Below, one piece after another: positions 1-53,643 of a DNA stretch of 53,643 bases. Numbering within the stretch: the stretch's first letter is position 1; the number at the start of each line of letters is the position of its first letter. The position numbers were made by a program, and so were the translations under genes. The DNA comes from a virus: positions 1 to 53,643 of IMG/VR virus record IMGVR_UViG_3300042890_000620. One strand, written 5' to 3'. The notes beneath the pieces were generated by a model that ran no database searches, was not told the DNA's origin, and saw only the letters and a program-made list of their open reading frames with translations.

Positions 1-187
1 TCTGAGTTTTTAACATTACTTCCATTTTATCTTGCTGCTCTTTCAGTTCTTTTTGCTTTATTTCAAATTGTTCGGTTTGTCTTTCTATGTACTTATATTG
101 AAACATTAATATCAAACCAAGCATCATGGGAAGTAAACCTTTCTTTTTTAGTGTTTCAAATATACTCCCATAGTCAGTTGGTATCAT
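1..187 (-). CDS. Holin-like small membrane protein, locus A copy (3' end cut by window edge)
   Basis: The ATG is at 187 and the frame stays open to base 1, giving 62 visible residues. There is one hydrophobic segment around residues 18-29, then a strongly charged, Gln/Glu/Lys-rich helix that looks like a coiled coil. The layout and sequence match the 78-residue protein at 39831-40067 (both have a short N-terminus, LKK-x-GL, one membrane helix, Q/E/K helix). One TM segment plus a charged coil is typical of BhlA/UviB-type holin-like phage proteins, but the function is inferred. It follows the hydrolase gene 268-798, so it probably belongs to the lysis group downstream of fibre locus A. Confidence 0.6.
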   Translation of the reverse strand, partial: MIPTDYGSIFETLKKKGLLPMMLGLILMFQYKYIERQTEQFEIKQKELKEQQDKMEVMLKTQ

Positions 188-267
188 CTCTCTCGTTATA
201 TTTGCGGTCTAATTTTAACACTAACAATATTATTTGAACTAACTTTCTGAACTTTACTTTTTGACGT

Positions 268-798
268 TTAATCCAATTCACGTTCATCTATCAACTCCTT
301 TGCTTTAATAGGGGTGTCATATAAACTCTCCAATCCCATATCTTCAATTTGTTTGATAAACTCATTTGGTAAAATATTGTAATAGTTAGGCATACCCATT
401 ACCCAAGCCAAATATTCATAACAATAAAATTTTTTGGCTGCCTTCCTCTCAACGGTATATCCATAATATTTGCCGGTTAAACTCCTTACAAGTCCAAACC
501 ATAGTAATGATGCAAAATCATACTTTGTAACACCTACTTTGCCCCAAGCTTTGTTTATTTCTGCCTGTCCATAATCAAAATCATAAATGGCGATTGTTTG
601 TTCTTTTGCCCAATCTTTAAAAGGAATTGCAACCACACCATTGATGTCTGATTCTAAGATGAATCTTTGTCCACCCGGTGCATAAGTTAAAAAAGATGCG
701 TGATTCCAATATGTCTTGGTAATCTTTCTTATCAGGAAGCCAACTAAAGAGAGTGGTCGTTTCCAACTAAACGGACTATGTACTAATACTATTTGCAT
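268..798 (-). CDS. Permuted papain-fold (NlpC/P60, YiiX-like) hydrolase, candidate lysis enzyme
   Basis: 176 residues. The N-terminal half carries a histidine in a WNHAS context (His33) followed by an acidic residue in an ILESDINGV strand (around 48-51). The C-terminal half carries a cysteine in FYCYEYLAW (Cys126). A His-before-Cys order is the hallmark of circularly permuted NlpC/P60 papain-like hydrolases such as YiiX/YebB. Members cleave amide bonds in peptidoglycan peptides or lipids. Position between the fibre genes and a holin-like gene suggests endolysin or a cell-wall role. There is no signal peptide, so export would need a holin. An alternative is a lipid amidase/acyltransferase. Confidence 0.6.
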   Translation of the reverse strand: MQIVLVHSPFSWKRPLSLVGFLIRKITKTYWNHASFLTYAPGGQRFILESDINGVVAIPFKDWAKEQTIAIYDFDYGQAEINKAWGKVGVTKYDFASLLWFGLVRSLTGKYYGYTVERKAAKKFYCYEYLAWVMGMPNYYNILPNEFIKQIEDMGLESLYDTPIKAKELIDERELD

Positions 799-831
799 GA
801 CAACAAAATTAAGTAATTTTTTATTAGGTTG

Positions 832-1296
832 TTATAAGATAATTACATTGCCAATATTTACTTGTTCTGCTACATAGTCCCATAAAGGCATTAATGCTCG
901 TTTTAAATCTTCGTAATTACCTGAGTCTAACTCTGCCCTAAATTCACTCCACATAAAATAGGCAAGATTTACTACCTTATCATTATTGTGATTTTCTAAA
1001 GGTATTTCAAACCCGCTTAATACAAACTTATCCTCGGGAAATGCCCATTGGTAAATTTCAGGTATTACTACGGCATAAGGACTTAATGGAGGTGGTGTGT
1101 AATCTATTTCAAATGCACTTGCATCTAAATCTACAACTTCATAAGTTAAGGTTTCAAATATCTCAGGAAACTCTAATAATGCGTTTTCACTTGTCGCAAA
1201 TTTACCGATGTGTTCTCCTGATTTTATAGGTGTAGCAAAAAAAGTATTAACCCCTTTTTGAAATCCGTTGTATTGATTTGTGTTTATTATTATCAT
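832..1296 (-). CDS. Fibre-partner protein (putative fibre chaperone/tip partner), copy 1
   Basis: About 154 residues. I chose the ATG at 1296 because its MIIINT start aligns with the paralogues at 40951 and 2928; an in-frame ATG at 1308 overlaps the preceding fibre stop and is less likely. The C-terminal ~90 residues are almost the same in all three copies: a proline-rich TPPPLSPYAVVIPEIYQWAF segment, an HNNDKVVNLAYFMW segment and an ELDSGNY..LKR..MPLWDYV segment. The N-terminal ~60 residues vary. Each copy lies immediately after a fibre gene with stop/start overlap or a few bases spacing, a position like that of tail-fibre assembly (Tfa-type) chaperones. No known family is recognised. Confidence 0.65.
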   Translation of the reverse strand: MIIINTNQYNGFQKGVNTFFATPIKSGEHIGKFATSENALLEFPEIFETLTYEVVDLDASAFEIDYTPPPLSPYAVVIPEIYQWAFPEDKFVLSGFEIPLENHNNDKVVNLAYFMWSEFRAELDSGNYEDLKRALMPLWDYVAEQVNIGNVIIL

Positions 1297-1300
1297 ATTT

Positions 1301-2461
1301 TTAAACATTACGAGATAATGCGGTTTGAAAGGTTTGTACGGCAGTATAATGGTCAGCCTCTTGTGTCATATTAAATAGTTTCATAGTTGCACAATATGCG
1401 TAGTTTCGTGCAACTCTGCCTGTCAATCCTGCTGAGTTGTCAAAATAAACTCCTCCCAATGCTATCGCTGCGGTTTGTCTGAAAGCACTTAAAGAAATTG
1501 CAGAAGAAACTCCGCCTGTTATGAGCGACCCATTTCTTGATATTCCTCCATTTGCCCCATTTTTAACAATAGTAAATAAACCTAAAGTACTTCCTGTGTA
1601 ACCACCATTGTTATAGTATATATTACTTGTGCCTCCTACTGTTGCAATATGTGAATTGGAACTATCTCTTAAACTTAAAGCATTGTATTGAGCATATCCT
1701 CCATTTGTAGACCCCATATCAAATGATACGGCATTACCTGCGCCACTTGCCCCATCTGTTCTTGAGTAGCAACTCATACCAAATTGGTCGTTACTTGTTT
1801 GATACGAAAATGGATTAATAGGTATTATCATTGCATTACTTGACCCATTGGTTGTTATACCATTTGCATTATGTGTTGGACTCCCTTCAAAATATGCTAA
1901 ATTGCTATATCTATTTCTAAATGGATATTTCAAATTTACTGCGTGGTCATTTGCAGTCCCATTAACTAAAGGATGTATTGTATGAAATTTATCCCATAAT
2001 CCTGCTGCATTTAAGTCATCAACTAAATCTATAATTGCATTTTGTATTGTAGAACTTGGTGCAGTTAATTGGTTTAAAAATATATCTGCAAAGTCAAAAG
2101 GGGTTAAAGTTCTTAAATCCCATGTTGCATTTGCACTTACTTGTTTTGTTGGAAATGCGTTCCCAAATCTATCAACTAAATCTAAATCATAAGAACCACC
2201 ACCACTTGGCACTTCAATAGTTAAAGTATTACCAACTAATCCTACTGAGGTAGGTGTAACGGGCGCACCTAAACTATCTTCTAAGTTTACATCAATAGTC
2301 TTTACACTTACAACATCTCCGCTATCAACACTATTTACATTTATTTGACTATCGGGTAAAGTAAGTAATCCGTTAGCTGCAACTGTATTTGTATAAGAAA
2401 CATCGCTATTTTCTACTGTTGCATCTGGGCATGGGTTTATCTTTATTCTAAAATCGGTCAT
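1301..2461 (-). CDS. Fibre/tip protein with VENSD adapter and LamG-like distal domain, copy 1
   Basis: 386 residues, Ser/Thr/Asn/Gly-rich as in virion fibres. Residues 1-90 hold an adapter (TVENSDVSY... LPDSQINVN... VSVKTIDV... GNTLTIEVPSGGGSYDLDLVDR) also found in the 466-residue fibre at 45043. This is followed by GNAFPTKQVSANATWDLRTLTPFDFADIFL, shared with the 369-residue protein at 40948. The C-terminal ~230 residues contain FEGSPTHNANGI and repeated short beta-strand-like segments and resemble a beta-sandwich glycan-binding fold; this is inference. It is the last fibre gene of locus A and is followed by its partner gene. It has no counterpart in locus B beyond the 369-residue homologue. 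Confidence 0.7.
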   Translation of the reverse strand: MTDFRIKINPCPDATVENSDVSYTNTVAANGLLTLPDSQINVNSVDSGDVVSVKTIDVNLEDSLGAPVTPTSVGLVGNTLTIEVPSGGGSYDLDLVDRFGNAFPTKQVSANATWDLRTLTPFDFADIFLNQLTAPSSTIQNAIIDLVDDLNAAGLWDKFHTIHPLVNGTANDHAVNLKYPFRNRYSNLAYFEGSPTHNANGITTNGSSNAMIIPINPFSYQTSNDQFGMSCYSRTDGASGAGNAVSFDMGSTNGGYAQYNALSLRDSSNSHIATVGGTSNIYYNNGGYTGSTLGLFTIVKNGANGGISRNGSLITGGVSSAISLSAFRQTAAIALGGVYFDNSAGLTGRVARNYAYCATMKLFNMTQEADHYTAVQTFQTALSRNV

Positions 2462-2928
2462 ACTAATACTAAATTATTGTTTGTTACTTGTTCTGCTACA
2501 TAGTCCCACAATGACATCAAACTTCTTTTCAATGCCTCATAGTTTCCACTATCTAACTCTGCCCTAAATTCACTCCACATAAAATAAGCAAGATTTACTA
2601 CCTTATCATTATTGTGAGTGTCTAATGGGATTTCAAAACCGCTTAAAACGAACTTATTTTCAGGGAATGCCCATTGATAAATTTCAGGAATAACTACGGC
2701 ATAAGGACTTAATGGTGGTGGTGTAAAATAATTTAAATCCTCAATGTTTAAACTTTCTAAAGTAACATCATCAAATACACTTTCTAAATCTGTATTTGTG
2801 CTGACTTTTTCCCAATTATTTTTAAAGTCAAAGTACCCTAATTGTCTGCCAACATCTAAGTTGTTTTGTTTAAAGTAATAGTCAACATATACTTTAAAAT
2901 CTTGTTTATTGAAATTACCTATTATCAT
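2458..2928 (-). CDS. Fibre-partner protein, copy 2
   Basis: 156 residues. The start overlaps the stop of the 358-residue fibre gene (ATGA), and its own stop overlaps the next fibre start, so translation is probably coupled. The C-terminal ~90 residues match copies 1 and 3 almost residue for residue. The N-terminal ~65 residues (NFNKQDFKVYVDYYFKQNN and following) are unrelated to the MIIINT-x-x-YNG start of the other two. A constant C-terminus with a variable N-terminus fits a fibre-specific partner whose variable part matches its cognate fibre; this is inference. Confidence 0.65.
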   Translation of the reverse strand: MIIGNFNKQDFKVYVDYYFKQNNLDVGRQLGYFDFKNNWEKVSTNTDLESVFDDVTLESLNIEDLNYFTPPPLSPYAVVIPEIYQWAFPENKFVLSGFEIPLDTHNNDKVVNLAYFMWSEFRAELDSGNYEALKRSLMSLWDYVAEQVTNNNLVLV

Positions 2929-4001
2929 GGTGCGGTTATTAAATTTTTTGCATCGTGTACATAAATTGCTGATATACCAAAAGTTTTGTCAATCGCAGTG
3001 TAATTGCGAGATGAAAATACAACGTGCCACATTTGAGCAGTATTTGCAGGATTAGTAGTTGCTGTGTATACGTTGCCTGAGAATATAAATAATTGTGCAG
3101 ACAAATCTATTAATTGTGCAAACCCAACACTCGCCTCCATTCTTGTTGTTGGTAGTATGTCATTTAATCCTACACAATACCAATCTGCAAATGTTATTGA
3201 ATTTACAGTTACAGAAAATGTCAAAGCATCATCTATTGCGGCATTCCAATTAGCTTTATTAATTGTGCTTCTTGTAAATGCAACACCTTGAAGTTTATCA
3301 ATAACAACACTTGCACCCCCTGCTATTTTAGCACCAAAAGCATCTACAAATCTATTTGTGCTACTTACTCCATTTACTATTAAAGCACTTGATAGTGTAT
3401 CTGCCCAATTAGTAATTGTATAATCTAATTCAGCCACTACTTTAGGCATTGCAGGAGGTGTATAATCATACCAACCATTTTGAACTCTCCACCCTTCATC
3501 TCCTGTTCTGTATGATGTACGCTGTATAGGGATTGGAAACTGAAATTGTACACCGCTTGGACTTGACCCCGCAGGGACAACAATATCAATCGTTCTACCC
3601 GATACACTAAATGATGTTGGCGCTACATTTGTAGTCACATTAATAGTTCCTACACTCGGTATAAACCCACTTGCAACCCCGTTGTTTTGGATTGATTGGT
3701 CGGGTAGTATCAAAGTTCCTCCACTTACAACTGTTGTAGCATAAGAGGCATCGCTATTTTCAACATCTGCAACCGGGCAATATTGGAATACATCTACTAA
3801 GTGGTCTTTTACGCTTGGTATAACATCCGTATCTATAACAACATCAAATTGGTCTAATATCTCTATGGTCACATCTGGTAAAACCAAACTATCCCCAGAC
3901 GAAACATCCACACTATAACTTGCATCGCTATTCTCTACGGAAGCATCTGCACAAGTAGGATTTTCTACAACTATTGTTAATTTATTATTTGGTAAACTCA
4001 T
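2925..4001 (-). CDS. Fibre/tip protein with VENSD adapters and exchanged C-terminal domain, copy 2
   Basis: 358 residues. The N-terminus (MSLPNNKLTI) and residues to about 160 are homologous to the 369-residue protein at 40948, with two VENSDASY adapters instead of one. After the IDIVVPAG segment the protein switches to a different domain: YRTGDEGWRVQNGWYDYTPP and an alpha/beta-looking C-terminus ending near AKNLITAP. That part has no counterpart in the other two fibre proteins. The start overlaps the end of the repeat protein 3985-4767 by 17 bp, as in locus B. It is probably the receptor-binding tip of locus A together with the partner at 2458. Confidence 0.7.
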   Translation of the reverse strand: MSLPNNKLTIVVENPTCADASVENSDASYSVDVSSGDSLVLPDVTIEILDQFDVVIDTDVIPSVKDHLVDVFQYCPVADVENSDASYATTVVSGGTLILPDQSIQNNGVASGFIPSVGTINVTTNVAPTSFSVSGRTIDIVVPAGSSPSGVQFQFPIPIQRTSYRTGDEGWRVQNGWYDYTPPAMPKVVAELDYTITNWADTLSSALIVNGVSSTNRFVDAFGAKIAGGASVVIDKLQGVAFTRSTINKANWNAAIDDALTFSVTVNSITFADWYCVGLNDILPTTRMEASVGFAQLIDLSAQLFIFSGNVYTATTNPANTAQMWHVVFSSRNYTAIDKTFGISAIYVHDAKNLITAP

Positions 4002-4767
4002 CCCAATTACTATTTTTATATTTATATAAAATTACATTCTTCCAAACACCACTTTTATAAACTCTTAATCGATAAAGATTAAAACTTGGACTTACATAAT
4101 GGTAAACTGCTAAGAAGTTCGTTTTCAAAGATACATTTTTACCTATTAGGTTGTATGCACCTTTGTTGGCAGTTAAAGTATAAAATACTGGTAGGGTTGT
4201 TAAAATTAAATTTGCATCCTTACCACTTAATGTATAAGTCCCTTTACTTGCACTTAATGTTTTACTTATTCTAAAATCAACATCTTTCCCCGAAAGTGTA
4301 AAGTTTCCCTTACTCGCAGATATTGAATAACTAATCGCACCTGTTGAAAATACTAAGTTAGCATCTTTCCCCGAAAGTGTAAAATCCCCTTTATTTGCAG
4401 ATAATGTTCTACCTACTTTAAAGTCTGCGTTTTTCCCTGATAATGTATAAACGCCTTTCTCACTTGATAAAGTTCTGCCTACTTTAAATTCAGCAGCCTT
4501 GCCCGAAAGTGTAAAATTTCCTTTTTCACTTGCAATACTTTTACCTACTTTAAAGTTAGCATCTTTACCACTTAAACTATAAGTACCTTTACTTGCAGTT
4601 ATTGAGTAACTAACTGAACCTGCCGAAAATGTTAATGAAGCATCCTTGCCTGTTAAGGTATAATCTCCCTTACTTAAAGATAAATTATAAGAAGTTGAGC
4701 CTGAACCTACTATTGGTAGTAGTTCTAATTCAATCTGCGCCCCATCAAATAATCTTCTTGTTGCCAT
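3985..4767 (-). CDS. Repeat-containing fibre shaft protein (KGxY/FxLSGK repeats, 8 units)
   Basis: 260 residues. Residues ~16-215 are eight repeats of 21-28 residues with the consensus KG-x-[YF]-x-L-[ST]-GK-x-A, followed by a C-terminal part (YHYVSPSFNLYRLRVYKSGVW) shared with locus B. Such KGxYxLTG repeats are common in phage virion and tail proteins and probably form a beta-rich shaft. Compared with the copy at 42041 it has one additional 27-residue unit (exactly 81 bp). Bases from 4370 rightwards are identical to locus B, whereas bases to the left are diverged. The start lies 2 bp after the stop of the upstream gene. Confidence 0.7.
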   Translation of the reverse strand: MATRRLFDGAQIELELLPIVGSGSTSYNLSLSKGDYTLTGKDASLTFSAGSVSYSITASKGTYSLSGKDANFKVGKSIASEKGNFTLSGKAAEFKVGRTLSSEKGVYTLSGKNADFKVGRTLSANKGDFTLSGKDANLVFSTGAISYSISASKGNFTLSGKDVDFRISKTLSASKGTYTLSGKDANLILTTLPVFYTLTANKGAYNLIGKNVSLKTNFLAVYHYVSPSFNLYRLRVYKSGVWKNVILYKYKNSNWDEFTK

Positions 4768-4768
4768 T

Positions 4769-5578
4769 TTATACTTCTGATAATATTAATGCACCTGTTA
4801 GTGATGTTGATACTGCAGAAAATACACTAATTGCAAGGCAAGCATCAGGGTCTATTTCTGCCAAAGAACCGATAATGCAACCTGTACTAACTGAATCTAA
4901 TGGCATTGCACCTGTTGCATTTTCCAATGAAATCATTGCTAAAGGCTTGAACATACACACCCCAAAATTGCCTGCCGTTCCTGTGGTGGCAGTAACGGTT
5001 ACTGATTCAATACTTTCCACACCTGTATCACCTGCTTGTAATGGTATTGGAATTAACAATCCTACTTCTCTATAAAAACCTGCACCAATTGTTGTGGCAG
5101 TAGATGTTCTACCACTCACACCCGCTGAATTTGTGTAGCTTATTGTTACCGTTGTAACTGTGTTTCCTACTTGTGTATAAACTACTATCCCTGCCATAAC
5201 TCCCTCACCCGATGTATATCTTGTTAATGGTGCGGTTGGTAAGTTGGTTGTTTGAGCTGTTGTTAAAGTAGCATTCAGTCCTCCGCTAACATTTAACAAA
5301 TCAACTAAAAGCATACCGCCTGCGCCAAATGTTGAAGTATTAAATTTACCGCCCAAAAATGTAAGTCGCCCTGTTGATATGTCAGGGATAGGTCCCATTG
5401 ATTGTGCAGAATCCTTATTAAGAGCAACGCTTGTAGTAGGTACGGCAGGTGCAGGATTAAAAGATTGCCAACTTGCGTTCAATCGCAAAGTTCTAGCGAT
5501 TGATGTGGATAGCTGAAAATCTGCAACACGATTTTCTTTTAGCTTTTCTACATATTCATCAAAGTCTGTTAGTGCCAT
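4769..5578 (-). CDS. Virion structural protein, paralogue of the next gene (locus A)
   Basis: 269 residues, Ala/Thr/Gly-rich. Residues ~90-215 (GGLNATLTTAQT, YTNSAGVSGRTSTATTIGAGF, ESVTVTATTGTAGNFGV) align with the upstream 282-residue protein, so the two arose by tandem duplication and probably share a fold. The protein is identical to that encoded at 42744-43553. Composition and context (between small decoration proteins and fibre repeats) suggest a tail- or capsid-associated structural protein. No enzyme motif is visible. It overlaps the previous gene by one base at 5578. Confidence 0.65.
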   Translation of the reverse strand: MALTDFDEYVEKLKENRVADFQLSTSIARTLRLNASWQSFNPAPAVPTTSVALNKDSAQSMGPIPDISTGRLTFLGGKFNTSTFGAGGMLLVDLLNVSGGLNATLTTAQTTNLPTAPLTRYTSGEGVMAGIVVYTQVGNTVTTVTISYTNSAGVSGRTSTATTIGAGFYREVGLLIPIPLQAGDTGVESIESVTVTATTGTAGNFGVCMFKPLAMISLENATGAMPLDSVSTGCIIGSLAEIDPDACLAISVFSAVSTSLTGALILSEV

Positions 5579-6426
5579 TATTTTTCAATTGTTGCTAATG
5601 AACCAAATAATTCAGGTGCAGTTGCAGCACTTGGAATAAACATTAGTGCTAAACAAGCATTAGGGTCAATAACGGGTATGCCGGGCAATCCTGTTGTGTA
5701 ATCTCTCCACCCCATTGTACCACCTGCACCTACAGGAATCCAAGCCAAAGGTTGAGCAATGGTTATACCAAAGTTACCTGCAGTTCCCGTAGTAGCAGTT
5801 AATTGTATTTGCTCTATTGCTTGTATTCCACTATCACCCGCTGCTAAAGGTATTCTCTGCATTCTTGATACTTCACGAAAACCCGTTGCACCTATGTTAA
5901 TAGTTGAAGTTCTTGAACCTGTCCCTGCTTGGTTTGTGTAGGTCATTGTAAGGGTTGTAGATGTTGTTCCTATTATTGTATATATTTCATAGAATGCTAT
6001 GTTACCTGCACCTCCCGTATTCCTTGTTAATGCAGGACTTGGAGTTGACCCTTGTATTGTTTGTGCAGATGTTAAAGTTGCATTTAACCCACCCTCGTGA
6101 AATAACCTATCGTACAATAAATACACGCCTGCAACTAATGGTGTAATACTTGCACCTATTAAGTGCTTATCTCTACCACCACCTGCGGCAGTAAATGGTA
6201 TTGCTCCATTAGTTGATTTAGTAGGTATTTCCCCCACTGTTGGGACTGCACCCTTTGCAGGCATTCCGTCATACTCCCACAAAGAACATCCTCTACCTGA
6301 TATTGGTGCGGTTGCTGCAACCCCTGCGACTCTTGGCACTTTGTGAAAAAAAATATTTTCAGGTGTACCACTATTGCCGCCTGTTTGTCTGTTAATTAAA
6401 TCTGATAAGTCTGTTATTGCTGCCAT
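5578..6426 (-). CDS. Virion structural protein (locus A)
   Basis: 282 residues. The N-terminal ~100 residues (TDLSDLINRQTGG, FFHKVPRVAG, LWEYDGMPAKG) are followed by a GGLNATLTSAQT...YTNQAGTGSRTSTINIGATGFREVSRMQRIPL core shared with the downstream 269-residue protein. It is identical to the product of 43553-44401. Similar proteins occur in the virion-structural regions of many environmental phages, which is the basis for the structural call; the exact location in the particle is unknown. The start overlaps the 68-residue gene upstream. Confidence 0.65.
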   Translation of the reverse strand: MAAITDLSDLINRQTGGNSGTPENIFFHKVPRVAGVAATAPISGRGCSLWEYDGMPAKGAVPTVGEIPTKSTNGAIPFTAAGGGRDKHLIGASITPLVAGVYLLYDRLFHEGGLNATLTSAQTIQGSTPSPALTRNTGGAGNIAFYEIYTIIGTTSTTLTMTYTNQAGTGSRTSTINIGATGFREVSRMQRIPLAAGDSGIQAIEQIQLTATTGTAGNFGITIAQPLAWIPVGAGGTMGWRDYTTGLPGIPVIDPNACLALMFIPSAATAPELFGSLATIEK

Positions 6427-6620
6427 ATTATTTCATTTTGTATTGCGTGTTCTTTTGCCTCTATGATTAGGTTAGCTAAATTGTCAAGATTAACTCCTGA
6501 TTGATATACCAATCCACCTACTTGTGGAAGTATCTCAAAACTTTCGTTGCTAATTTGCAAACCCCAATCTCCCCCATCTGATAAATAAAGGATTGATTGT
6601 GTTTTCTGAATTACTTGCAT
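6414..6620 (-). CDS. Small hypothetical protein of the fibre locus (locus A)
   Basis: 68 residues starting MQVIQKTQSILYLSDGGDWG. It has a beta-hairpin-like N-terminus and a C-terminal helix (NLANLIIEAKEHAIQNEI). It is identical to the product of 44389-44595. It overlaps the next gene by 13 bp and lies 4 bp after the previous one, so it is clearly part of the operon. No family recognised. Confidence 0.6.
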   Translation of the reverse strand: MQVIQKTQSILYLSDGGDWGLQISNESFEILPQVGGLVYQSGVNLDNLANLIIEAKEHAIQNEIIWQQ

Positions 6621-6624
6621 AGTA

Positions 6625-7041
6625 TTATACTATTTCTATTAATTTTTGAGCATCGGTAAAGTCTATTGTAAATGTATCTCCATTTGCCATTGTAACCCCA
6701 CCTACACCATAGTCATACCATCCTATCAATGGGTCAGCAGGTGATGTTGGAGTGTCATTGTAAATAACTACATATCTAAAGCTAGGAATTGCACCACTTG
6801 CAGTTAATGTCAAATCTACTAAAACAAGCGAATATGTACCACTTGTTTGCGTACTTGATGTAGTCGTGATGTTTCTTGTAGATAACCCTGTGTAAGAAAT
6901 TTCAGTGATTGCTGAAAGGGTTGCATTACTTGCGCTTGGTGCAGTATTTGTTAATGCTACTACTAATTGATTTGAACCGAGATTGTGAACTCCGTTTGCT
7001 AAGTCCGCCACAAAGGCGTTGAATTTGTTGAATGTTGCCAT
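6625..7041 (-). CDS. Phage virion structural protein (KFNxFVxDLAxGVHNLGS family), locus A
   Basis: 138 residues. The pattern FNKFNAFVADLANGVHNLGS, LTNTAP, SGTYSLVLVDLTLTASG, FRYVVIYNDTP and LIGWYDYG is that of a widespread small phage structural protein found near capsid or tail genes. Its 3' half at DNA level is identical to locus B. The N-terminal region differs at a handful of positions (Pro-Ser-Ala-Ser-Asn against Pro-Thr-Ala-Ser-Asp). The right boundary of the identical block lies inside this gene, at 6774. Confidence 0.7.
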   Translation of the reverse strand: MATFNKFNAFVADLANGVHNLGSNQLVVALTNTAPSASNATLSAITEISYTGLSTRNITTTSSTQTSGTYSLVLVDLTLTASGAIPSFRYVVIYNDTPTSPADPLIGWYDYGVGGVTMANGDTFTIDFTDAQKLIEIV

Positions 7042-7068
7042 TTTTTATTTATTTATTTTTTTTATTTT

Positions 7069-8343
7069 TTAAATCGGTTGTAACCATATATCGTTTTCTG
7101 ATGGAGATAATGGTGCGGTTGAACTTATTGTTAATGTGATGCCTGTTCCAATTACTACGTTGGCATTTGAAAGGGCAGTTAAGTTAAGAGTATTCATAGA
7201 ATATGCCAAATAACTATCCGTTAAAATAACACTACCCAATGGGTCTTCTACTTCTACATTAAAATTATCTAAGGTTATATTTTTCGTTTCTTGTGCTAAT
7301 AAATTTACTGAGTCTAAGGTTACATTTGCAGTATCTTTTAAAACTGCTATTGAGTCTGAAATACTTATATTCTCAGTTGCCTCTGCTAAGATATTCTCAC
7401 TCTTTAAAGTGTTATTTGCTGAGTCCTTAATAACTGCTACACTATCATTAATAGTAATATTTTCACTTGCAGTTGCTAAGATGTTTTCGCTTTTTAAAGT
7501 TGTTCCTGCACTATCCTTAATGACCGCAACTGAGTCAGCAACATTATAACTATCCGTTCCTTGTGCTAAGATAGAACGACTACTTATTAAAGTAGATGCG
7601 CTATTGTTTACATTTAAAGTAGAATTGCTTATTGCTTGTGTTAAAGTTCCACCGCTTGGGATTGAACCTGTGTATAAGGTTGTACCTGTTGAATTGGTTA
7701 TTGTATAGGTAGAGTCAGCACAACTTCCACCCGTATTAACTATCCATTCGCCACCGATTAATGAGCCTACTAAAGCACCTAATTGGTCTTTAACTACGAC
7801 ATTAAAATTGGTATCACTTGGCGCATTGCCATAAACAACTGAATTGATTAGTATTCTCGCATCTTTACAAGGGTTGCTTGGACTTGGAATAGCTGAACTT
7901 AAAGGAATTGCACACGAATTGAAGTCGTAAAACTCCTCAATGCCGATGTCAACAAAGTGTCCCGTTACTTCATCGCCCCACTTCTCCCAAAATGGTGTAA
8001 TAGTATTTGAACTTGTAATAGAAAAACGCTCATTTGTGCCTAACTTCATCCAATATGCTAAGGTATCTAAGGCTATTAATTGAGTATCACTCTCTACTTC
8101 TAACTCATTGCCCTCAGATTTAAGCACTCTATCTGCTATAACTACTCTATAATTCCTTGTATAGCTTGTTCCTGATAGACTACCGCCTAAAGGATAGACA
8201 AGCATTAAGGGATAGATTAAGTTTTCGTAGGCTTGTTGTTCAAATTCCTGTGCATAAAGAAAAGAATGGATTTGATAGTGTCCACTTGCTAAGAGTTCAA
8301 ACTCACTTTTGATTTGATTTGCTGTCTTTTGCATTTGATTCAA
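7069..8343 (-). CDS. Connector/neck-like N-terminus fused to 30-residue fibre repeats (locus A)
   Basis: 424 residues. Residues 1-150 look like a head-tail connector or tail-completion domain (MNQMQKTANQIKSEFEL, YPLMLVYPLGGSL, ALDTLAYWMKLG, IEEFYDFNSCAIPL) and directly follow the connector gene 8403-8918. After a linker come about five 30-residue repeats with consensus ADS-x-AVIKDSAGTTLKSE-x-ILA...ENITI, then a ~70-residue C-terminus nearly identical to that of the 466-residue fibre at 45043. So the C-terminal half is shared between loci and the N-terminal half is not. It may be a real fusion or a recombination/assembly junction. An alternative start at residue 4 (8334) exists. Confidence 0.65.
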   Translation of the reverse strand: MNQMQKTANQIKSEFELLASGHYQIHSFLYAQEFEQQAYENLIYPLMLVYPLGGSLSGTSYTRNYRVVIADRVLKSEGNELEVESDTQLIALDTLAYWMKLGTNERFSITSSNTITPFWEKWGDEVTGHFVDIGIEEFYDFNSCAIPLSSAIPSPSNPCKDARILINSVVYGNAPSDTNFNVVVKDQLGALVGSLIGGEWIVNTGGSCADSTYTITNSTGTTLYTGSIPSGGTLTQAISNSTLNVNNSASTLISSRSILAQGTDSYNVADSVAVIKDSAGTTLKSENILATASENITINDSVAVIKDSANNTLKSENILAEATENISISDSIAVLKDTANVTLDSVNLLAQETKNITLDNFNVEVEDPLGSVILTDSYLAYSMNTLNLTALSNANVVIGTGITLTISSTAPLSPSENDIWLQPI

Positions 8344-8434
8344 TTACTTTGATTAGGTTCTTTTTTTTAAATCCGTATTTCTTACAATCCTGCTCGGATA
8401 GTTTATAAATATCTACCTTTTTTTCTTCTTGCAT
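8303..8434 (-). CDS. Possible small lysine-rich protein
   Basis: A 43-codon frame begins at the ATG at 8434, inside the end of the connector gene, and stops at 8303, inside the start of the 424-residue gene. It reads MQEEKKVDIYKLSEQDCKKY and continues Lys-rich. It fills the only gap between these two genes. The peptide is hydrophilic with plausible codon usage, but both overlaps (32 and 41 bp) are longer than usual here, so it is uncertain. Confidence 0.35.
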   Translation of the reverse strand: MQEEKKVDIYKLSEQDCKKYGFKKKNLIKVIESNAKDSKSNQK

Positions 8435-8918
8435 TGTTTACATTTATATTTGGGATTTCTGAATAATTTTTAACACACTTGAATAACGGATAATCTGTAT
8501 AATTGTCAAGCAAATAATCCACTAAATTGACTCTATAATTCTCTGCTATGTTACGATACTTAGTTTGAATTATACTCATGCCTGAACTATCTAAGGGTTG
8601 AGCATTATCTGAACTACCTACCATTAACGCTTTATTCTTTATTTTGTAATTGACATCTATTACTAACTCACTTACTACTTTATTGATTAGATAAGGTTGT
8701 ATGTAGTCAGTTAGCAATGTAGTATTTAAAGCACTTACGCTCTCAGCGTTTACCTGAGTGATTAACTCAGCGTATAAGTCCTTACCTATTACTTGCTTTA
8801 AATAGATGTCTTGAACCATTATTAATGTAGGTTGTAATAGTTTACTATCTACATTCTCATTGATTACGGATTGGTCTTTTATAACCTCTATACTTATAAA
8901 TTGTGGTGTTAAACTCAT
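8403..8918 (-). CDS. Head-tail connector/adaptor-like protein
   Basis: 171 residues, mostly helical: VNENVDSKLLQPTLIMVQDIYLKQVIGKDLYAELITQV, YIQPYLINKVVSELVIDVNYKI, then a basic C-terminus (NNARRKKGRYL). It follows the portal gene by one base. A helical protein of this length directly after portal matches the DUF6712-like/gp6-type adaptor found in Bacteroidetes phages, which would form the first ring below the portal. The family assignment is from pattern and position only. Confidence 0.55.
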   Translation of the reverse strand: MSLTPQFISIEVIKDQSVINENVDSKLLQPTLIMVQDIYLKQVIGKDLYAELITQVNAESVSALNTTLLTDYIQPYLINKVVSELVIDVNYKIKNKALMVGSSDNAQPLDSSGMSIIQTKYRNIAENYRVNLVDYLLDNYTDYPLFKCVKNYSEIPNINVNNARRKKGRYL

Positions 8919-8919
8919 A

Positions 8920-10716
8920 CTATTTTTTTCTTACTATTACTTGAGCGAAATAATGGCGACATTGTGGAAAATTTTGGTCAAGTTCGGAATTGTGATACCA
9001 ACCGCCTTTATACTTCCATACATCGGTGTTGTATTCTTTCATGTCATTGTTTAAATTGTCTATTTCCTCACGAGAATAAATCTTTTTATCTCTTAACATT
9101 TTGGCACAAAAAGTTCTATTTTTTGAGTCCTCAGGACCTGCATACTTCCATCGTGTTTCAAACTCTATCAATGTTTCAGGCTCTACTACTTCTTTAATAT
9201 CAAAGTTCGGTGCAGTTTGTGTACCGCCCAATGTACCACCCACTAAGTTTTTTTCAATTAACTTTTGCAATGCTTTTTCAACATCAAAATCCAAATCTTT
9301 TTTAGCTCTGTTAATGTCCAACTTTTTTAAATTCTTATCAATGATATATTTTAATAATGCATCTTCATCACTCGCAAATTCAAACTTATCTGCGCTTAAT
9401 CCTATCATTGCAAATTTAGACAAAATAATTGAGTCCATATTAGCATCTAAAGATTTTTTTGATAATTGTGTAGGTTGAACTTGTGTAAGGTTTAAACCTA
9501 TATTTAATTCATCTTCAATTATCTTTCTCAATTCCTCTTTACTTAGTACCGCCATTAACATTGACTCTGTTATTTCTAACCCTAAACCCTTTAATGGTTC
9601 AATTCTTAAAGCAGGTGCTAAACCACAAGTCTTTAAAATCCAATTTAATTCACGTTCTATTAGTTGTTGGTTTGGTTCAATATAATTTATATTTAACATT
9701 TTCCATGCTAAATCTAATTCAGAACGTACACCTAATTGACCCTCTGTTTTAATTCCAAACAACATACCATTAACAACTTCATGACCTCTGATTATTCTAT
9801 CTTGTACGTCTGTTTTTAAAGACTCAAATTGCTTATCTAAATCAGTTGGTTTAATGCTTTCAATTTTAGGTGCTTCGGTGTTAAGGTCAGCAAATTGTAT
9901 CATTATTTGTCCTGCGTTATCGGTATTGCAAAACTTATCGTAAAACTTACGCTCTATTTCGTCTTGTTCTTGTGGACTTGGCACACCACCCATTAAGGTA
10001 ATCATTGCCCCTGCACTAAATCCTGTTTTAACATTCACTAAGTGAAAATTTGAAACTTCAATATCGGTTTCAATATCAACTATACTTGCATGATATTCAG
10101 GAAGTGGATAACCTCTGAACTCGGGTCTTGTATCATAGAAGTAAACTAATTGCACACCCTCTTTTTTGTTCGGGTCGTATAAAGGTATTATCTTAACATC
10201 TTTAGGGAGTGTGTTATATCTACTTTTAAAGTTTTTCTTAGTTGATTGGTTTTTTGTCCATTCTTTTGAAACATATCCTACTTTGCCATCGACACTTAAT
10301 CTTACTTGTTCATAGGGTTGATGAAAGATAGATGTAAGTTGACCGCCTACAAATAATACCTTGTAAAAGTTACCTCCAAATATCTTTCTATCTTTTAATA
10401 TCTTGTTTGTTAATTCATTAAGGTCATCATAGGGATTAGGATTATTAATTAGTCTTGATAGTTGTCCACTTTCAAAACCATCTTTAATCTTCCATCCTTG
10501 CCCTAAAATAAACCTAACTTTACCATTTACAATAGCGTGATGTAAGCCACATCTATTATATAAGTAAGTAAGATAATCAGGGTACTCATTATTCGTGCCA
10601 TTGATTATAAATTGTTCGCCATTGTTTTCAATAAATTCAGGTGTCTTATGCTCATACATCGGCACACTTGAAAACGCATATTTACGCTCCAAAGACTTTT
10701 CGGGTTGTTGTTCCAT
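8920..10716 (-). CDS. Portal protein with Cys/His-rich C-terminal extension
   Basis: 598 residues. The HK97/SPP1-type portal core is recognisable: LYNRCGLHHAIVNGKVRFILG (~50-70), KILKDRKIFGGNFYKVLF (~105-125), YHASIVDIETDIEVSNFHLVNVKTGFSAG (~205-235), LDKQFESLKTDVQDRIIRGHEVVNGMLFGI (~290-325) and a helical clip/crown part. Residues ~515-598 form an extra domain (FETRWKYAGPEDSKNRTFCAKML, YSREEIDNLN, YKGGWYHN, FPQCRHYFAQV) that resembles the C-terminal domain of MuF/gp7-type head-morphogenesis proteins. The portal forms the dodecameric DNA gate and nucleates the capsid. It is unusual in lying downstream of capsid and tail-tube genes. Confidence 0.8.
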   Translation of the reverse strand: MEQQPEKSLERKYAFSSVPMYEHKTPEFIENNGEQFIINGTNNEYPDYLTYLYNRCGLHHAIVNGKVRFILGQGWKIKDGFESGQLSRLINNPNPYDDLNELTNKILKDRKIFGGNFYKVLFVGGQLTSIFHQPYEQVRLSVDGKVGYVSKEWTKNQSTKKNFKSRYNTLPKDVKIIPLYDPNKKEGVQLVYFYDTRPEFRGYPLPEYHASIVDIETDIEVSNFHLVNVKTGFSAGAMITLMGGVPSPQEQDEIERKFYDKFCNTDNAGQIMIQFADLNTEAPKIESIKPTDLDKQFESLKTDVQDRIIRGHEVVNGMLFGIKTEGQLGVRSELDLAWKMLNINYIEPNQQLIERELNWILKTCGLAPALRIEPLKGLGLEITESMLMAVLSKEELRKIIEDELNIGLNLTQVQPTQLSKKSLDANMDSIILSKFAMIGLSADKFEFASDEDALLKYIIDKNLKKLDINRAKKDLDFDVEKALQKLIEKNLVGGTLGGTQTAPNFDIKEVVEPETLIEFETRWKYAGPEDSKNRTFCAKMLRDKKIYSREEIDNLNNDMKEYNTDVWKYKGGWYHNSELDQNFPQCRHYFAQVIVRKK

Positions 10717-11080
10717 TTGTAAAAATTATTCTATCTGTTAAAATTTTATCGTATCTCATTAGTCCACTTTCTACCATTTCATTAGATAGTTTATAATCTA
10801 AATTAGTAGTTGATACCTGAGCATAAATATAGTATTCGTATTCATCCCCTAAACTTAATTTAAGTTGCCCTAATAAAGGATTGGGAGTGGTTGTTTGTGT
10901 TGTTATTGTAAACTTGTTATAACGTGTTTTGTAGGTGCTTGTATCCGCTTGGATACATACATATTCTACATTGGTCTGTTTATTAACAAACCTAAAAAGG
11001 TAAGTAGGTGCATTAATCGTTGTCTTTTCAGTCAACGTTAAGACTACTATGTTTGCGGTATTTTCTTGTAATAATATCAT
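10682..11080 (-). CDS. Hypothetical structural protein upstream of portal
   Basis: 132 residues, predicted all-beta (LLQENTANIVVLTLTEKTT, TYLFRFVNKQTNVEYVCIQA, YEYYIYAQ). It overlaps the portal start by 35 bp and follows a strong terminator. The Ig-like strand pattern suggests a head- or neck-decoration protein. No family is recognised. Confidence 0.5.
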   Translation of the reverse strand: MILLQENTANIVVLTLTEKTTINAPTYLFRFVNKQTNVEYVCIQADTSTYKTRYNKFTITTQTTTPNPLLGQLKLSLGDEYEYYIYAQVSTTNLDYKLSNEMVESGLMRYDKILTDRIIFTNGTTTRKVFGA

Positions 11081-11085
11081 GTTTT

Positions 11086-11116
11086 AAAAAAAGGGGTGTC
11101 AATCTCTCAACACCCC
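11086..11116 (-). terminator. Intrinsic terminator after the tail-tube gene
   Basis: On the minus strand GGGGTGT (11116-11110) pairs with ACACCCC (11099-11093) around a 10-nt loop, followed by seven Ts (11092-11086). It sits in the 60-bp gap after the tail-tube gene and before the 132-residue/portal pair. It should make the abundant capsid and tail-tube transcript end here, with some read-through to portal. Confidence 0.8.
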
Positions 11117-11140
11117 CTCCCCATTTATGAAAACAACACT

Positions 11141-11650
11141 TTATGCTATCAATGCAGCAATAGCTGATGACTCAATTTTAAGGACATCTAACTTCTCTTC
11201 GCCTGTTAAGGTAATTACATAGCCACTCATGTCAGCCGCAGCCGTACCCGTAGCGTATCCACCCTCTGCTATTTGTAACCCTCTTGAAGTTCCGAATAAC
11301 CAATACTCGCCATTCTCATCTAAAACAATAGCAGCAACTGTCTGAGCAGCTAAAGCCATCATTTCGTTTCTTTTGGTAATATCGTATTTCGGTAAGTTCA
11401 TTGTTACGTTCTGAGCAAAGAAACGACCACCTACTGCTCTATCTCCACTTGGCACTGATGTTGCTGAACCTCCACCAACGGGTACTTCATAGGCGTAAAA
11501 TTTCTTGCCACCCACCATAGTGATTGTAGCAATTCCTGATGAAACCGCAGGTGTTCCAATTCCGCTTAACTCTGCCAAGTAGATTTTAGATATACCGCCC
11601 TTTGAAGAGCGGCAATCCAAACTAAATCCTGTGCTTAATATACAACTCAT
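11141..11650 (-). CDS. Major tail (tube) protein
   Basis: 169 residues. The start MSCILSTGFSLDCRSSKGGISKIYLAE and the later segments (NVTMNLPKYDITKRNEMMALAAQTVAAIVLDENGEYWLFG, YVITLTGEEKL) match the tail-tube proteins of Bacteroidetes siphophages, which assemble as stacked hexamers around the tape measure. It is placed 19 bp after the capsid gene and followed by a strong terminator, as expected for a highly expressed virion protein. Family assignment is by pattern. Confidence 0.7.
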   Translation of the reverse strand: MSCILSTGFSLDCRSSKGGISKIYLAELSGIGTPAVSSGIATITMVGGKKFYAYEVPVGGGSATSVPSGDRAVGGRFFAQNVTMNLPKYDITKRNEMMALAAQTVAAIVLDENGEYWLFGTSRGLQIAEGGYATGTAAADMSGYVITLTGEEKLDVLKIESSAIAALIA

Positions 11651-11669
11651 AAGTTATAAAATTAAAGGG

Positions 11670-12626
11670 TTAAACTAATTTAAAGGTAACTAACTCATCA
11701 CCGAAACGTATTTGAGTTCCTAATTTCGCAATCAATCTAGCGATGATAGTGTTATCTTTACGCTCATAGAATACATCTAAAGACTCATACTCATTCGGTG
11801 CATCTGTACCAATAACATAGTTTGATTTTCTTGTTAAGTGTATTCTGTTAGTTCCTGTCAATCCATGTAAAGCAGTTACTCTTAATCCAAATGATGGTAT
11901 AATTATAGAACCTGTCGCATAAGGACTAGCTTCTTCTGTTGCACCATAGTGGAAGTTGTTAAGTGTAAAGTACGCTTGTAACAATTTTCTAAAAGTATCC
12001 CAACCACAAACGAACTCTAAATCAGTTTGACCTGCAAGTGAGTTAGGGATTAAGTTAACCATACCATTGAAAATTCCGATTACGTTACCTGTAGTAATAC
12101 CTGTACCTGTTGAGATTGAAGTAGGGTTACCATTGATTGGACTTGCAGCGTCTATGATTTGATTAAAACCAATTACACCACTTGCACCACCTGTAACACC
12201 TTGCCACAATAACACCTCAACTGCTGCTGCTACCTTTGCAGTATAGTACTCAGCGAACGCAGCCTCAATTGGCATATTCTCGTAAGTTGAACCTTGTGGT
12301 AAGAATTGTTGCGTGTAAAAAGTTTCTAAGTCTGATGGACAGAAAGTCTTTTGGTCATAGAAAGGATATACTTGAATTTCTTTTTTGTCGAAAATCACAT
12401 CACCTGATGAAGTCAATCCACATCCTGATTTAGCTCTAAGAGTAACATCTACATCCATGTAGTTGATTTGCTCTTTGAACTTGATACCTGATTGAACTTG
12501 TCCGCTCAAGTATTGTGAAGTCGCATTACTGAAGACCGCCTTAGTGAATAACTCAAGATTTGTTTGGTCAACGTAAGCAGTTAAGTTATCGGTATCAAAA
12601 CCGAATTTTAATTTTAAATTTGCCAT
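11670..12626 (-). CDS. Major capsid protein
   Basis: 318 residues, of the length of an HK97-fold capsid protein without its scaffold domain. It follows the protease/scaffold gene by 8 bp. Segments such as YPFYDQKTFCPSDLETFYTQQFLP, AEYYTAKVAAAVEVLLWQG, FVCGWDTFRKLLQAYF, NRIHLTRKSNYVIGTD and FGDELVTFKLV fit the spine helix, A-domain and P-domain order of this group. The context is decisive: protease, then capsid, then tail tube. Confidence 0.8.
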   Translation of the reverse strand: MANLKLKFGFDTDNLTAYVDQTNLELFTKAVFSNATSQYLSGQVQSGIKFKEQINYMDVDVTLRAKSGCGLTSSGDVIFDKKEIQVYPFYDQKTFCPSDLETFYTQQFLPQGSTYENMPIEAAFAEYYTAKVAAAVEVLLWQGVTGGASGVIGFNQIIDAASPINGNPTSISTGTGITTGNVIGIFNGMVNLIPNSLAGQTDLEFVCGWDTFRKLLQAYFTLNNFHYGATEEASPYATGSIIIPSFGLRVTALHGLTGTNRIHLTRKSNYVIGTDAPNEYESLDVFYERKDNTIIARLIAKLGTQIRFGDELVTFKLV

Positions 12627-12634
12627 TTGTTTAT

Positions 12635-13207
12635 TTATTTTATTTTTGTTTGTTCGTATTTGAATTGTGAAGTTAATCCATCTAAGTAAGACTTAGGTTT
12701 AGATTGAGTGTTAAATGAATGTTGAGTAGGTTCAGCAACTAAAGTCTTAACTAACTCCAAAACATCTTCGGTTAATTTGTTTGACTCTTTTATTTGTGCG
12801 CTGAATTTCTCTTCTACTTTGTTGATTGATTTCTCAAAGTTTGATTTCAACTCTGCATTTTCAGTTTCCAATTTAGTAACCATTTCAGTTAATTTTTGAA
12901 TAGCCATTTCTTGCTCAGTCATTGGTTTAGCAACCGCAACAACTTGACCACCCTCAATGCTGATGACCGTTCCATCTTCAAAGGTATGTTCGCCATCAGG
13001 TGCAGCCGTTCCATCTTCTAATAGTACGATTGTACCCTCAGCAAGTTCGCCCTCGTACATTACTTTAGTTCCATCGGTCAACATAGCCTCAGCCATTTTT
13101 ACCTCTTCCTCTTTTTTCTCTTCAGGTTTTACATCTTCTGAGAATAGAGATTTTGCTTTTGCTACCAACTCATCGAGTTTTGATGTAGCTACTTTTTTAT
13201 CTGTCAT
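12635..13207 (-). CDS. Possible nested scaffold protein from an internal start
   Basis: Met190 of the protease/scaffold (ATG at 13207) follows an A/T-only stretch and opens exactly at the junction between protease domain and scaffold (MTDKKVATSKLDELVAKAK). Lambda and several other phages make the scaffold as a separate in-frame product from such an internal start. Here it would give 190 residues. This is inference from domain layout. Confidence 0.3.
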   Translation of the reverse strand: MTDKKVATSKLDELVAKAKSLFSEDVKPEEKKEEEVKMAEAMLTDGTKVMYEGELAEGTIVLLEDGTAAPDGEHTFEDGTVISIEGGQVVAVAKPMTEQEMAIQKLTEMVTKLETENAELKSNFEKSINKVEEKFSAQIKESNKLTEDVLELVKTLVAEPTQHSFNTQSKPKSYLDGLTSQFKYEQTKIK

Positions 13208-13774
13208 ATTTATTATTGTTTGAAATTCTTTTAAAAATGTTTGTTGACTAAACTCTTCTTTAGTCGCAAAGTTGCCCTCTATTGAAAAACCTTTAACTAT
13301 GCCTGTTTTAACGTAATCATTCCACACTTGCTCATTGTTTACTTTAACAAATGCGAATAAGCTACCATTGGGCAACTCTTCAAATCCTATCGGAGTATTA
13401 ACCCCTAATTCAGTATTGATTATAAAGAATTGTTGGATGTGCATATCTGCCAACTCTTTCTTACTATCGTGTTCGAAATTAAAAGCAGTTAGTTTATTGT
13501 TTAATACCATCCTGTCCGCTAATTGCTCAATAGTTTCAGAACTAAATTTAACAAAGAACTCCTTGCCATTCATATTGCGATACATTGGGAAATCAGCAAC
13601 CATTAATGCACCTGCCAATATTCTTTTATCTTCGTTGTGAGTTTTGAACTCGTAAGACTTATGCTCTTTAAATGCCATCCAATTACGCTGTATTGCAGGA
13701 TTTTCAACTAACGCTGTGGCATCAATTCCTTGCTCTAACTCTTCTAACGTTAATTCGATTATTGGCAATTCCAT
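12635..13774 (-). CDS. Prohead protease fused to scaffold (XkdF-like peptidase)
   Basis: 379 residues. Residues 1-175 resemble XkdF/prohead-type proteases: LVENPAIQRNWMAF, RILAGALMVADFPMYR (50-66), FNFEHD with a candidate catalytic His102, and KGFSIEGNF with a candidate Ser164. Residues ~190-379 are acidic and coiled-coil (MAIQKLTEMVTKLETENAELKSNFEKSINKVEEKF), typical of a scaffold, with an inserted small beta module (LTDGTKVMYEGELAEGT...DGEHTFEDGTVISIEGG). The protein directs procapsid assembly and is cleaved on maturation. It is preceded by the 29-nt late-promoter-like motif at 13781-13809. Confidence 0.75.
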   Translation of the reverse strand: MELPIIELTLEELEQGIDATALVENPAIQRNWMAFKEHKSYEFKTHNEDKRILAGALMVADFPMYRNMNGKEFFVKFSSETIEQLADRMVLNNKLTAFNFEHDSKKELADMHIQQFFIINTELGVNTPIGFEELPNGSLFAFVKVNNEQVWNDYVKTGIVKGFSIEGNFATKEEFSQQTFLKEFQTIINMTDKKVATSKLDELVAKAKSLFSEDVKPEEKKEEEVKMAEAMLTDGTKVMYEGELAEGTIVLLEDGTAAPDGEHTFEDGTVISIEGGQVVAVAKPMTEQEMAIQKLTEMVTKLETENAELKSNFEKSINKVEEKFSAQIKESNKLTEDVLELVKTLVAEPTQHSFNTQSKPKSYLDGLTSQFKYEQTKIK

Positions 13775-13780
13775 CTACTA

Positions 13781-13809
13781 CATAAAACAATCTTAATTTT
13801 TTATTATTG
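13781..13809 (-). promoter_or_regulatory. 29-nt late-promoter-like motif, copy 1 (protease/capsid operon)
   Basis: Read on the minus strand it begins CAATAA and ends TTAAGATTGTTTTATG, 6 bp before the protease ATG. The same 29-nt layout occurs at 20179-20207 and 21401-21429, in each case 3-6 bp before a structural gene. It lacks a good -33 TTTG, unlike the early promoters. Confidence 0.5.
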
Positions 13810-13835
13810 TTTTTTAGATTAATGTACTATATTTG
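13806..13835 (+). promoter_or_regulatory. Bacteroidetes-type promoter P1 (plus strand)
   Basis: ATTG (13806-13809), 18-bp spacer, TATATTTG (13828-13835), one mismatch and one base shorter spacing than the TTTG-N19-TAnnTTTG consensus. It would drive a short transcript that meets the terminator at 13868-13892. It overlaps the divergent late motif at 13781-13809 by four bases. Confidence 0.5.
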
Positions 13836-13867
13836 TAATGTTTTTAAGATTGTTTTTCATAAGCATT

Positions 13868-13892
13868 AAACCCCTTTTCGGAGGGGTTTTTT
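13868..13892 (+). terminator. Intrinsic terminator between P1 and P2
   Basis: AAACCCC (13868-13874) pairs with GGGGTTT (13883-13889) around an 8-nt loop and runs into six Ts. Orientation is plus strand. With P1 it would define an RNA of about 50 nt; on the minus strand the T tract is only three bases, so it is a poor terminator there. Confidence 0.7.
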
Positions 13893-13911
13893 GTTACCCT
13901 TTAAAAATAGT

Positions 13912-13941
13912 TTTGTAATTAAAAAATAAATACTATATTTG
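13912..13941 (+). promoter_or_regulatory. Bacteroidetes-type promoter P2 for the plus-strand genes
   Basis: TTTG (13912-13915), 18-bp spacer, TATATTTG (13934-13941). The ATG of the first plus-strand gene is only 8 bp further on (13950), so the mRNA would be leaderless or nearly so. Confidence 0.65.
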
Positions 13942-13949
13942 CTGACATT

Positions 13950-14195
13950 ATGAAAGATAAAGTTAGCAACTCGATATTTGCTATGTTTTTAGTAGCAACA
14001 AATAAAATCACTTTAACAGACAAAGAGGTTTTAAAATACGCAAAGGAATATAATTTTAAGTATAAAATACTTTTAAGAAATTATAAGTTAGGAATTGAGT
14101 TTAAAAAAATGGTTTTAAATAACTCTTTAGGATTTAAAACAGATACCTATTTACATATGATTTCTAACGCTCAATATAAAAAATTACTTAAATAA
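13950..14195 (+). CDS. Hypothetical protein of the plus-strand island, first gene
   Basis: 81 residues (MKDKVSNSIFAMFLVATNKI...), Lys-rich and helical, with a segment LTDKEVLKYAKEYNFKYKILLRNYKLG that could be a small DNA- or protein-binding helical domain. It has its own promoter directly upstream and is the only transcription unit on the plus strand that I consider real. No family is recognised. Placement in the middle of the structural genes, in the opposite orientation, is typical of a moron acquired by transfer. Confidence 0.6.
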   Translation: MKDKVSNSIFAMFLVATNKITLTDKEVLKYAKEYNFKYKILLRNYKLGIEFKKMVLNNSLGFKTDTYLHMISNAQYKKLLK

Positions 14196-14197
14196 TT

Positions 14198-14428
14198 ATG
14201 AAATTTAAAACATCATTTGATACAGATAATTTATCTTCTTTTGTTAAAGAAAGTAAACCTAAAACTTATAAAGTAGAATTTAATAAAGAATTAACTACTA
14301 TAATTGTATTTCACATTAACAATCTATCATCAAGTCACAAAAGTAGAATAATCAATAAGTACAATTTAGAACAATGTAAGTCAAATGGCATACCATATGA
14401 ATTTATAAAAGTTGATTTTATTGAATAG
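14198..14428 (+). CDS. Hypothetical protein of the plus-strand island, second gene
   Basis: 76 residues starting MKFKTSFDTDNLSSFVKESK. It starts 3 bp after the first island gene stops, so the two form an operon from P2. The fold looks alpha/beta (TYKVEFNKELTTIIVFHINNL). Its last 11 bp converge on the end of the tape-measure gene. No family recognised. Confidence 0.55.
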   Translation: MKFKTSFDTDNLSSFVKESKPKTYKVEFNKELTTIIVFHINNLSSSHKSRIINKYNLEQCKSNGIPYEFIKVDFIE

Positions 14429-16328
14429 TCGCTTGAGTAAATATTCCGTCTACTTTTCTAGTCACTGACCTTATATCAGTTTCCGTTACAAAAACTTTGG
14501 TAGCAGGTTGCTGAGTTGGTTCGTTAGATGTTTGACTTCCTCTTATGTTGGGAGGTTGTACTGAACCACCGCCTGAGCCACCTCCTGTTATGTTCTTAGC
14601 ACCACTTAACCCTGCTGCACTAATTGAGGCAATACTTATCCCTGCTCTTACTTTTGCTGCTATTATATTAGTTGCTTTAATTGCTGCACCACCATCGGGT
14701 AACAATGACCATGTTGGATTTGCTCTATACGCTGCTATTTCTCTTTGAGTACTTACAATTACATTTGCTATTGCTGCACCTTTTTCTAATGCTAAAGCCG
14801 TTAATGCTGCTGCTTTATTTTTACCTGCTAATTGATTTATTAATTGCCCTGCTTGTTCTGCGGTTTTTGCTATCTGTTCTATTCTTACATTGTCAGCCTC
14901 TTGTTGTAAGGCTGCATCTTCAGCATCAAATTGTAGCTTTTTTTCTCTTAAAGCGTTATCCTTATCAGTTTGTATTTGTGCTAATAAATCAGCGTTGCCT
15001 AATGCAAGTTCTTGTTCTTTTCTATATTTTTCTGATATATCAAATAGTTCTTTATCTCTAACTGATAAATCATCTATTCGTCTTTGTTCTATTAGTTCGC
15101 CATACTTTTGATTTGCCTCAATTTCCTTTTGCTCTCTTATTTCCTCTGACTCATCGGCTATATCTTGTTTTGCTTTTTTATCATCCTTTAATGCTTTTTG
15201 CTCATCATCAAACTTTTTTAATAAATCATTTTGCAAGTCCTTAGCTCTTTGAAGTGCAGTCTTTTTATTGTCATCAAATATTTTCTCTTCCTCTTCTTTT
15301 TTCTTTTTTGCTTGTTCTGTTCTTTTCTTTGATGCCTCTTGATTTTCCTTATCTACTAAATCTTGTTTGCGTTTAGTTTCCTGAGCATCTAATACGGCTA
15401 TTGCATTTAAAGCATCTTCATAAGCATCCGTTTCTTCTTGACTTGCACCTGCTTTTTCTTTCGCTATCTTTAAGGCTTTTAAATCAAGTTCCATTAACTC
15501 CTTTTTCTTTTTATAAATAGCCTCAACACTTGCACCTTGTGCCTCCATTAAATCAATCTCTCTTTGCATTGATTTGCTTTTAGCCTTATCAGTTTCAATA
15601 GACTTTTCTTGTTGCCTTTCAGCCTCACTACTAAATCCTAAAAAGTCCATAATTGCATTTTTAACATTAGTAAAGACTTCGCCTAATCCTGCTAACTGAG
15701 GAACAAACTTTAAAACTATATTTCTAAGTTTGTCAAAGTTGTTAATCAATAAAGAAATAATAGCTATTACTGCACCTATCCCCAAAGCCATTCCTGCAAT
15801 TCTAAACAACTTCATTGCACCTGTTGACTTACCTATTGCGGCTGCATATCTACCCTTTACAAATGTAGCTATCTTTTCTTGTACACTTGTTTTGGCAACT
15901 GCTGCTGCACTATCCCCTTGTAAAGTATTATTGACTGCTTGTAGTCCGTTTAACAATGCCGTTGCGCCTTGCAACTTAACCATCGTCTTTTGTAAATCCT
16001 CATTTTCATCTCCGAATAAAGCCATAGCACCTTGAGCCGCTGTAAAGCCTCCAATGATACCCGTTGCCATATCCCCAAAACCTTTTAACATTACATCCGC
16101 CCCATCGGTTGCCAAAGCATTAACCCTATTATTAACGTCTTTGATTTGGTCTTTCATTTTACCTGCTTTAATGATACCCTCATCAAATGCTTTGCCCGTT
16201 AATTTACCTGACTGCAAATCATTCTGTAATTCCCTAAGTTGGGTTTTTAGGTTCTTGGTTGCCTCAGCCGCTTTACCTACGGAGTCATTACCCTTTATGT
16301 CTATCGTTAATTGTACGTTCTTTGCCAT
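14418..16328 (-). CDS. Tail tape measure protein
   Basis: 636 residues. It opens with MAKNVQLTIDIKGNDSVGKAAEATKNLKTQLREL, a typical tape-measure start. Hydrophobic segments follow at ~80-150 and ~170-200 (GMALGIGAVIAIISLLI), then a long charged coiled coil (~235-480, rich in K/E/Q) and an Ala-rich hydrophobic part (~490-570) with a Gly/Ser linker near the C-terminus. Tape measures set tail length at roughly 0.15 nm per residue, implying a tail near 95 nm (inference). The start codon region abuts the tail protein at 16328, so expression is coupled. Confidence 0.8.
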   Translation of the reverse strand: MAKNVQLTIDIKGNDSVGKAAEATKNLKTQLRELQNDLQSGKLTGKAFDEGIIKAGKMKDQIKDVNNRVNALATDGADVMLKGFGDMATGIIGGFTAAQGAMALFGDENEDLQKTMVKLQGATALLNGLQAVNNTLQGDSAAAVAKTSVQEKIATFVKGRYAAAIGKSTGAMKLFRIAGMALGIGAVIAIISLLINNFDKLRNIVLKFVPQLAGLGEVFTNVKNAIMDFLGFSSEAERQQEKSIETDKAKSKSMQREIDLMEAQGASVEAIYKKKKELMELDLKALKIAKEKAGASQEETDAYEDALNAIAVLDAQETKRKQDLVDKENQEASKKRTEQAKKKKEEEEKIFDDNKKTALQRAKDLQNDLLKKFDDEQKALKDDKKAKQDIADESEEIREQKEIEANQKYGELIEQRRIDDLSVRDKELFDISEKYRKEQELALGNADLLAQIQTDKDNALREKKLQFDAEDAALQQEADNVRIEQIAKTAEQAGQLINQLAGKNKAAALTALALEKGAAIANVIVSTQREIAAYRANPTWSLLPDGGAAIKATNIIAAKVRAGISIASISAAGLSGAKNITGGGSGGGSVQPPNIRGSQTSNEPTQQPATKVFVTETDIRSVTRKVDGIFTQATIQ

Positions 16329-18946
16329 TATCTTATTTTAATTATTATCCCACCATCCATTAAATATTCATGTGTATTATTTCCTGAAAACTCTTCAAAT
16401 AAAGTACCATCAAAATTATTGATTATTACTTTGTGTGATGTATTAACATGTTTAACAATATACAATTTGCCCGTATTCAAGTCAGGGTCAGGCATTGTAA
16501 TAGTTACGTTTCCTGCGGTTGTATTGACAAATAAATAAATTGGACTACCCTCGCCACCTGTTAAGATTAAGTTAGTTGTAGTACTTAAGTATCTATATTG
16601 CAACATCACTAAGTTATCTTTGTCAGGTGGAATATAAGTAACACCGCCTCCCGTTAATACATTTGACCTTAATACTAAATCCCCTCCTTTTACTCTGTCA
16701 TTTAAGTTGCCCGTTTCATGATACAAATCAGGATTAACACCCCATGCACCTGAGCCTCTGCCACCTCTTGTTGTTCCGTTTGATTTACTTACGGCATCAA
16801 TAGGTGTTAATTTTAAAAATGTACACTTAGTTGTTTCTTTGCCATTATAATCACTCATTTCATAAAGTCTATAATGGTTACCATCTATTTCATAAATTGG
16901 TCTAAGGCTAAGGTTATGTACATCAAAAGGGGTTAAATTGACATAGCACTCTAACATCTTTGAGTTCTTATTATTAACCTCTTCTAATCCACGTCTATGA
17001 TACTTATTGTATAACCCCTGATTAGATACTACTACTTGTCCGTTTTCGTTTGTGTAAAAAACTTCCTGAGGGGTTGCAAAACATAAATCATTATTAGGGT
17101 CAGTTGTATTATCAAATGTTGAAAGGCTTGGATAAGTTAATCGGGTTGTTCTATTCGTGCCTATTCCATCATCTCCAAAGTCCCAAGCATCTCCCGTTAA
17201 TAATCCATTATAGTACATTATCTTAGGCTTACTCTTATCGTTTCTAAAACCTTTGTTTACATCGTCTTTTAAGTCCGTTGCTAAAGGTCTATATTGACCT
17301 TGTTTTGGGTCTGAGTTCTTTGCTACTACCATTAAACTAAAAGGTATTTTAACATCTTTAGTACCTTGTAAGAAATCGTTTTGAACATCTACATTAACAT
17401 CTCCAAAGACTCTGCCATTTCTTTGATTGTAAAGGTTGTTATAGTAGTCTTTGTCTAAATCATAAGTAAACTTAAAAAACTTTTCTTTTGCCCCTCCAAT
17501 AGGCTTTACAGTAAACTCTTTATTGTAATCTATTTTGTAAGTCCAATCTATTATCTCTGAGGTGTAGTAGTTATCTCTCGGTTCAATTAAGTATGTAAGG
17601 TAGCCTCCACTATTCGGGTCGTTAGCTCTAAAGTAGTAAGGTTCAATATACATATTAAACATCTTAACTAATCCCATTACGAAATCCTTTTGAGTCATTT
17701 CAGAACTTAGTAAACTATTGACATTGATAGTATCTCCTAATCCATAATCCTTAGTTAAAAATATATCAAACCTTGAACTATCTATTGAAACCTCAGTACC
17801 TCCTGCTTGGTTTTTTACTACCCATTTATAATTTGTACCACTTGTTAATAGTTGTCCTATCTTTTCGTTTTGTACGTTTATTTGTATTGAGGCATTGTTT
17901 GCTAAGCTACTTGTTAAAACGTGTTGATGTGTTATAACTCCTGCAATAACATTGCTTGTAGTTACTAACAATACACTAAATAAAAACACACTACCACTTG
18001 GCAAAGTACTACCACTTACATTCTTTAAAACAGGATTTAAGTTTAATACTATGTCATAGTCTGCGGTAACATCAACATTTAAAATACCCGTTGTATCGTC
18101 ATATTGACTTAATCCATCTTGTTCTACCACATCAAATATAATATCATTGTTTGTGTATAAGTTAAAGGTACTACCATTTGTAGTAAAAGGAAATAACCCA
18201 CTTGTTGTAATTGAATAAGCACAAAGACTATTTGATATTTCAGTATCGGTTCTTACCATACCATTACTATTACCTTTGTAAACTAACTTTTTAAAAGCAT
18301 CTGTATTTATAAAGTTTGAATAGTATCTAAATCCTGCCTCCTCCCAAATCTTATCCCACAATGTCTTAACAAAAAACCAAAGGTCATAATCCGATACTTT
18401 CCAATAATCTGCTATTTGAATAGTGTTTACTATTATATCGGTCTGTCTACCATTCTTAACTTGAGGATAAACGTAGCCACTTGCATTAGTCCAACTTGAT
18501 GCTATTTGTGATTGAGTATAAAGGTGGTCTAATGATGACAAATCCAAATCACTTAACTTCCTACCCTCAATACTTTTAAAAAAGTCAGCATTTTCTCCAT
18601 AGATAATTAGTTCATATTCGATTAACTCTTTAGTCTTATTAATGTTTACTAACTGACAATAACCCGTAATAACAGGTAATGAGTCCTCATAATAAGTAGC
18701 CTTAACTTTTTTAGTAGGATTGTAGAACGGGTCAAACTGAACATTGCTTGAGATAAACATTGAGGCATCAAAGTAACCACTAAACACTTGATTGTTTACT
18801 CTGCTACTTGGTAGGATAATTGACTTAGTAAAATGCGACTTCCTTTGGTTAGGGTCTTGAACATCATAAACGGATTTCGTAACAGGGACTAAATCCTCAT
18901 CCATCAATTCAATCTGATACTCGCCTATTTCTAATATTCTATCCAT
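16328..18946 (-). CDS. Large tail protein (distal tail/baseplate hub-like)
   Basis: 872 residues. The N-terminus (MDRILEIGEYQIELMDEDLVPVTKSVYDVQDPNQRKSHFTKSI) with SRVNNQVFSGYFDA resembles a tail protein found upstream of the tape measure in Bacteroidetes phages. The middle is beta-rich and a Gly-rich segment (TRGGRGSGAWG, ~755) separates a C-terminal domain with strands typical of a carbohydrate-binding or tip fold (LILTGGEGSPIYLFVNTTAGNVTITMPDPDL). It probably forms the baseplate hub or distal tail; exact role unknown. It abuts both neighbours (stop/start overlaps at 16328 and 18946). Confidence 0.6.
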   Translation of the reverse strand: MDRILEIGEYQIELMDEDLVPVTKSVYDVQDPNQRKSHFTKSIILPSSRVNNQVFSGYFDASMFISSNVQFDPFYNPTKKVKATYYEDSLPVITGYCQLVNINKTKELIEYELIIYGENADFFKSIEGRKLSDLDLSSLDHLYTQSQIASSWTNASGYVYPQVKNGRQTDIIVNTIQIADYWKVSDYDLWFFVKTLWDKIWEEAGFRYYSNFINTDAFKKLVYKGNSNGMVRTDTEISNSLCAYSITTSGLFPFTTNGSTFNLYTNNDIIFDVVEQDGLSQYDDTTGILNVDVTADYDIVLNLNPVLKNVSGSTLPSGSVFLFSVLLVTTSNVIAGVITHQHVLTSSLANNASIQINVQNEKIGQLLTSGTNYKWVVKNQAGGTEVSIDSSRFDIFLTKDYGLGDTINVNSLLSSEMTQKDFVMGLVKMFNMYIEPYYFRANDPNSGGYLTYLIEPRDNYYTSEIIDWTYKIDYNKEFTVKPIGGAKEKFFKFTYDLDKDYYNNLYNQRNGRVFGDVNVDVQNDFLQGTKDVKIPFSLMVVAKNSDPKQGQYRPLATDLKDDVNKGFRNDKSKPKIMYYNGLLTGDAWDFGDDGIGTNRTTRLTYPSLSTFDNTTDPNNDLCFATPQEVFYTNENGQVVVSNQGLYNKYHRRGLEEVNNKNSKMLECYVNLTPFDVHNLSLRPIYEIDGNHYRLYEMSDYNGKETTKCTFLKLTPIDAVSKSNGTTRGGRGSGAWGVNPDLYHETGNLNDRVKGGDLVLRSNVLTGGGVTYIPPDKDNLVMLQYRYLSTTTNLILTGGEGSPIYLFVNTTAGNVTITMPDPDLNTGKLYIVKHVNTSHKVIINNFDGTLFEEFSGNNTHEYLMDGGIIIKIR

Positions 18947-20175
18947 TAAAATCTTTGTCTATAAGATGCGTTGGTAAATTGAACATCTATTTCCTCAATA
19001 AACATTCCATCTTTGCGGGTGTCCTTATTAGTGTACGAACTTGTACTTATTTTAATCGGGAATAAACGCCCATTATTAAAGATAAAAGCTAAAGGGGATT
19101 TAATCATCTCAGCAATCCATTGACTTTCAATCGTGCTAATGTAATCAGTTCTTAATTTAATTGAACTCTCTATTCGTGTATTGAATGCTGTGTCGCCTGT
19201 TTCGTAACTTGAACGCACAAAACTATTACTAACTACTGCACCCCCTTGTTTAAGGTAGAAGTCTTTTGTTACTTGATAACTCTTATCGTTTGCGAAATTA
19301 AAGTTATACGCATCAAAGCGACCTACTTTGTTTAACCAAAATATTCGTACGGGTGTGTACTTGTAGCAATCTCTATCTATTTGAAAGGTCACTAATTCAC
19401 TCTGAGCCGTGTTAGCAGCGTTCAATGCTTGGATGGTGTACTTATCTACTGCATCGGTTATTATCGGTTGTGAGCCACTTGCTAAGGTCTGCCCGTTTAA
19501 ACTTGCAGTCCCTACTTGACAAGATAAGAATTGTTCACTTGTAGTTGATGTATTGGCAAATGAATTAGTAATTACATAAGTACCAATTAAAGAACCACCA
19601 AACCCATAAGTCTTTATTTCTAACTTACTAAATGAGGTTGACAACTTATCTTGCATCATACCCAATTCAAAGAAGTCATTTGAACCTATACGGATTGAAC
19701 CACCCCTCAACCCTGTTAAAAAGTATTTATTAGCAAAAGCATCTATAACATAGTCACGAATATAATCAGTCTTAAATGTATCCTCATATTCAAAGGCAGT
19801 ATTAACTGCTATTAAGGTATTACTATTGCTTGGACTTCCACTCGCAACATTGGTGTTGGTTGTTCCTGACAACTCAGCAAACTGAATGTAAAACTCCTTA
19901 AAAACATTAGCCGCCTTATAGATGCCTGTGGTGTTATTAACTATTCCTGTGATGTCATAGCTTACTTGGTTTTGAATAGTCCTTTGAGCATCAAAGTGTG
20001 CCTTATCTCCATAGATTGATTTAGGTTTAACGTATTGAGCAATAGCACTACCCGATACTATTGGTTTAATCTGATAACTAAATATCGGTTGCGTGTTATT
20101 CGTATCAACTAAAAAGTCAATGTGATTAAATGCCGATACAAGTCCGCTCGGTTGTTGATTGATTGTAATTGCCAC
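18946..20175 (-). CDS. Tail protein, GTG start
   Basis: 409 residues. The start codon is GTG at 20175 (translated MAITINQQPSGLVSAFNHIDF). The segments FVVD-type N-terminus, VFKEFYIQFAEL, YVIDAFANKYFLTGL, RIFWLNKVGRFDAYNF and IESQWIAEMIKSPLAFI form a pattern seen in a Bacteroidetes phage tail protein placed next to the baseplate protein. It probably belongs to the distal tail. A late-promoter-like motif ends 3 bp upstream, and its -7 TAAGTTTG also has an ATTG 19 bp upstream, so the operon for tail genes likely starts here. Confidence 0.55.
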   Translation of the reverse strand: MAITINQQPSGLVSAFNHIDFLVDTNNTQPIFSYQIKPIVSGSAIAQYVKPKSIYGDKAHFDAQRTIQNQVSYDITGIVNNTTGIYKAANVFKEFYIQFAELSGTTNTNVASGSPSNSNTLIAVNTAFEYEDTFKTDYIRDYVIDAFANKYFLTGLRGGSIRIGSNDFFELGMMQDKLSTSFSKLEIKTYGFGGSLIGTYVITNSFANTSTTSEQFLSCQVGTASLNGQTLASGSQPIITDAVDKYTIQALNAANTAQSELVTFQIDRDCYKYTPVRIFWLNKVGRFDAYNFNFANDKSYQVTKDFYLKQGGAVVSNSFVRSSYETGDTAFNTRIESSIKLRTDYISTIESQWIAEMIKSPLAFIFNNGRLFPIKISTSSYTNKDTRKDGMFIEEIDVQFTNASYRQRF

Positions 20176-20178
20176 ACT

Positions 20179-20216
20179 TATAAAACAAACTTAATAGTTA
20201 TTTATTGCTACTCAAT
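20179..20216 (-). promoter_or_regulatory. Late-promoter-like motif, copy 2 (tail operon)
   Basis: The shared 29-nt motif occupies 20179-20207 and on the minus strand begins CAATAA and ends TTAAGTTTGTTTTATA. Here the core TAAGTTTG (20193-20186) additionally has an ATTG 19 bp upstream (20216-20213), so this copy also approximates the host consensus. It is 3 bp from the GTG start of the tail gene. Confidence 0.6.
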
Positions 20217-20729
20217 AGTTAAGGTAAGATTGATATCCTCGCCTAAAGCATCTTCAAGTCTTGCGGCTAAATCGTTAAAGGCTGCCTCATTAAATGTTGG
20301 TTTCCAAAAGGGTTTTTGATTAACCCCTTTTTGTTTGACTGCATAAGCCATTCTTATAGCTGCCTTTTCAATCGTGTCCTTTTTAGGTTTAGGGAATGCG
20401 TTATTATTTGGGTATCTTGGTATGTAGTCCTTTAAGTTCTTAATCATATCACGACTTGGGAATGGAGTTTTAAAACTGAATACTCCTGAGTTCTTAACTT
20501 TATTCTTTAAACCCCTTACACCCTCGTCAAGATAAATGTAATAGTCATCGGCGGTAAAACCTATCCCGATATTTAAACCCTCTACCTTTAATTCAGTAGT
20601 AGTTATTGATTGACCTAATAATGGTTTGACTGCAAACTGACTATCTAAGGTTTCAACGGCTTTCTTTTGCCTTTCGTCTGCCCATTGTTTTAATACCTCA
20701 CTTATTGTTGCGGTTATTTCTGCACTCAT
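20208..20729 (-). CDS. Tail completion/neck protein, HK97 gp10-like
   Basis: 173 residues. The N-terminal helix (ISEVLKQWADERQKKAVETLDSQ) is followed by ITTTELKVEGLNIGIGFTADDYYIYLDEGVRGLKN, with F-K-TPFPSRDMIKNLKDYIPRY, then KAAIRMAYAVKQKGVNQKPFWKPTFNEAA. The YxDEGxRG/FLxP-type pattern and helices resemble phage neck/tail-completion proteins of the gp10 type. It overlaps the end of the tail-chaperone frameshift product (ATGA at 20729-20726). Confidence 0.55.
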   Translation of the reverse strand: MSAEITATISEVLKQWADERQKKAVETLDSQFAVKPLLGQSITTTELKVEGLNIGIGFTADDYYIYLDEGVRGLKNKVKNSGVFSFKTPFPSRDMIKNLKDYIPRYPNNNAFPKPKKDTIEKAAIRMAYAVKQKGVNQKPFWKPTFNEAAFNDLAARLEDALGEDINLTLTIE

Positions 20730-21396
20730 TTTATATCCGTTTTAAATATGTCAACATCTTTCAAGTATGCCATGTGATTAAGAAATTCAAAGATAGGTGT
20801 CTTAAATATTTCATTCCTTTTTTCAAATCCTACCATTTTTATAATTACATCGTACCAACCCCATTTCAGGCTAAACCAAGTACTAACTCCTCCCCCTGAA
20901 AATAACTTGGCATATCGTGATGAAATTTCAACATAACCGCGCAAAAAAAAACCGCTATTGGATAAGCAACCTCAATACTTAAATCGTTTTGAAATTCATT
21001 TGCCCTATCCATTATATCTCTTTCATCGGTGCATAAGGTTGCTAATATCAAATGTACATTCTCAATTATCTTGTCGGGGTCTTGTGTTAAAGTTCCCATG
21101 CTTACCCATTGCTCAACATTCCAATGATGTACTTGTTGAGTTACTTTATAAACCTTACCATTCAATTCAAACTCTTTTACCCATTCGTTATCTTTCATCT
21201 CAGCATCGATTAAGAATTGATACTTAGCTAACCTTTTATCAAAGTCTTTAACTAGCCATTGACTTGATAAGGTCTTAGGCACTCCCTCAAATATGTCGAG
21301 TATAGCCATGCCTACTTCATAAGCGTTACCATCAAAGTGTTTAAAAGCCGATTGTAGTTTTTGAAATTGTAGTATTGTTACGTCTTTAAATGTCAT
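20726..21396 (-). CDS. Tail assembly chaperone G-T product made by -1 frameshift
   Basis: About 223 residues: codons 1-151 of the 176-residue frame, then a -1 shift in the T9 run (20951-20943) into a second frame that ends at 20726. The second frame has no usable ATG before its most characteristic part (STWFSLKWGWYDVIIKMVGF...NHMAYLKDVDIF), so it can only be fully expressed by frameshifting. That part has the K-[WY]-GWY...LxYLKDK look of the C-terminal region of tail chaperones in Bacteroidetes phages. Such G/GT pairs bind the tape measure and recruit tail-tube subunits. Here they are separated from the tape measure by three genes. Confidence 0.65.
20866..21396 (-). CDS. Tail assembly chaperone G (unshifted product)
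   Basis: 176 residues: MTFKDVTILQFQKLQSAFKHFDGNAYEVGMAILDIFEGVPKTLSSQWLVKDFDKRLAKYQFL, a helical protein with EFELNGKVYKV in the middle and IVFPIAVFF-type hydrophobic residues before the frameshift site. It is the first gene after the terminase and is preceded by a 29-nt late-promoter-like motif. Length, position and the frameshift overlap fit the G-type tail chaperone. Confidence 0.6.
   Translation of the reverse strand: MTFKDVTILQFQKLQSAFKHFDGNAYEVGMAILDIFEGVPKTLSSQWLVKDFDKRLAKYQFLIDAEMKDNEWVKEFELNGKVYKVTQQVHHWNVEQWVSMGTLTQDPDKIIENVHLILATLCTDERDIMDRANEFQNDLSIEVAYPIAVFFCAVMLKFHHDMPSYFQGEELVLGLA
20943..20952 (-). other. Programmed -1 ribosomal frameshift site
   Basis: On the minus strand a G is followed by nine Ts. 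In the zero frame the codons are GTT-TTT-TTT-TGC, so a T-TTT-TTT heptamer is available for tandem -1 slippage. After the shift the ribosome reads TTG-CGC-GGT-TAT and continues for 72 codons. Confidence 0.6.
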
Positions 21397-21400
21397 CTAT

Positions 21401-21429
21401 TATAAAACAAATTTAATTAATGTTTATTG
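21401..21429 (-). promoter_or_regulatory. Late-promoter-like motif, copy 3 (tail chaperone)
   Basis: The minus strand begins CAATAA and ends TTAAATTTGTTTTATA, 4 bp before the chaperone ATG. It contains TAAATTTG but no -33 TTTG at the normal spacing. It fills nearly the whole gap after the large terminase gene. Confidence 0.5.
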
Positions 21430-22593
21430 TTACCTTAAATGATACTTACCATAGTTAGGACTTACTATAACATGACTAAGGATATATCTAATCGCATCAA
21501 CTCCATGATTTAGGAAATCAATAGGCTCATTCAATGCCACTCCGTTCCTATCAGTTTTCCAAACATAACCCCTAAACTCTTTGATTAAGTTGGTTGACCT
21601 TTTAGTAATATGTATTCTATCAAGTGCCTGTATCTTTTGTATTCCATTTATTATTGAGTCCTTACCCTTAACACATGGTGTTGCGTTTATTCCGTATGAC
21701 CTTAAATCTGCTATTGATTTAGGTTCGGCACTATCACATACCACTAACCCACCATAAGGCTTTAGAATGTCTGCAATCGCTTTATTGCTTAATTCTTTTT
21801 GATAGGCTATCTCATCTAATATAAATTCATTGTTCCATTTATAAACCATTACTATTGCAGTTGGGTCATTCGAATAACCGAAATCGCAGCCAATCCCGAT
21901 ATACTTAGCCTCTTGAGGAACATTGTCTATTTGATGCCAATTAGTGAATATAGTACCTTGTACTTGACCTAACTGACCTAATCCATAAACTTGATACCAA
22001 TTACGCCAATAGTCCGAAGTATCTCCTTTTACTTTTGCTTTCTCTATCTCTTTGACAATAGCTTGGTCTAATGCCTCATTGTCTTGATAGGTTATAATAA
22101 TGAAGTCAGTATCTACTTCGCCTTTCAATTCAGTATGCGCCCAAAATTCAGAACTCGGGTTATAATCTAACCATACCTCTTTATTAGTTCTTATGCTTAA
22201 TTGGTGGTAAGTTTCAAACTGAATGTTGTTGCACTCATTGATGTAAAGTATATCACGCCTTGCACCTCGTATCTTTGTTTCTTGGTCTGCACTAAAGAAC
22301 TCAATGTAACTACCATTTGCAAAGGTGTAAGTTAGTAATGTCTTATTCCAATGAGCCTCATTAAACCTATTAGTCCAAACCATTAGTTTAAGAAAGTCTT
22401 TCATTGCACCTCTTCGCAAGTGAGGGATTGTTTCACTAACTACACTTATCTCTAATTTATCTTTTTTTGTCGCCCTATCAATTAGTATTGCAAGTATGCC
22501 GTATGTTTTCCCTGCACTACTTGAACCCTGCACTATCTTAGTACGGCTTTTTAATCGTCTTAACTTCTTTATTGCTGAGGTATGCTTAAACAC
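21430..22593 (-). CDS. terL: Terminase large subunit
   Basis: 387 residues. The ATPase domain has a Walker A variant VQGSSSAGKT (21-30) and Walker B ILYINE (115-120), with the SETIPHLRRGA and NPSSEFWAH segments typical of phage packaging ATPases. The nuclease domain has three acidic sites: GCDFGYSNDPTAIV (Asp237), VVCDSAEPKSI (Asp287) and HGVDAIRYIL near 365. It powers DNA translocation into the prohead and cuts the concatemer. Its start touches the stop of the small subunit. Confidence 0.92.
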   Translation of the reverse strand: MFKHTSAIKKLRRLKSRTKIVQGSSSAGKTYGILAILIDRATKKDKLEISVVSETIPHLRRGAMKDFLKLMVWTNRFNEAHWNKTLLTYTFANGSYIEFFSADQETKIRGARRDILYINECNNIQFETYHQLSIRTNKEVWLDYNPSSEFWAHTELKGEVDTDFIIITYQDNEALDQAIVKEIEKAKVKGDTSDYWRNWYQVYGLGQLGQVQGTIFTNWHQIDNVPQEAKYIGIGCDFGYSNDPTAIVMVYKWNNEFILDEIAYQKELSNKAIADILKPYGGLVVCDSAEPKSIADLRSYGINATPCVKGKDSIINGIQKIQALDRIHITKRSTNLIKEFRGYVWKTDRNGVALNEPIDFLNHGVDAIRYILSHVIVSPNYGKYHLR

Positions 22594-23006
22594 TACTCTT
22601 CTGTTTCGGGGAATAAAGGCTGTTCTACAATAGTTGTTTCTACCTTGTCAGTTAAGTTGTTTAACCTTTGAGTTATGCTTGGATTGTAGAACCCTAACAA
22701 CCCTCCTGTTATTTGGTTTTCTCTTATCTCATTCTTAATGTACGAACAGATACCTACAAAGTCATTATAATAATTATCTTTATTCCAAAAGTATTGTTCA
22801 ACATCTCCGTAATGTTTTCTGCAATATCTTTTAAATCCCTCCAATGTATAAGGCACTTTCTGAGGGTCTGCTACTCTCTCTCCGTCCTTACCTACATATT
22901 GTACTTTAAGCCATTGTTTAGCCTCTTCTTTTAGGCTTTCTTTATATTGCTCAAATGCTTGTTCTAACTCTTCGGGTGTTTTAAATATTCTTGTTGGGTG
23001 CATCAC
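22593..23006 (-). CDS. terS: Terminase small subunit
   Basis: 137 residues directly upstream of TerL with a one-base overlap. It begins MMHPTRIFKTPEELEQAFEQYKESLKEEAKQW; the YTLEGFKRYCRKHYGDVEQYFWNKDNYYNDFVGICSYIKNEIRENQITGGLLGFYNPSITQRLNNL segment is the characteristic pattern of a terminase small subunit family of Bacteroidetes phages. It selects the packaging site and regulates TerL. The C-terminus is acidic. Confidence 0.85.
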   Translation of the reverse strand: MMHPTRIFKTPEELEQAFEQYKESLKEEAKQWLKVQYVGKDGERVADPQKVPYTLEGFKRYCRKHYGDVEQYFWNKDNYYNDFVGICSYIKNEIRENQITGGLLGFYNPSITQRLNNLTDKVETTIVEQPLFPETEE

Positions 23007-23244
23007 ATTCTTTATGTTGGTTTTGTTGAATTTCGTATTGCTCTAAATAAAATGCTATTGTCGATAATATACTACCATACTTTATTCCAAACTCTTTTAC
23101 TGCTATTTTTGATTGAGGTACTAATGCGCAATGACTTGTATGTATTTTATTTATTAATTGTTCAGCATAAGTTTTGAACCTTTCAAGTTCAAGTATATCT
23201 GCATACAATTTATTCTCTAATTTAACTTTTACTTCTTTATTCAT
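22981..23244 (-). CDS. Hypothetical helical protein before terminase
   Basis: 87 residues, mostly helical (LENKLYADILELERFKTYAEQLINKIH, KYGSILSTIAFYLEQYEI). It starts inside TAATG with the upstream 55-residue gene and overlaps the TerS start by 26 bp. No family recognised. Confidence 0.5.
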   Translation of the reverse strand: MNKEVKVKLENKLYADILELERFKTYAEQLINKIHTSHCALVPQSKIAVKEFGIKYGSILSTIAFYLEQYEIQQNQHKECDAPNKNI

Positions 23245-23411
23245 TACGATTTAATTATTATTTGAATACCTTTATCTTGTTCTTGTTCTACTATTATACA
23301 ATGATGTTCATTATACTTATCTTTCTTTACATTTACTTCTAATTCAGTTAGGTCTATGTAGATTAGTCTTTCTTTACCTTTAGATAATAGTATTGAATAT
23401 AGTTTATCCAT
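23244..23411 (-). CDS. Small hypothetical protein, 55 residues
   Basis: The ATG at 23411 overlaps the stop of the preceding gene (TAATG), and the TAA at 23246-23244 overlaps the next ATG in the same way. It reads MDKLYSILLSKGKERLIYID and continues as beta/alpha (LTELEVNVKKDKY, CIIVEQEQDKGIQIIIK). The exact coupling on both sides fills the 166-bp gap and supports it as real. Confidence 0.6.
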   Translation of the reverse strand: MDKLYSILLSKGKERLIYIDLTELEVNVKKDKYNEHHCIIVEQEQDKGIQIIIKS

Positions 23412-23740
23412 TAGTTTAATTCAAATCTAAGTTTATTGTTTTCAATCCTTGTTAATAGTTCCTCATTACTTACTGACTTCATTATTCTTTCAATAGTAGC
23501 ATCGTCATTGTTTACCCACATTGTTTTATTTTCTGTTTCACTTAAAGTGTATAATCTTGGATGTGTTAATGTCGGAGGCTTACCTACTTCGCTTAATCCC
23601 CATCCTATAACTATATCCCCCTTTTTATAATATGAAGTCATTACTGCCATTGTAGAAAAGTCCTCAGCGTTTCCTTTGCGTGGCATCAATTCATAACCTT
23701 GAGTCTTAATGTATTCGGTAAATGTCATAACTTTTTCCAT
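23411..23740 (-). CDS. Hypothetical protein, 109 residues
   Basis: Starts MEKVMTFTEYIKTQGYELMPRKGN; an alternative start is Met5. The segment YYKKGDIVIGWGLSEVGKPPTLTHPRLYTLS is the most distinctive. It belongs to the run of small early genes leading into terminase. No family recognised. Confidence 0.5.
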   Translation of the reverse strand: MEKVMTFTEYIKTQGYELMPRKGNAEDFSTMAVMTSYYKKGDIVIGWGLSEVGKPPTLTHPRLYTLSETENKTMWVNNDDATIERIMKSVSNEELLTRIENNKLRFELN

Positions 23741-23766
23741 CCGTATTTATCTAATTGTTCGGTTAA

Positions 23767-24039
23767 TCAGAATGGCAAACTATCATTTGTCAAGTTTTCG
23801 CTATCGTTTACTTGACTTCTTGTATCAGTTCCTTTTACATAAGTATCAATCTCAAGATAGTGAGTAGGCTTACCCTCTACTATTGTCTGTTTCTTCTTTA
23901 GGTTGCAATTAACCCACTCCTTACCCTCCATTGCTTTGTTCAATGCTTGTAGGTCTGATTTTGAAAAACTAATTTTAAGCATTTTGCCGAACTTAGTTTC
24001 GATTGTTTTAGCGTTTCCGCAGTAAATTTTTTCGCTCAT
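23767..24039 (-). CDS. Small protein with SSB-like C-terminal tip
   Basis: 90 residues. It contains KIYCGNAKTIETKFGKMLKISFSKSDLQALNKAM and strand-rich KEWVNCNLKKK...THYLEIDTYV, then a polar tail ending NDSLPF. An acidic/polar tail ending D-x-LPF is the protein-recruitment tip of bacterial single-stranded DNA-binding proteins. With ~65 residues before the tail it is short for an OB-fold SSB (usually about 110), so it may be a reduced ssDNA-binding or SSB-mimic protein. Function is inferred. Confidence 0.45.
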   Translation of the reverse strand: MSEKIYCGNAKTIETKFGKMLKISFSKSDLQALNKAMEGKEWVNCNLKKKQTIVEGKPTHYLEIDTYVKGTDTRSQVNDSENLTNDSLPF

Positions 24040-24311
24040 GTTGTTTTTATTAATTTATTATCTTTATATATTTTTACTATTTCAAATTTGTTTTCAAAGT
24101 ATTTAATGATGTGACCTATAAAATGATTAAAGTCAAACAATGACTCATTAAACATTCCACCTGTATTTACTTCTAATCTATTCCAATGGTTTACAATCTG
24201 TACTACTTCCTCTCTACTTTTTTTTATCTTACCTACTTCTAAATGATATTCAAATATTAATTGAGTCCAATTCTTTGTCTGAACGTAAATTAAATAATCT
24301 TGTTTTTTCAT
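24036..24311 (-). CDS. Hypothetical protein, 91 residues
   Basis: MKKQDYLIYVQTKNWTQLIFEYHLEVGKI followed by helices; the ATGA overlap with the SSB-tip gene suggests coupling. It is the first clear gene behind the promoter at 24412-24442. No family recognised. Confidence 0.5.
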   Translation of the reverse strand: MKKQDYLIYVQTKNWTQLIFEYHLEVGKIKKSREEVVQIVNHWNRLEVNTGGMFNESLFDFNHFIGHIIKYFENKFEIVKIYKDNKLIKTT

Positions 24312-24409
24312 TTAGTTGTTTTTATATTTTGATGTGGTTCGTTATCCGTAACCTGTTTGGGTTTCTCTTTGGGCTTCTTTTTGCTTATTTCAATATTAAT
24401 ATAGAACAT
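24308..24409 (-). CDS. Possible 33-residue lysine-rich peptide, leaderless
   Basis: ATG at 24409 lies 2 bp after the -7 element of the promoter, and the TGA at 24310-24308 overlaps the next ATG. The peptide MFYINIEISKKKPKEKPKQ... is highly charged. If translated, the mRNA would be leaderless. It could equally be a 5' leader of about 100 nt. Confidence 0.3.
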   Translation of the reverse strand: MFYINIEISKKKPKEKPKQVTDNEPHQNIKTTK

Positions 24410-24411
24410 TG

Positions 24412-24442
24412 CAAATATACTATTTAATTTTTATTTAGCAAA
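24412..24442 (-). promoter_or_regulatory. Perfect Bacteroidetes-type promoter
   Basis: Minus strand: TTTG (24442-24439), 19-bp spacer, TATATTTG (24419-24412). This is an exact match to TTTG-N19-TAnnTTTG. It overlaps the end of the glycosyltransferase gene and reads towards the small genes and terminase. Confidence 0.75.
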
Positions 24443-25371
24443 GTATTAATTATTTGACATCTTAAATCGTAACTCTTTTGCATGGTGTAACCCTTAGCAT
24501 AGTCTTGAAGTCCTAAAGCGTATTCATTACGTTGGTGTTCACTTCTTATTAATAACTCAATAGCCTTACGCCATTCTTTCGCACCATTTACTCTTATGCC
24601 TTGATATGGTTTTACATCTGAGTAAGTTCCTCCATTAGTTATAATCGGGATTGCACTTGCAGCACTCTCTAACAACTTAAGATTAGATTTGCACGATGTA
24701 TATAGGTCATCATAACTTGGTAATAATGCAAAGTCAATAAGTCCATACATATCCATATAGTCGTCTACACTTACCGCCTCTAATACTTTTACTTGATGTT
24801 GCCAATTTCCTGACCATATTCTTTGTAAGTGTTCCCAATATTCAGGTACATAACCCGATGCACCACCTAATACTCTACTTGCTTTATATTTGTGAAATAA
24901 AGGGATAGCCAATAGTCTATGGTCTAAGTGATGACTAAGTGTTCCAATCCACCCAAATGACAACTCATGCTCTACTTGTGTGCCTCCTGTGGTTATTGCA
25001 TTGTGGACTAAGATTGATTTGATGTTAAATTTTTTGTATAGTTCATCTCTTAATCTTTTACTTGCAGTTGTAACGATGTCAGCGTTCTTTAGGTGTGCAA
25101 TTATATTACTTGTTATTTTGGACTCATTAGGTTGTCTGTTAAGATGCCACATAGGGCGTTCTACCCAATCATCTATATCTACCCATACCTTTGAACCTTT
25201 GATTTGAAGTTCTTTAATTGATTGTAACGATTGATGAACGCCCCTAACATTGTAAACTATTATATCTTCAGGTTCGGTTACTTGAGCCACAAAGTCCGCC
25301 TTAAAATATTGAAACGGATTGAATAGTCTGTGATAGTTTACGCCTTGCGATTGACCTAATATTATTTTCAT
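24424..25371 (-). CDS. GT4/GT-B-type glycosyltransferase
   Basis: 315 residues. The N-terminal Rossmann half (MKIILGQSQGVNYHRLFNPF, VDIDDWVERPMWHLN, NADIVTTASKRLRDEL, ILVHNAI) and C-terminal half (FGWIGTLSHHLDHRLL, FALLPSYDDLYTSCKSNLKLLESAASAIPIITNGG) are typical of GT4 enzymes. The K-x-LE-x-AA motif corresponds to the nucleotide-sugar binding helix. It probably transfers a sugar to DNA bases, virion protein or host surface glycan. It is part of a carbohydrate/methyl-transfer cluster extending to 29666. Confidence 0.75.
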   Translation of the reverse strand: MKIILGQSQGVNYHRLFNPFQYFKADFVAQVTEPEDIIVYNVRGVHQSLQSIKELQIKGSKVWVDIDDWVERPMWHLNRQPNESKITSNIIAHLKNADIVTTASKRLRDELYKKFNIKSILVHNAITTGGTQVEHELSFGWIGTLSHHLDHRLLAIPLFHKYKASRVLGGASGYVPEYWEHLQRIWSGNWQHQVKVLEAVSVDDYMDMYGLIDFALLPSYDDLYTSCKSNLKLLESAASAIPIITNGGTYSDVKPYQGIRVNGAKEWRKAIELLIRSEHQRNEYALGLQDYAKGYTMQKSYDLRCQIINTLLNKN

Positions 25372-25595
25372 AGATTTATAATATGTTTTTTTGCTAATCT
25401 TAAAGGATAGGCCAAATCCAATGGGAAACCTTTAAACCTTATAAACACAACTTTGCCACACATACCAACTTGATGAACTACTCCAACCTTACCTATATTA
25501 ACTTCCATTTCTTTAGTGTGTGTGTAATGTCTTTTTTTATTAGGCCTATAATAAAAGCCTTTTATTTTTTTACCTATTAAATCTTTTGTTCTCAT
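25368..25595 (-). CDS. Small basic beta-rich protein (SH3/KOW-like)
   Basis: 75 residues: MRTKDLIGKKIKGFYYRPNKK, then VNIGKVGVVHQVGMCGKVVFIRFKGFP. The strand pattern with G-VHQVG-KV-RF is like a small barrel. It overlaps the glycosyltransferase start (ATGA) and the small membrane gene upstream (TAATG). Confidence 0.5.
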   Translation of the reverse strand: MRTKDLIGKKIKGFYYRPNKKRHYTHTKEMEVNIGKVGVVHQVGMCGKVVFIRFKGFPLDLAYPLRLAKKHIINL

Positions 25596-25696
25596 TATTC
25601 AAAAATATATTTAATCATTAATACAACCATAAATACATAGACTATACAACAAGTATAACCTAAAAAATACCCTAATGTTTTTTTAATATACTTCAT
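25595..25696 (-). CDS. Small membrane peptide, 33 residues
   Basis: ATG at 25696, stop TAA overlapping the next ATG. It reads MKYIKKTLGYFLGYTCCIVY and goes on with VFMVVLMIKYIF, a single transmembrane helix with a basic N-terminus. Coupled by ATGA/TAATG overlaps on both sides. Confidence 0.5.
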   Translation of the reverse strand: MKYIKKTLGYFLGYTCCIVYVFMVVLMIKYIFE

Positions 25697-25857
25697 AAGT
25701 GTTTTATCATTTTAATGTATGCAGGAATTTGAGTCATCAATATTGTTAAAAATATTTGAACATTTTCTCCTTTTATAATTTTAGTTAAACTATATGGTAT
25801 TGTCCATAATGTTAAAAAAAATATTAGTATAGCTATTATTTGATTAGTAAACTTCAT
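25693..25857 (-). CDS. Small membrane protein, 54 residues
   Basis: ATG at 25857, inside the stop region of the phosphoesterase gene, and TGA overlapping the next ATG. Two hydrophobic segments are visible (IIAILIFFLTLWTI and VQIFLTILMTQIPAYI). Together with the next gene it fills the 250-bp gap. Function unknown. Confidence 0.5.
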   Translation of the reverse strand: MKFTNQIIAILIFFLTLWTIPYSLTKIIKGENVQIFLTILMTQIPAYIKMIKHL

Positions 25858-26833
25858 ATGTATTTTGGTCTATTCTTTTATTCTCTACTCTATAATTACC
25901 ATTCTCTTGAACTATCACTCTCGCAAAACCTAAGTTATGTTTGCAGTTGAAAGGGTCGTAATCGGGTGCTAAGGTACATAAACAACCTATTGAGTAAGTT
26001 GTATTTAAATCCCCTTGCAAATTACTCTCACTATGTTCAGAAGTTGTATGACAATGACCGATTAACATTGAACCTTTAATCTTATTATAAACTCCCTTTG
26101 CAGGATTTACCGGACTAAAGAAACCTTTTACAATCATGTGACCATGTGTCACGGGTAGCTTACCTATCATTAAAACACTTGTTTGTGGTATCCAAACTAT
26201 CCCTTTCTCTCTTAGCTTTAACCTTGCTGACAAAGTATAGTATTGGTCATTGAATAGTACGGGTGCTTTTTTCATTAAGTATCTCATGTACCAATTATCA
26301 TGGTTACCCTCTACATAATATATTGGACACTTGAACTCACTTATTAACATATCAAGGAAATCCTCAGCCATTTGAAACCAATCCCTTACATCTGAACTAT
26401 TTGGTGGTGGTGCATCGTGATTAGTAAAAGGTTCGTTATCTAATAAGTCCCCATTTATAACTATGCAATTAATGTTGTTAGCTTTGCCATATTCCAAAGC
26501 CTTACCTAATGCTTTAACATCGTGGTTCGGAAAGTGGATGTCACTAATTATTAAAATATTGTGACACTCTTTCGGTAAGTCTATAAACTTTCTTTTTTCG
26601 CCTTTAGACTTAGCTAAGTTAAATTGAGTTTCAATATCAGGCTTATGGTCTACTACTTTATATTTTAATCTACTTTCACCCTGTGCGCCTGTTACCTTTC
26701 GGACTATTGAGCGTGTGTTTTCGTAGTCACTAAAATAAGTTGGATAAGTTTCTAACAAATAAGTTACTATTGCGTTCTTACTTAATTTTGGAAACTCAGT
26801 CAATGCTTTAATTGCTATATCTTGTTTTTTCAT
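25844..26833 (-). CDS. Calcineurin-like metallophosphoesterase with N-terminal helical domain
   Basis: 329 residues. Residues 1-85 are a helical, wHTH-like domain (KNAIVTYLLETYPTYFSDYENTRSIVRKV). The phosphoesterase domain has all motifs: SDIH (97-100), GDLLD (128-132), GNHD (176-179), VTHGH (~230) and GHCH (~262). Such enzymes hydrolyse phosphodiesters with two metal ions; in phages they may be nucleases or phosphatases. It follows the tRNA-like element and probably shares its promoter at 26922-26951. Confidence 0.8.
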   Translation of the reverse strand: MKKQDIAIKALTEFPKLSKNAIVTYLLETYPTYFSDYENTRSIVRKVTGAQGESRLKYKVVDHKPDIETQFNLAKSKGEKRKFIDLPKECHNILIISDIHFPNHDVKALGKALEYGKANNINCIVINGDLLDNEPFTNHDAPPPNSSDVRDWFQMAEDFLDMLISEFKCPIYYVEGNHDNWYMRYLMKKAPVLFNDQYYTLSARLKLREKGIVWIPQTSVLMIGKLPVTHGHMIVKGFFSPVNPAKGVYNKIKGSMLIGHCHTTSEHSESNLQGDLNTTYSIGCLCTLAPDYDPFNCKHNLGFARVIVQENGNYRVENKRIDQNTYEVY

Positions 26834-26847
26834 AATTTTAATTTAAA

Positions 26848-26912
26848 TGTCAATAAGGGACTCGAACTCTTATTCCAATCTTGTTGGGTGTTACCTATTA
26901 CACTAATTGACA
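26848..26912 (-). tRNA. tRNA-like gene with shortened anticodon arm (65 nt)
   Basis: Minus strand: perfect 7-bp acceptor stem TGTCAAT/ATTGACA; a D arm with GTGT/ACAC stem and an 8-nt loop containing GG; a T arm with TTCGAGT loop, closing G-C and one A-C mismatch in the stem. Between D and T arms there are only 16 nt instead of about 23, so the anticodon arm is reduced to CCA(A)/(T)TGG around a 5-7 nt loop lacking the normal U33. No CCA is encoded. It may be a degenerate or minimal tRNA, or a sequence error of 7 bases. The amino acid cannot be assigned. Confidence 0.55.
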
Positions 26913-26921
26913 TCGTTAATA

Positions 26922-26951
26922 CAAAAGTACTATTTTATTTTAAAAATCAAA
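26922..26951 (-). promoter_or_regulatory. Bacteroidetes-type promoter before the tRNA-like gene
   Basis: Minus strand: TTTG (26951-26948), 18-bp spacer, TACTTTTG (26929-26922). It is 10 bp upstream of the tRNA-like element and overlaps the end of the methyltransferase gene. It would transcribe the element and the phosphoesterase. Confidence 0.65.
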
Positions 26952-27505
26952 ATAGTTTTTTTAAACCAATGTGCCTTATCCTCAATTACTGACCTTGCAT
27001 CTTCGGTTTCCTTTTCCATTAATTCAAATCCCCTCTTTTCAAACTCAGGTATTATCTCGTGATTGTCCAAGCAGTTGACATGACCGAACCCCTCTTGACC
27101 ACGAACCGCCCATGAAGTAATTAAGTATTGTGTGCCATGATAAGTAACATTGTCTAAATAAGTTGCCATGTGCTGAGCAGGTATGTGTTCCCCTACTTCT
27201 AAACTAATTACTAAATGTGATGTTAAATCTACTTCATAGTCTGTTAAATCAGTTGTTAAATCTAATTCACAAATGTTATCATATTTTTTTTCATTAGGTA
27301 TTGAACCCTCAACCCCGATTGCATGATTAACTAATGGACTTAATGCTTTTAAATATTCTCCCAATCCACAACCAAAGTCGGTAACTGAGTCTATATCTTT
27401 TTTAACTATAAACTCACATATCCATTTACTTAATTGTTCTGAGTGGACATGGTGGTGGTGTGCGGTTTCGCCATTCCAATATCCTGTTTTTGATATTTCG
27501 TTCAT
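26930..27505 (-). CDS. SAM-dependent methyltransferase
   Basis: 191 residues. It has the class I motif DSVTDFGCGLGEYLKAL (~37-53), motif II ELDLTTDL and motif IV SLEVGEHIP, followed by SWAVRGQEGFGHVN. It opens with a His-rich segment (NGETAHHHHVHSEQL) typical of phage methyltransferases in this context. The substrate may be a sugar or a small molecule; it is the last of four genes coupled by ATGA overlaps. Confidence 0.65.
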   Translation of the reverse strand: MNEISKTGYWNGETAHHHHVHSEQLSKWICEFIVKKDIDSVTDFGCGLGEYLKALSPLVNHAIGVEGSIPNEKKYDNICELDLTTDLTDYEVDLTSHLVISLEVGEHIPAQHMATYLDNVTYHGTQYLITSWAVRGQEGFGHVNCLDNHEIIPEFEKRGFELMEKETEDARSVIEDKAHWFKKTILIFKIK

Positions 27506-28089
27506 AATCTGTTAATATAAATAAACCAACAATCGTTTTCTACTTTGTGAGGTGTGCCAAATACTTCGTTTACTGCTTGATTAACTCCCTCCCATGCCTT
27601 ATAGTCATGCCCTGCCATTATTCCATTAGGTTTAATTTTAGGTAACCAACAATCAATGTCTTTTATAACTGCCTCCCTGCTGTGGCCGGCATCGACGAAT
27701 AAAACATCTACTGACTTATCATCAAAGTATTGTGATGCCTCGTCTGTTAATGATACAATCGTTTTAATCTTATTGCCTATTAAAGATACATTGTAAGTGT
27801 ATGCCTCTTCTATTTCTGAGATACCCTCGTAGGCTTTAACTTCATTTGCATCATTGCTATTAGTTGCACCTTGAAAACTATCAACCGCAAAGAAGTTTAT
27901 ATCCCTTTTTTGTTTGTGGATTTCCACCCCAATAAATGAGGTTGACTTACCCTTGTAACAACCTAACTCTACGAATGTACCACCCTCAGGCGTTGCATCA
28001 AGTAGTTCTAAGTATTGCTGCTCCATATTGAACCACCCCTCAACTAAGTGATAGTAGTGGTCTATCTTTTTAAATCTTTTATTTGTCAT
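27502..28089 (-). CDS. Class I methyltransferase (Methyltransf_24-like)
   Basis: About 195 residues from ATG 28089; the longer start at 28161 would overlap the upstream gene by 83 bp. Motif I is GTFVELGCYKGKSTSFIGVEI, followed by FFAVDSFQG, then VDVLFVDAGHSREAVIKDIDCWLPKIKPNGIMAGHDY, characteristic of the CmcI/Methyltransf_24 group that modifies sugars and small metabolites. Neighbouring glycosyltransferases suggest a glycan-modifying role. Confidence 0.65.
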   Translation of the reverse strand: MTNKRFKKIDHYYHLVEGWFNMEQQYLELLDATPEGGTFVELGCYKGKSTSFIGVEIHKQKRDINFFAVDSFQGATNSNDANEVKAYEGISEIEEAYTYNVSLIGNKIKTIVSLTDEASQYFDDKSVDVLFVDAGHSREAVIKDIDCWLPKIKPNGIMAGHDYKAWEGVNQAVNEVFGTPHKVENDCWFIYINRL

Positions 28090-28306
28090 AAGTTTCTTTG
28101 TAATATTGTTTAAAGTTTGGATATTTTCTTTTACCCTCATGCTGAAAAGATGCACTCTCATTCCACCAATCTTCCGATGTTTTATCGTGTTGTTCCTTTT
28201 CCATTTTTAACGCTTGTTCTAATATAGAGTGCCAAGTTAGTCTGTCCTTTGGAGTTTCCCAAAGTTTTTCAAATAGCCATTCTGTTGCGGTTGTTTTTGT
28301 ATTCAT
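28079..28306 (-). CDS. Hypothetical protein, 75 residues
   Basis: Reads MNTKTTATEWLFEKLWETPKD followed by LTWHSILEQALKMEKEQHDKT, a short helical protein. Its start overlaps the GT2 stop (ATGA) and its end overlaps the methyltransferase start by 11 bp. A common type of small phage protein with no function known. Confidence 0.5.
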   Translation of the reverse strand: MNTKTTATEWLFEKLWETPKDRLTWHSILEQALKMEKEQHDKTSEDWWNESASFQHEGKRKYPNFKQYYKETYDK

Positions 28307-28992
28307 ATTATTTTTGCTAATTGTAAAGTGTTTTTAAATTCCTCTCTTATTCTCCACTCTTCTTGTTCGTAATGGTAACCCCACCTCATTGCCTTATTCT
28401 CCTCTGATAACCTACTTGCATAACTTTTATACTTGTTAACTAATAAGTCAACATTTATAAATTTCATGTGCAATAACTTAGGTCTTACACTCGAAAATAT
28501 TACATCGCCAATCGGTTCAGCGTGGTGGCAACCTGCACCATAGTTAATATCTTTGATGTACTTTTTATTAAAGCAAAGTATCTTATCATATTGAACCGCC
28601 TCTACTCCATGTCTAATATTACATACATCGTCTGTATTATCCACATTGCACATATTATATCCTTTACTCTCAAATAAGGTTTGATTAGTATTTAAGTCCT
28701 CAGGAGTAATATCCAAGAACTCATCTGCATCACATACAATAACCCAATCGGTATCTGCGTGTTTCCAAGCATTATTCTTTATTTTAAGGTAGGTACTATC
28801 GCTTAGTTTGTTTCCTGTATAGTAAGGTATGTAAGTAAGGTTAGTAGTTGATAGGCAAATGTTCTTAGTGCCATCGGTTGACTCGTTATCATACACTACT
28901 ATTTTACAATCGGGAAACCTATCACGATACCATTTGATGAAGTGAGGTAAAATAAACTCTTCGTTATATGTAATTACTATTATGCTTATCAT
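28303..28992 (-). CDS. GT2-family glycosyltransferase
   Basis: 229 residues. GT-A fold motifs: MISIIVITYNEEFILPHFIKWY (1-22), IVVYDNESTDGT (31-42) and the metal-binding DAD in VIVCDADEFLD (84-94), followed by KYIKDINYGAGCHHAEP. The family transfers a sugar from a nucleotide donor, often onto polysaccharide or protein. It is coupled by overlapping starts to both neighbours. Confidence 0.75.
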   Translation of the reverse strand: MISIIVITYNEEFILPHFIKWYRDRFPDCKIVVYDNESTDGTKNICLSTTNLTYIPYYTGNKLSDSTYLKIKNNAWKHADTDWVIVCDADEFLDITPEDLNTNQTLFESKGYNMCNVDNTDDVCNIRHGVEAVQYDKILCFNKKYIKDINYGAGCHHAEPIGDVIFSSVRPKLLHMKFINVDLLVNKYKSYASRLSEENKAMRWGYHYEQEEWRIREEFKNTLQLAKII

Positions 28993-29666
28993 AAGTCTAA
29001 AGTACTAATTCTTTTATTGTCAATCCAAACACTTAATAACCTTTCAAGTATAAAGGTGTGAAAGGTATAGTAATCTAATCCCGTTCTTTCTTTCAGTTGC
29101 TCAGGACTTAATCCACTTTGATACTTAGCATCCTTAAATGCTAACTCTGTATATTTACTATCCATTAATTTAATGGCAGTCTTTAACACTTCGATGTACT
29201 CTTTATATACTTTACCTTTAGCAATAAAAAAGTTTCCATATATCGTGTGCTTAGGTTCTTTAACTTCTAAGTTTAACTCTTTGCAAATAACTTTAAACAA
29301 TTTCATAAAACCTTTGTGGTTTTTTTCTGTAAATTCTAAATAAGGTTCGGGAAGTGGCTGACAAATATTTATGATGTCGTATCTCTTAAAGTGTTTTTTA
29401 ACCATTGCATTGTATAAGGTGTTCTTTGTATGTCCTGTTTTGTAATTAAACTTCCATGAAAACACTCCGTAATACTTATCGTCTGAGAAAGACTTTGATA
29501 ACTCAATCATAGGGTTATACTCGAATAAGTAACTTTGTTGCTCTACACTCTTTATATGGCTATTGTCGTACTCTTTTTTAAAGTAATGATGCTGACCTTT
29601 ATCATAAACTATTGATGTCACTTCTACATCTATTAAATCTATTGGTGTGAAGTCTATTGTTTTCAT
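28989..29666 (-). CDS. Probable glycosyltransferase-like protein
   Basis: 225 residues. YGVFSWKFNYKTG, FFIAKGKVYKEYIEVLKTAI, and FHTFILERLLSVWIDNKRI are reminiscent of bacterial glycosyltransferases in which a late ERLLxxWI helix follows an NxFI strand. The DxD motif is not obvious. It sits between a possible sigma-like gene and the GT2 gene with overlapping ends. Call is moderate. Confidence 0.4.
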   Translation of the reverse strand: MKTIDFTPIDLIDVEVTSIVYDKGQHHYFKKEYDNSHIKSVEQQSYLFEYNPMIELSKSFSDDKYYGVFSWKFNYKTGHTKNTLYNAMVKKHFKRYDIINICQPLPEPYLEFTEKNHKGFMKLFKVICKELNLEVKEPKHTIYGNFFIAKGKVYKEYIEVLKTAIKLMDSKYTELAFKDAKYQSGLSPEQLKERTGLDYYTFHTFILERLLSVWIDNKRISTLDL

Positions 29667-30157
29667 ATCTTATTCTTAAAATAATCTTTTAAATATTGTT
29701 CGTATTCCCTTACTGCCTTGCGAACTTCAAAATAAGGTAGTTTAATTTGCCTCTGTGCCTTTAAAATGTTTCCTTTGTGGGTAATTAAGATGTCATAAAT
29801 GTTAGCCCAATACATTCGTTTAAAATCGTTTTTGTCTTGATTTACTTTCTCGGTCAACTTATCTAAAGCAAATTCAAAATATTCCTTGTATTCAATTTCA
29901 CTCTTTGGGTTTTCAAGTCCAACTAAAGATAAACCACTTACCATTAATGAGTCCTTTTTAATGTTGTTCTTAAATGAATTATAAGCACATTGTATAGAGT
30001 AAGCTATCATGTTTGTGTTTTCTAATTCTGTTTTGTGGATTATTCTTTCAATAACTATTGACCTTAACTCTTCCCAATCTTGACCATATAACTTCTTGCA
30101 TACTTTTATCAGGTCAGGCGAATTATATATTGTCAATATGTTATCATCGGTTAGCAA
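29663..30157 (-). CDS. Possible sigma-like/HTH transcription regulator
   Basis: 164 residues. The N-terminal segment (IYNSPDLIKVCKKLYGQDWEELRSIVIERI) resembles sigma-70 region 2-type helices, and the C-terminal segment (GNILKAQRQIKLPYFEVRKAVREYEQYL) can be read as a helix-turn-helix. The size fits an ECF-like sigma or late activator. If so, it is a candidate for the factor that reads the 29-nt late motif. Family evidence is weak. Confidence 0.35.
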   Translation of the reverse strand: MLTDDNILTIYNSPDLIKVCKKLYGQDWEELRSIVIERIIHKTELENTNMIAYSIQCAYNSFKNNIKKDSLMVSGLSLVGLENPKSEIEYKEYFEFALDKLTEKVNQDKNDFKRMYWANIYDILITHKGNILKAQRQIKLPYFEVRKAVREYEQYLKDYFKNKI

Positions 30158-30361
30158 CTATTTTAATTGGCTTTTAATAGCTTGTATATTATCGCTTAAT
30201 AGTTTGCCTACAAATAAGTATTTCTTATCTTGTGACACGCTCTCAGGTGCTAATTCATTTATGACTGAGTTAGGGATAGTAATTAATATTTGACCTTTCT
30301 TATCTATCCATTGCATCGGCTTACGACCGCAGTTCTTTTTGTTGTTTACTTTTTTCATCAC
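30158..30361 (-). CDS. Small basic hypothetical protein
   Basis: 67 residues beginning MMKKVNNKKNCGRKPMQWIDK, with GQILITIPNSVINELAPES. Met2 is an equally good start. A TAGTTTTG hexamer lies a few bases upstream (30373-30366) but no -33. No family recognised. Confidence 0.45.
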   Translation of the reverse strand: MMKKVNNKKNCGRKPMQWIDKKGQILITIPNSVINELAPESVSQDKKYLFVGKLLSDNIQAIKSQLK

Positions 30362-30404
30362 ATTGCAAAACTAATATATTTAAATTATATTTAATACTTT
30401 TTTA

Positions 30405-30560
30405 TTAACATTGATTACTCAGTTGTATTCTTACCCTCTGTTTAATCTGCATGTAACGTACCCAAAGTTCAAATGATTTGCACTCTTTTACGATGGTTGT
30501 ATTTAACTTAACCACTTCTTTAGGGGTTATTAGTTGTCCGAAAATTGCTGAGTCGCTCAT
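30405..30560 (-). CDS. Small hypothetical protein, 51 residues
   Basis: ATG at 30560 overlaps the stop of the preceding gene (ATGA), TAA at 30407-30405. It reads MSDSAIFGQLITPKEVVKLN followed by CKSFELWVRYMQIKQRVRIQL. It fills most of the 195-bp gap between two accepted genes and its coupling supports it. Confidence 0.55.
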   Translation of the reverse strand: MSDSAIFGQLITPKEVVKLNTTIVKECKSFELWVRYMQIKQRVRIQLSNQC

Positions 30561-30799
30561 AATAATTCTATCTCCTTTTTAACTTCATTCCAATATTCAA
30601 TTTCATCATCAAATTTATTCGGCAGTTTATCTTTCTCTAATTCTGTAAAGATGTAATCTATATGTTCAAATATTTCATTAACTGCTATTATAGCTGATTG
30701 CTTGGCAAATACTTTATTTAGTTTGCCTCCATTATAACCACCGCATAATGGTTTATAATTATTTACTAATTGTTCTGCTTTTTCTTTTGGGGTTTTCAT
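30557..30799 (-). CDS. Hypothetical protein, 80 residues
   Basis: MKTPKEKAEQLVNNYKPLCGGYNG, then AIIAVNEIFEHIDYIFTELEKDK. This resembles a small helical phage protein of the KAxxLVxxY...AxxxVxEIxE kind often found in Bacteroidetes phages; function unknown. ATGA coupling to both neighbours. Confidence 0.55.
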   Translation of the reverse strand: MKTPKEKAEQLVNNYKPLCGGYNGGKLNKVFAKQSAIIAVNEIFEHIDYIFTELEKDKLPNKFDDEIEYWNEVKKEIELL

Positions 30800-31245
30800 A
30801 ATTGTATTTTGCTTATTATTTCGTTGTAGTCCTGTCTAAATTGTCTGTCGGTTTTGTGTAAGTCATCAAACTTTTTAAGGGCATATATCACTGTACTATG
30901 GTCTTGGTTACAGATAAAGGTTGCCAATACTTTTAATGATAAGGTAGTATGCTCTCTCATGTACTTGTAGAAAAAGAAACGACCTTGCACAAAGTTGCGC
31001 TCTCTTGAATTGCTCTTGATGTCAATATGATAATACTCATTGATTGTATTGAGAAGTGTATCTGCTAACATATTATAGTCAACAAATATTTTAGCTTTGA
31101 CTTCCTGTTTAGTATCATCATTGTAATGTAATTGACTTAATGCCTTACGATGTACTCTTGCCTCTTGTAATGCTTTGTGATAGCTTTGACGATGGAACTC
31201 TCTCTTCCTATCTAATTGGCTTATTGTGTGTCTATTTGGTGTCAT
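30796..31245 (-). CDS. DnaA domain IV-like DNA-binding protein
   Basis: 149 residues. The C-terminal ~60 residues (TLSLKVLATFICNQDHSTVIYALKKFDDL, 101-129) match the DnaA domain IV signature, in which R/D-H-[ST]-T-V contacts the DnaA box. No AAA+ domain is present. The N-terminal half is a basic helical region (RKREFHRQSYHKALQEARVHRKAL). It may bind the phage or host origin, or act as a transcription factor. It lies downstream of the DNA-modification genes. Confidence 0.65.
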   Translation of the reverse strand: MTPNRHTISQLDRKREFHRQSYHKALQEARVHRKALSQLHYNDDTKQEVKAKIFVDYNMLADTLLNTINEYYHIDIKSNSRERNFVQGRFFFYKYMREHTTLSLKVLATFICNQDHSTVIYALKKFDDLHKTDRQFRQDYNEIISKIQL

Positions 31246-31496
31246 AATTGTTTTTCTATAAATTGGTGGAATTGTGGATACTGATTTAATCGGTTTTCAA
31301 AGTTCGCCTTTTGCACTTCGTTTAACTTATACATTTGGTTTGCCTCGCCTACATTGTCAAGGATTACTACATCAAGATTAACCGCCTCTACTTTTACTTT
31401 GTTATCTTCTTTGTAGGCTGAAACATATCCGCTTACCTTGTAGGTCATGTGACCTAATGCACAATGTAGGTCTTTTAGTTCTATTACTTTTGTCAT
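31242..31496 (-). CDS. Hypothetical protein, 84 residues
   Basis: Start chosen at ATG 31496 (MTKVIELKDLHCALGH), just after the upstream stop at 31499; an ATG at 31511 would overlap it. Strand-rich centre (MTYKVSGYVSAYKEDNKVKVEAVNLDVVILD) and helical end. ATGA overlap with the DnaA-like gene. Confidence 0.5.
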   Translation of the reverse strand: MTKVIELKDLHCALGHMTYKVSGYVSAYKEDNKVKVEAVNLDVVILDNVGEANQMYKLNEVQKANFENRLNQYPQFHQFIEKQL

Positions 31497-31498
31497 AA

Positions 31499-31651
31499 TT
31501 ATTTTACCCATTTGTCAATTTGTTTTTTTGCACCTGCAAGTGTTTTAAAATCTTTTGTTAAATTTGCTGAATAGTTTGAATAGTAAGCAGTGAACCAACC
31601 ATTAGTACATTCTAAAATTGTTTTGCCTTTGTAGATAATTTCATTTGTCAT
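31499..31651 (-). CDS. Small hypothetical protein, 50 residues
   Basis: Start chosen at ATG 31651 (MTNEIIYKGKTILECTNGWF); the longer frame from 31696 would run through the promoter at 31675-31705. Strand-rich start, then KTLAGAKKQIDKWV. First gene of the operon from that promoter. Confidence 0.55.
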   Translation of the reverse strand: MTNEIIYKGKTILECTNGWFTAYYSNYSANLTKDFKTLAGAKKQIDKWVK

Positions 31652-31674
31652 AATATTTTTATTAATTGTTGATA

Positions 31675-31705
31675 CAAAGATAGGTTTAGTATCCATATAA
31701 ACAAG
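31675..31705 (-). promoter_or_regulatory. Bacteroidetes-type promoter
   Basis: Minus strand: CTTG (31705-31702), 19-bp spacer, TATCTTTG (31682-31675); one mismatch in the -33. It is 23 bp upstream of the ATG at 31651. Confidence 0.6.
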
Positions 31706-31760
31706 ATATTTTTTAAATTATTTTTAAAATAGTCTACAACCCTAATAAATACAAGCATCT

Positions 31761-32393
31761 TCACTTATAAATATTTAATCTTTTTTGATATTTTAACCTT
31801 AATTCTACCCTTTTTTCAGTCGTTCGGGGCAACAATTCTTCTTGATTTAGCATTTTTAATTCTAAAATTACACTTTTTGAGTTCTGAATTGCCTCTTTTA
31901 TTTGCTCTTTTGTTATCTTTAATGTTGGATATTTCCGTTTTTGTTCTAAATATAAGTCATAGATGTTGAGTTTTTCCAACATTTCACGATACTCAAGTAG
32001 GTTTCCACTTAGGTGCTGATTGTCGTGGACTGATTGAGAATACATATTGAATAAATTAAATTGAAGTGCAGGGTTACTTCCTCTCGATGCGAAGTGCCCA
32101 CATTCATCTGTATCTTTATAAGGTCGCCCACTACTTATGCAATTACAACCTTTATCTATTAACCTAACAATCAAGTTTACCTGAGCCTGTAATATCTTTT
32201 TCCAATAATTTAAATTCTCTAACTCCTTTAATTTAGCTTTGTTTTCTTTTCGCTTATTGTTTGCCTCTGTCATCTTTACTTTGGGTAGGTGTATCTTTGA
32301 GTATTCTATTGAGCAGATTGGCGAACACACAACCTGCAATGGTTTTACAGGTGTGTATTGCGCTTTACATATCTTACATAGTTTTAGTTTCAT
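31761..32393 (-). CDS. ninG: NinG-like recombination protein
   Basis: 210 residues. The N-terminal zinc-finger-like CKIC...CSPIC (Cys 6, 9, 19, 23) is followed by the NinG signature: KKILQAQVNLIVRLIDKGCNCISSGRP, DECGHFASRGSNPALQFNLFNMYSQSVHDNQHLSGN. Lambda NinG (Rap) is a Holliday-junction-type endonuclease assisting recombination. It starts at the stop of the methyltransferase gene. A recombination nuclease together with ERF fits recombination-dependent replication. Confidence 0.8.
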   Translation of the reverse strand: MKLKLCKICKAQYTPVKPLQVVCSPICSIEYSKIHLPKVKMTEANNKRKENKAKLKELENLNYWKKILQAQVNLIVRLIDKGCNCISSGRPYKDTDECGHFASRGSNPALQFNLFNMYSQSVHDNQHLSGNLLEYREMLEKLNIYDLYLEQKRKYPTLKITKEQIKEAIQNSKSVILELKMLNQEELLPRTTEKRVELRLKYQKRLNIYK

Positions 32394-33172
32394 TAGAATA
32401 GTTTAGGTTGCATATTGTTTAACATTTTAGTTTTTGCAAGTTTAAAAAAATCTTTCTTAATTTCAAAGCCATACGCCTTTCTGTTTTTTTGTATCGCTGC
32501 TCTTAATGTTGAACCACTACCTGCACAAGGGTCTATAACTACATCACCCTTATCTGTAAATATTTCAATTAAGTTTTCTAATACTTTGATTGGTTTTTGA
32601 GTAGGGTGTATTTTTTCAGTTTCGCTATCTCTTACCCAATCCATACAATTAAAAACCATTTTACCATTATTATTAAACTTTGGCAATTTATCACGATAAA
32701 GAATTACGGCATACTCACAATTACCAACTACTCTCATATTTGCTTTTAATACTTGTGCGCTAAAGTTTTTTCTAAAGACTAAATTAATATAGTTATTTAA
32801 GCCGTATTTTTTTGCCTTTTCTATTAACTCAAATTGTTGGTCAAATGCGCAAAATACAATCATACAAGGTGCTTTGCCTGTTTCTTTTGGTTCTTTCATT
32901 AACATAGTTGAGCAAAAATGTAAAAACTCAGTAATTCTAAAGTTTTTATCTGTATCAAAAAACTCTGTACCTGCTAATTCACTTTCGCCATTTTTATTAT
33001 CTCCACCCTCATACCAACTTGGATTTGAGGCGTAAGCATTATTACCTAAATTATAAGGTATATCTGCTATTATTAATTGCGCTTTTGGTATATTATAGCG
33101 TTTGTAATTTTGGAAATGGTCATTATATAACTCAGGTCTAAATTCAAATTGTTGTTTTCTTATTGTATTCAT
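32393..33172 (-). CDS. DNA (adenine-N6/cytosine-N4) methyltransferase
   Basis: 259 residues. Catalytic motif IV IIADIPYNLGNN with DIPY (37-40), target-recognition segment, TQKPIKVLENLIEIF and the SAM-binding motif I DPCAGSGST (~214-222) in the order IV...I, typical of beta-class enzymes. No restriction partner is present, so it probably protects phage DNA from host restriction. Confidence 0.85.
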   Translation of the reverse strand: MNTIRKQQFEFRPELYNDHFQNYKRYNIPKAQLIIADIPYNLGNNAYASNPSWYEGGDNKNGESELAGTEFFDTDKNFRITEFLHFCSTMLMKEPKETGKAPCMIVFCAFDQQFELIEKAKKYGLNNYINLVFRKNFSAQVLKANMRVVGNCEYAVILYRDKLPKFNNNGKMVFNCMDWVRDSETEKIHPTQKPIKVLENLIEIFTDKGDVVIDPCAGSGSTLRAAIQKNRKAYGFEIKKDFFKLAKTKMLNNMQPKLF

Positions 33173-33176
33173 ATTT

Positions 33177-33449
33177 TTAATCTGTATAACTATCTTGTAA
33201 CTGACTAATCAAATCCTCATTAGCTAATTCTGCAATCTCCTCAAATAGTAAACTATCTGCTAAGAAAGGTATTTGCATTTCTATTTTAGTGACCTTGTTG
33301 CTTTGTTTGTAAACTTCTAAATTAGTTACTACTTTGACTATCTCTGCCATTGGTTGCCCATCGTCATCTTTGCCTCGTGTGTAGTAGATTTCACAATCAA
33401 GTTCAATGCAGTCTACAAATTGTTCTGTTAAGTATATTGTTTTTCCCAT
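33177..33449 (-). CDS. Hypothetical protein, 90 residues
   Basis: MGKTIYLTEQFVDCIELDCEIYYTRGKDDDGQP, then EMQIPFLADSLLFEEIAELANEDL; beta-rich start and acidic helical end. A TATATTTG hexamer lies 5 bp upstream (33462-33455). It is followed 4 bp later by the methyltransferase gene. Confidence 0.55.
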   Translation of the reverse strand: MGKTIYLTEQFVDCIELDCEIYYTRGKDDDGQPMAEIVKVVTNLEVYKQSNKVTKIEMQIPFLADSLLFEEIAELANEDLISQLQDSYTD

Positions 33450-33454
33450 GTGTG

Positions 33455-33462
33455 CAAATATA
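33455..33462 (-). promoter_or_regulatory. Weak promoter candidate (-7 element only)
   Basis: TATATTTG on the minus strand in the 37-bp gap before the 90-residue gene. No TTTG-like -33 is present 17-20 bp upstream. Confidence 0.35.
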
Positions 33463-33486
33463 TATTTATTTTTTAAATTCCTATTA

Positions 33487-33834
33487 TTAAATTTTAGATT
33501 TTACATGGTCAATAAACATTTCAAGTTTACTTGCATAGTAATTCTCAAAATCTGCAAATCCCTCGTCTTTAGTTTTCCATGCCACAAATAAAACTGCCCT
33601 TAATCTTTGGGACTTTGACTTTATGTTTTCAAAGTCTGTCTTAATATCCTTAATCATATCCAATTCATTAGATACAAATGGTTCATTCTTAATTGCTAAG
33701 TAACAATGATTGTTAGCTATTGAGAATAACTGCCCCATCTTATCGGGTGTTTCCTCATTAGTCCCAAAAGACAGGACAATAGTCCTATCTTTTCGGGTTT
33801 TAATGTTTTCTAAAATACCACTTAGTAATATCAT
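33487..33834 (-). CDS. Hypothetical protein of the recombination operon, 115 residues
   Basis: MILLSGILENIKTRKDRTIVLSFGTNEETPDKMGQLFSIANNHCYLAIKNE resembles a protein that often accompanies phage recombination/ssDNA genes. The later segment KSKSQRLRAVLFVAWK is helical. ATGA overlap with the previous gene. Function unknown. Confidence 0.5.
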   Translation of the reverse strand: MILLSGILENIKTRKDRTIVLSFGTNEETPDKMGQLFSIANNHCYLAIKNEPFVSNELDMIKDIKTDFENIKSKSQRLRAVLFVAWKTKDEGFADFENYYASKLEMFIDHVKSKI

Positions 33835-34280
33835 CTTACTTCTATTATTGTTTTACTTGATTTGATTGGTGGGTTTACTGATATGATGTCCCCTGTTTCA
33901 TTGTCTACTATTGTCATTGGTGCTTTAATAGTTTTTAATGTGGTTTCAATCTCTTTCTTTTGTTTTATGATTTCGTTTTCTTTTTCTGATAACTCAATCC
34001 ACTTAGGGTGGTTGCAATTACTAAAGTCATATTTAGCACCTGCCTCCTTTTTCATGTAGGTAAAACCAAACGCCTCCTTATAGATGTTATCAGCATCTAA
34101 ACTCTGAGCGTTTAAGTCTTTCAACTCGGTTAAGTTCTTAATCAATTTAGTTAATGCACCATGTAGCCATTGAGTTTCTATTGAACCCTCTTGCACTTCT
34201 ATGGTTAATTGATTGGTAAAGCTATCAATAGTCTGTCTATCGTTAGCTATTTGTTTTAAAAATGATACTGCCGTTTCCAT
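33831..34280 (-). CDS. Hypothetical protein of the recombination operon, 149 residues
   Basis: Helical protein (FLKQIANDRQTIDSFTNQLTIEV, LHGALTKLIKNLTELKDLNAQSL) with an FGFTYMKKEAGAKYDFSNCNHPKW segment typical of small phage proteins next to ERF or Cas4-like genes. It starts 1 bp after the ERF gene. No catalytic motif. Confidence 0.5.
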   Translation of the reverse strand: METAVSFLKQIANDRQTIDSFTNQLTIEVQEGSIETQWLHGALTKLIKNLTELKDLNAQSLDADNIYKEAFGFTYMKKEAGAKYDFSNCNHPKWIELSEKENEIIKQKKEIETTLKTIKAPMTIVDNETGDIISVNPPIKSSKTIIEVR

Positions 34281-34281
34281 A

Positions 34282-34824
34282 TTAAATGATGTTAAAATTT
34301 GATTTTAATTGTGCCTCTACTTCCTTACTTACTTTGTACTTTGTTCTAATGTTCTTAAGTGTAAACTTACTGCCATCTGCAATAGCCTTTTCAATCTCTA
34401 AACATTTAGTTGTTTTCTTACCTTGTTTGTCAAATAGGTTAAGCCATTCGCTTGGCTCGGTTGTACTTGCAGGTGTACTTGATGCCGTGTTTGCATCGTC
34501 ATCTTCTGCCTCAAGTCCTAACAATGATTGAAGAGTATATCGTCTAAAATAAGTTATCTCACTACCTTTTTGCTGAGCGTTTAAATTTGCAGTCAATTCC
34601 AATTCACTTTCTGCAATTACTTTGCCTGTTTCAATATCTATAATTTGACTTATCACTTTGCCCTCTCTTATCGGTTGTAAGAGCATCAATCCATTTTCTG
34701 ATAGGATTGGCTTAACATCATACAAAAGTGAGTTAATATCAAAGTATTTGTTTTTAAAATGAGGATTAACACTATCCTTAGTAATAGGCTTAATCTGATT
34801 AATTGCTTTAGCTAACTTATTCAC
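34282..34824 (-). CDS. erf: ERF-family single-strand annealing protein
   Basis: 180 residues. Typical ERF pattern: LAKAINQIKPITKDSVNPHFKNKYFDINSLLYDVKPILSENGLMLLQ, VISQIIDIETGKVI, QQKGSEITYFRRYTLQSLLGLEAEDDDAN (the T-Y-RRY-L-LLG core). ERF proteins anneal complementary strands and carry out short-homology recombination. That activity could drive exchange between the duplicated fibre loci in this genome. The C-terminal ~60 residues are a separate helical tail. Confidence 0.85.
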   Translation of the reverse strand: MNKLAKAINQIKPITKDSVNPHFKNKYFDINSLLYDVKPILSENGLMLLQPIREGKVISQIIDIETGKVIAESELELTANLNAQQKGSEITYFRRYTLQSLLGLEAEDDDANTASSTPASTTEPSEWLNLFDKQGKKTTKCLEIEKAIADGSKFTLKNIRTKYKVSKEVEAQLKSNFNII

Positions 34825-35149
34825 TGATTACCTCCTCTCTATGTAATACTTCTACTTTAGTGTTTTTCTTAATCTCCTCAAGTTTGTGTTGAGCTAACTC
34901 AATACTAAATGCCATTGCTACATAGTTGCTATTCTTGTAAATGTAGTAACCCCATTCTCCGATATTGTTTGAATACTCTCTACGAATTTCGTACACATCT
35001 ACTTTTGCTTTAGGTGTTAAGGTTTCTTTTAACTCAGTTAGTAACTCGATTAAGAAGTCGGGGGTGTAGTTAACCTCAATTTCTTGATTATTGAGGTCAT
35101 TGTTTGCTTTTACTAAAGCCTTGTCGATTAGTTGGATTGTTTGTTGCAT
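34817..35149 (-). CDS. Hypothetical protein, 110 residues
   Basis: MQQTIQLIDKALVKANNDLNN, FLIELLTELKETLTPKAKVDVYEIRREYSNNIGEWGYYIYKNS; a helical start and beta-rich centre. It overlaps the ERF start by 8 bp. First gene of the recombination operon. Confidence 0.5.
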   Translation of the reverse strand: MQQTIQLIDKALVKANNDLNNQEIEVNYTPDFLIELLTELKETLTPKAKVDVYEIRREYSNNIGEWGYYIYKNSNYVAMAFSIELAQHKLEEIKKNTKVEVLHREEVISE

Positions 35150-35173
35150 ATTGTTTAATTGTTAATACGAGTG

Positions 35174-35204
35174 CAAATATAATACTTGTTTTTTAATTTC
35201 CTAA
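35174..35204 (-). promoter_or_regulatory. Candidate promoter of the ERF operon
   Basis: TATATTTG on the minus strand (35181-35174) with TTAG 19 bp upstream (35204-35201). The -7 is a perfect match, the -33 matches only in part. It is 24 bp from the ATG at 35149. Confidence 0.5.
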
Positions 35205-35221
35205 TATTTTTTAAATTATTT

Positions 35222-35872
35222 TTAAAATAGTTGTGTTTGTTCTATTTTATTTGAGGTTACAATACCCATTGCAGTATTATAAATAGTTAGTCCTGTTTCA
35301 TAGTCCACTAAATTTCGGGCAATCTTTAATAATAACTGCTCCCCTTTATATTTACTAAAATCGTAATCATGGAATTCTGACCAACTTTCTAAAGACTCAG
35401 TTGCACCATTTTTACTATCTCCAAAATGTTTAACTCTACCATTTACATTATTTGGTAATTTAAAGTTAGTCCAATATAAATGCCTATCCCTTTCTTGTGC
35501 AGGTATTAAAGGTTCATAATATGGTATTACATTTTCTACTACATATTTGCCTTGAAAATGATATTCCAAAAATATTATTTCTTGATATAATGTCATATCG
35601 GGATATATTGGTTTTTTACCATTTTTGCCAAATCCCCAAAACCTTGCTCTACTATGACTTGGACAGGGTGGACTTGACCATATAAAATCAAACTTTTTGT
35701 AATGGTCTAATAAATATTGGTGTGCATCGGCTACAATTACTTTGTCATTTGGAAAACGCTCTTGATATAGTCGAGCCAATTCAACATCCCATTCAACTGC
35801 GGTTACTTCGCAATTTTCCCACTTGTAACGATTGCCTCCTAAACAGGCATAAAGGTTTAATACTTTTATCAT
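35222..35872 (-). CDS. DNA cytosine-5 methyltransferase
   Basis: 216 residues, short for the family. Motif I LNLYACLGGN, motif II TAVEWD, motif IV SSPPCPSHSRARF with catalytic Cys70, motif VI ENV (113-115) and motif VIII QERDRHLYW are present in order. The target recognition region is minimal and the C-terminal motifs IX-X are weak, so it may be compact or specialised. No matching endonuclease is seen; it probably protects phage DNA. Confidence 0.8.
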   Translation of the reverse strand: MIKVLNLYACLGGNRYKWENCEVTAVEWDVELARLYQERFPNDKVIVADAHQYLLDHYKKFDFIWSSPPCPSHSRARFWGFGKNGKKPIYPDMTLYQEIIFLEYHFQGKYVVENVIPYYEPLIPAQERDRHLYWTNFKLPNNVNGRVKHFGDSKNGATESLESWSEFHDYDFSKYKGEQLLLKIARNLVDYETGLTIYNTAMGIVTSNKIEQTQLF

Positions 35873-36063
35873 GGAAGTTTACTGATTAATAACAACATAA
35901 ATTTTATATTTTGTTCAGTTAATTGCCCACTTTCAAACAAATAATTAAGGTAATTGTAGTCATAGTGAGTTGCTTTTCCATCTTTAAATACATAAATTAG
36001 GTTGTCTTGTTGCTGAATTTGGCAATCGGGTAGTTCTTTTTGGAGTAGTTGTATTATATCCAT
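35869..36063 (-). CDS. Small hypothetical protein, 64 residues
   Basis: MDIIQLLQKELPDCQIQQQDNLIYVFKDGKATHYDYNYL, alpha/beta, coupled by overlap to the primase-helicase end (10 bp) and the C5 methyltransferase start (ATGA). No family recognised. Confidence 0.5.
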   Translation of the reverse strand: MDIIQLLQKELPDCQIQQQDNLIYVFKDGKATHYDYNYLNYLFESGQLTEQNIKFMLLLISKLP

Positions 36064-37715
36064 GATTCTGTTATTTGGTCTAAGGTGTGATAGTATCTAC
36101 CGGAGGGTACATCGTAATTCATTGTGGTTTCTCCGGTCTGTCCCCAATGCGAAAACTTAACTTTTGTTACTATGATGTGAGTTAATTCAGTTTCAAAGTC
36201 CCTGTATATTGTTATTCCGTTATCTGTCTTATTATTAAAGTGTGATGAACCTGAGCAGTCATACAACCCCGGGACTTGATACTTGTTACTATCTTTTTGT
36301 TTTGACATCTTAGCCGGATGAACAACTAAAAAAGCATGGATATTTTCAGCCTCACAAAATACGCCTATCTTATCCAAGGTTTCGCCTACAAAATCAGTTT
36401 CACTTTTGCCACCCCTTTTTTGTTCTAACTTATTCCAAGCATCAATAACAAAGTAGTCAATACCATGTTTATCTTTTAACTGCTTAATCCGGTCTAACAT
36501 CGTATCTATTGTAAATTCCTTTTCCGGCTTTACAAACCAAATGTTTTCATTTAATACTGAACAAGCATTTGCAATTTCATCCGGTGTTACTTTACCATAA
36601 CCCTCCCAAGGTTTACCGGTCATCTTTCTTATCATTTTACTAACGTGCAATTCAGTCGGTTTATTCTCCGGACTATAAAAGCAACCCCTCCAACCTCCAT
36701 GTTTTAAAAGTTTAAGGCAAATAAAGTCTAAGAAATCGGATTTACCATGCCCCGGAATACCGGTTATCGTAGTAATGTAACCTTTAACAAACTGCAATTT
36801 AAAGTCATGTATTCCGGTTGATATTCCTTTGGGCAATCCGTATTCATACATATTATCTAAGTCCCTGTATATGTCCTGAATAGTAAACACGCCCTCCAAT
36901 GGAAACTCTTTTATATTTTCGGCTGCCTTTCTAAATGTATTAATATCGTTTGCCTTATAAAAGTCGTTTGCATCTTTGCACCCATCAAATTCTAAGTAAG
37001 CACATTTGTGAAGTCCTAACCGGTTAGATAAATCTTTTCTAAGTTGCAATCCGGCTGAGTCATTATCAACTGCAATTACAAACTTTTTAACGTGGCTTAT
37101 CTTATCCCATGAATTACTTATGTAGTCCATTTTATTTGAGTTAAGATTTGCACCATTTGGCACACTAACAACATTTAAAATTCCACATTCTAAAAAAGTC
37201 AAACAATCTATTTCGCCCTCCACAATAAATAACACATTTGTATTTTCGTGTACGTTGTCTAAGTTGTAAAGGATTAACTCCCCATCTTTAAACAATTTAA
37301 ACTCTTTGTCTTTGCCTCTATACTTTACGTTTACAAGTTGACTATCTCTAAAATAATTAAACTGAATTGTATTAATTTCTTTTGATGACTTCGGCATCCA
37401 CTCTAACCCCTCAGTAATTTTATATTTTAGCAAAGTAGGTTGTGATATTTTTCTACTCTCAAAGTATCTTACAACATCATTGCTTAATTGTGTTTTATTT
37501 GCCCACTGAGGCACTTTATATTCTGTCTTGACTATCTTACCTAATGCACCCTTATAAGAGCAGTGATGACAAAACCATGTTTGTTTATCTAAATTTACAC
37601 TTAGACATTTATCGGTTTTCTTTTTTCGTTCGTGTGAGCAACTTGGACAGGTTGTTTGAACTTCGCCGGTTGTTTTGTTGTACGGCACTTGAATGTTATA
37701 ATCTTCGTATTTCAT
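36054..37715 (-). CDS. Bifunctional primase-helicase (T7 gp4-like)
   Basis: 553 residues. Zinc ribbon CPSC...CHHC (Cys 23, 26, 49, 52), Toprim domain with VEGEID (165-170) and AVDNDSAG (215-222), then a RecA-type helicase with Walker A TGIPGHGKS (318-326), a Walker B-like YFVIDAWNKL, and HPAKM/PGLYDCSGSSHFNNKTDNG late motifs of DnaB-like replicative helicases. It unwinds and primes the replication fork. Operon follows the initiator gene by 2 bp. Confidence 0.88.
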   Translation of the reverse strand: MKYEDYNIQVPYNKTTGEVQTTCPSCSHERKKKTDKCLSVNLDKQTWFCHHCSYKGALGKIVKTEYKVPQWANKTQLSNDVVRYFESRKISQPTLLKYKITEGLEWMPKSSKEINTIQFNYFRDSQLVNVKYRGKDKEFKLFKDGELILYNLDNVHENTNVLFIVEGEIDCLTFLECGILNVVSVPNGANLNSNKMDYISNSWDKISHVKKFVIAVDNDSAGLQLRKDLSNRLGLHKCAYLEFDGCKDANDFYKANDINTFRKAAENIKEFPLEGVFTIQDIYRDLDNMYEYGLPKGISTGIHDFKLQFVKGYITTITGIPGHGKSDFLDFICLKLLKHGGWRGCFYSPENKPTELHVSKMIRKMTGKPWEGYGKVTPDEIANACSVLNENIWFVKPEKEFTIDTMLDRIKQLKDKHGIDYFVIDAWNKLEQKRGGKSETDFVGETLDKIGVFCEAENIHAFLVVHPAKMSKQKDSNKYQVPGLYDCSGSSHFNNKTDNGITIYRDFETELTHIIVTKVKFSHWGQTGETTMNYDVPSGRYYHTLDQITESWI

Positions 37716-37717
37716 AA

Positions 37718-38491
37718 TTATCTTGGTATTCCCATTTTGGTAAAAAAGTTTTCCTCCGGCTTAGGTTTATATTTTTCTAACCATTCAGCATCTATTCCTC
37801 CCCAACTTTTTTCAACTGCAATTTTAATACATTCATTTGGAGTTAATCCACTTTTTTGTATTTCTTTTTTAATTGAGTTAAAAGCCGTTTCACTATTAGT
37901 TAGTTTCTTTTTCTTTCTAACTTGTAGCCACTCTAATACTATTTTAGTTTCTATTCCTAATTCAAGTAAAGCAGTTTTAAAATTAAAAACAATTTCATCT
38001 TGTAGATTTGTTTCTTGTATAGTTGTTTCTTGTATATCTATACTACTAATGCTTTCCCCTGTGCTTTGTATAGTGCTTTCATCTTGCTTTGTCGTGTGCT
38101 TTATAAATGCTTTATCAAGTGCTTTATCAAGTGCTTTGAAGTTATTTGATAGGGCAATTATATTAGATGAATATTGATTTTTAGATTTTTCAATTAATTC
38201 AATAAAACCATATTCTACTAATTCATTAAAAGCAGTTATGTAAGTATTGTAAGATTTTATACCAACTGCCTCCATTGTCATTGTGCTTGGTAGTCCAAAT
38301 TTCTTTTTCCAACCTAATCTATTGCAATGTTCAATAGCAAATGAAAAAATAGCAATGTGGTTAGGTTTAATTTTTTCGGGGTTTTCAAATGCGAAATCCC
38401 AAAAGTTCCGGTAGAGTTTAAATATATCCAAAGTTAAAATATTAAACCCTTGCGAATTTTCCAATGTTGACACGAGTTGGACATAACTCAC
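37718..38491 (-). CDS. Replication initiation protein (wHTH/DnaD-like organiser)
   Basis: 257 residues. Residues ~20-110 (FKLYRNFWDFAFENPEKIKPNHIAIFSFAIEHCNRLGWKKKFGLPSTMTMEAVGIKSYNTYITAFNELVEYGFIELIEKSKNQYSSNIIAL) form the winged-helix N-domain of phage replisome organisers. A linker (ALDKALDKAF...) is encoded by phased DNA repeats, and residues ~170-257 resemble a helicase-loader C-domain. Lambda O-like proteins carry the origin inside their own gene, and the repeats at 38050-38137 suggest the same here. It heads the operon from the promoter at 38590-38620. Confidence 0.75.
   Translation of the reverse strand: MSYVQLVSTLENSQGFNILTLDIFKLYRNFWDFAFENPEKIKPNHIAIFSFAIEHCNRLGWKKKFGLPSTMTMEAVGIKSYNTYITAFNELVEYGFIELIEKSKNQYSSNIIALSNNFKALDKALDKAFIKHTTKQDESTIQSTGESISSIDIQETTIQETNLQDEIVFNFKTALLELGIETKIVLEWLQVRKKKKLTNSETAFNSIKKEIQKSGLTPNECIKIAVEKSWGGIDAEWLEKYKPKPEENFFTKMGIPR
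38008..38137 (-). other. Candidate replication origin (iterons) inside the initiator gene
   Basis: On the plus strand TGCTTT occurs eight times starting at 38050, 38062, 38074, 38085, 38097, 38108, 38120 and 38132 (spacing 11-12 bp, about one helical turn). Next to it TTGTTTCTTGTAT is repeated at 38008-38020 and 38023-38035, followed by an A/T-rich stretch (37978-37995). Phased iterons plus an A/T-rich unwinding region in the initiator gene match the layout of the lambda origin. Confidence 0.5.
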
Positions 38492-38589
38492 ATTGTACTA
38501 ATAAGCAAGGGTAATAAATTTCTTTTTTAGTTGATTTGTCCATTGTTAATTATCAGAGTTTGGTGTCATCAAAACATCTAATACGTTTG

Positions 38590-38620
38590 CAAAGTTAATT
38601 AAACTTTTTACATTTCCAAA
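38590..38620 (-). promoter_or_regulatory. Perfect Bacteroidetes-type promoter of the replication operon
   Basis: Minus strand: TTTG (38620-38617), 19-bp spacer, TAACTTTG (38597-38590). It lies between the lysis group and the replication genes; the leader to the ATG at 38491 is about 95 nt. Confidence 0.75.
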
Positions 38621-38631
38621 CTTTTATTTAT

Positions 38632-39066
38632 TTATTTTTTGAATGAGATATAAATCCCTACTAAAATCATAACAAAAGCAAACCAAATCCACTTAGTCCA
38701 TTGAGGGATTTCTTTTTTAGTAATTACTTTATTAACCCTGTAAAATTCTTTTATAATAGTATCCTTAGTTATTGTCTGCCAAAGTTCTTTAGTTTTCCAC
38801 CTAATTATAGTCTTTACTTTTATGCCTCCACTATCTACAAAAAGTGTATCGAATTCGTTTTTAGTTTTGAAGTGTACGAAAGTATCGTACACCTGACCGA
38901 AAGTTGTATCGTAAAACTTAATAGTATCGTTTTTAAAGCACTTTAAAGCTATTGCCTTACTACTTATACGTTCGCACTTTTTTGATGCGTTACACGACGA
39001 AAGAATTAATGCAATAAAAGTTATAAGGATAACTGCTTTGATAAAAGTTTTTAAATAAATATTCAT
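38632..39066 (-). CDS. Probable unimolecular spanin (u-spanin)
   Basis: 144 residues. The N-terminus is a lipoprotein signal (hydrophobic VILITFIALI then lipobox LSSC, Cys25). The central ~90 residues are beta-rich (KFYDTTFGQVYDTFVHFKT, VKTIIRWKTKELWQTITKD). The C-terminus has a TM helix (WTKWIWFAFVMILVGIYISFKK, ~125-141). A lipobox plus a C-terminal TM in one protein is the defining design of u-spanins (T1 gp11), which span from outer to inner membrane and fuse them at the last step of lysis. It closes the lysis group. Confidence 0.7.
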   Translation of the reverse strand: MNIYLKTFIKAVILITFIALILSSCNASKKCERISSKAIALKCFKNDTIKFYDTTFGQVYDTFVHFKTKNEFDTLFVDSGGIKVKTIIRWKTKELWQTITKDTIIKEFYRVNKVITKKEIPQWTKWIWFAFVMILVGIYISFKK

Positions 39067-39254
39067 TTTAATTTTAATTGTGTAATAACAAAGTTAAGAA
39101 CACCAACTAATACAAGTATAATTCCCTTAATAGTTTGCTTTATATTATCTTCAAATGGAAACATCTCTATTGCCTTACTCTCTTCAATAGCAATTACACA
39201 TAGATAAACGATGTTGAGTATTCCTAATATCTTAGTTTTTTTAGTTAGTTTCAT
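39063..39254 (-). CDS. Small two-helix membrane protein, holin candidate
   Basis: 63 residues with two hydrophobic segments (LGILNIVYLCVIAI and IKGIILVLVGVLNFVITQL) and basic ends (MKLTKKTK, KLK). The size and hairpin layout fit a class II holin. It is coupled by ATGA overlaps to both the DUF5675-like gene and the spanin gene. Confidence 0.55.
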   Translation of the reverse strand: MKLTKKTKILGILNIVYLCVIAIEESKAIEMFPFEDNIKQTIKGIILVLVGVLNFVITQLKLK

Positions 39255-39679
39255 TTGATTGATATAAATATTTCCTCAGTTTTTTCTACCTTTTTTAACT
39301 TAGCCATTAATTTAGAATAGGCTATTTTAGATTGACCTACAAAGTCTTTTGAAGTTGTCATGCCTACAATTAAGCAACCCTCAGTGTGTGCTGAGGTGTT
39401 ACCTGAGTGTATTCTAATACCTTGAAATCCTTTTACATTAAGTAGTAAGGGCATATACTCTTTAAATCTTGGACTAAATGTAATAGCTACTCTATAAGTA
39501 CCTTTTGGTATTGCAGTTTCAGCATAAACCTTTTTAGCTTTTATTTCTGAGTCTGTCATGATTGAGTCTAAGCCTCTGTCCATGTCCTCTAACACATAGC
39601 AAAAGAACTCCCCATTAATAAGTAGTTCGCCAATAGTTGACTTTGATGTTCTTGTTTTTCTGTTTAATTCTAATATCAT
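39251..39679 (-). CDS. DUF5675-like protein
   Basis: 142 residues from the ATG at 39679, which overlaps the stop of the preceding 52-residue gene (ATGA); the in-frame ATG at 39733 would run through that gene. The sequence MILELNRKTRTSKSTIGELLINGEFFCYVLEDMDR, then IPKGTYRVAITFSPRF, GFQGIRIHSGNTSAHTEGCLIVG follows the pattern of a domain common in phage lysis regions. The conserved H-S-G-N...TEGC resembles an L,D-transpeptidase-like active site. An enzymatic role in the cell wall is inference. Confidence 0.65.
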   Translation of the reverse strand: MILELNRKTRTSKSTIGELLINGEFFCYVLEDMDRGLDSIMTDSEIKAKKVYAETAIPKGTYRVAITFSPRFKEYMPLLLNVKGFQGIRIHSGNTSAHTEGCLIVGMTTSKDFVGQSKIAYSKLMAKLKKVEKTEEIFISIK

Positions 39680-39834
39680 ATTCTTTTGATAAGTGGTTTT
39701 AAAAAGTATAAAAGTATTCCTGCACAAAGGCACTCAACAAAGAATGTCAGCACAAAAAATGTCAGTCCAATAATGACTAACATAAATGTGAGGTTCGCTA
39801 AAAATTCTATAAATTCGCTGATTAAATAATTCAT
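39676..39834 (-). CDS. Small membrane protein, 52 residues
   Basis: ATG at 39834 overlaps the stop of the holin-like gene, and TGA at 39678-39676 overlaps the next ATG. The peptide begins MNYLISEFIEFLANLTFMLV and continues IIGLTFFVLTFFVECLCAGILLYFL, so almost the whole length is membrane-embedded. The double ATGA coupling is strong support. It is probably a holin or holin-modulating protein. Confidence 0.65.
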   Translation of the reverse strand: MNYLISEFIEFLANLTFMLVIIGLTFFVLTFFVECLCAGILLYFLKPLIKRI

Positions 39835-40067
39835 TGTTTAATTCTTAATAGTTCTTCTATTCTTGACTTTTCGCAATTTAGCAATTTTATTTCTAAATCT
39901 TCAATTTGTTTTTCTAACTTTAGCCTCATTTCTTTTTGCTCAGATTTCAATTCATCTTTCAATCTTTCGTAAGCATTATACTGCAAATAAATAACCGCCC
40001 CTAACAATATAGCTATTAAGCCTTGTTTCTTTAAAGAGTCGAATAAAAATTGCCAATCAAATATCAT
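39831..40067 (-). CDS. Holin-like small membrane protein, locus B copy
   Basis: 78 residues. FDSLKKQGLIAILLGAVIYLQYNAYERLK is a TM helix followed by a coiled-coil tail (SEQKEMRLKLEKQIEDLEIKLL). It is the paralogue of the partial gene at 1-187, so both fibre loci are followed by the same type of gene. Confidence 0.6.
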   Translation of the reverse strand: MIFDWQFLFDSLKKQGLIAILLGAVIYLQYNAYERLKDELKSEQKEMRLKLEKQIEDLEIKLLNCEKSRIEELLRIKQ

Positions 40068-40085
40068 CTGTATCTATCGTCTAAT

Positions 40086-40490
40086 TTAATTATCATTAGT
40101 ATCATTTGAAACCATTTTTTCAGGCGGATTTTCATCATGTTCTATGGATTTTATACTATGATTATTGTCCAACAAATGTAATATAAAATCTAAAACTTTC
40201 CCAAAGTATGACAATTTACCCATAAGTTTATTTTTTCCTAGTACACTACTAATGGTTTCATCGGGGTTTCCAAACTTATGACCGCCTGTTTTAATCATGA
40301 TGTCATTGAATAACTTAGCTAAAAAACTATTTGCGTGTTGGTCGGTTGCTAATGCACATCTAAATAAATATTCATCTAATGAGTGCCACCCACTTTTAAT
40401 AAGGGTTAAAACAACTGAGTACAAAAATGCAATCGGATAAATAACCCCTGCTAAAAATATTGATACTAAAAATAATATTAAACCTATCAT
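40086..40490 (-). CDS. Membrane-anchored phage protein near lysis genes
   Basis: 134 residues. The N-terminal ~30 residues are hydrophobic (GLILFLVSIFLAGVIYPIAFLYSVVL). The soluble part (SLDEYLFRCALATDQHANSFLAKLFNDIMIKTGGHKFGNPDETISSVLGKNKLMGKLSYFGKVLDFIL, then NHSIKSI) is the pattern of a widespread phage protein of unknown function. It starts inside the end of the fibre-partner gene (ATGA). Confidence 0.6.
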   Translation of the reverse strand: MIGLILFLVSIFLAGVIYPIAFLYSVVLTLIKSGWHSLDEYLFRCALATDQHANSFLAKLFNDIMIKTGGHKFGNPDETISSVLGKNKLMGKLSYFGKVLDFILHLLDNNHSIKSIEHDENPPEKMVSNDTNDN

Positions 40491-40951
40491 AAAATAACTA
40501 AATTATTGTTTATTACTTGCAACTCTACATAGTCCCACAAAGGCATTAAGGCTCTCTTGAGAGATACATAGTTTCCACTATCTAACTCCGCCCTAAATTC
40601 AGTCCACATGAAATAAGCAAGATTTACTACCTTATCATTATTGTGAGTGTCTAATGGAATTTCAAAACCCCCTAAAATAAACTTATCTTGAGGAAACGCC
40701 CATTGATATATTTCAGGAATTATAACGGCATAAGGTGTTAGTGTTGGTGGTGTGTAATCTACTTGAAAAACACTTGCATCTAAATCTATAATTTCATAAG
40801 TTAAGTTTTCAAATATCTCAGGAAACTCCTTTAAAGCATTTTCACTTGTTGCAAATTTGCCTATGTGTTGACCTGATAATATTGGTGCAGCGTAAAATGT
40901 ATTTACACCTTTTGCAGTTCCATTGTATTCTGATGTATTAATAATTATCAT
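40487..40951 (-). CDS. Fibre-partner protein, copy 3 (locus B)
   Basis: 154 residues, start overlapping the fibre stop (ATGA). The C-terminal ~90 residues match copies 1 and 2; the N-terminal MIIINTSEYNGTAKGVNTFYAAPI matches copy 1. The N-terminal relatedness to copy 1 follows the relatedness of their fibres (386 and 369 residues share the SYDLDLVDR/LTPFD domain), which supports co-evolving fibre/partner pairs. Confidence 0.65.
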   Translation of the reverse strand: MIIINTSEYNGTAKGVNTFYAAPILSGQHIGKFATSENALKEFPEIFENLTYEIIDLDASVFQVDYTPPTLTPYAVIIPEIYQWAFPQDKFILGGFEIPLDTHNNDKVVNLAYFMWTEFRAELDSGNYVSLKRALMPLWDYVELQVINNNLVIL

Positions 40952-42057
40952 ACTTGTCTACCATTATAATCTGTTTGGAATTGTTGCCAAATAGTATAGT
41001 CGTCTTGCATTTGAGTATCTGTAAGACTTAACCCTATACACGCCCCTGCAATATTTCTACCCGTATCTTGTCCCATTCTTATTACACTTGTATTAAAAAT
41101 ATTAGCTCCATTTGTAAATACTCCAATAGGGCTTCCTGTATTACCATTTCTTATTGCTTTACTTGCACTTGCGCCTGTTATGCCATTTAATGAATAGTAA
41201 CCATCACTATTATTACTATTTGTAACTGTTAATGTAGTTGAACCATCCCCGCCAACTAATTGACCTGCGGATTGCTTTATTCTTAAAAGCATATTAACAG
41301 GCGAAATTGTTTCAGGACCTATATCTGTTGCGCCAAATGATGCAGGAGTATTGTTTGTTCTGCTATATATCCCTAAATTTATATCTTGTATTGGATAGAA
41401 TAACCTATTCAAACATCTTATTCTACTAAATGATGAACCTACATAAGTTATCCCATTTGAGTCATGCGTTGGGCTACCTTCAAAATTTAATTGACCACTA
41501 CTTTCATTTAAAAATGGATAGCGACAATTTATTGAATTATCTACCGCATTTTTACCAGTAAACAAATAAATGTGTGTTCTTTTTTGCCAAATTCCTGCAT
41601 CACTCCAATCTTGTATGGCTTGTATTATTGCATTTTCTTCTCCTGTTGTATAAGTTCCTGTTGCGTTTGTTAAAAACAAATCCGCATAATCAAATGGAGT
41701 AAGTGTTCTTAAATCCCATGTTGCATTTGCAGTAACTTGTTTAGTTGGAAATGCGTTGCCATATCTATCAACTAAATCTAAATCATAAGAACCGCCACCC
41801 GCAGGTACTACTATATCAATAGTTCTGCCTGTTATTGTAAAACTTGTAGGTGCTACATTAGTAGTTACATTAATAGTTCCTACACTTGGAATAAATCCAC
41901 TTGCAACCCCGTTGTTTTGAATTTCTTGATTAGGTAGTATTAAAGTTCCTCCACTCGGTACACTATTAGAATAACTTGCATCACTATTTTCCACTGCACC
42001 ATTGGCACATATTGGATTATCTGTTATTATGGTTAATTTATTATTTGGTAAACTCAT
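40948..42057 (-). CDS. Fibre/tip protein with VENSD adapter, copy 3 (locus B)
   Basis: 369 residues. N-terminus MSLPNNKLTI and adapter (AVENSDASY, GGTLILPNQEIQNN) are shared with the 358-residue protein of locus A. From SYDLDLVDRYGNAFPTKQV to DFADLF it is shared with the 386-residue protein. The distal ~230 residues contain FEGSPTHDSNGI and fibre-like strands. It therefore looks like a mosaic of the two fibres of locus A. Its start overlaps the shaft gene by 17 bp. Confidence 0.7.
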   Translation of the reverse strand: MSLPNNKLTIITDNPICANGAVENSDASYSNSVPSGGTLILPNQEIQNNGVASGFIPSVGTINVTTNVAPTSFTITGRTIDIVVPAGGGSYDLDLVDRYGNAFPTKQVTANATWDLRTLTPFDYADLFLTNATGTYTTGEENAIIQAIQDWSDAGIWQKRTHIYLFTGKNAVDNSINCRYPFLNESSGQLNFEGSPTHDSNGITYVGSSFSRIRCLNRLFYPIQDINLGIYSRTNNTPASFGATDIGPETISPVNMLLRIKQSAGQLVGGDGSTTLTVTNSNNSDGYYSLNGITGASASKAIRNGNTGSPIGVFTNGANIFNTSVIRMGQDTGRNIAGACIGLSLTDTQMQDDYTIWQQFQTDYNGRQV

Positions 42058-42742
42058 TCCAATTACTATTTTTATATTTGTATAATACTACATTTTTCCA
42101 AACACCACTTTTATAAACTCTTAATCGATAAAGATTAAAACTTGGACTTACATAATGGTAAACCATTAAAAAGTTTATTTGCAAAGTTACATTTTTTCCC
42201 GTTAAATTATATACATTTTTATTTGCAGTTAAAGAGTAATTAATTGTGCTACCTGATTTAATTAAATTTGCATCCTTACCACTTAATGTATAAGTCCCTT
42301 TACTTGCACTTAATGTTTTACTTATTCTAAAATCAACATCTTTTCCCGAAAGTGTAAAATCCCCTTTATTTGCAGATAATGTTCTACCTACTTTAAAGTC
42401 TGCGTTTTTCCCTGATAATGTATAAACGCCTTTCTCACTTGATAAAGTTCTGCCTACTTTAAATTCAGCAGCCTTGCCCGAAAGTGTAAAATTTCCTTTT
42501 TCACTTGCAATACTTTTACCTACTTTAAAGTTAGCATCTTTACCACTTAAACTATAAGTACCTTTACTTGCAGTTATTGAGTAACTAACTGAACCTGCCG
42601 AAAATGTTAATGAAGCATCCTTGCCTGTTAAGGTATAATCTCCCTTACTTAAAGATAAATTATAAGAAGTTGAGCCTGAACCTACTATTGGTAGTAGTTC
42701 TAATTCAATCTGCGCCCCATCAAATAATCTTCTTGTTGCCAT
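42041..42742 (-). CDS. Repeat-containing fibre shaft protein (7 units, locus B)
   Basis: 233 residues with seven KG-x-[YF]-x-L-[ST]-GK repeats. The first ~130 residues are identical to the locus A copy; one 27-residue unit (ANLVFST...LSGKD in locus A) is missing, and the C-terminal part is diverged. Identity at DNA level begins at 42345 within this gene. Confidence 0.7.
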   Translation of the reverse strand: MATRRLFDGAQIELELLPIVGSGSTSYNLSLSKGDYTLTGKDASLTFSAGSVSYSITASKGTYSLSGKDANFKVGKSIASEKGNFTLSGKAAEFKVGRTLSSEKGVYTLSGKNADFKVGRTLSANKGDFTLSGKDVDFRISKTLSASKGTYTLSGKDANLIKSGSTINYSLTANKNVYNLTGKNVTLQINFLMVYHYVSPSFNLYRLRVYKSGVWKNVVLYKYKNSNWNEFTK

Positions 42743-42743
42743 T

Positions 42744-43553
42744 TTATACTTCTGATAATATTAATGCACCTGTTAGTGATGTTGATACTGCAGAAAATAC
42801 ACTAATTGCAAGGCAAGCATCAGGGTCTATTTCTGCCAAAGAACCGATAATGCAACCTGTACTAACTGAATCTAATGGCATTGCACCTGTTGCATTTTCC
42901 AATGAAATCATTGCTAAAGGCTTGAACATACACACCCCAAAATTGCCTGCCGTTCCTGTGGTGGCAGTAACGGTTACTGATTCAATACTTTCCACACCTG
43001 TATCACCTGCTTGTAATGGTATTGGAATTAACAATCCTACTTCTCTATAAAAACCTGCACCAATTGTTGTGGCAGTAGATGTTCTACCACTCACACCCGC
43101 TGAATTTGTGTAGCTTATTGTTACCGTTGTAACTGTGTTTCCTACTTGTGTATAAACTACTATCCCTGCCATAACTCCCTCACCCGATGTATATCTTGTT
43201 AATGGTGCGGTTGGTAAGTTGGTTGTTTGAGCTGTTGTTAAAGTAGCATTCAGTCCTCCGCTAACATTTAACAAATCAACTAAAAGCATACCGCCTGCGC
43301 CAAATGTTGAAGTATTAAATTTACCGCCCAAAAATGTAAGTCGCCCTGTTGATATGTCAGGGATAGGTCCCATTGATTGTGCAGAATCCTTATTAAGAGC
43401 AACGCTTGTAGTAGGTACGGCAGGTGCAGGATTAAAAGATTGCCAACTTGCGTTCAATCGCAAAGTTCTAGCGATTGATGTGGATAGCTGAAAATCTGCA
43501 ACACGATTTTCTTTTAGCTTTTCTACATATTCATCAAAGTCTGTTAGTGCCAT
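42744..43553 (-). CDS. Virion structural protein (locus B copy)
   Basis: 269 residues, identical to the product of 4769-5578 and, as read here, identical in DNA. It shares a GGLNATLT...TATTGTAGNFG core with the adjacent 282-residue protein. Role as described for the locus A copy: structural, position in the particle unknown. Confidence 0.65.
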   Translation of the reverse strand: MALTDFDEYVEKLKENRVADFQLSTSIARTLRLNASWQSFNPAPAVPTTSVALNKDSAQSMGPIPDISTGRLTFLGGKFNTSTFGAGGMLLVDLLNVSGGLNATLTTAQTTNLPTAPLTRYTSGEGVMAGIVVYTQVGNTVTTVTISYTNSAGVSGRTSTATTIGAGFYREVGLLIPIPLQAGDTGVESIESVTVTATTGTAGNFGVCMFKPLAMISLENATGAMPLDSVSTGCIIGSLAEIDPDACLAISVFSAVSTSLTGALILSEV

Positions 43554-44401
43554 TATTTTTCAATTGTTGCTAATGAACCAAATAATTCAGGTGCAGTTGC
43601 AGCACTTGGAATAAACATTAGTGCTAAACAAGCATTAGGGTCAATAACGGGTATGCCGGGCAATCCTGTTGTGTAATCTCTCCACCCCATTGTACCACCT
43701 GCACCTACAGGAATCCAAGCCAAAGGTTGAGCAATGGTTATACCAAAGTTACCTGCAGTTCCCGTAGTAGCAGTTAATTGTATTTGCTCTATTGCTTGTA
43801 TTCCACTATCACCCGCTGCTAAAGGTATTCTCTGCATTCTTGATACTTCACGAAAACCCGTTGCACCTATGTTAATAGTTGAAGTTCTTGAACCTGTCCC
43901 TGCTTGGTTTGTGTAGGTCATTGTAAGGGTTGTAGATGTTGTTCCTATTATTGTATATATTTCATAGAATGCTATGTTACCTGCACCTCCCGTATTCCTT
44001 GTTAATGCAGGACTTGGAGTTGACCCTTGTATTGTTTGTGCAGATGTTAAAGTTGCATTTAACCCACCCTCGTGAAATAACCTATCGTACAATAAATACA
44101 CGCCTGCAACTAATGGTGTAATACTTGCACCTATTAAGTGCTTATCTCTACCACCACCTGCGGCAGTAAATGGTATTGCTCCATTAGTTGATTTAGTAGG
44201 TATTTCCCCCACTGTTGGGACTGCACCCTTTGCAGGCATTCCGTCATACTCCCACAAAGAACATCCTCTACCTGATATTGGTGCGGTTGCTGCAACCCCT
44301 GCGACTCTTGGCACTTTGTGAAAAAAAATATTTTCAGGTGTACCACTATTGCCGCCTGTTTGTCTGTTAATTAAATCTGATAAGTCTGTTATTGCTGCCA
44401 T
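43553..44401 (-). CDS. Virion structural protein (locus B copy)
   Basis: 282 residues, identical to the product of 5578-6426. Same one-base overlap with the downstream gene and 13-bp overlap with the 68-residue gene. Two identical structural genes in one phage are unusual because they are substrates for deletion by recombination. Confidence 0.65.
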   Translation of the reverse strand: MAAITDLSDLINRQTGGNSGTPENIFFHKVPRVAGVAATAPISGRGCSLWEYDGMPAKGAVPTVGEIPTKSTNGAIPFTAAGGGRDKHLIGASITPLVAGVYLLYDRLFHEGGLNATLTSAQTIQGSTPSPALTRNTGGAGNIAFYEIYTIIGTTSTTLTMTYTNQAGTGSRTSTINIGATGFREVSRMQRIPLAAGDSGIQAIEQIQLTATTGTAGNFGITIAQPLAWIPVGAGGTMGWRDYTTGLPGIPVIDPNACLALMFIPSAATAPELFGSLATIEK

Positions 44402-44595
44402 ATTATTTCATTTTGTATTGCGTGTTCTTTTGCCTCTATGATTAGGTTAGCTAAATTGTCAAGATTAACTCCTGATTGATATACCAATCCACCTACTTGT
44501 GGAAGTATCTCAAAACTTTCGTTGCTAATTTGCAAACCCCAATCTCCCCCATCTGATAAATAAAGGATTGATTGTGTTTTCTGAATTACTTGCAT
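44389..44595 (-). CDS. Small hypothetical protein (locus B copy)
   Basis: 68 residues, identical to 6414-6620. Hairpin-like N-terminus and C-terminal helix; no family recognised. Confidence 0.6.
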   Translation of the reverse strand: MQVIQKTQSILYLSDGGDWGLQISNESFEILPQVGGLVYQSGVNLDNLANLIIEAKEHAIQNEIIWQQ

Positions 44596-44599
44596 AGTA

Positions 44600-45016
44600 T
44601 TATACTATTTCTATTAATTTTTGAGCATCGGTAAAGTCTATTGTAAATGTATCTCCATTTGCCATTGTAACCCCACCTACACCATAGTCATACCATCCTA
44701 TCAATGGGTCAGCAGGTGATGTTGGAGTGTCATTGTAAATAACTACATACCTAAATGTAGGAATTGCACCACTTGCAGTTAATGTCAAATCTACTAAAAC
44801 AAGCGAATATGTACCACTTGTTTGTGTACTTGAAGTAGTTGTGATGTTTCTTGTAGATAACCCTGTGTAAGAAATTTGAGTAATTGCAGCAAGTGTAGCA
44901 TCACTTGCAGTAGGTGCAGTATTTGTTAATGCTACTACTAATTGATTTGAACCGAGATTGTGAACTCCGTTTGCTAAGTCCGCCACAAAGGCGTTGAATT
45001 TGTTGAATGTTGCCAT
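44600..45016 (-). CDS. Phage virion structural protein, KFNxFVxDLA family (locus B copy)
   Basis: 138 residues, differing from the locus A copy at about six positions in the first two thirds (for example PTASDATLAAITQ against PSASNATLSAITE). DNA identity with locus A ends at 44749 inside this gene. Same conserved LTNTAP and LIGWYDYG segments. Confidence 0.7.
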   Translation of the reverse strand: MATFNKFNAFVADLANGVHNLGSNQLVVALTNTAPTASDATLAAITQISYTGLSTRNITTTSSTQTSGTYSLVLVDLTLTASGAIPTFRYVVIYNDTPTSPADPLIGWYDYGVGGVTMANGDTFTIDFTDAQKLIEIV

Positions 45017-45042
45017 TTTTTATTTATTTATTTTTTTATTTA

Positions 45043-46443
45043 TTAAATCGGTTGTAACCATATATCGTTTTCTGATGGAGATAATGGTGCGGTTGCACTT
45101 ATTGTTAATGTGATGCCTGTTCCAATTACTACGTTGGTATTTGAAAGGGCAGTTAAGTTAAGAGTATTCATAGAATATGCCAAATAACTATCCGTTAAAA
45201 TAACACTACCCAATGGGTCTTCTACTTCTACATTAAAATCATCTAAAACAATGTTTTCAGTATCTTCTGCAAATATATTTACAGTGTCAAGTGTTACCAT
45301 AGCAGTATCTTTTAAAACTGCTACACTATCGTTTATTGTAATATTTTCAGATGCTTCTGCTAAAATACCTTCTGATTTTATTGTTGTACCTGCTGAATTT
45401 TTAATTACTGCTGTACTGTCGTTAATAGTAATGTTTTCAGAAGTTGCCGCTAAAATGCCTTCACTTTTTAAAGTCGTTCCTGCACTGTCTTTTATAACTG
45501 CGGTACTGTCTGCAACATTATAGTTTGCTGAACCTTCTGCAAGTACAGTAACTGCACTTATCAATGTAGCATCACTTTTTCTAACATTGACTGTACTATT
45601 GATTATAGTTATATTTTCGGAAGTTGCTGCCGGTATTGCCTCTGTTTTAATTGTTGTTCCTGCGCTATTTTTAATTACTGCTGTACTATCGGCCACAACC
45701 ACATTTAATCCAGTAATCGTTCCAACAGATGCTGGGACAGAATTTATTACAGGAATATCTACTGTATCGGGTGCAGAAATGGTATCGTAAAGATTGCCAT
45801 TTATTTCAATATCAACATCACCGCCACCACCCGAAGGAAGTGTTATTGTCAAAGTATTTCCTACCAAACCTACGCTTGTAGGGACAACAGGGTCAACGCC
45901 ATCTGTCAAATCTACGTCAATAGTTTTTACGCTTACAACATCTCCTTCATCAACTCCATTAACATTTATTTGAGAATCTGGCAATGTTAATGTCCCTCCA
46001 CTTGGAACAGGCGCCATGTAGGACATATCGCTATTCTCTACATCACCATCTGCGGACACACTTTCAGTAATGGTTTTAAAGCTTCCGTTTTGATCTAATA
46101 CTTTAAAACCGCTTTCAGAAGTGAACTCCGTACATTCTCTATTTTTAAGGCCAATTGCTTCTGAGGTAAGATTAAACTCACTTACATTTGTTTTTTTTAA
46201 AACACTTATGAAGTTTTCAGTTGGGTCAATGTTGGTGACGTTTATGTAGGTTATATCAAAATAACCACTTGAAAAATCATTTATTAAAACGACATTTTGG
46301 CCAGAACTTGTAAGCAAACCTTCTGTTGATTTCTCCAATCGTGTGCCTTGTCTAACAATAACATATTGGATATTATATTGCACGTTACCTGCTGATTGCA
46401 AGTTAATAACAAGGGATTCTATGGGAGTGTTTAATCTTATCAT
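45043..46443 (-). CDS. Virion fibre with anchor N-terminus, VENSD adapter and 30-residue repeats (locus B)
   Basis: 466 residues. Residues 1-130 (MIRLNTPIESLVINLQSAGNVQYNIQYVIV, VTNIDPTENFISVLKKTN) look like a virion-anchoring fibre N-terminus. An adapter follows (DVENSDMSY, LPDSQINVNGVDEGDVVSVKTIDV), as in the 386-residue fibre. Then come about six 30-residue repeats (ADSTAVIKDSAGTTLKSE-type) and a C-terminus nearly identical to the 424-residue protein at 7069. The repeats probably form a beta-structured shaft. It starts 43 bp after the giant polyvalent gene. Confidence 0.65.
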   Translation of the reverse strand: MIRLNTPIESLVINLQSAGNVQYNIQYVIVRQGTRLEKSTEGLLTSSGQNVVLINDFSSGYFDITYINVTNIDPTENFISVLKKTNVSEFNLTSEAIGLKNRECTEFTSESGFKVLDQNGSFKTITESVSADGDVENSDMSYMAPVPSGGTLTLPDSQINVNGVDEGDVVSVKTIDVDLTDGVDPVVPTSVGLVGNTLTITLPSGGGGDVDIEINGNLYDTISAPDTVDIPVINSVPASVGTITGLNVVVADSTAVIKNSAGTTIKTEAIPAATSENITIINSTVNVRKSDATLISAVTVLAEGSANYNVADSTAVIKDSAGTTLKSEGILAATSENITINDSTAVIKNSAGTTIKSEGILAEASENITINDSVAVLKDTAMVTLDTVNIFAEDTENIVLDDFNVEVEDPLGSVILTDSYLAYSMNTLNLTALSNTNVVIGTGITLTISATAPLSPSENDIWLQPI

Positions 46444-46485
46444 ACTAAAATCTGTTTCAAAGATAACTATTGTTTGCTTAGGTTG

Positions 46486-49400
46486 TTATTTTCGTTCTTT
46501 AGGTTTTTTGTAATCTTCTCTTTGTTCTTTTTGGAGTTTTACTTCTTTTTGGTTTTTGTCAATCTCTCTAATTTTTTTATTGAGGTCTTTTATTATTTCA
46601 GGCTCACCCTTAGATTTTCTAATTGCATTGCCTTCTTTAGCATACTTAATAGCATTATCACGCTTGATAACTCCAATTTCTTTCTTTTTAGAATCATTGT
46701 AAATTTCCCAAAAATCTTTTGTATATCTAAATTCTTGAGCTTTCATATCTACAACAAACTTACTATAAAATGGTATTCTATTTGGGTTTAATTCTGTGCC
46801 TTTTAGTGCTACTTGTCCAAGTTCAATACCTTTAAACATTGTTGTTATTACACCACCTGTTGCATCGTTTACAAGATACTCTAATGTTTCAGGGGAAACG
46901 TCTAAACCTGCATTCCAATACACGTTTTTAGCAACATCTTTGTAGATTTGATTTGTTCTTTCAAAGTATCTTAAATAGTCAGATTCTTCAACACCATAAC
47001 TGTCAGGCAATATTGGTGCTTTATTATAATCTCTATTTAAGAAGTTTACCTCTACAAATGGTCTTAATGAAGTTGGTGTAAGTGCTGAGTATTTGTTTGA
47101 CATATTCCCTGTGATTGGGTCAAATGAACTTACCAATGTAGAAACCATATTGCCTGTATGTTCACCTACATCACCATCCATTGACAATGCCCCTAACTCA
47201 TGCCCTGCATTAAAGAATACCTTTAACATACCATAAGGTTTTGGTATTTTTACTGAACGATAATCCCCTATTGGGATTATGTAACTATTACTTTGTTCTT
47301 CTGCTGATATAAGATTGTTGTAAAAATCTTTTTCGTCATCATCTCCAGAAACCATATCTATAATTGCTTGTTGCATGAATGGATAGGCCATACCAAGTCC
47401 AAATAATGCTGCTGCCCTTTTTTGTCCTCTTGGAGTTTTTAATGCTTTCATTCCTGCATACAACGATTGGAACCCTGCATTACTAAACAAATAGAATGTA
47501 TTAATTAATGGCGTACCTGTTCCTTTTTTATTAAAGTTGACAGATAAGTTTTTAGAAATACTTGCTGCTTTATCTACCGGAACGCCAAAATCTCTCAATG
47601 CTTTAAACACAGACAATCTTGTTGCCATCTCCACAGATTCGTTTATTGCGCCTAATGTCCCAATTGCCGATTTAAAGACTTGTTTGGTATAATACGCCCC
47701 ACCTTTATCGCCATACTTGGCAATCATTCCATTAATCTTCTTTTGCTCACTTTCTATTTCACCATAATTCATCCAAGAGATTTTCCCACCACTTGATAGG
47801 TATTCATCTACCACTTTACCCATTTCTGAGTTTGGATCTAAATTACCCATGGTTGCTTTGAATGATGCTTTGGTTGCTTTCTTGTAGTTCTTAATTACTG
47901 CGGTTGTCAATCCTTCAATGTTTACTCCTGCTGCGTTAAATATAACGTCTTGAACATCCCTAAGTACGTTTGTAAAGGCAAACTCAGGGTTGTATTGTGT
48001 TAAAATTGCTCTTTTGAATGAGTTATACATATTAAATATTCTCAATATTGACCTCATGGCCGAGCTTTTATCTGCGTTATTCTTTAACCAAGCATCTCTT
48101 AAACCTTGGTGATTGAATTTAATGTACTTAACCTTACCACCAATTTTAACTTTTACTGAATTGTCTTTTATTTCAGAAGGCAATGCAAATTCACCACCCG
48201 GTAATCCTGCAACATCTACAATATCCCAAACGCCTTTGTTTGGATTTTCTTTTACTAAATTGTATAAAGATTGCGCCACTTTATTATCCTCAGATAGTTT
48301 TACTGATGCTTGGAAGTCTAACAATGATTGTGTTACAGGACTAATCCTTTTGGTGTAGTCATATTTGTTAGTCCCTTTTATTCTTTGGATTGGCTCAAAG
48401 CTTGCACCTCTTTTGCCGCTTGGTGTAACCTTGTCAGGCAATGCTTCTTGTTTAACTTTTAAAGGGATATAAAACTCAAAATCAACTCCTGTTACTTCAT
48501 CTTTGCCTGTTCTAAGTGCTTCTGCTTCTTCAGGAGATAAGTCGCCTGCTTCTTCTCTTAAATTAATATACTTTGTAATAACCGTTTCTCTAAATTCTTT
48601 GGAATATGCTTCCAACTTATCTTTCTTTCCTGCTTTCTCAAACTCCTTCATAAAGTTGTCTGCTTCGGCATCAGTCATACCACTACCTGCATCTGGGATT
48701 TCTTTTGCTTGTGCTGCTGCTAACTCCTTTTGCTTTTTGGTGATAAGTGCAGTATTAGATGTTACTCCCGGCAATCCAAGTTGATTGGCGTTTTGAAGGG
48801 CAGTCAATTCATCTTGTAATACTTGAACCTCAGCATCTTTCTCCATTTGGCGTTTTGTGGCTACCCTTTTGTTATACTCCTTAGCATGTTGAACCATCAT
48901 AAAAAAGTCTAAGTCTGTAATGTTTAATTTATCCTTAGCCATTCTTTGAACCATACCTTCAGTACCTTTTTTATTAGTAGCCATTTCGCCATAAGCCTTT
49001 CCAAATATTTTTTGATAAACTCTATTTACGGTGTCTGCCATTCTTCCAATTGCAATATCTTTTTGGATGTATGGGTTCATGTCATCAGGTAGTGTGCCTT
49101 TAGTTTTCTCAATTTCTTTTTGCATTTTTTCTTGCCAAATAAAATCGTCTGCCACCGTAGTTATGGCTTTTTCTACTCGTGATAACTCTTTATCAGCCTC
49201 AAAAACCTTTTGTCCTAATTCAAGTTCTTCTGCAATTCTCTTTTTAACATTTTCTAAATCACTTGATAGTTCTACATACAAATCTGTTAGGGCATCTGTT
49301 GCATTATTTATGTCTTGAACATCATTTTTTGCAGCGTGTATTGACATTGTTTTATAAACATCAATGGTATCTTTTAAGGCATCTAATATTACTTGGGCAT

Positions 49401-52400
49401 CATCTGTACTCGGTATGCCATCAAGTGCCTCTGTATAGAATAATCTTGCATTAATATTTCTAATGTTTGCGTTTTTAGTAGATAATTTTATTGTAGATTT
49501 TCTTCCTCTGATACTATCCCACAAACCTTTCATTGCAGAAGTTGCTTTGTAGCCTGTTGCTTGGATGAAGTCACCAAAGGATGTAACGCCTTTTTTAACA
49601 TACAATCCCATCAATTTACCCATGGCGGTCCACATCTTACCACTACCTACCTTAAATGAACCTAAGTCATTTCTTGATTTTCTAACTTCTATGTCTATGG
49701 TGTTTTTGAGGTCTGCAACTTCTTTGTTAAATATTCCATTGCGTGTATCTTCCCAATAGGATTCTGCTTGTTCCTTACTTTCAAATTCTGAACCTTTTGT
49801 TGCAACAAATTCTGTCTTGGACATTTGCTTAACTTCTTCTACAAGGTTTGGTAGATTAAAGTTGGTTACTCCAATAGAAGATAATTCTTGAATTTCTTTT
49901 TTGGATTTTGCTGCACTAAATAATGGTACTCCTTTTTCTACTTCTGCTTTTAGTTTAGGAGTGATGTCTATGGAGTATTGGGTGGATAATATTGGCTTAC
50001 CTGATACTCTTTTAAATGTGGTTATGGTGCCATCCAAATCATAATTAATTTGATACCCTAATAATTTTGCTTCATTAGAAAGTTTTTGTAATTCTGCATA
50101 ATCGCCATCCGAAATGCCTTCTTCGTATTTATCTAATAAAATATTTAATTCTTCAGGCGCTTCTGATATATCAAATTCTTGATTGGTTAATTTTACATCT
50201 TGTTTTTGAATCTCAATATCCACCGTTTTTGGTTCTTGATTAAACAAACTTTTTGCTAAGTTTCCTACTATACCTAAACTACCTTCTTTTGGTGAACCAT
50301 AAAACCCTTTCATTCCTTTGCCGCCTACTTTAAGGTCGTTGCCTTTTAAGAATTTATAATCTCCACCTATTGTAGATTTAACTCCTTCGTCATTTATTAT
50401 TTTTTCAGCAACATCTTTACCGATATAATCAGCAAGTTTTTCAGATGGTATATTATCTCCAATTTCTACTTCGCTACCGCCTATTGCATCACCATACAAC
50501 CTATAAGTGCCATCTTCATTTTTCTCATAATACAATATCTCTATTTGCTTACTCAAATCATACCTATCATTTTGTTGTTCGCCAGTAGTCCATGCAATTT
50601 TGTCTGCACCTTGCGCAACCGCTTCTTTAAGTGCAACCTTTAATCCAAGTTTTGCCCAAGAGTTTGTGTCGGTTACGAATGGGGCTTTTGGAATTAAACT
50701 TATTCCTTTTTCTTTTCTCTTTAAATTTGTCAATTCAGTCATTTCTGTTTGAGAAAGACCTTCTATATCGAACTTATCATTTAATTCTTTTGCTCTTTTT
50801 GCATCTTCGTTTGTAAATTCGCCACCAGTAAACCCTTCTTTCTTCCCTTTTTGGCCCCAATCTGATTGTACTTCCTCCAAGAACAACACTTTATTACCAT
50901 CAACATCAGTACGAGTGTTCATACGAAGGTGGACTACAATGTTTGCTTCTTCAAAGTGGGATGATTTGAAGTCTCCTTTTTTTTCTACTCTAAAATTCTG
51001 TTTAAATGCTGAAGTGGCATCTTCTTTTGTAGGATTTATTCTTTTAGAGTAAGACGTAATTAGTTCTCCATTTTTATCAAAGAAAGACCAAAAGTTACCT
51101 TCTTCCTTAATCTCTACTTCATTAAAATTATATTTTGAATCATATTTTTTTGGCAACGTAACCAACACCTCTTTGTAGTTTTCTTTTTCTCCCTCTAATT
51201 GGTATTGAGCAAATTTAGCATCAGAAGGTTCCATATAATCAAAATCGGCATATTCTCTGGCATAATCAACCATTTCTTGCCTACTCATTCTACTTACTTC
51301 CGCTTCATCAGCATCCATATTATTAATAAGATGCTGTTCGATTTCGTCTAAGGTCCAATCTGCAAATGGTTCTTTAGCTTCTTGTTTCACCACCTCAACA
51401 ATTTCAATTCTATTTTCTTTAATAAAATCTCTTAATTCTTTTTTGGTAACTAAATCTTTGCCTTTTTTCTCTAAGAAGTCACGCACTCCTGTCCACAAAT
51501 CTTCATCCTCTTTGCTTTTTAATCGTTCTGCCCATTTATTTGCCGGCAATACATCTTGCTTAGAATCAATGATTGCTTGTTCTATTGGTTGATACCATCC
51601 ATTAATAACTTCTGCTGATTCATTTGTAGTATCTCTTTCAACCTCTACTTCTGTCCCATTAGGTAATGTTACTGAATATCTTACATTCATTTCTTTTGCA
51701 AACATACCTTTGTTCCATTTCTTGTTACCAACTTGGCCATCAATGTATTTCATTGCTTTGGCTATGGCATTGGCTAACTTCATGCCTGCCTCAACAGATG
51801 TTGCCACAAGTTCTATTGCAGTATTGTAAACTGTTAATGGTATGCCTATGGTAGCATCAAATTGTTTGCCTTTAGTATCGGCTTTTAATCCTCTGATTTT
51901 GTTGGCCAAGGTTTTGGTGTCTTTCTCCTTAGTAGGTTGTTCTGACAATAAATCTTCTACTGCTTTTACTAACTCAGGGTTACTTCCATCGGCTTTTGCT
52001 TTATGATATGCTTCTGAAATTGCTTGTGGGTCATTTATTATTAATTTGTCTGTATTAAAAATTGCTAAGTTTTTATCTTTTGTGTTTCTAAATTCTCTAA
52101 TAAAAACCCCATCATAACCTTTATTTATTAGCCATTCTTTTATGCCTTTGCTTTCTAATACATCCCAATCACCATGTTGAATATACTCTGAAATTATTTC
52201 ATATCCATCTTTATCTTTTAACTTACCAAGTGTTAATTCTATCTCCCCATTGTCAAGCGCATCCGCAAGTTCTTTTGCTTCTTTCGTTAAGTTAGATAAG
52301 TCGTATTCTATTGGTTTGTCATCTATCTTAATATTTGTTGGGTCAAATATTTTTGCATCTTTCGATATTTTAACCCTTAATAATCTTCCCCCTTTTGCCA

Positions 52401-53643
52401 TAGAAAATGGTTCTGCGGCCTCTTTGTTTTGTGCTAAAAAAATAGGTTGTTCAGTTTCTATTGCCTCTACACCCATCTTTTTAAATTTCTTAAAAGATGT
52501 AAAATCTTTTGTTGTTCCATGATAAAAATAATCTTTACCTGTAAATGAGTTTATCAATCCATTTAAAAAATCTTTAAATTTATTTTTACCAACCCCCTCT
52601 AATGCTTTTGCAGTTGCTTCTACATTTGCGAGTGCAGGGTTGCCATCCATATCCATTTCAGTTTGCCCTTCAAGTAAACTATCAAACTGTTCTTTTAGGG
52701 ATTTAACTTCTTCTTTGGCTGCATCGTAATCTCTTTTTATGTTAGATACTTTTTTAGCTTTGGCATCTACATCGTTTAATAAAGATATTTGATTTGCTTG
52801 AAACATATTTTGTTGCATAGCTTCTTTATCTTTATTTAGACTTGCTTGAGCCTTGTCTAATTTAGTTTTTAAAGACTTGGCATTTTCTTCTGCCACTTTT
52901 AACTGTTCGCCTATTCTTGCTTTTCTGGCATCGCTTGTTTTGGGAGTTACTTCTTCTCCTTTTTCTTTTGTTCCATCTTTTTCATTTGAAACATTAGTTT
53001 CGCCTTGTCTAACTTCGGCATTTTCGCTAATCTCGCTTTGATTTCTGCTTTCATTTTCTTCTAATATATTATTTTGTTCTTGTTCTGTTAATGTTGTTGC
53101 AAACCATTCTTCATACTCCTTTGCCAAAGTATCTAAGTTTGCATTAATTTCTTCCATATCACTATCTGTGATTTCTGGAAATTCTTTTATGGCTTGTCTT
53201 GCTTCACTCAACCTATAACCCATCTTCATCGCAGCACCTCCTGAACCTACTACCATATTAACCTCACCATCACTTTCTATTTGGTTTAATACTTGAATAA
53301 GTCTTTTTGCAGGGGCGCTATTTGTCTTACCTGCTTTTATATCTTTTTCTCCTTGCCTAATCTCTTGCCAACTTATTCCATAAGTATTTGCATCTAATCG
53401 TGGTGCAGTTTGGTCGCCATTCCATGCTGTAACTAAATCTTTTTCAATGAGTTTTTCTGCAACCTTTACTTGTTCGGGAGTTGCTTCAGGAATGTCGCTT
53501 TTGGTTTGGCTTTTACCTACCTTTTTGCCATCTTTAAATAGCTCATACTTTTTTGTACGGTTTGGTTTTTGAACATTGGCATCTTTAATTGTAAAGCCAT
53601 ATTTACTTGCAGTTGCAAAAATATCTACAATTTCAGCACTTGG
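46486..53643 (-). CDS. Giant polyvalent protein with ADP-ribosyltransferase-like domain (5' end outside window)
   Basis: The frame has no stop up to base 53643 (2,385 codons); the first internal ATG at 53256 is not the true start, because 129 well-formed codons precede it. Domains by position: coiled coil (~53000-52640); ART-PolyVal-like domain starting DYFYHGTTKDFTSF near 52540 and ending near 52030 (IFNTDKLII); domain with EEVQSDWGQKG and TDTNSWAKLGLKVALK (~51170-50280), known from phage polyvalent proteins; long helical parts (~49900-48500); and a C-terminal LPD38-like region (~48450-46500) with YNPEFAFTNVLRDVQD. Polyvalent proteins are thought to be injected with the DNA and to act against host functions or defences. 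Confidence 0.75.
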   Translation of the reverse strand, partial: PSAEIVDIFATASKYGFTIKDANVQKPNRTKKYELFKDGKKVGKSQTKSDIPEATPEQVKVAEKLIEKDLVTAWNGDQTAPRLDANTYGISWQEIRQGEKDIKAGKTNSAPAKRLIQVLNQIESDGEVNMVVGSGGAAMKMGYRLSEARQAIKEFPEITDSDMEEINANLDTLAKEYEEWFATTLTEQEQNNILEENESRNQSEISENAEVRQGETNVSNEKDGTKEKGEEVTPKTSDARKARIGEQLKVAEENAKSLKTKLDKAQASLNKDKEAMQQNMFQANQISLLNDVDAKAKKVSNIKRDYDAAKEEVKSLKEQFDSLLEGQTEMDMDGNPALANVEATAKALEGVGKNKFKDFLNGLINSFTGKDYFYHGTTKDFTSFKKFKKMGVEAIETEQPIFLAQNKEAAEPFSMAKGGRLLRVKISKDAKIFDPTNIKIDDKPIEYDLSNLTKEAKELADALDNGEIELTLGKLKDKDGYEIISEYIQHGDWDVLESKGIKEWLINKGYDGVFIREFRNTKDKNLAIFNTDKLIINDPQAISEAYHKAKADGSNPELVKAVEDLLSEQPTKEKDTKTLANKIRGLKADTKGKQFDATIGIPLTVYNTAIELVATSVEAGMKLANAIAKAMKYIDGQVGNKKWNKGMFAKEMNVRYSVTLPNGTEVEVERDTTNESAEVINGWYQPIEQAIIDSKQDVLPANKWAERLKSKEDEDLWTGVRDFLEKKGKDLVTKKELRDFIKENRIEIVEVVKQEAKEPFADWTLDEIEQHLINNMDADEAEVSRMSRQEMVDYAREYADFDYMEPSDAKFAQYQLEGEKENYKEVLVTLPKKYDSKYNFNEVEIKEEGNFWSFFDKNGELITSYSKRINPTKEDATSAFKQNFRVEKKGDFKSSHFEEANIVVHLRMNTRTDVDGNKVLFLEEVQSDWGQKGKKEGFTGGEFTNEDAKRAKELNDKFDIEGLSQTEMTELTNLKRKEKGISLIPKAPFVTDTNSWAKLGLKVALKEAVAQGADKIAWTTGEQQNDRYDLSKQIEILYYEKNEDGTYRLYGDAIGGSEVEIGDNIPSEKLADYIGKDVAEKIINDEGVKSTIGGDYKFLKGNDLKVGGKGMKGFYGSPKEGSLGIVGNLAKSLFNQEPKTVDIEIQKQDVKLTNQEFDISEAPEELNILLDKYEEGISDGDYAELQKLSNEAKLLGYQINYDLDGTITTFKRVSGKPILSTQYSIDITPKLKAEVEKGVPLFSAAKSKKEIQELSSIGVTNFNLPNLVEEVKQMSKTEFVATKGSEFESKEQAESYWEDTRNGIFNKEVADLKNTIDIEVRKSRNDLGSFKVGSGKMWTAMGKLMGLYVKKGVTSFGDFIQATGYKATSAMKGLWDSIRGRKSTIKLSTKNANIRNINARLFYTEALDGIPSTDDAQVILDALKDTIDVYKTMSIHAAKNDVQDINNATDALTDLYVELSSDLENVKKRIAEELELGQKVFEADKELSRVEKAITTVADDFIWQEKMQKEIEKTKGTLPDDMNPYIQKDIAIGRMADTVNRVYQKIFGKAYGEMATNKKGTEGMVQRMAKDKLNITDLDFFMMVQHAKEYNKRVATKRQMEKDAEVQVLQDELTALQNANQLGLPGVTSNTALITKKQKELAAAQAKEIPDAGSGMTDAEADNFMKEFEKAGKKDKLEAYSKEFRETVITKYINLREEAGDLSPEEAEALRTGKDEVTGVDFEFYIPLKVKQEALPDKVTPSGKRGASFEPIQRIKGTNKYDYTKRISPVTQSLLDFQASVKLSEDNKVAQSLYNLVKENPNKGVWDIVDVAGLPGGEFALPSEIKDNSVKVKIGGKVKYIKFNHQGLRDAWLKNNADKSSAMRSILRIFNMYNSFKRAILTQYNPEFAFTNVLRDVQDVIFNAAGVNIEGLTTAVIKNYKKATKASFKATMGNLDPNSEMGKVVDEYLSSGGKISWMNYGEIESEQKKINGMIAKYGDKGGAYYTKQVFKSAIGTLGAINESVEMATRLSVFKALRDFGVPVDKAASISKNLSVNFNKKGTGTPLINTFYLFSNAGFQSLYAGMKALKTPRGQKRAAALFGLGMAYPFMQQAIIDMVSGDDDEKDFYNNLISAEEQSNSYIIPIGDYRSVKIPKPYGMLKVFFNAGHELGALSMDGDVGEHTGNMVSTLVSSFDPITGNMSNKYSALTPTSLRPFVEVNFLNRDYNKAPILPDSYGVEESDYLRYFERTNQIYKDVAKNVYWNAGLDVSPETLEYLVNDATGGVITTMFKGIELGQVALKGTELNPNRIPFYSKFVVDMKAQEFRYTKDFWEIYNDSKKKEIGVIKRDNAIKYAKEGNAIRKSKGEPEIIKDLNKKIREIDKNQKEVKLQKEQREDYKKPKERK

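Follow-up and report, generated by a model that had tools for sequence, protein, structure and literature searches.

The window, which is an IMG/VR virus record in its entirety (53,643 bp), contains three fibre genes that are each followed by a gene for a smaller partner protein; every gene discussed here lies on the minus strand. At the left end, transcription runs in the order fibre 2, partner 2, fibre 1 and partner 1, each gene overlapping the next. Fibre 2 (positions 2925-4001; 358 residues) carries a type-B tip, at roughly 2925-3560, which ends in LITAP, while partner 2 (2458-2928; 156 residues) comprises a type-B N-domain (2722-2928) and a constant C-domain (2458-2721). Fibre 1 (1301-2461; 386 residues) displays a type-A lectin-like tip, at roughly 1301-2200, and partner 1 (832-1308; 158 residues) joins a type-A N-domain (1096-1308) to the constant C-domain (832-1095). 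The third pair consists of fibre 3 (40948-42057; 369 residues), with a type-A lectin-like tip at roughly 40948-41796, and partner 3 (40487-40951; 154 residues), with a type-A N-domain (40751-40951) and the constant C-domain (40487-40750). The fibre and partner ORFs overlap by 8, 4 and 4 nt in pairs 1, 2 and 3, respectively. The preliminary description of this DNA had given the same protein lengths and, within pairs, either a stop/start overlap or a few bases, the overlap being seen at all three junctions; its span of 832-4001 is correct for pairs 1 and 2 and not for pair 3, which sits at 40487-42057.

The C-domain, of 87 residues, is 79-85% identical among the three partners, in agreement with the near-constant C-terminus claimed earlier. 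The N-domains (~67-71 residues) of partners 1 and 3 are 78% identical, as against 25% for partners 1 and 2 and 22% for partners 2 and 3. Fibres 1 and 3 have the SYDLDLVDR/LTPFD tip in common, and the tip of fibre 2 is different, so that the described likeness of partners 1 and 3 and the distinctness of partner 2 are both borne out. In the C-domains, and in comparisons of N-domains of the same type, dN is far below dS, which indicates that the partners are real genes.

The surroundings of the pairs bear on how the record is to be read. Two copies of an exact 2405-bp repeat, at 4370-6774 and 42345-44749, are 100% alike, and the DNA flanking both copies diverges. Between them, the region from ~8.3 to 42 kb matches a siphovirus-like phage (G002), with most proteins 88-99% identical and some genes more diverged; the gene order in G002 is a 424-aa anchor, the shared genes, fibre, partner and a holin-like gene. 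In the window, the 424-aa anchor (7069-8343) has a neck-protein-like N-terminus followed by Ig-like repeats, the N-terminus being fused to the tip in related phages (e.g. L004 and L012), and partner 3 is followed by a holin-like 134-aa membrane protein (40086-40490), as the partner usually is in siphovirus-like relatives. The right end, with a 2256-aa large protein and a second repeat/anchor protein of 466 aa (45043-46443) whose N-terminus is unlike that of the 424-aa anchor, resembles a podovirus-like 66-kb record (G004), as does the left end with fibres 1 and 2, their partners and a 176-aa protein after partner 1 (268-798; NlpC/P60-like, as read by eye). G004 runs from the large protein through the 466-aa anchor (84% identity to that of the window) to, further on, a fibre, a partner and the same NlpC-like neighbour (79%). 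The resulting A-R-D-R-B layout, in which R is the repeat, probably reflects two phages joined during assembly by a cross-over at that shared repeat, or else is a real co-integrate. In a cross-over, pair 3 would come from the siphovirus-like phage and the other two pairs from the podovirus-like one, which makes the presence of three pairs in one phage doubtful; a tandem array of three pairs in a single phage is likewise doubted given this structure. The window contains no inverted repeats of at least 40 nt, and neither an invertase nor an inverted repeat was found at its fibre/partner pairs; an invertible switch was rejected on the lack of such repeats. The nearest isolate terminases are those of Flavobacterium phages (52%), and the host is thus probably a member of the Flavobacteriia; the phages that carry such pairs are an uncultured group, probably infecting Flavobacterium-like bacteria.

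The partner matched nothing in Pfam or PHROGs, and 17 members searched at E<=10 returned no tail-fibre-assembly or DUF4376 family. Sequence profile searches of the PDB gave chance-level matches only, and the alignment with hhalign to proteins of the Tfa kind had a probability of 0.1-0.2%, that to the Mu U/U' profile, a weak one whose fetched relatives are almost all >90% identical, 0.1%. No relative of the full partner was found in isolate phages, and none in 84,980 bacterial and archaeal species genomes in two scans for the full partner or the C-domain, which were based on short conserved peptides and gave 39 and 30 pattern matches and 0 relatives. An AlphaFold2 model of partner 1 built with 23 close relatives had a pLDDT of 48 and was discarded. 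With distant stand-alone N-domains and fragments of the C-domain included in the alignment, a confident monomer model was obtained for L100, a full-length type-D relative (pLDDT 84, pTM 0.51), on which all structure-based results rest, rather than on the window types A or B. The N-domain of the model is alpha/beta, and in its C-domain two helices come after the strands. As modelled, this mixed strand/helix C-domain is unlike the four-helix domain described for the chaperone Pam3 gp25, a feature that speaks against reading the partner as a chaperone.

A Foldseek search of the PDB with the L100 model gave a best E of 0.69; no chaperone was among the 50 matches listed, and neither was any Mu Tfa structure (PDB 5YVQ for the N-domain fold). 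In BFVD, the same model retrieved only uncharacterised phage proteins of 66-77 residues that cover the N-domain alone (best E 9.9e-5, TMt 0.79) and no C-domain homologues, which fits an N-domain that is a small-protein fold in its own right. A 66-aa viral protein, A0A7D7JP05, whose identity is unverified, matches the modelled N-domain fold with a probability of 0.98 and a TMt of 0.71. The searches thus connected the partner, in sequence or fold, with no known tail-fibre chaperone, which counts against a chaperone reading. Going by its sequence, and by the fold search with the L100 model, the partner would belong to neither the Tfa nor the DUF4376 family, and the suggestion that the family is undescribed holds for Pfam, PHROGs, PDB sequences and, through L100, PDB folds.

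Scans of IMG/VR gave overlapping sets of 18, 27 and 32 loci encoding relatives, whose N-domains comprise four types, A, B, C and D, the last merging types first labelled D and E; L094 has a divergent type-B N-domain. Profile comparison detected no significant similarity among the four, the apparent A/B and A/C matches (~16% probability) falling at or near the shared N/C linker, and a single N-domain family was rejected. By sequence, three classes of tip can be told apart: types A and D go with lectin-like tips, type B with Lcl_C-like tips and type C with arabinofuranosidase-B-like tips. For relatives of the type-B tip the match to Pfam Lcl_C is weak and does not reach the curated cut-off (E=2.6e-5), and type-C tips match Pfam arabinofuranosidase-B above the cut-off, with E down to 4.9e-10.

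Covariance between partner N-termini and fibres, which in the three window pairs alone could have been chance, holds in this larger sample and is independent of phage lineage. In Mantel tests over 23 pairs, N-domain distance followed tip distance (r=0.71, P=2e-4) and was unrelated to that of the C-domain (r=0.01) or of the downstream holin-like protein (r=-0.02); C-domain distance followed that of the holin-like protein (r=0.83) and not that of the tip (r=0.10). At 45 fibre/partner junctions, stand-alone partners included, every N-cluster maps to one tip cluster; the reverse is not one-to-one, as the lectin-like tip cluster goes with several N-clusters. In the tree of lectin-like tips, a single clade (support 99/98) unites the tips that have type-A partners, and the type labels require 2 changes, the minimum, against a shuffled mean of 11.6. 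The mean within-type distance is 0.22 for the N-domain and 0.66 for the tip. The matching resides in the N-domain only, and the C-domain is lineage-resident. The notion of a dedicated fibre-specific partner therefore stands for the N-domain and not for the constant C-domain, which is outside the matching and tied to the phage lineage.

The DNA of the loci displays the same division. Between loci with different N-types, blastn homology ends inside the shaft and resumes, at 86-92% DNA identity, at partner codon ~65-70, which encodes the first C-domain residues; between loci of the same type it begins near the fibre end or the partner start. Three recent exchanges illustrate the boundary: dS is 0.06 in the tip, 0.00 in the N-domain and 0.77 in the C-domain for pair 2 and L010; 0.03, 0.02 and 0.51, respectively, for pair 1 and L004; and 0.00, 0.03 and 1.01 for L020 and L104. 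Near-identical tips and N-domains beside differing C-domains (dS of 0-0.06 against 0.51-1.01) identify tip plus N-domain as the mobile cassette and the C-domain as the resident acceptor. The partners are modular, tip and N-domain are inherited together, and the exchange boundary lies sharply at the N/C junction. An exception is L026, whose tip is closer to those of L028 and L009 than its N-domain is, and at fine scale the linkage is thus not absolute. The conserved shaft and C-domain may serve as natural homology arms through which recombination proceeds.

All of the full partners sampled (28/28, from 25 loci elsewhere and the three in the window) either overlap the fibre ORF or are at most 5 nt away, and the check for partner homologues far from a fibre gene found none among them. 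The stand-alone N-domains sampled overlap the fibre ORF or are separated from it by no more than ~11 nt, save at L116, where a 253-aa ORF is inserted between tip and N-domain. Relatives of the type-D N-domain are encoded in other phage lineages by ORFs of 67-75 aa placed immediately after a lectin-like tip, with a gap of -1 to +11 nt; such ORFs, which adjoin their tips amid unrelated surroundings, occur at L110, L117-L119, L122, L170, L172, L173, L175, L179 and L090, where no trace of the C-domain was found. This N-domain type exists alone. A free partner of 67-75 residues is small for a Tfa-type chaperone, which counts against a chaperone reading. In the tip tree, tips with C-domain-bearing partners (L012, L020 and L100) are scattered among tips whose partners lack the C-domain, and fusion or loss of the C-domain has thus happened more than once. 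The same layout recurs in isolate phages with other small proteins: in Flavobacterium elemoviruses the 'YapH' tip is followed by an ORF of 66 aa, and in Microcystis phage Mwe-JY13 the ORF that comes after the tip encodes 89 aa. The N-domains may constitute, as we tentatively propose, a new and widespread class of fibre-tip partners of ~70 residues, in which each of several unrelated sequence types would serve a single tip fold. They would act alone in some phages and elsewhere have been plugged repeatedly into a lineage-resident constant domain, so that a tip could be exchanged as one cassette along with half of its chaperone.

We consider it probable that the partner is a dedicated fibre-specific folding or assembly protein of two modules, and it most likely helps one particular tip fold. 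The N-terminal ~67-71 residues would recognise the fold class of the tip encoded upstream, be it lectin-like, Lcl_C-like or arabinofuranosidase-B-like, presumably by binding the tip, and are inherited with it as one contiguous DNA cassette, while the C-terminal ~87 residues are a constant, lineage-resident module that may oligomerise the partner. The protein would act in folding or trimerisation and then be released, as are V22 gp27 and Pam3 gp25, and the stop/start overlap would couple its translation to that of the fibre. With putative homology arms provided by the conserved shaft upstream and by the C-domain and holin-like gene downstream, a single recombination would replace a tip together with the matching half of its partner. 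This is the best reading of the position, the translational overlap, the type-specific N-domain and the constant C-domain, which fit the design of both Pam3 gp25 and Mu Tfa.

The partner might instead remain on the fibre as a structural subunit of the tip or cap and share in host recognition, like the S16 gp38 adhesin. Its fixed position directly after the fibre and the specificity of its N-domain for the tip type would suit such a role, and some fibre accessory proteins do stay bound and aid host recognition (PMC7289586). We nevertheless regard it as unlikely, as the variable, fibre-facing half differs less within a type than does the tip (0.22 versus 0.66), which favours fold recognition over a share in receptor binding, and the other half is nearly constant. 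In gp38-type adhesins, a conserved fibre-attaching part is joined to a hypervariable distal part, whereas in the partner the tip-matched part varies between types yet is conserved within each, and the remainder is near-constant. Moreover, the stand-alone N-domains leave no space for a receptor-binding half. That the partner is an adaptor joining the tip to the shaft or virion, with the constant half bound to the virion and the variable half to the tip, would also accommodate one lineage-tied and one tip-tied half; it is most improbable, as in many relatives (L004, L008, L012, L015 and L020) the tip is already covalently fused to the neck/anchor protein and yet the partner is present, and the stand-alone N-domains lack the constant half.

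Tip and N-domain could also co-travel without functional matching, merely as neighbours swapped at conserved flanks. They are contiguous, with conserved DNA on both sides, so that one crossover per side carries both, and the correlation between C-domain and holin-like protein (r=0.83) reveals how strong a linkage adjacency alone can generate. However, the breakpoints fall at the N/C domain boundary and not at the gene boundary, both in the three recent exchanges and between all four types compared; type-D N-domains remain beside lectin-like tips in phages that have no C-domain and unrelated surroundings; and 0 N-clusters pair with two tip clusters at the 45 junctions. Co-travel by adjacency alone thus appears very unlikely, and the observation and main inference of the preliminary description are supported and strengthened.

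If the partner is indeed a folding or assembly protein, its organisation bears on host range, which fibre tips set: tips that need a matched helper are not simply exchangeable, and these phages appear to solve the exchange by leaving the constant half of the helper in place while the half that matches stays beside the tip in the DNA. The pairs constitute natural, precisely bounded tip-plus-helper exchanges, crossings between siphovirus-like and podovirus-like phages included, and they provide a name and a functional hypothesis for an unannotated protein family of Bacteroidota phages and for the 66-77-residue proteins that follow lectin-like tips.

Among known systems, chaperones of the Tfa kind (Mu gpU/Tfa, T4 gp38 and R-pyocin chaperones; Pfam Caudo_TAP) are similar in size, fibre-specific and encoded directly after the fibre, the position immediately downstream of the fibre gene being occupied by 28 of the 28 full partners sampled here. 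They are also exchanged along with the fibre C-terminus, Mu having S/U and S'/U' pairs in an invertible G segment; the window partners differ in having no sequence similarity to them (no Pfam match; hhalign 0.1-0.2%) and neither invertase nor inverted repeat. Pam3 gp25 and Mu Tfa both combine a non-conserved fibre-binding N-domain with a conserved C-domain (PMC9608196). The myocyanophage chaperone Pam3 gp25, known by cryo-EM with its fibre gp24, comprises a variable N-domain of ~55-70 residues, a short linker and a conserved C-domain of ~90-100 residues, and the partner shares this plan of a fibre-specific variable N-domain and a conserved C-domain. The gp25 C-domain is all helical and trimerising, in contrast with the strands and two helices of the C-domain in the L100 monomer model, for which there was no fold match. 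The DUF4376 chaperones Alteromonas V22 gp27 and A5 gp9 are likewise fibre-specific and encoded downstream, and their fibre and chaperone module is common to morphologically different phages (PMC7289586, PMC10579305), much as fibre/partner units are shared here by siphovirus-like and podovirus-like records; V22 gp27 is required for a functional fibre and absent from the final complex (PMC7289586). There, however, the whole module is shared, while here the partner is cut at a domain boundary and has no DUF4376 match. The 66-aa protein after the elemovirus 'YapH' tip (QMP88453.1 in vB_FspP_elemoC_3-9B) adjoins a lectin-like tip with a 1-nt gap, but it is without the constant C-domain and its sequence relation is not significant (hhalign probability 6%). 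A fibre with its cognate helper is thus a known arrangement, to which the present loci add a matching confined to the N-domain, a C-domain resident in the phage lineage and one N-domain type that lives alone elsewhere.

The window contains a 2405-bp stretch (R) twice, at positions 4370-6774 and 42345-44749, with zero mismatches between the copies. The sequences flanking the two copies are assignable to two different phages, one siphovirus-like and the other podovirus-like. With its arrangement A-R-D-R-B, where A, D and B are the segments around R, the record appears to be a cross-over between these two phages that arose in assembly.

Two proteins built of degenerate SKGxYTLSGKDAN repeats are encoded at 3985-4767 and 42041-42742 and differ in repeat number, comprising 260 and 233 residues, respectively. 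The modules at 4769-6426 and 42744-44401 encode near-identical sets of a 269-residue protein, its 282-residue paralogue (44% mutual identity) and a 138-residue protein. This set is common to different phage types and perhaps has a role in surface decoration or adhesion.

Among the related IMG/VR loci, L116 carries a 253-residue ORF (5930-6691), homing-endonuclease-like by eye, as an insertion that exactly separates a fibre gene from its stand-alone 74-residue partner. L121 and L125 display an additional fibre class, a PHROG 5939 tail protein, followed by an unrelated partner of 118-119 residues (L121, 6241-6600; L125, 6717-7073) that had no database match and is a candidate for another fibre-specific partner type.

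The very large ORF at 46486-53256 (2256 residues, or 2385 if extended to the record end) possibly encodes an ejected virion protein. Its product is related to PHROG 14770/616 and to that of a 2118-residue partial ORF in the podovirus-like 66-kb record G004.
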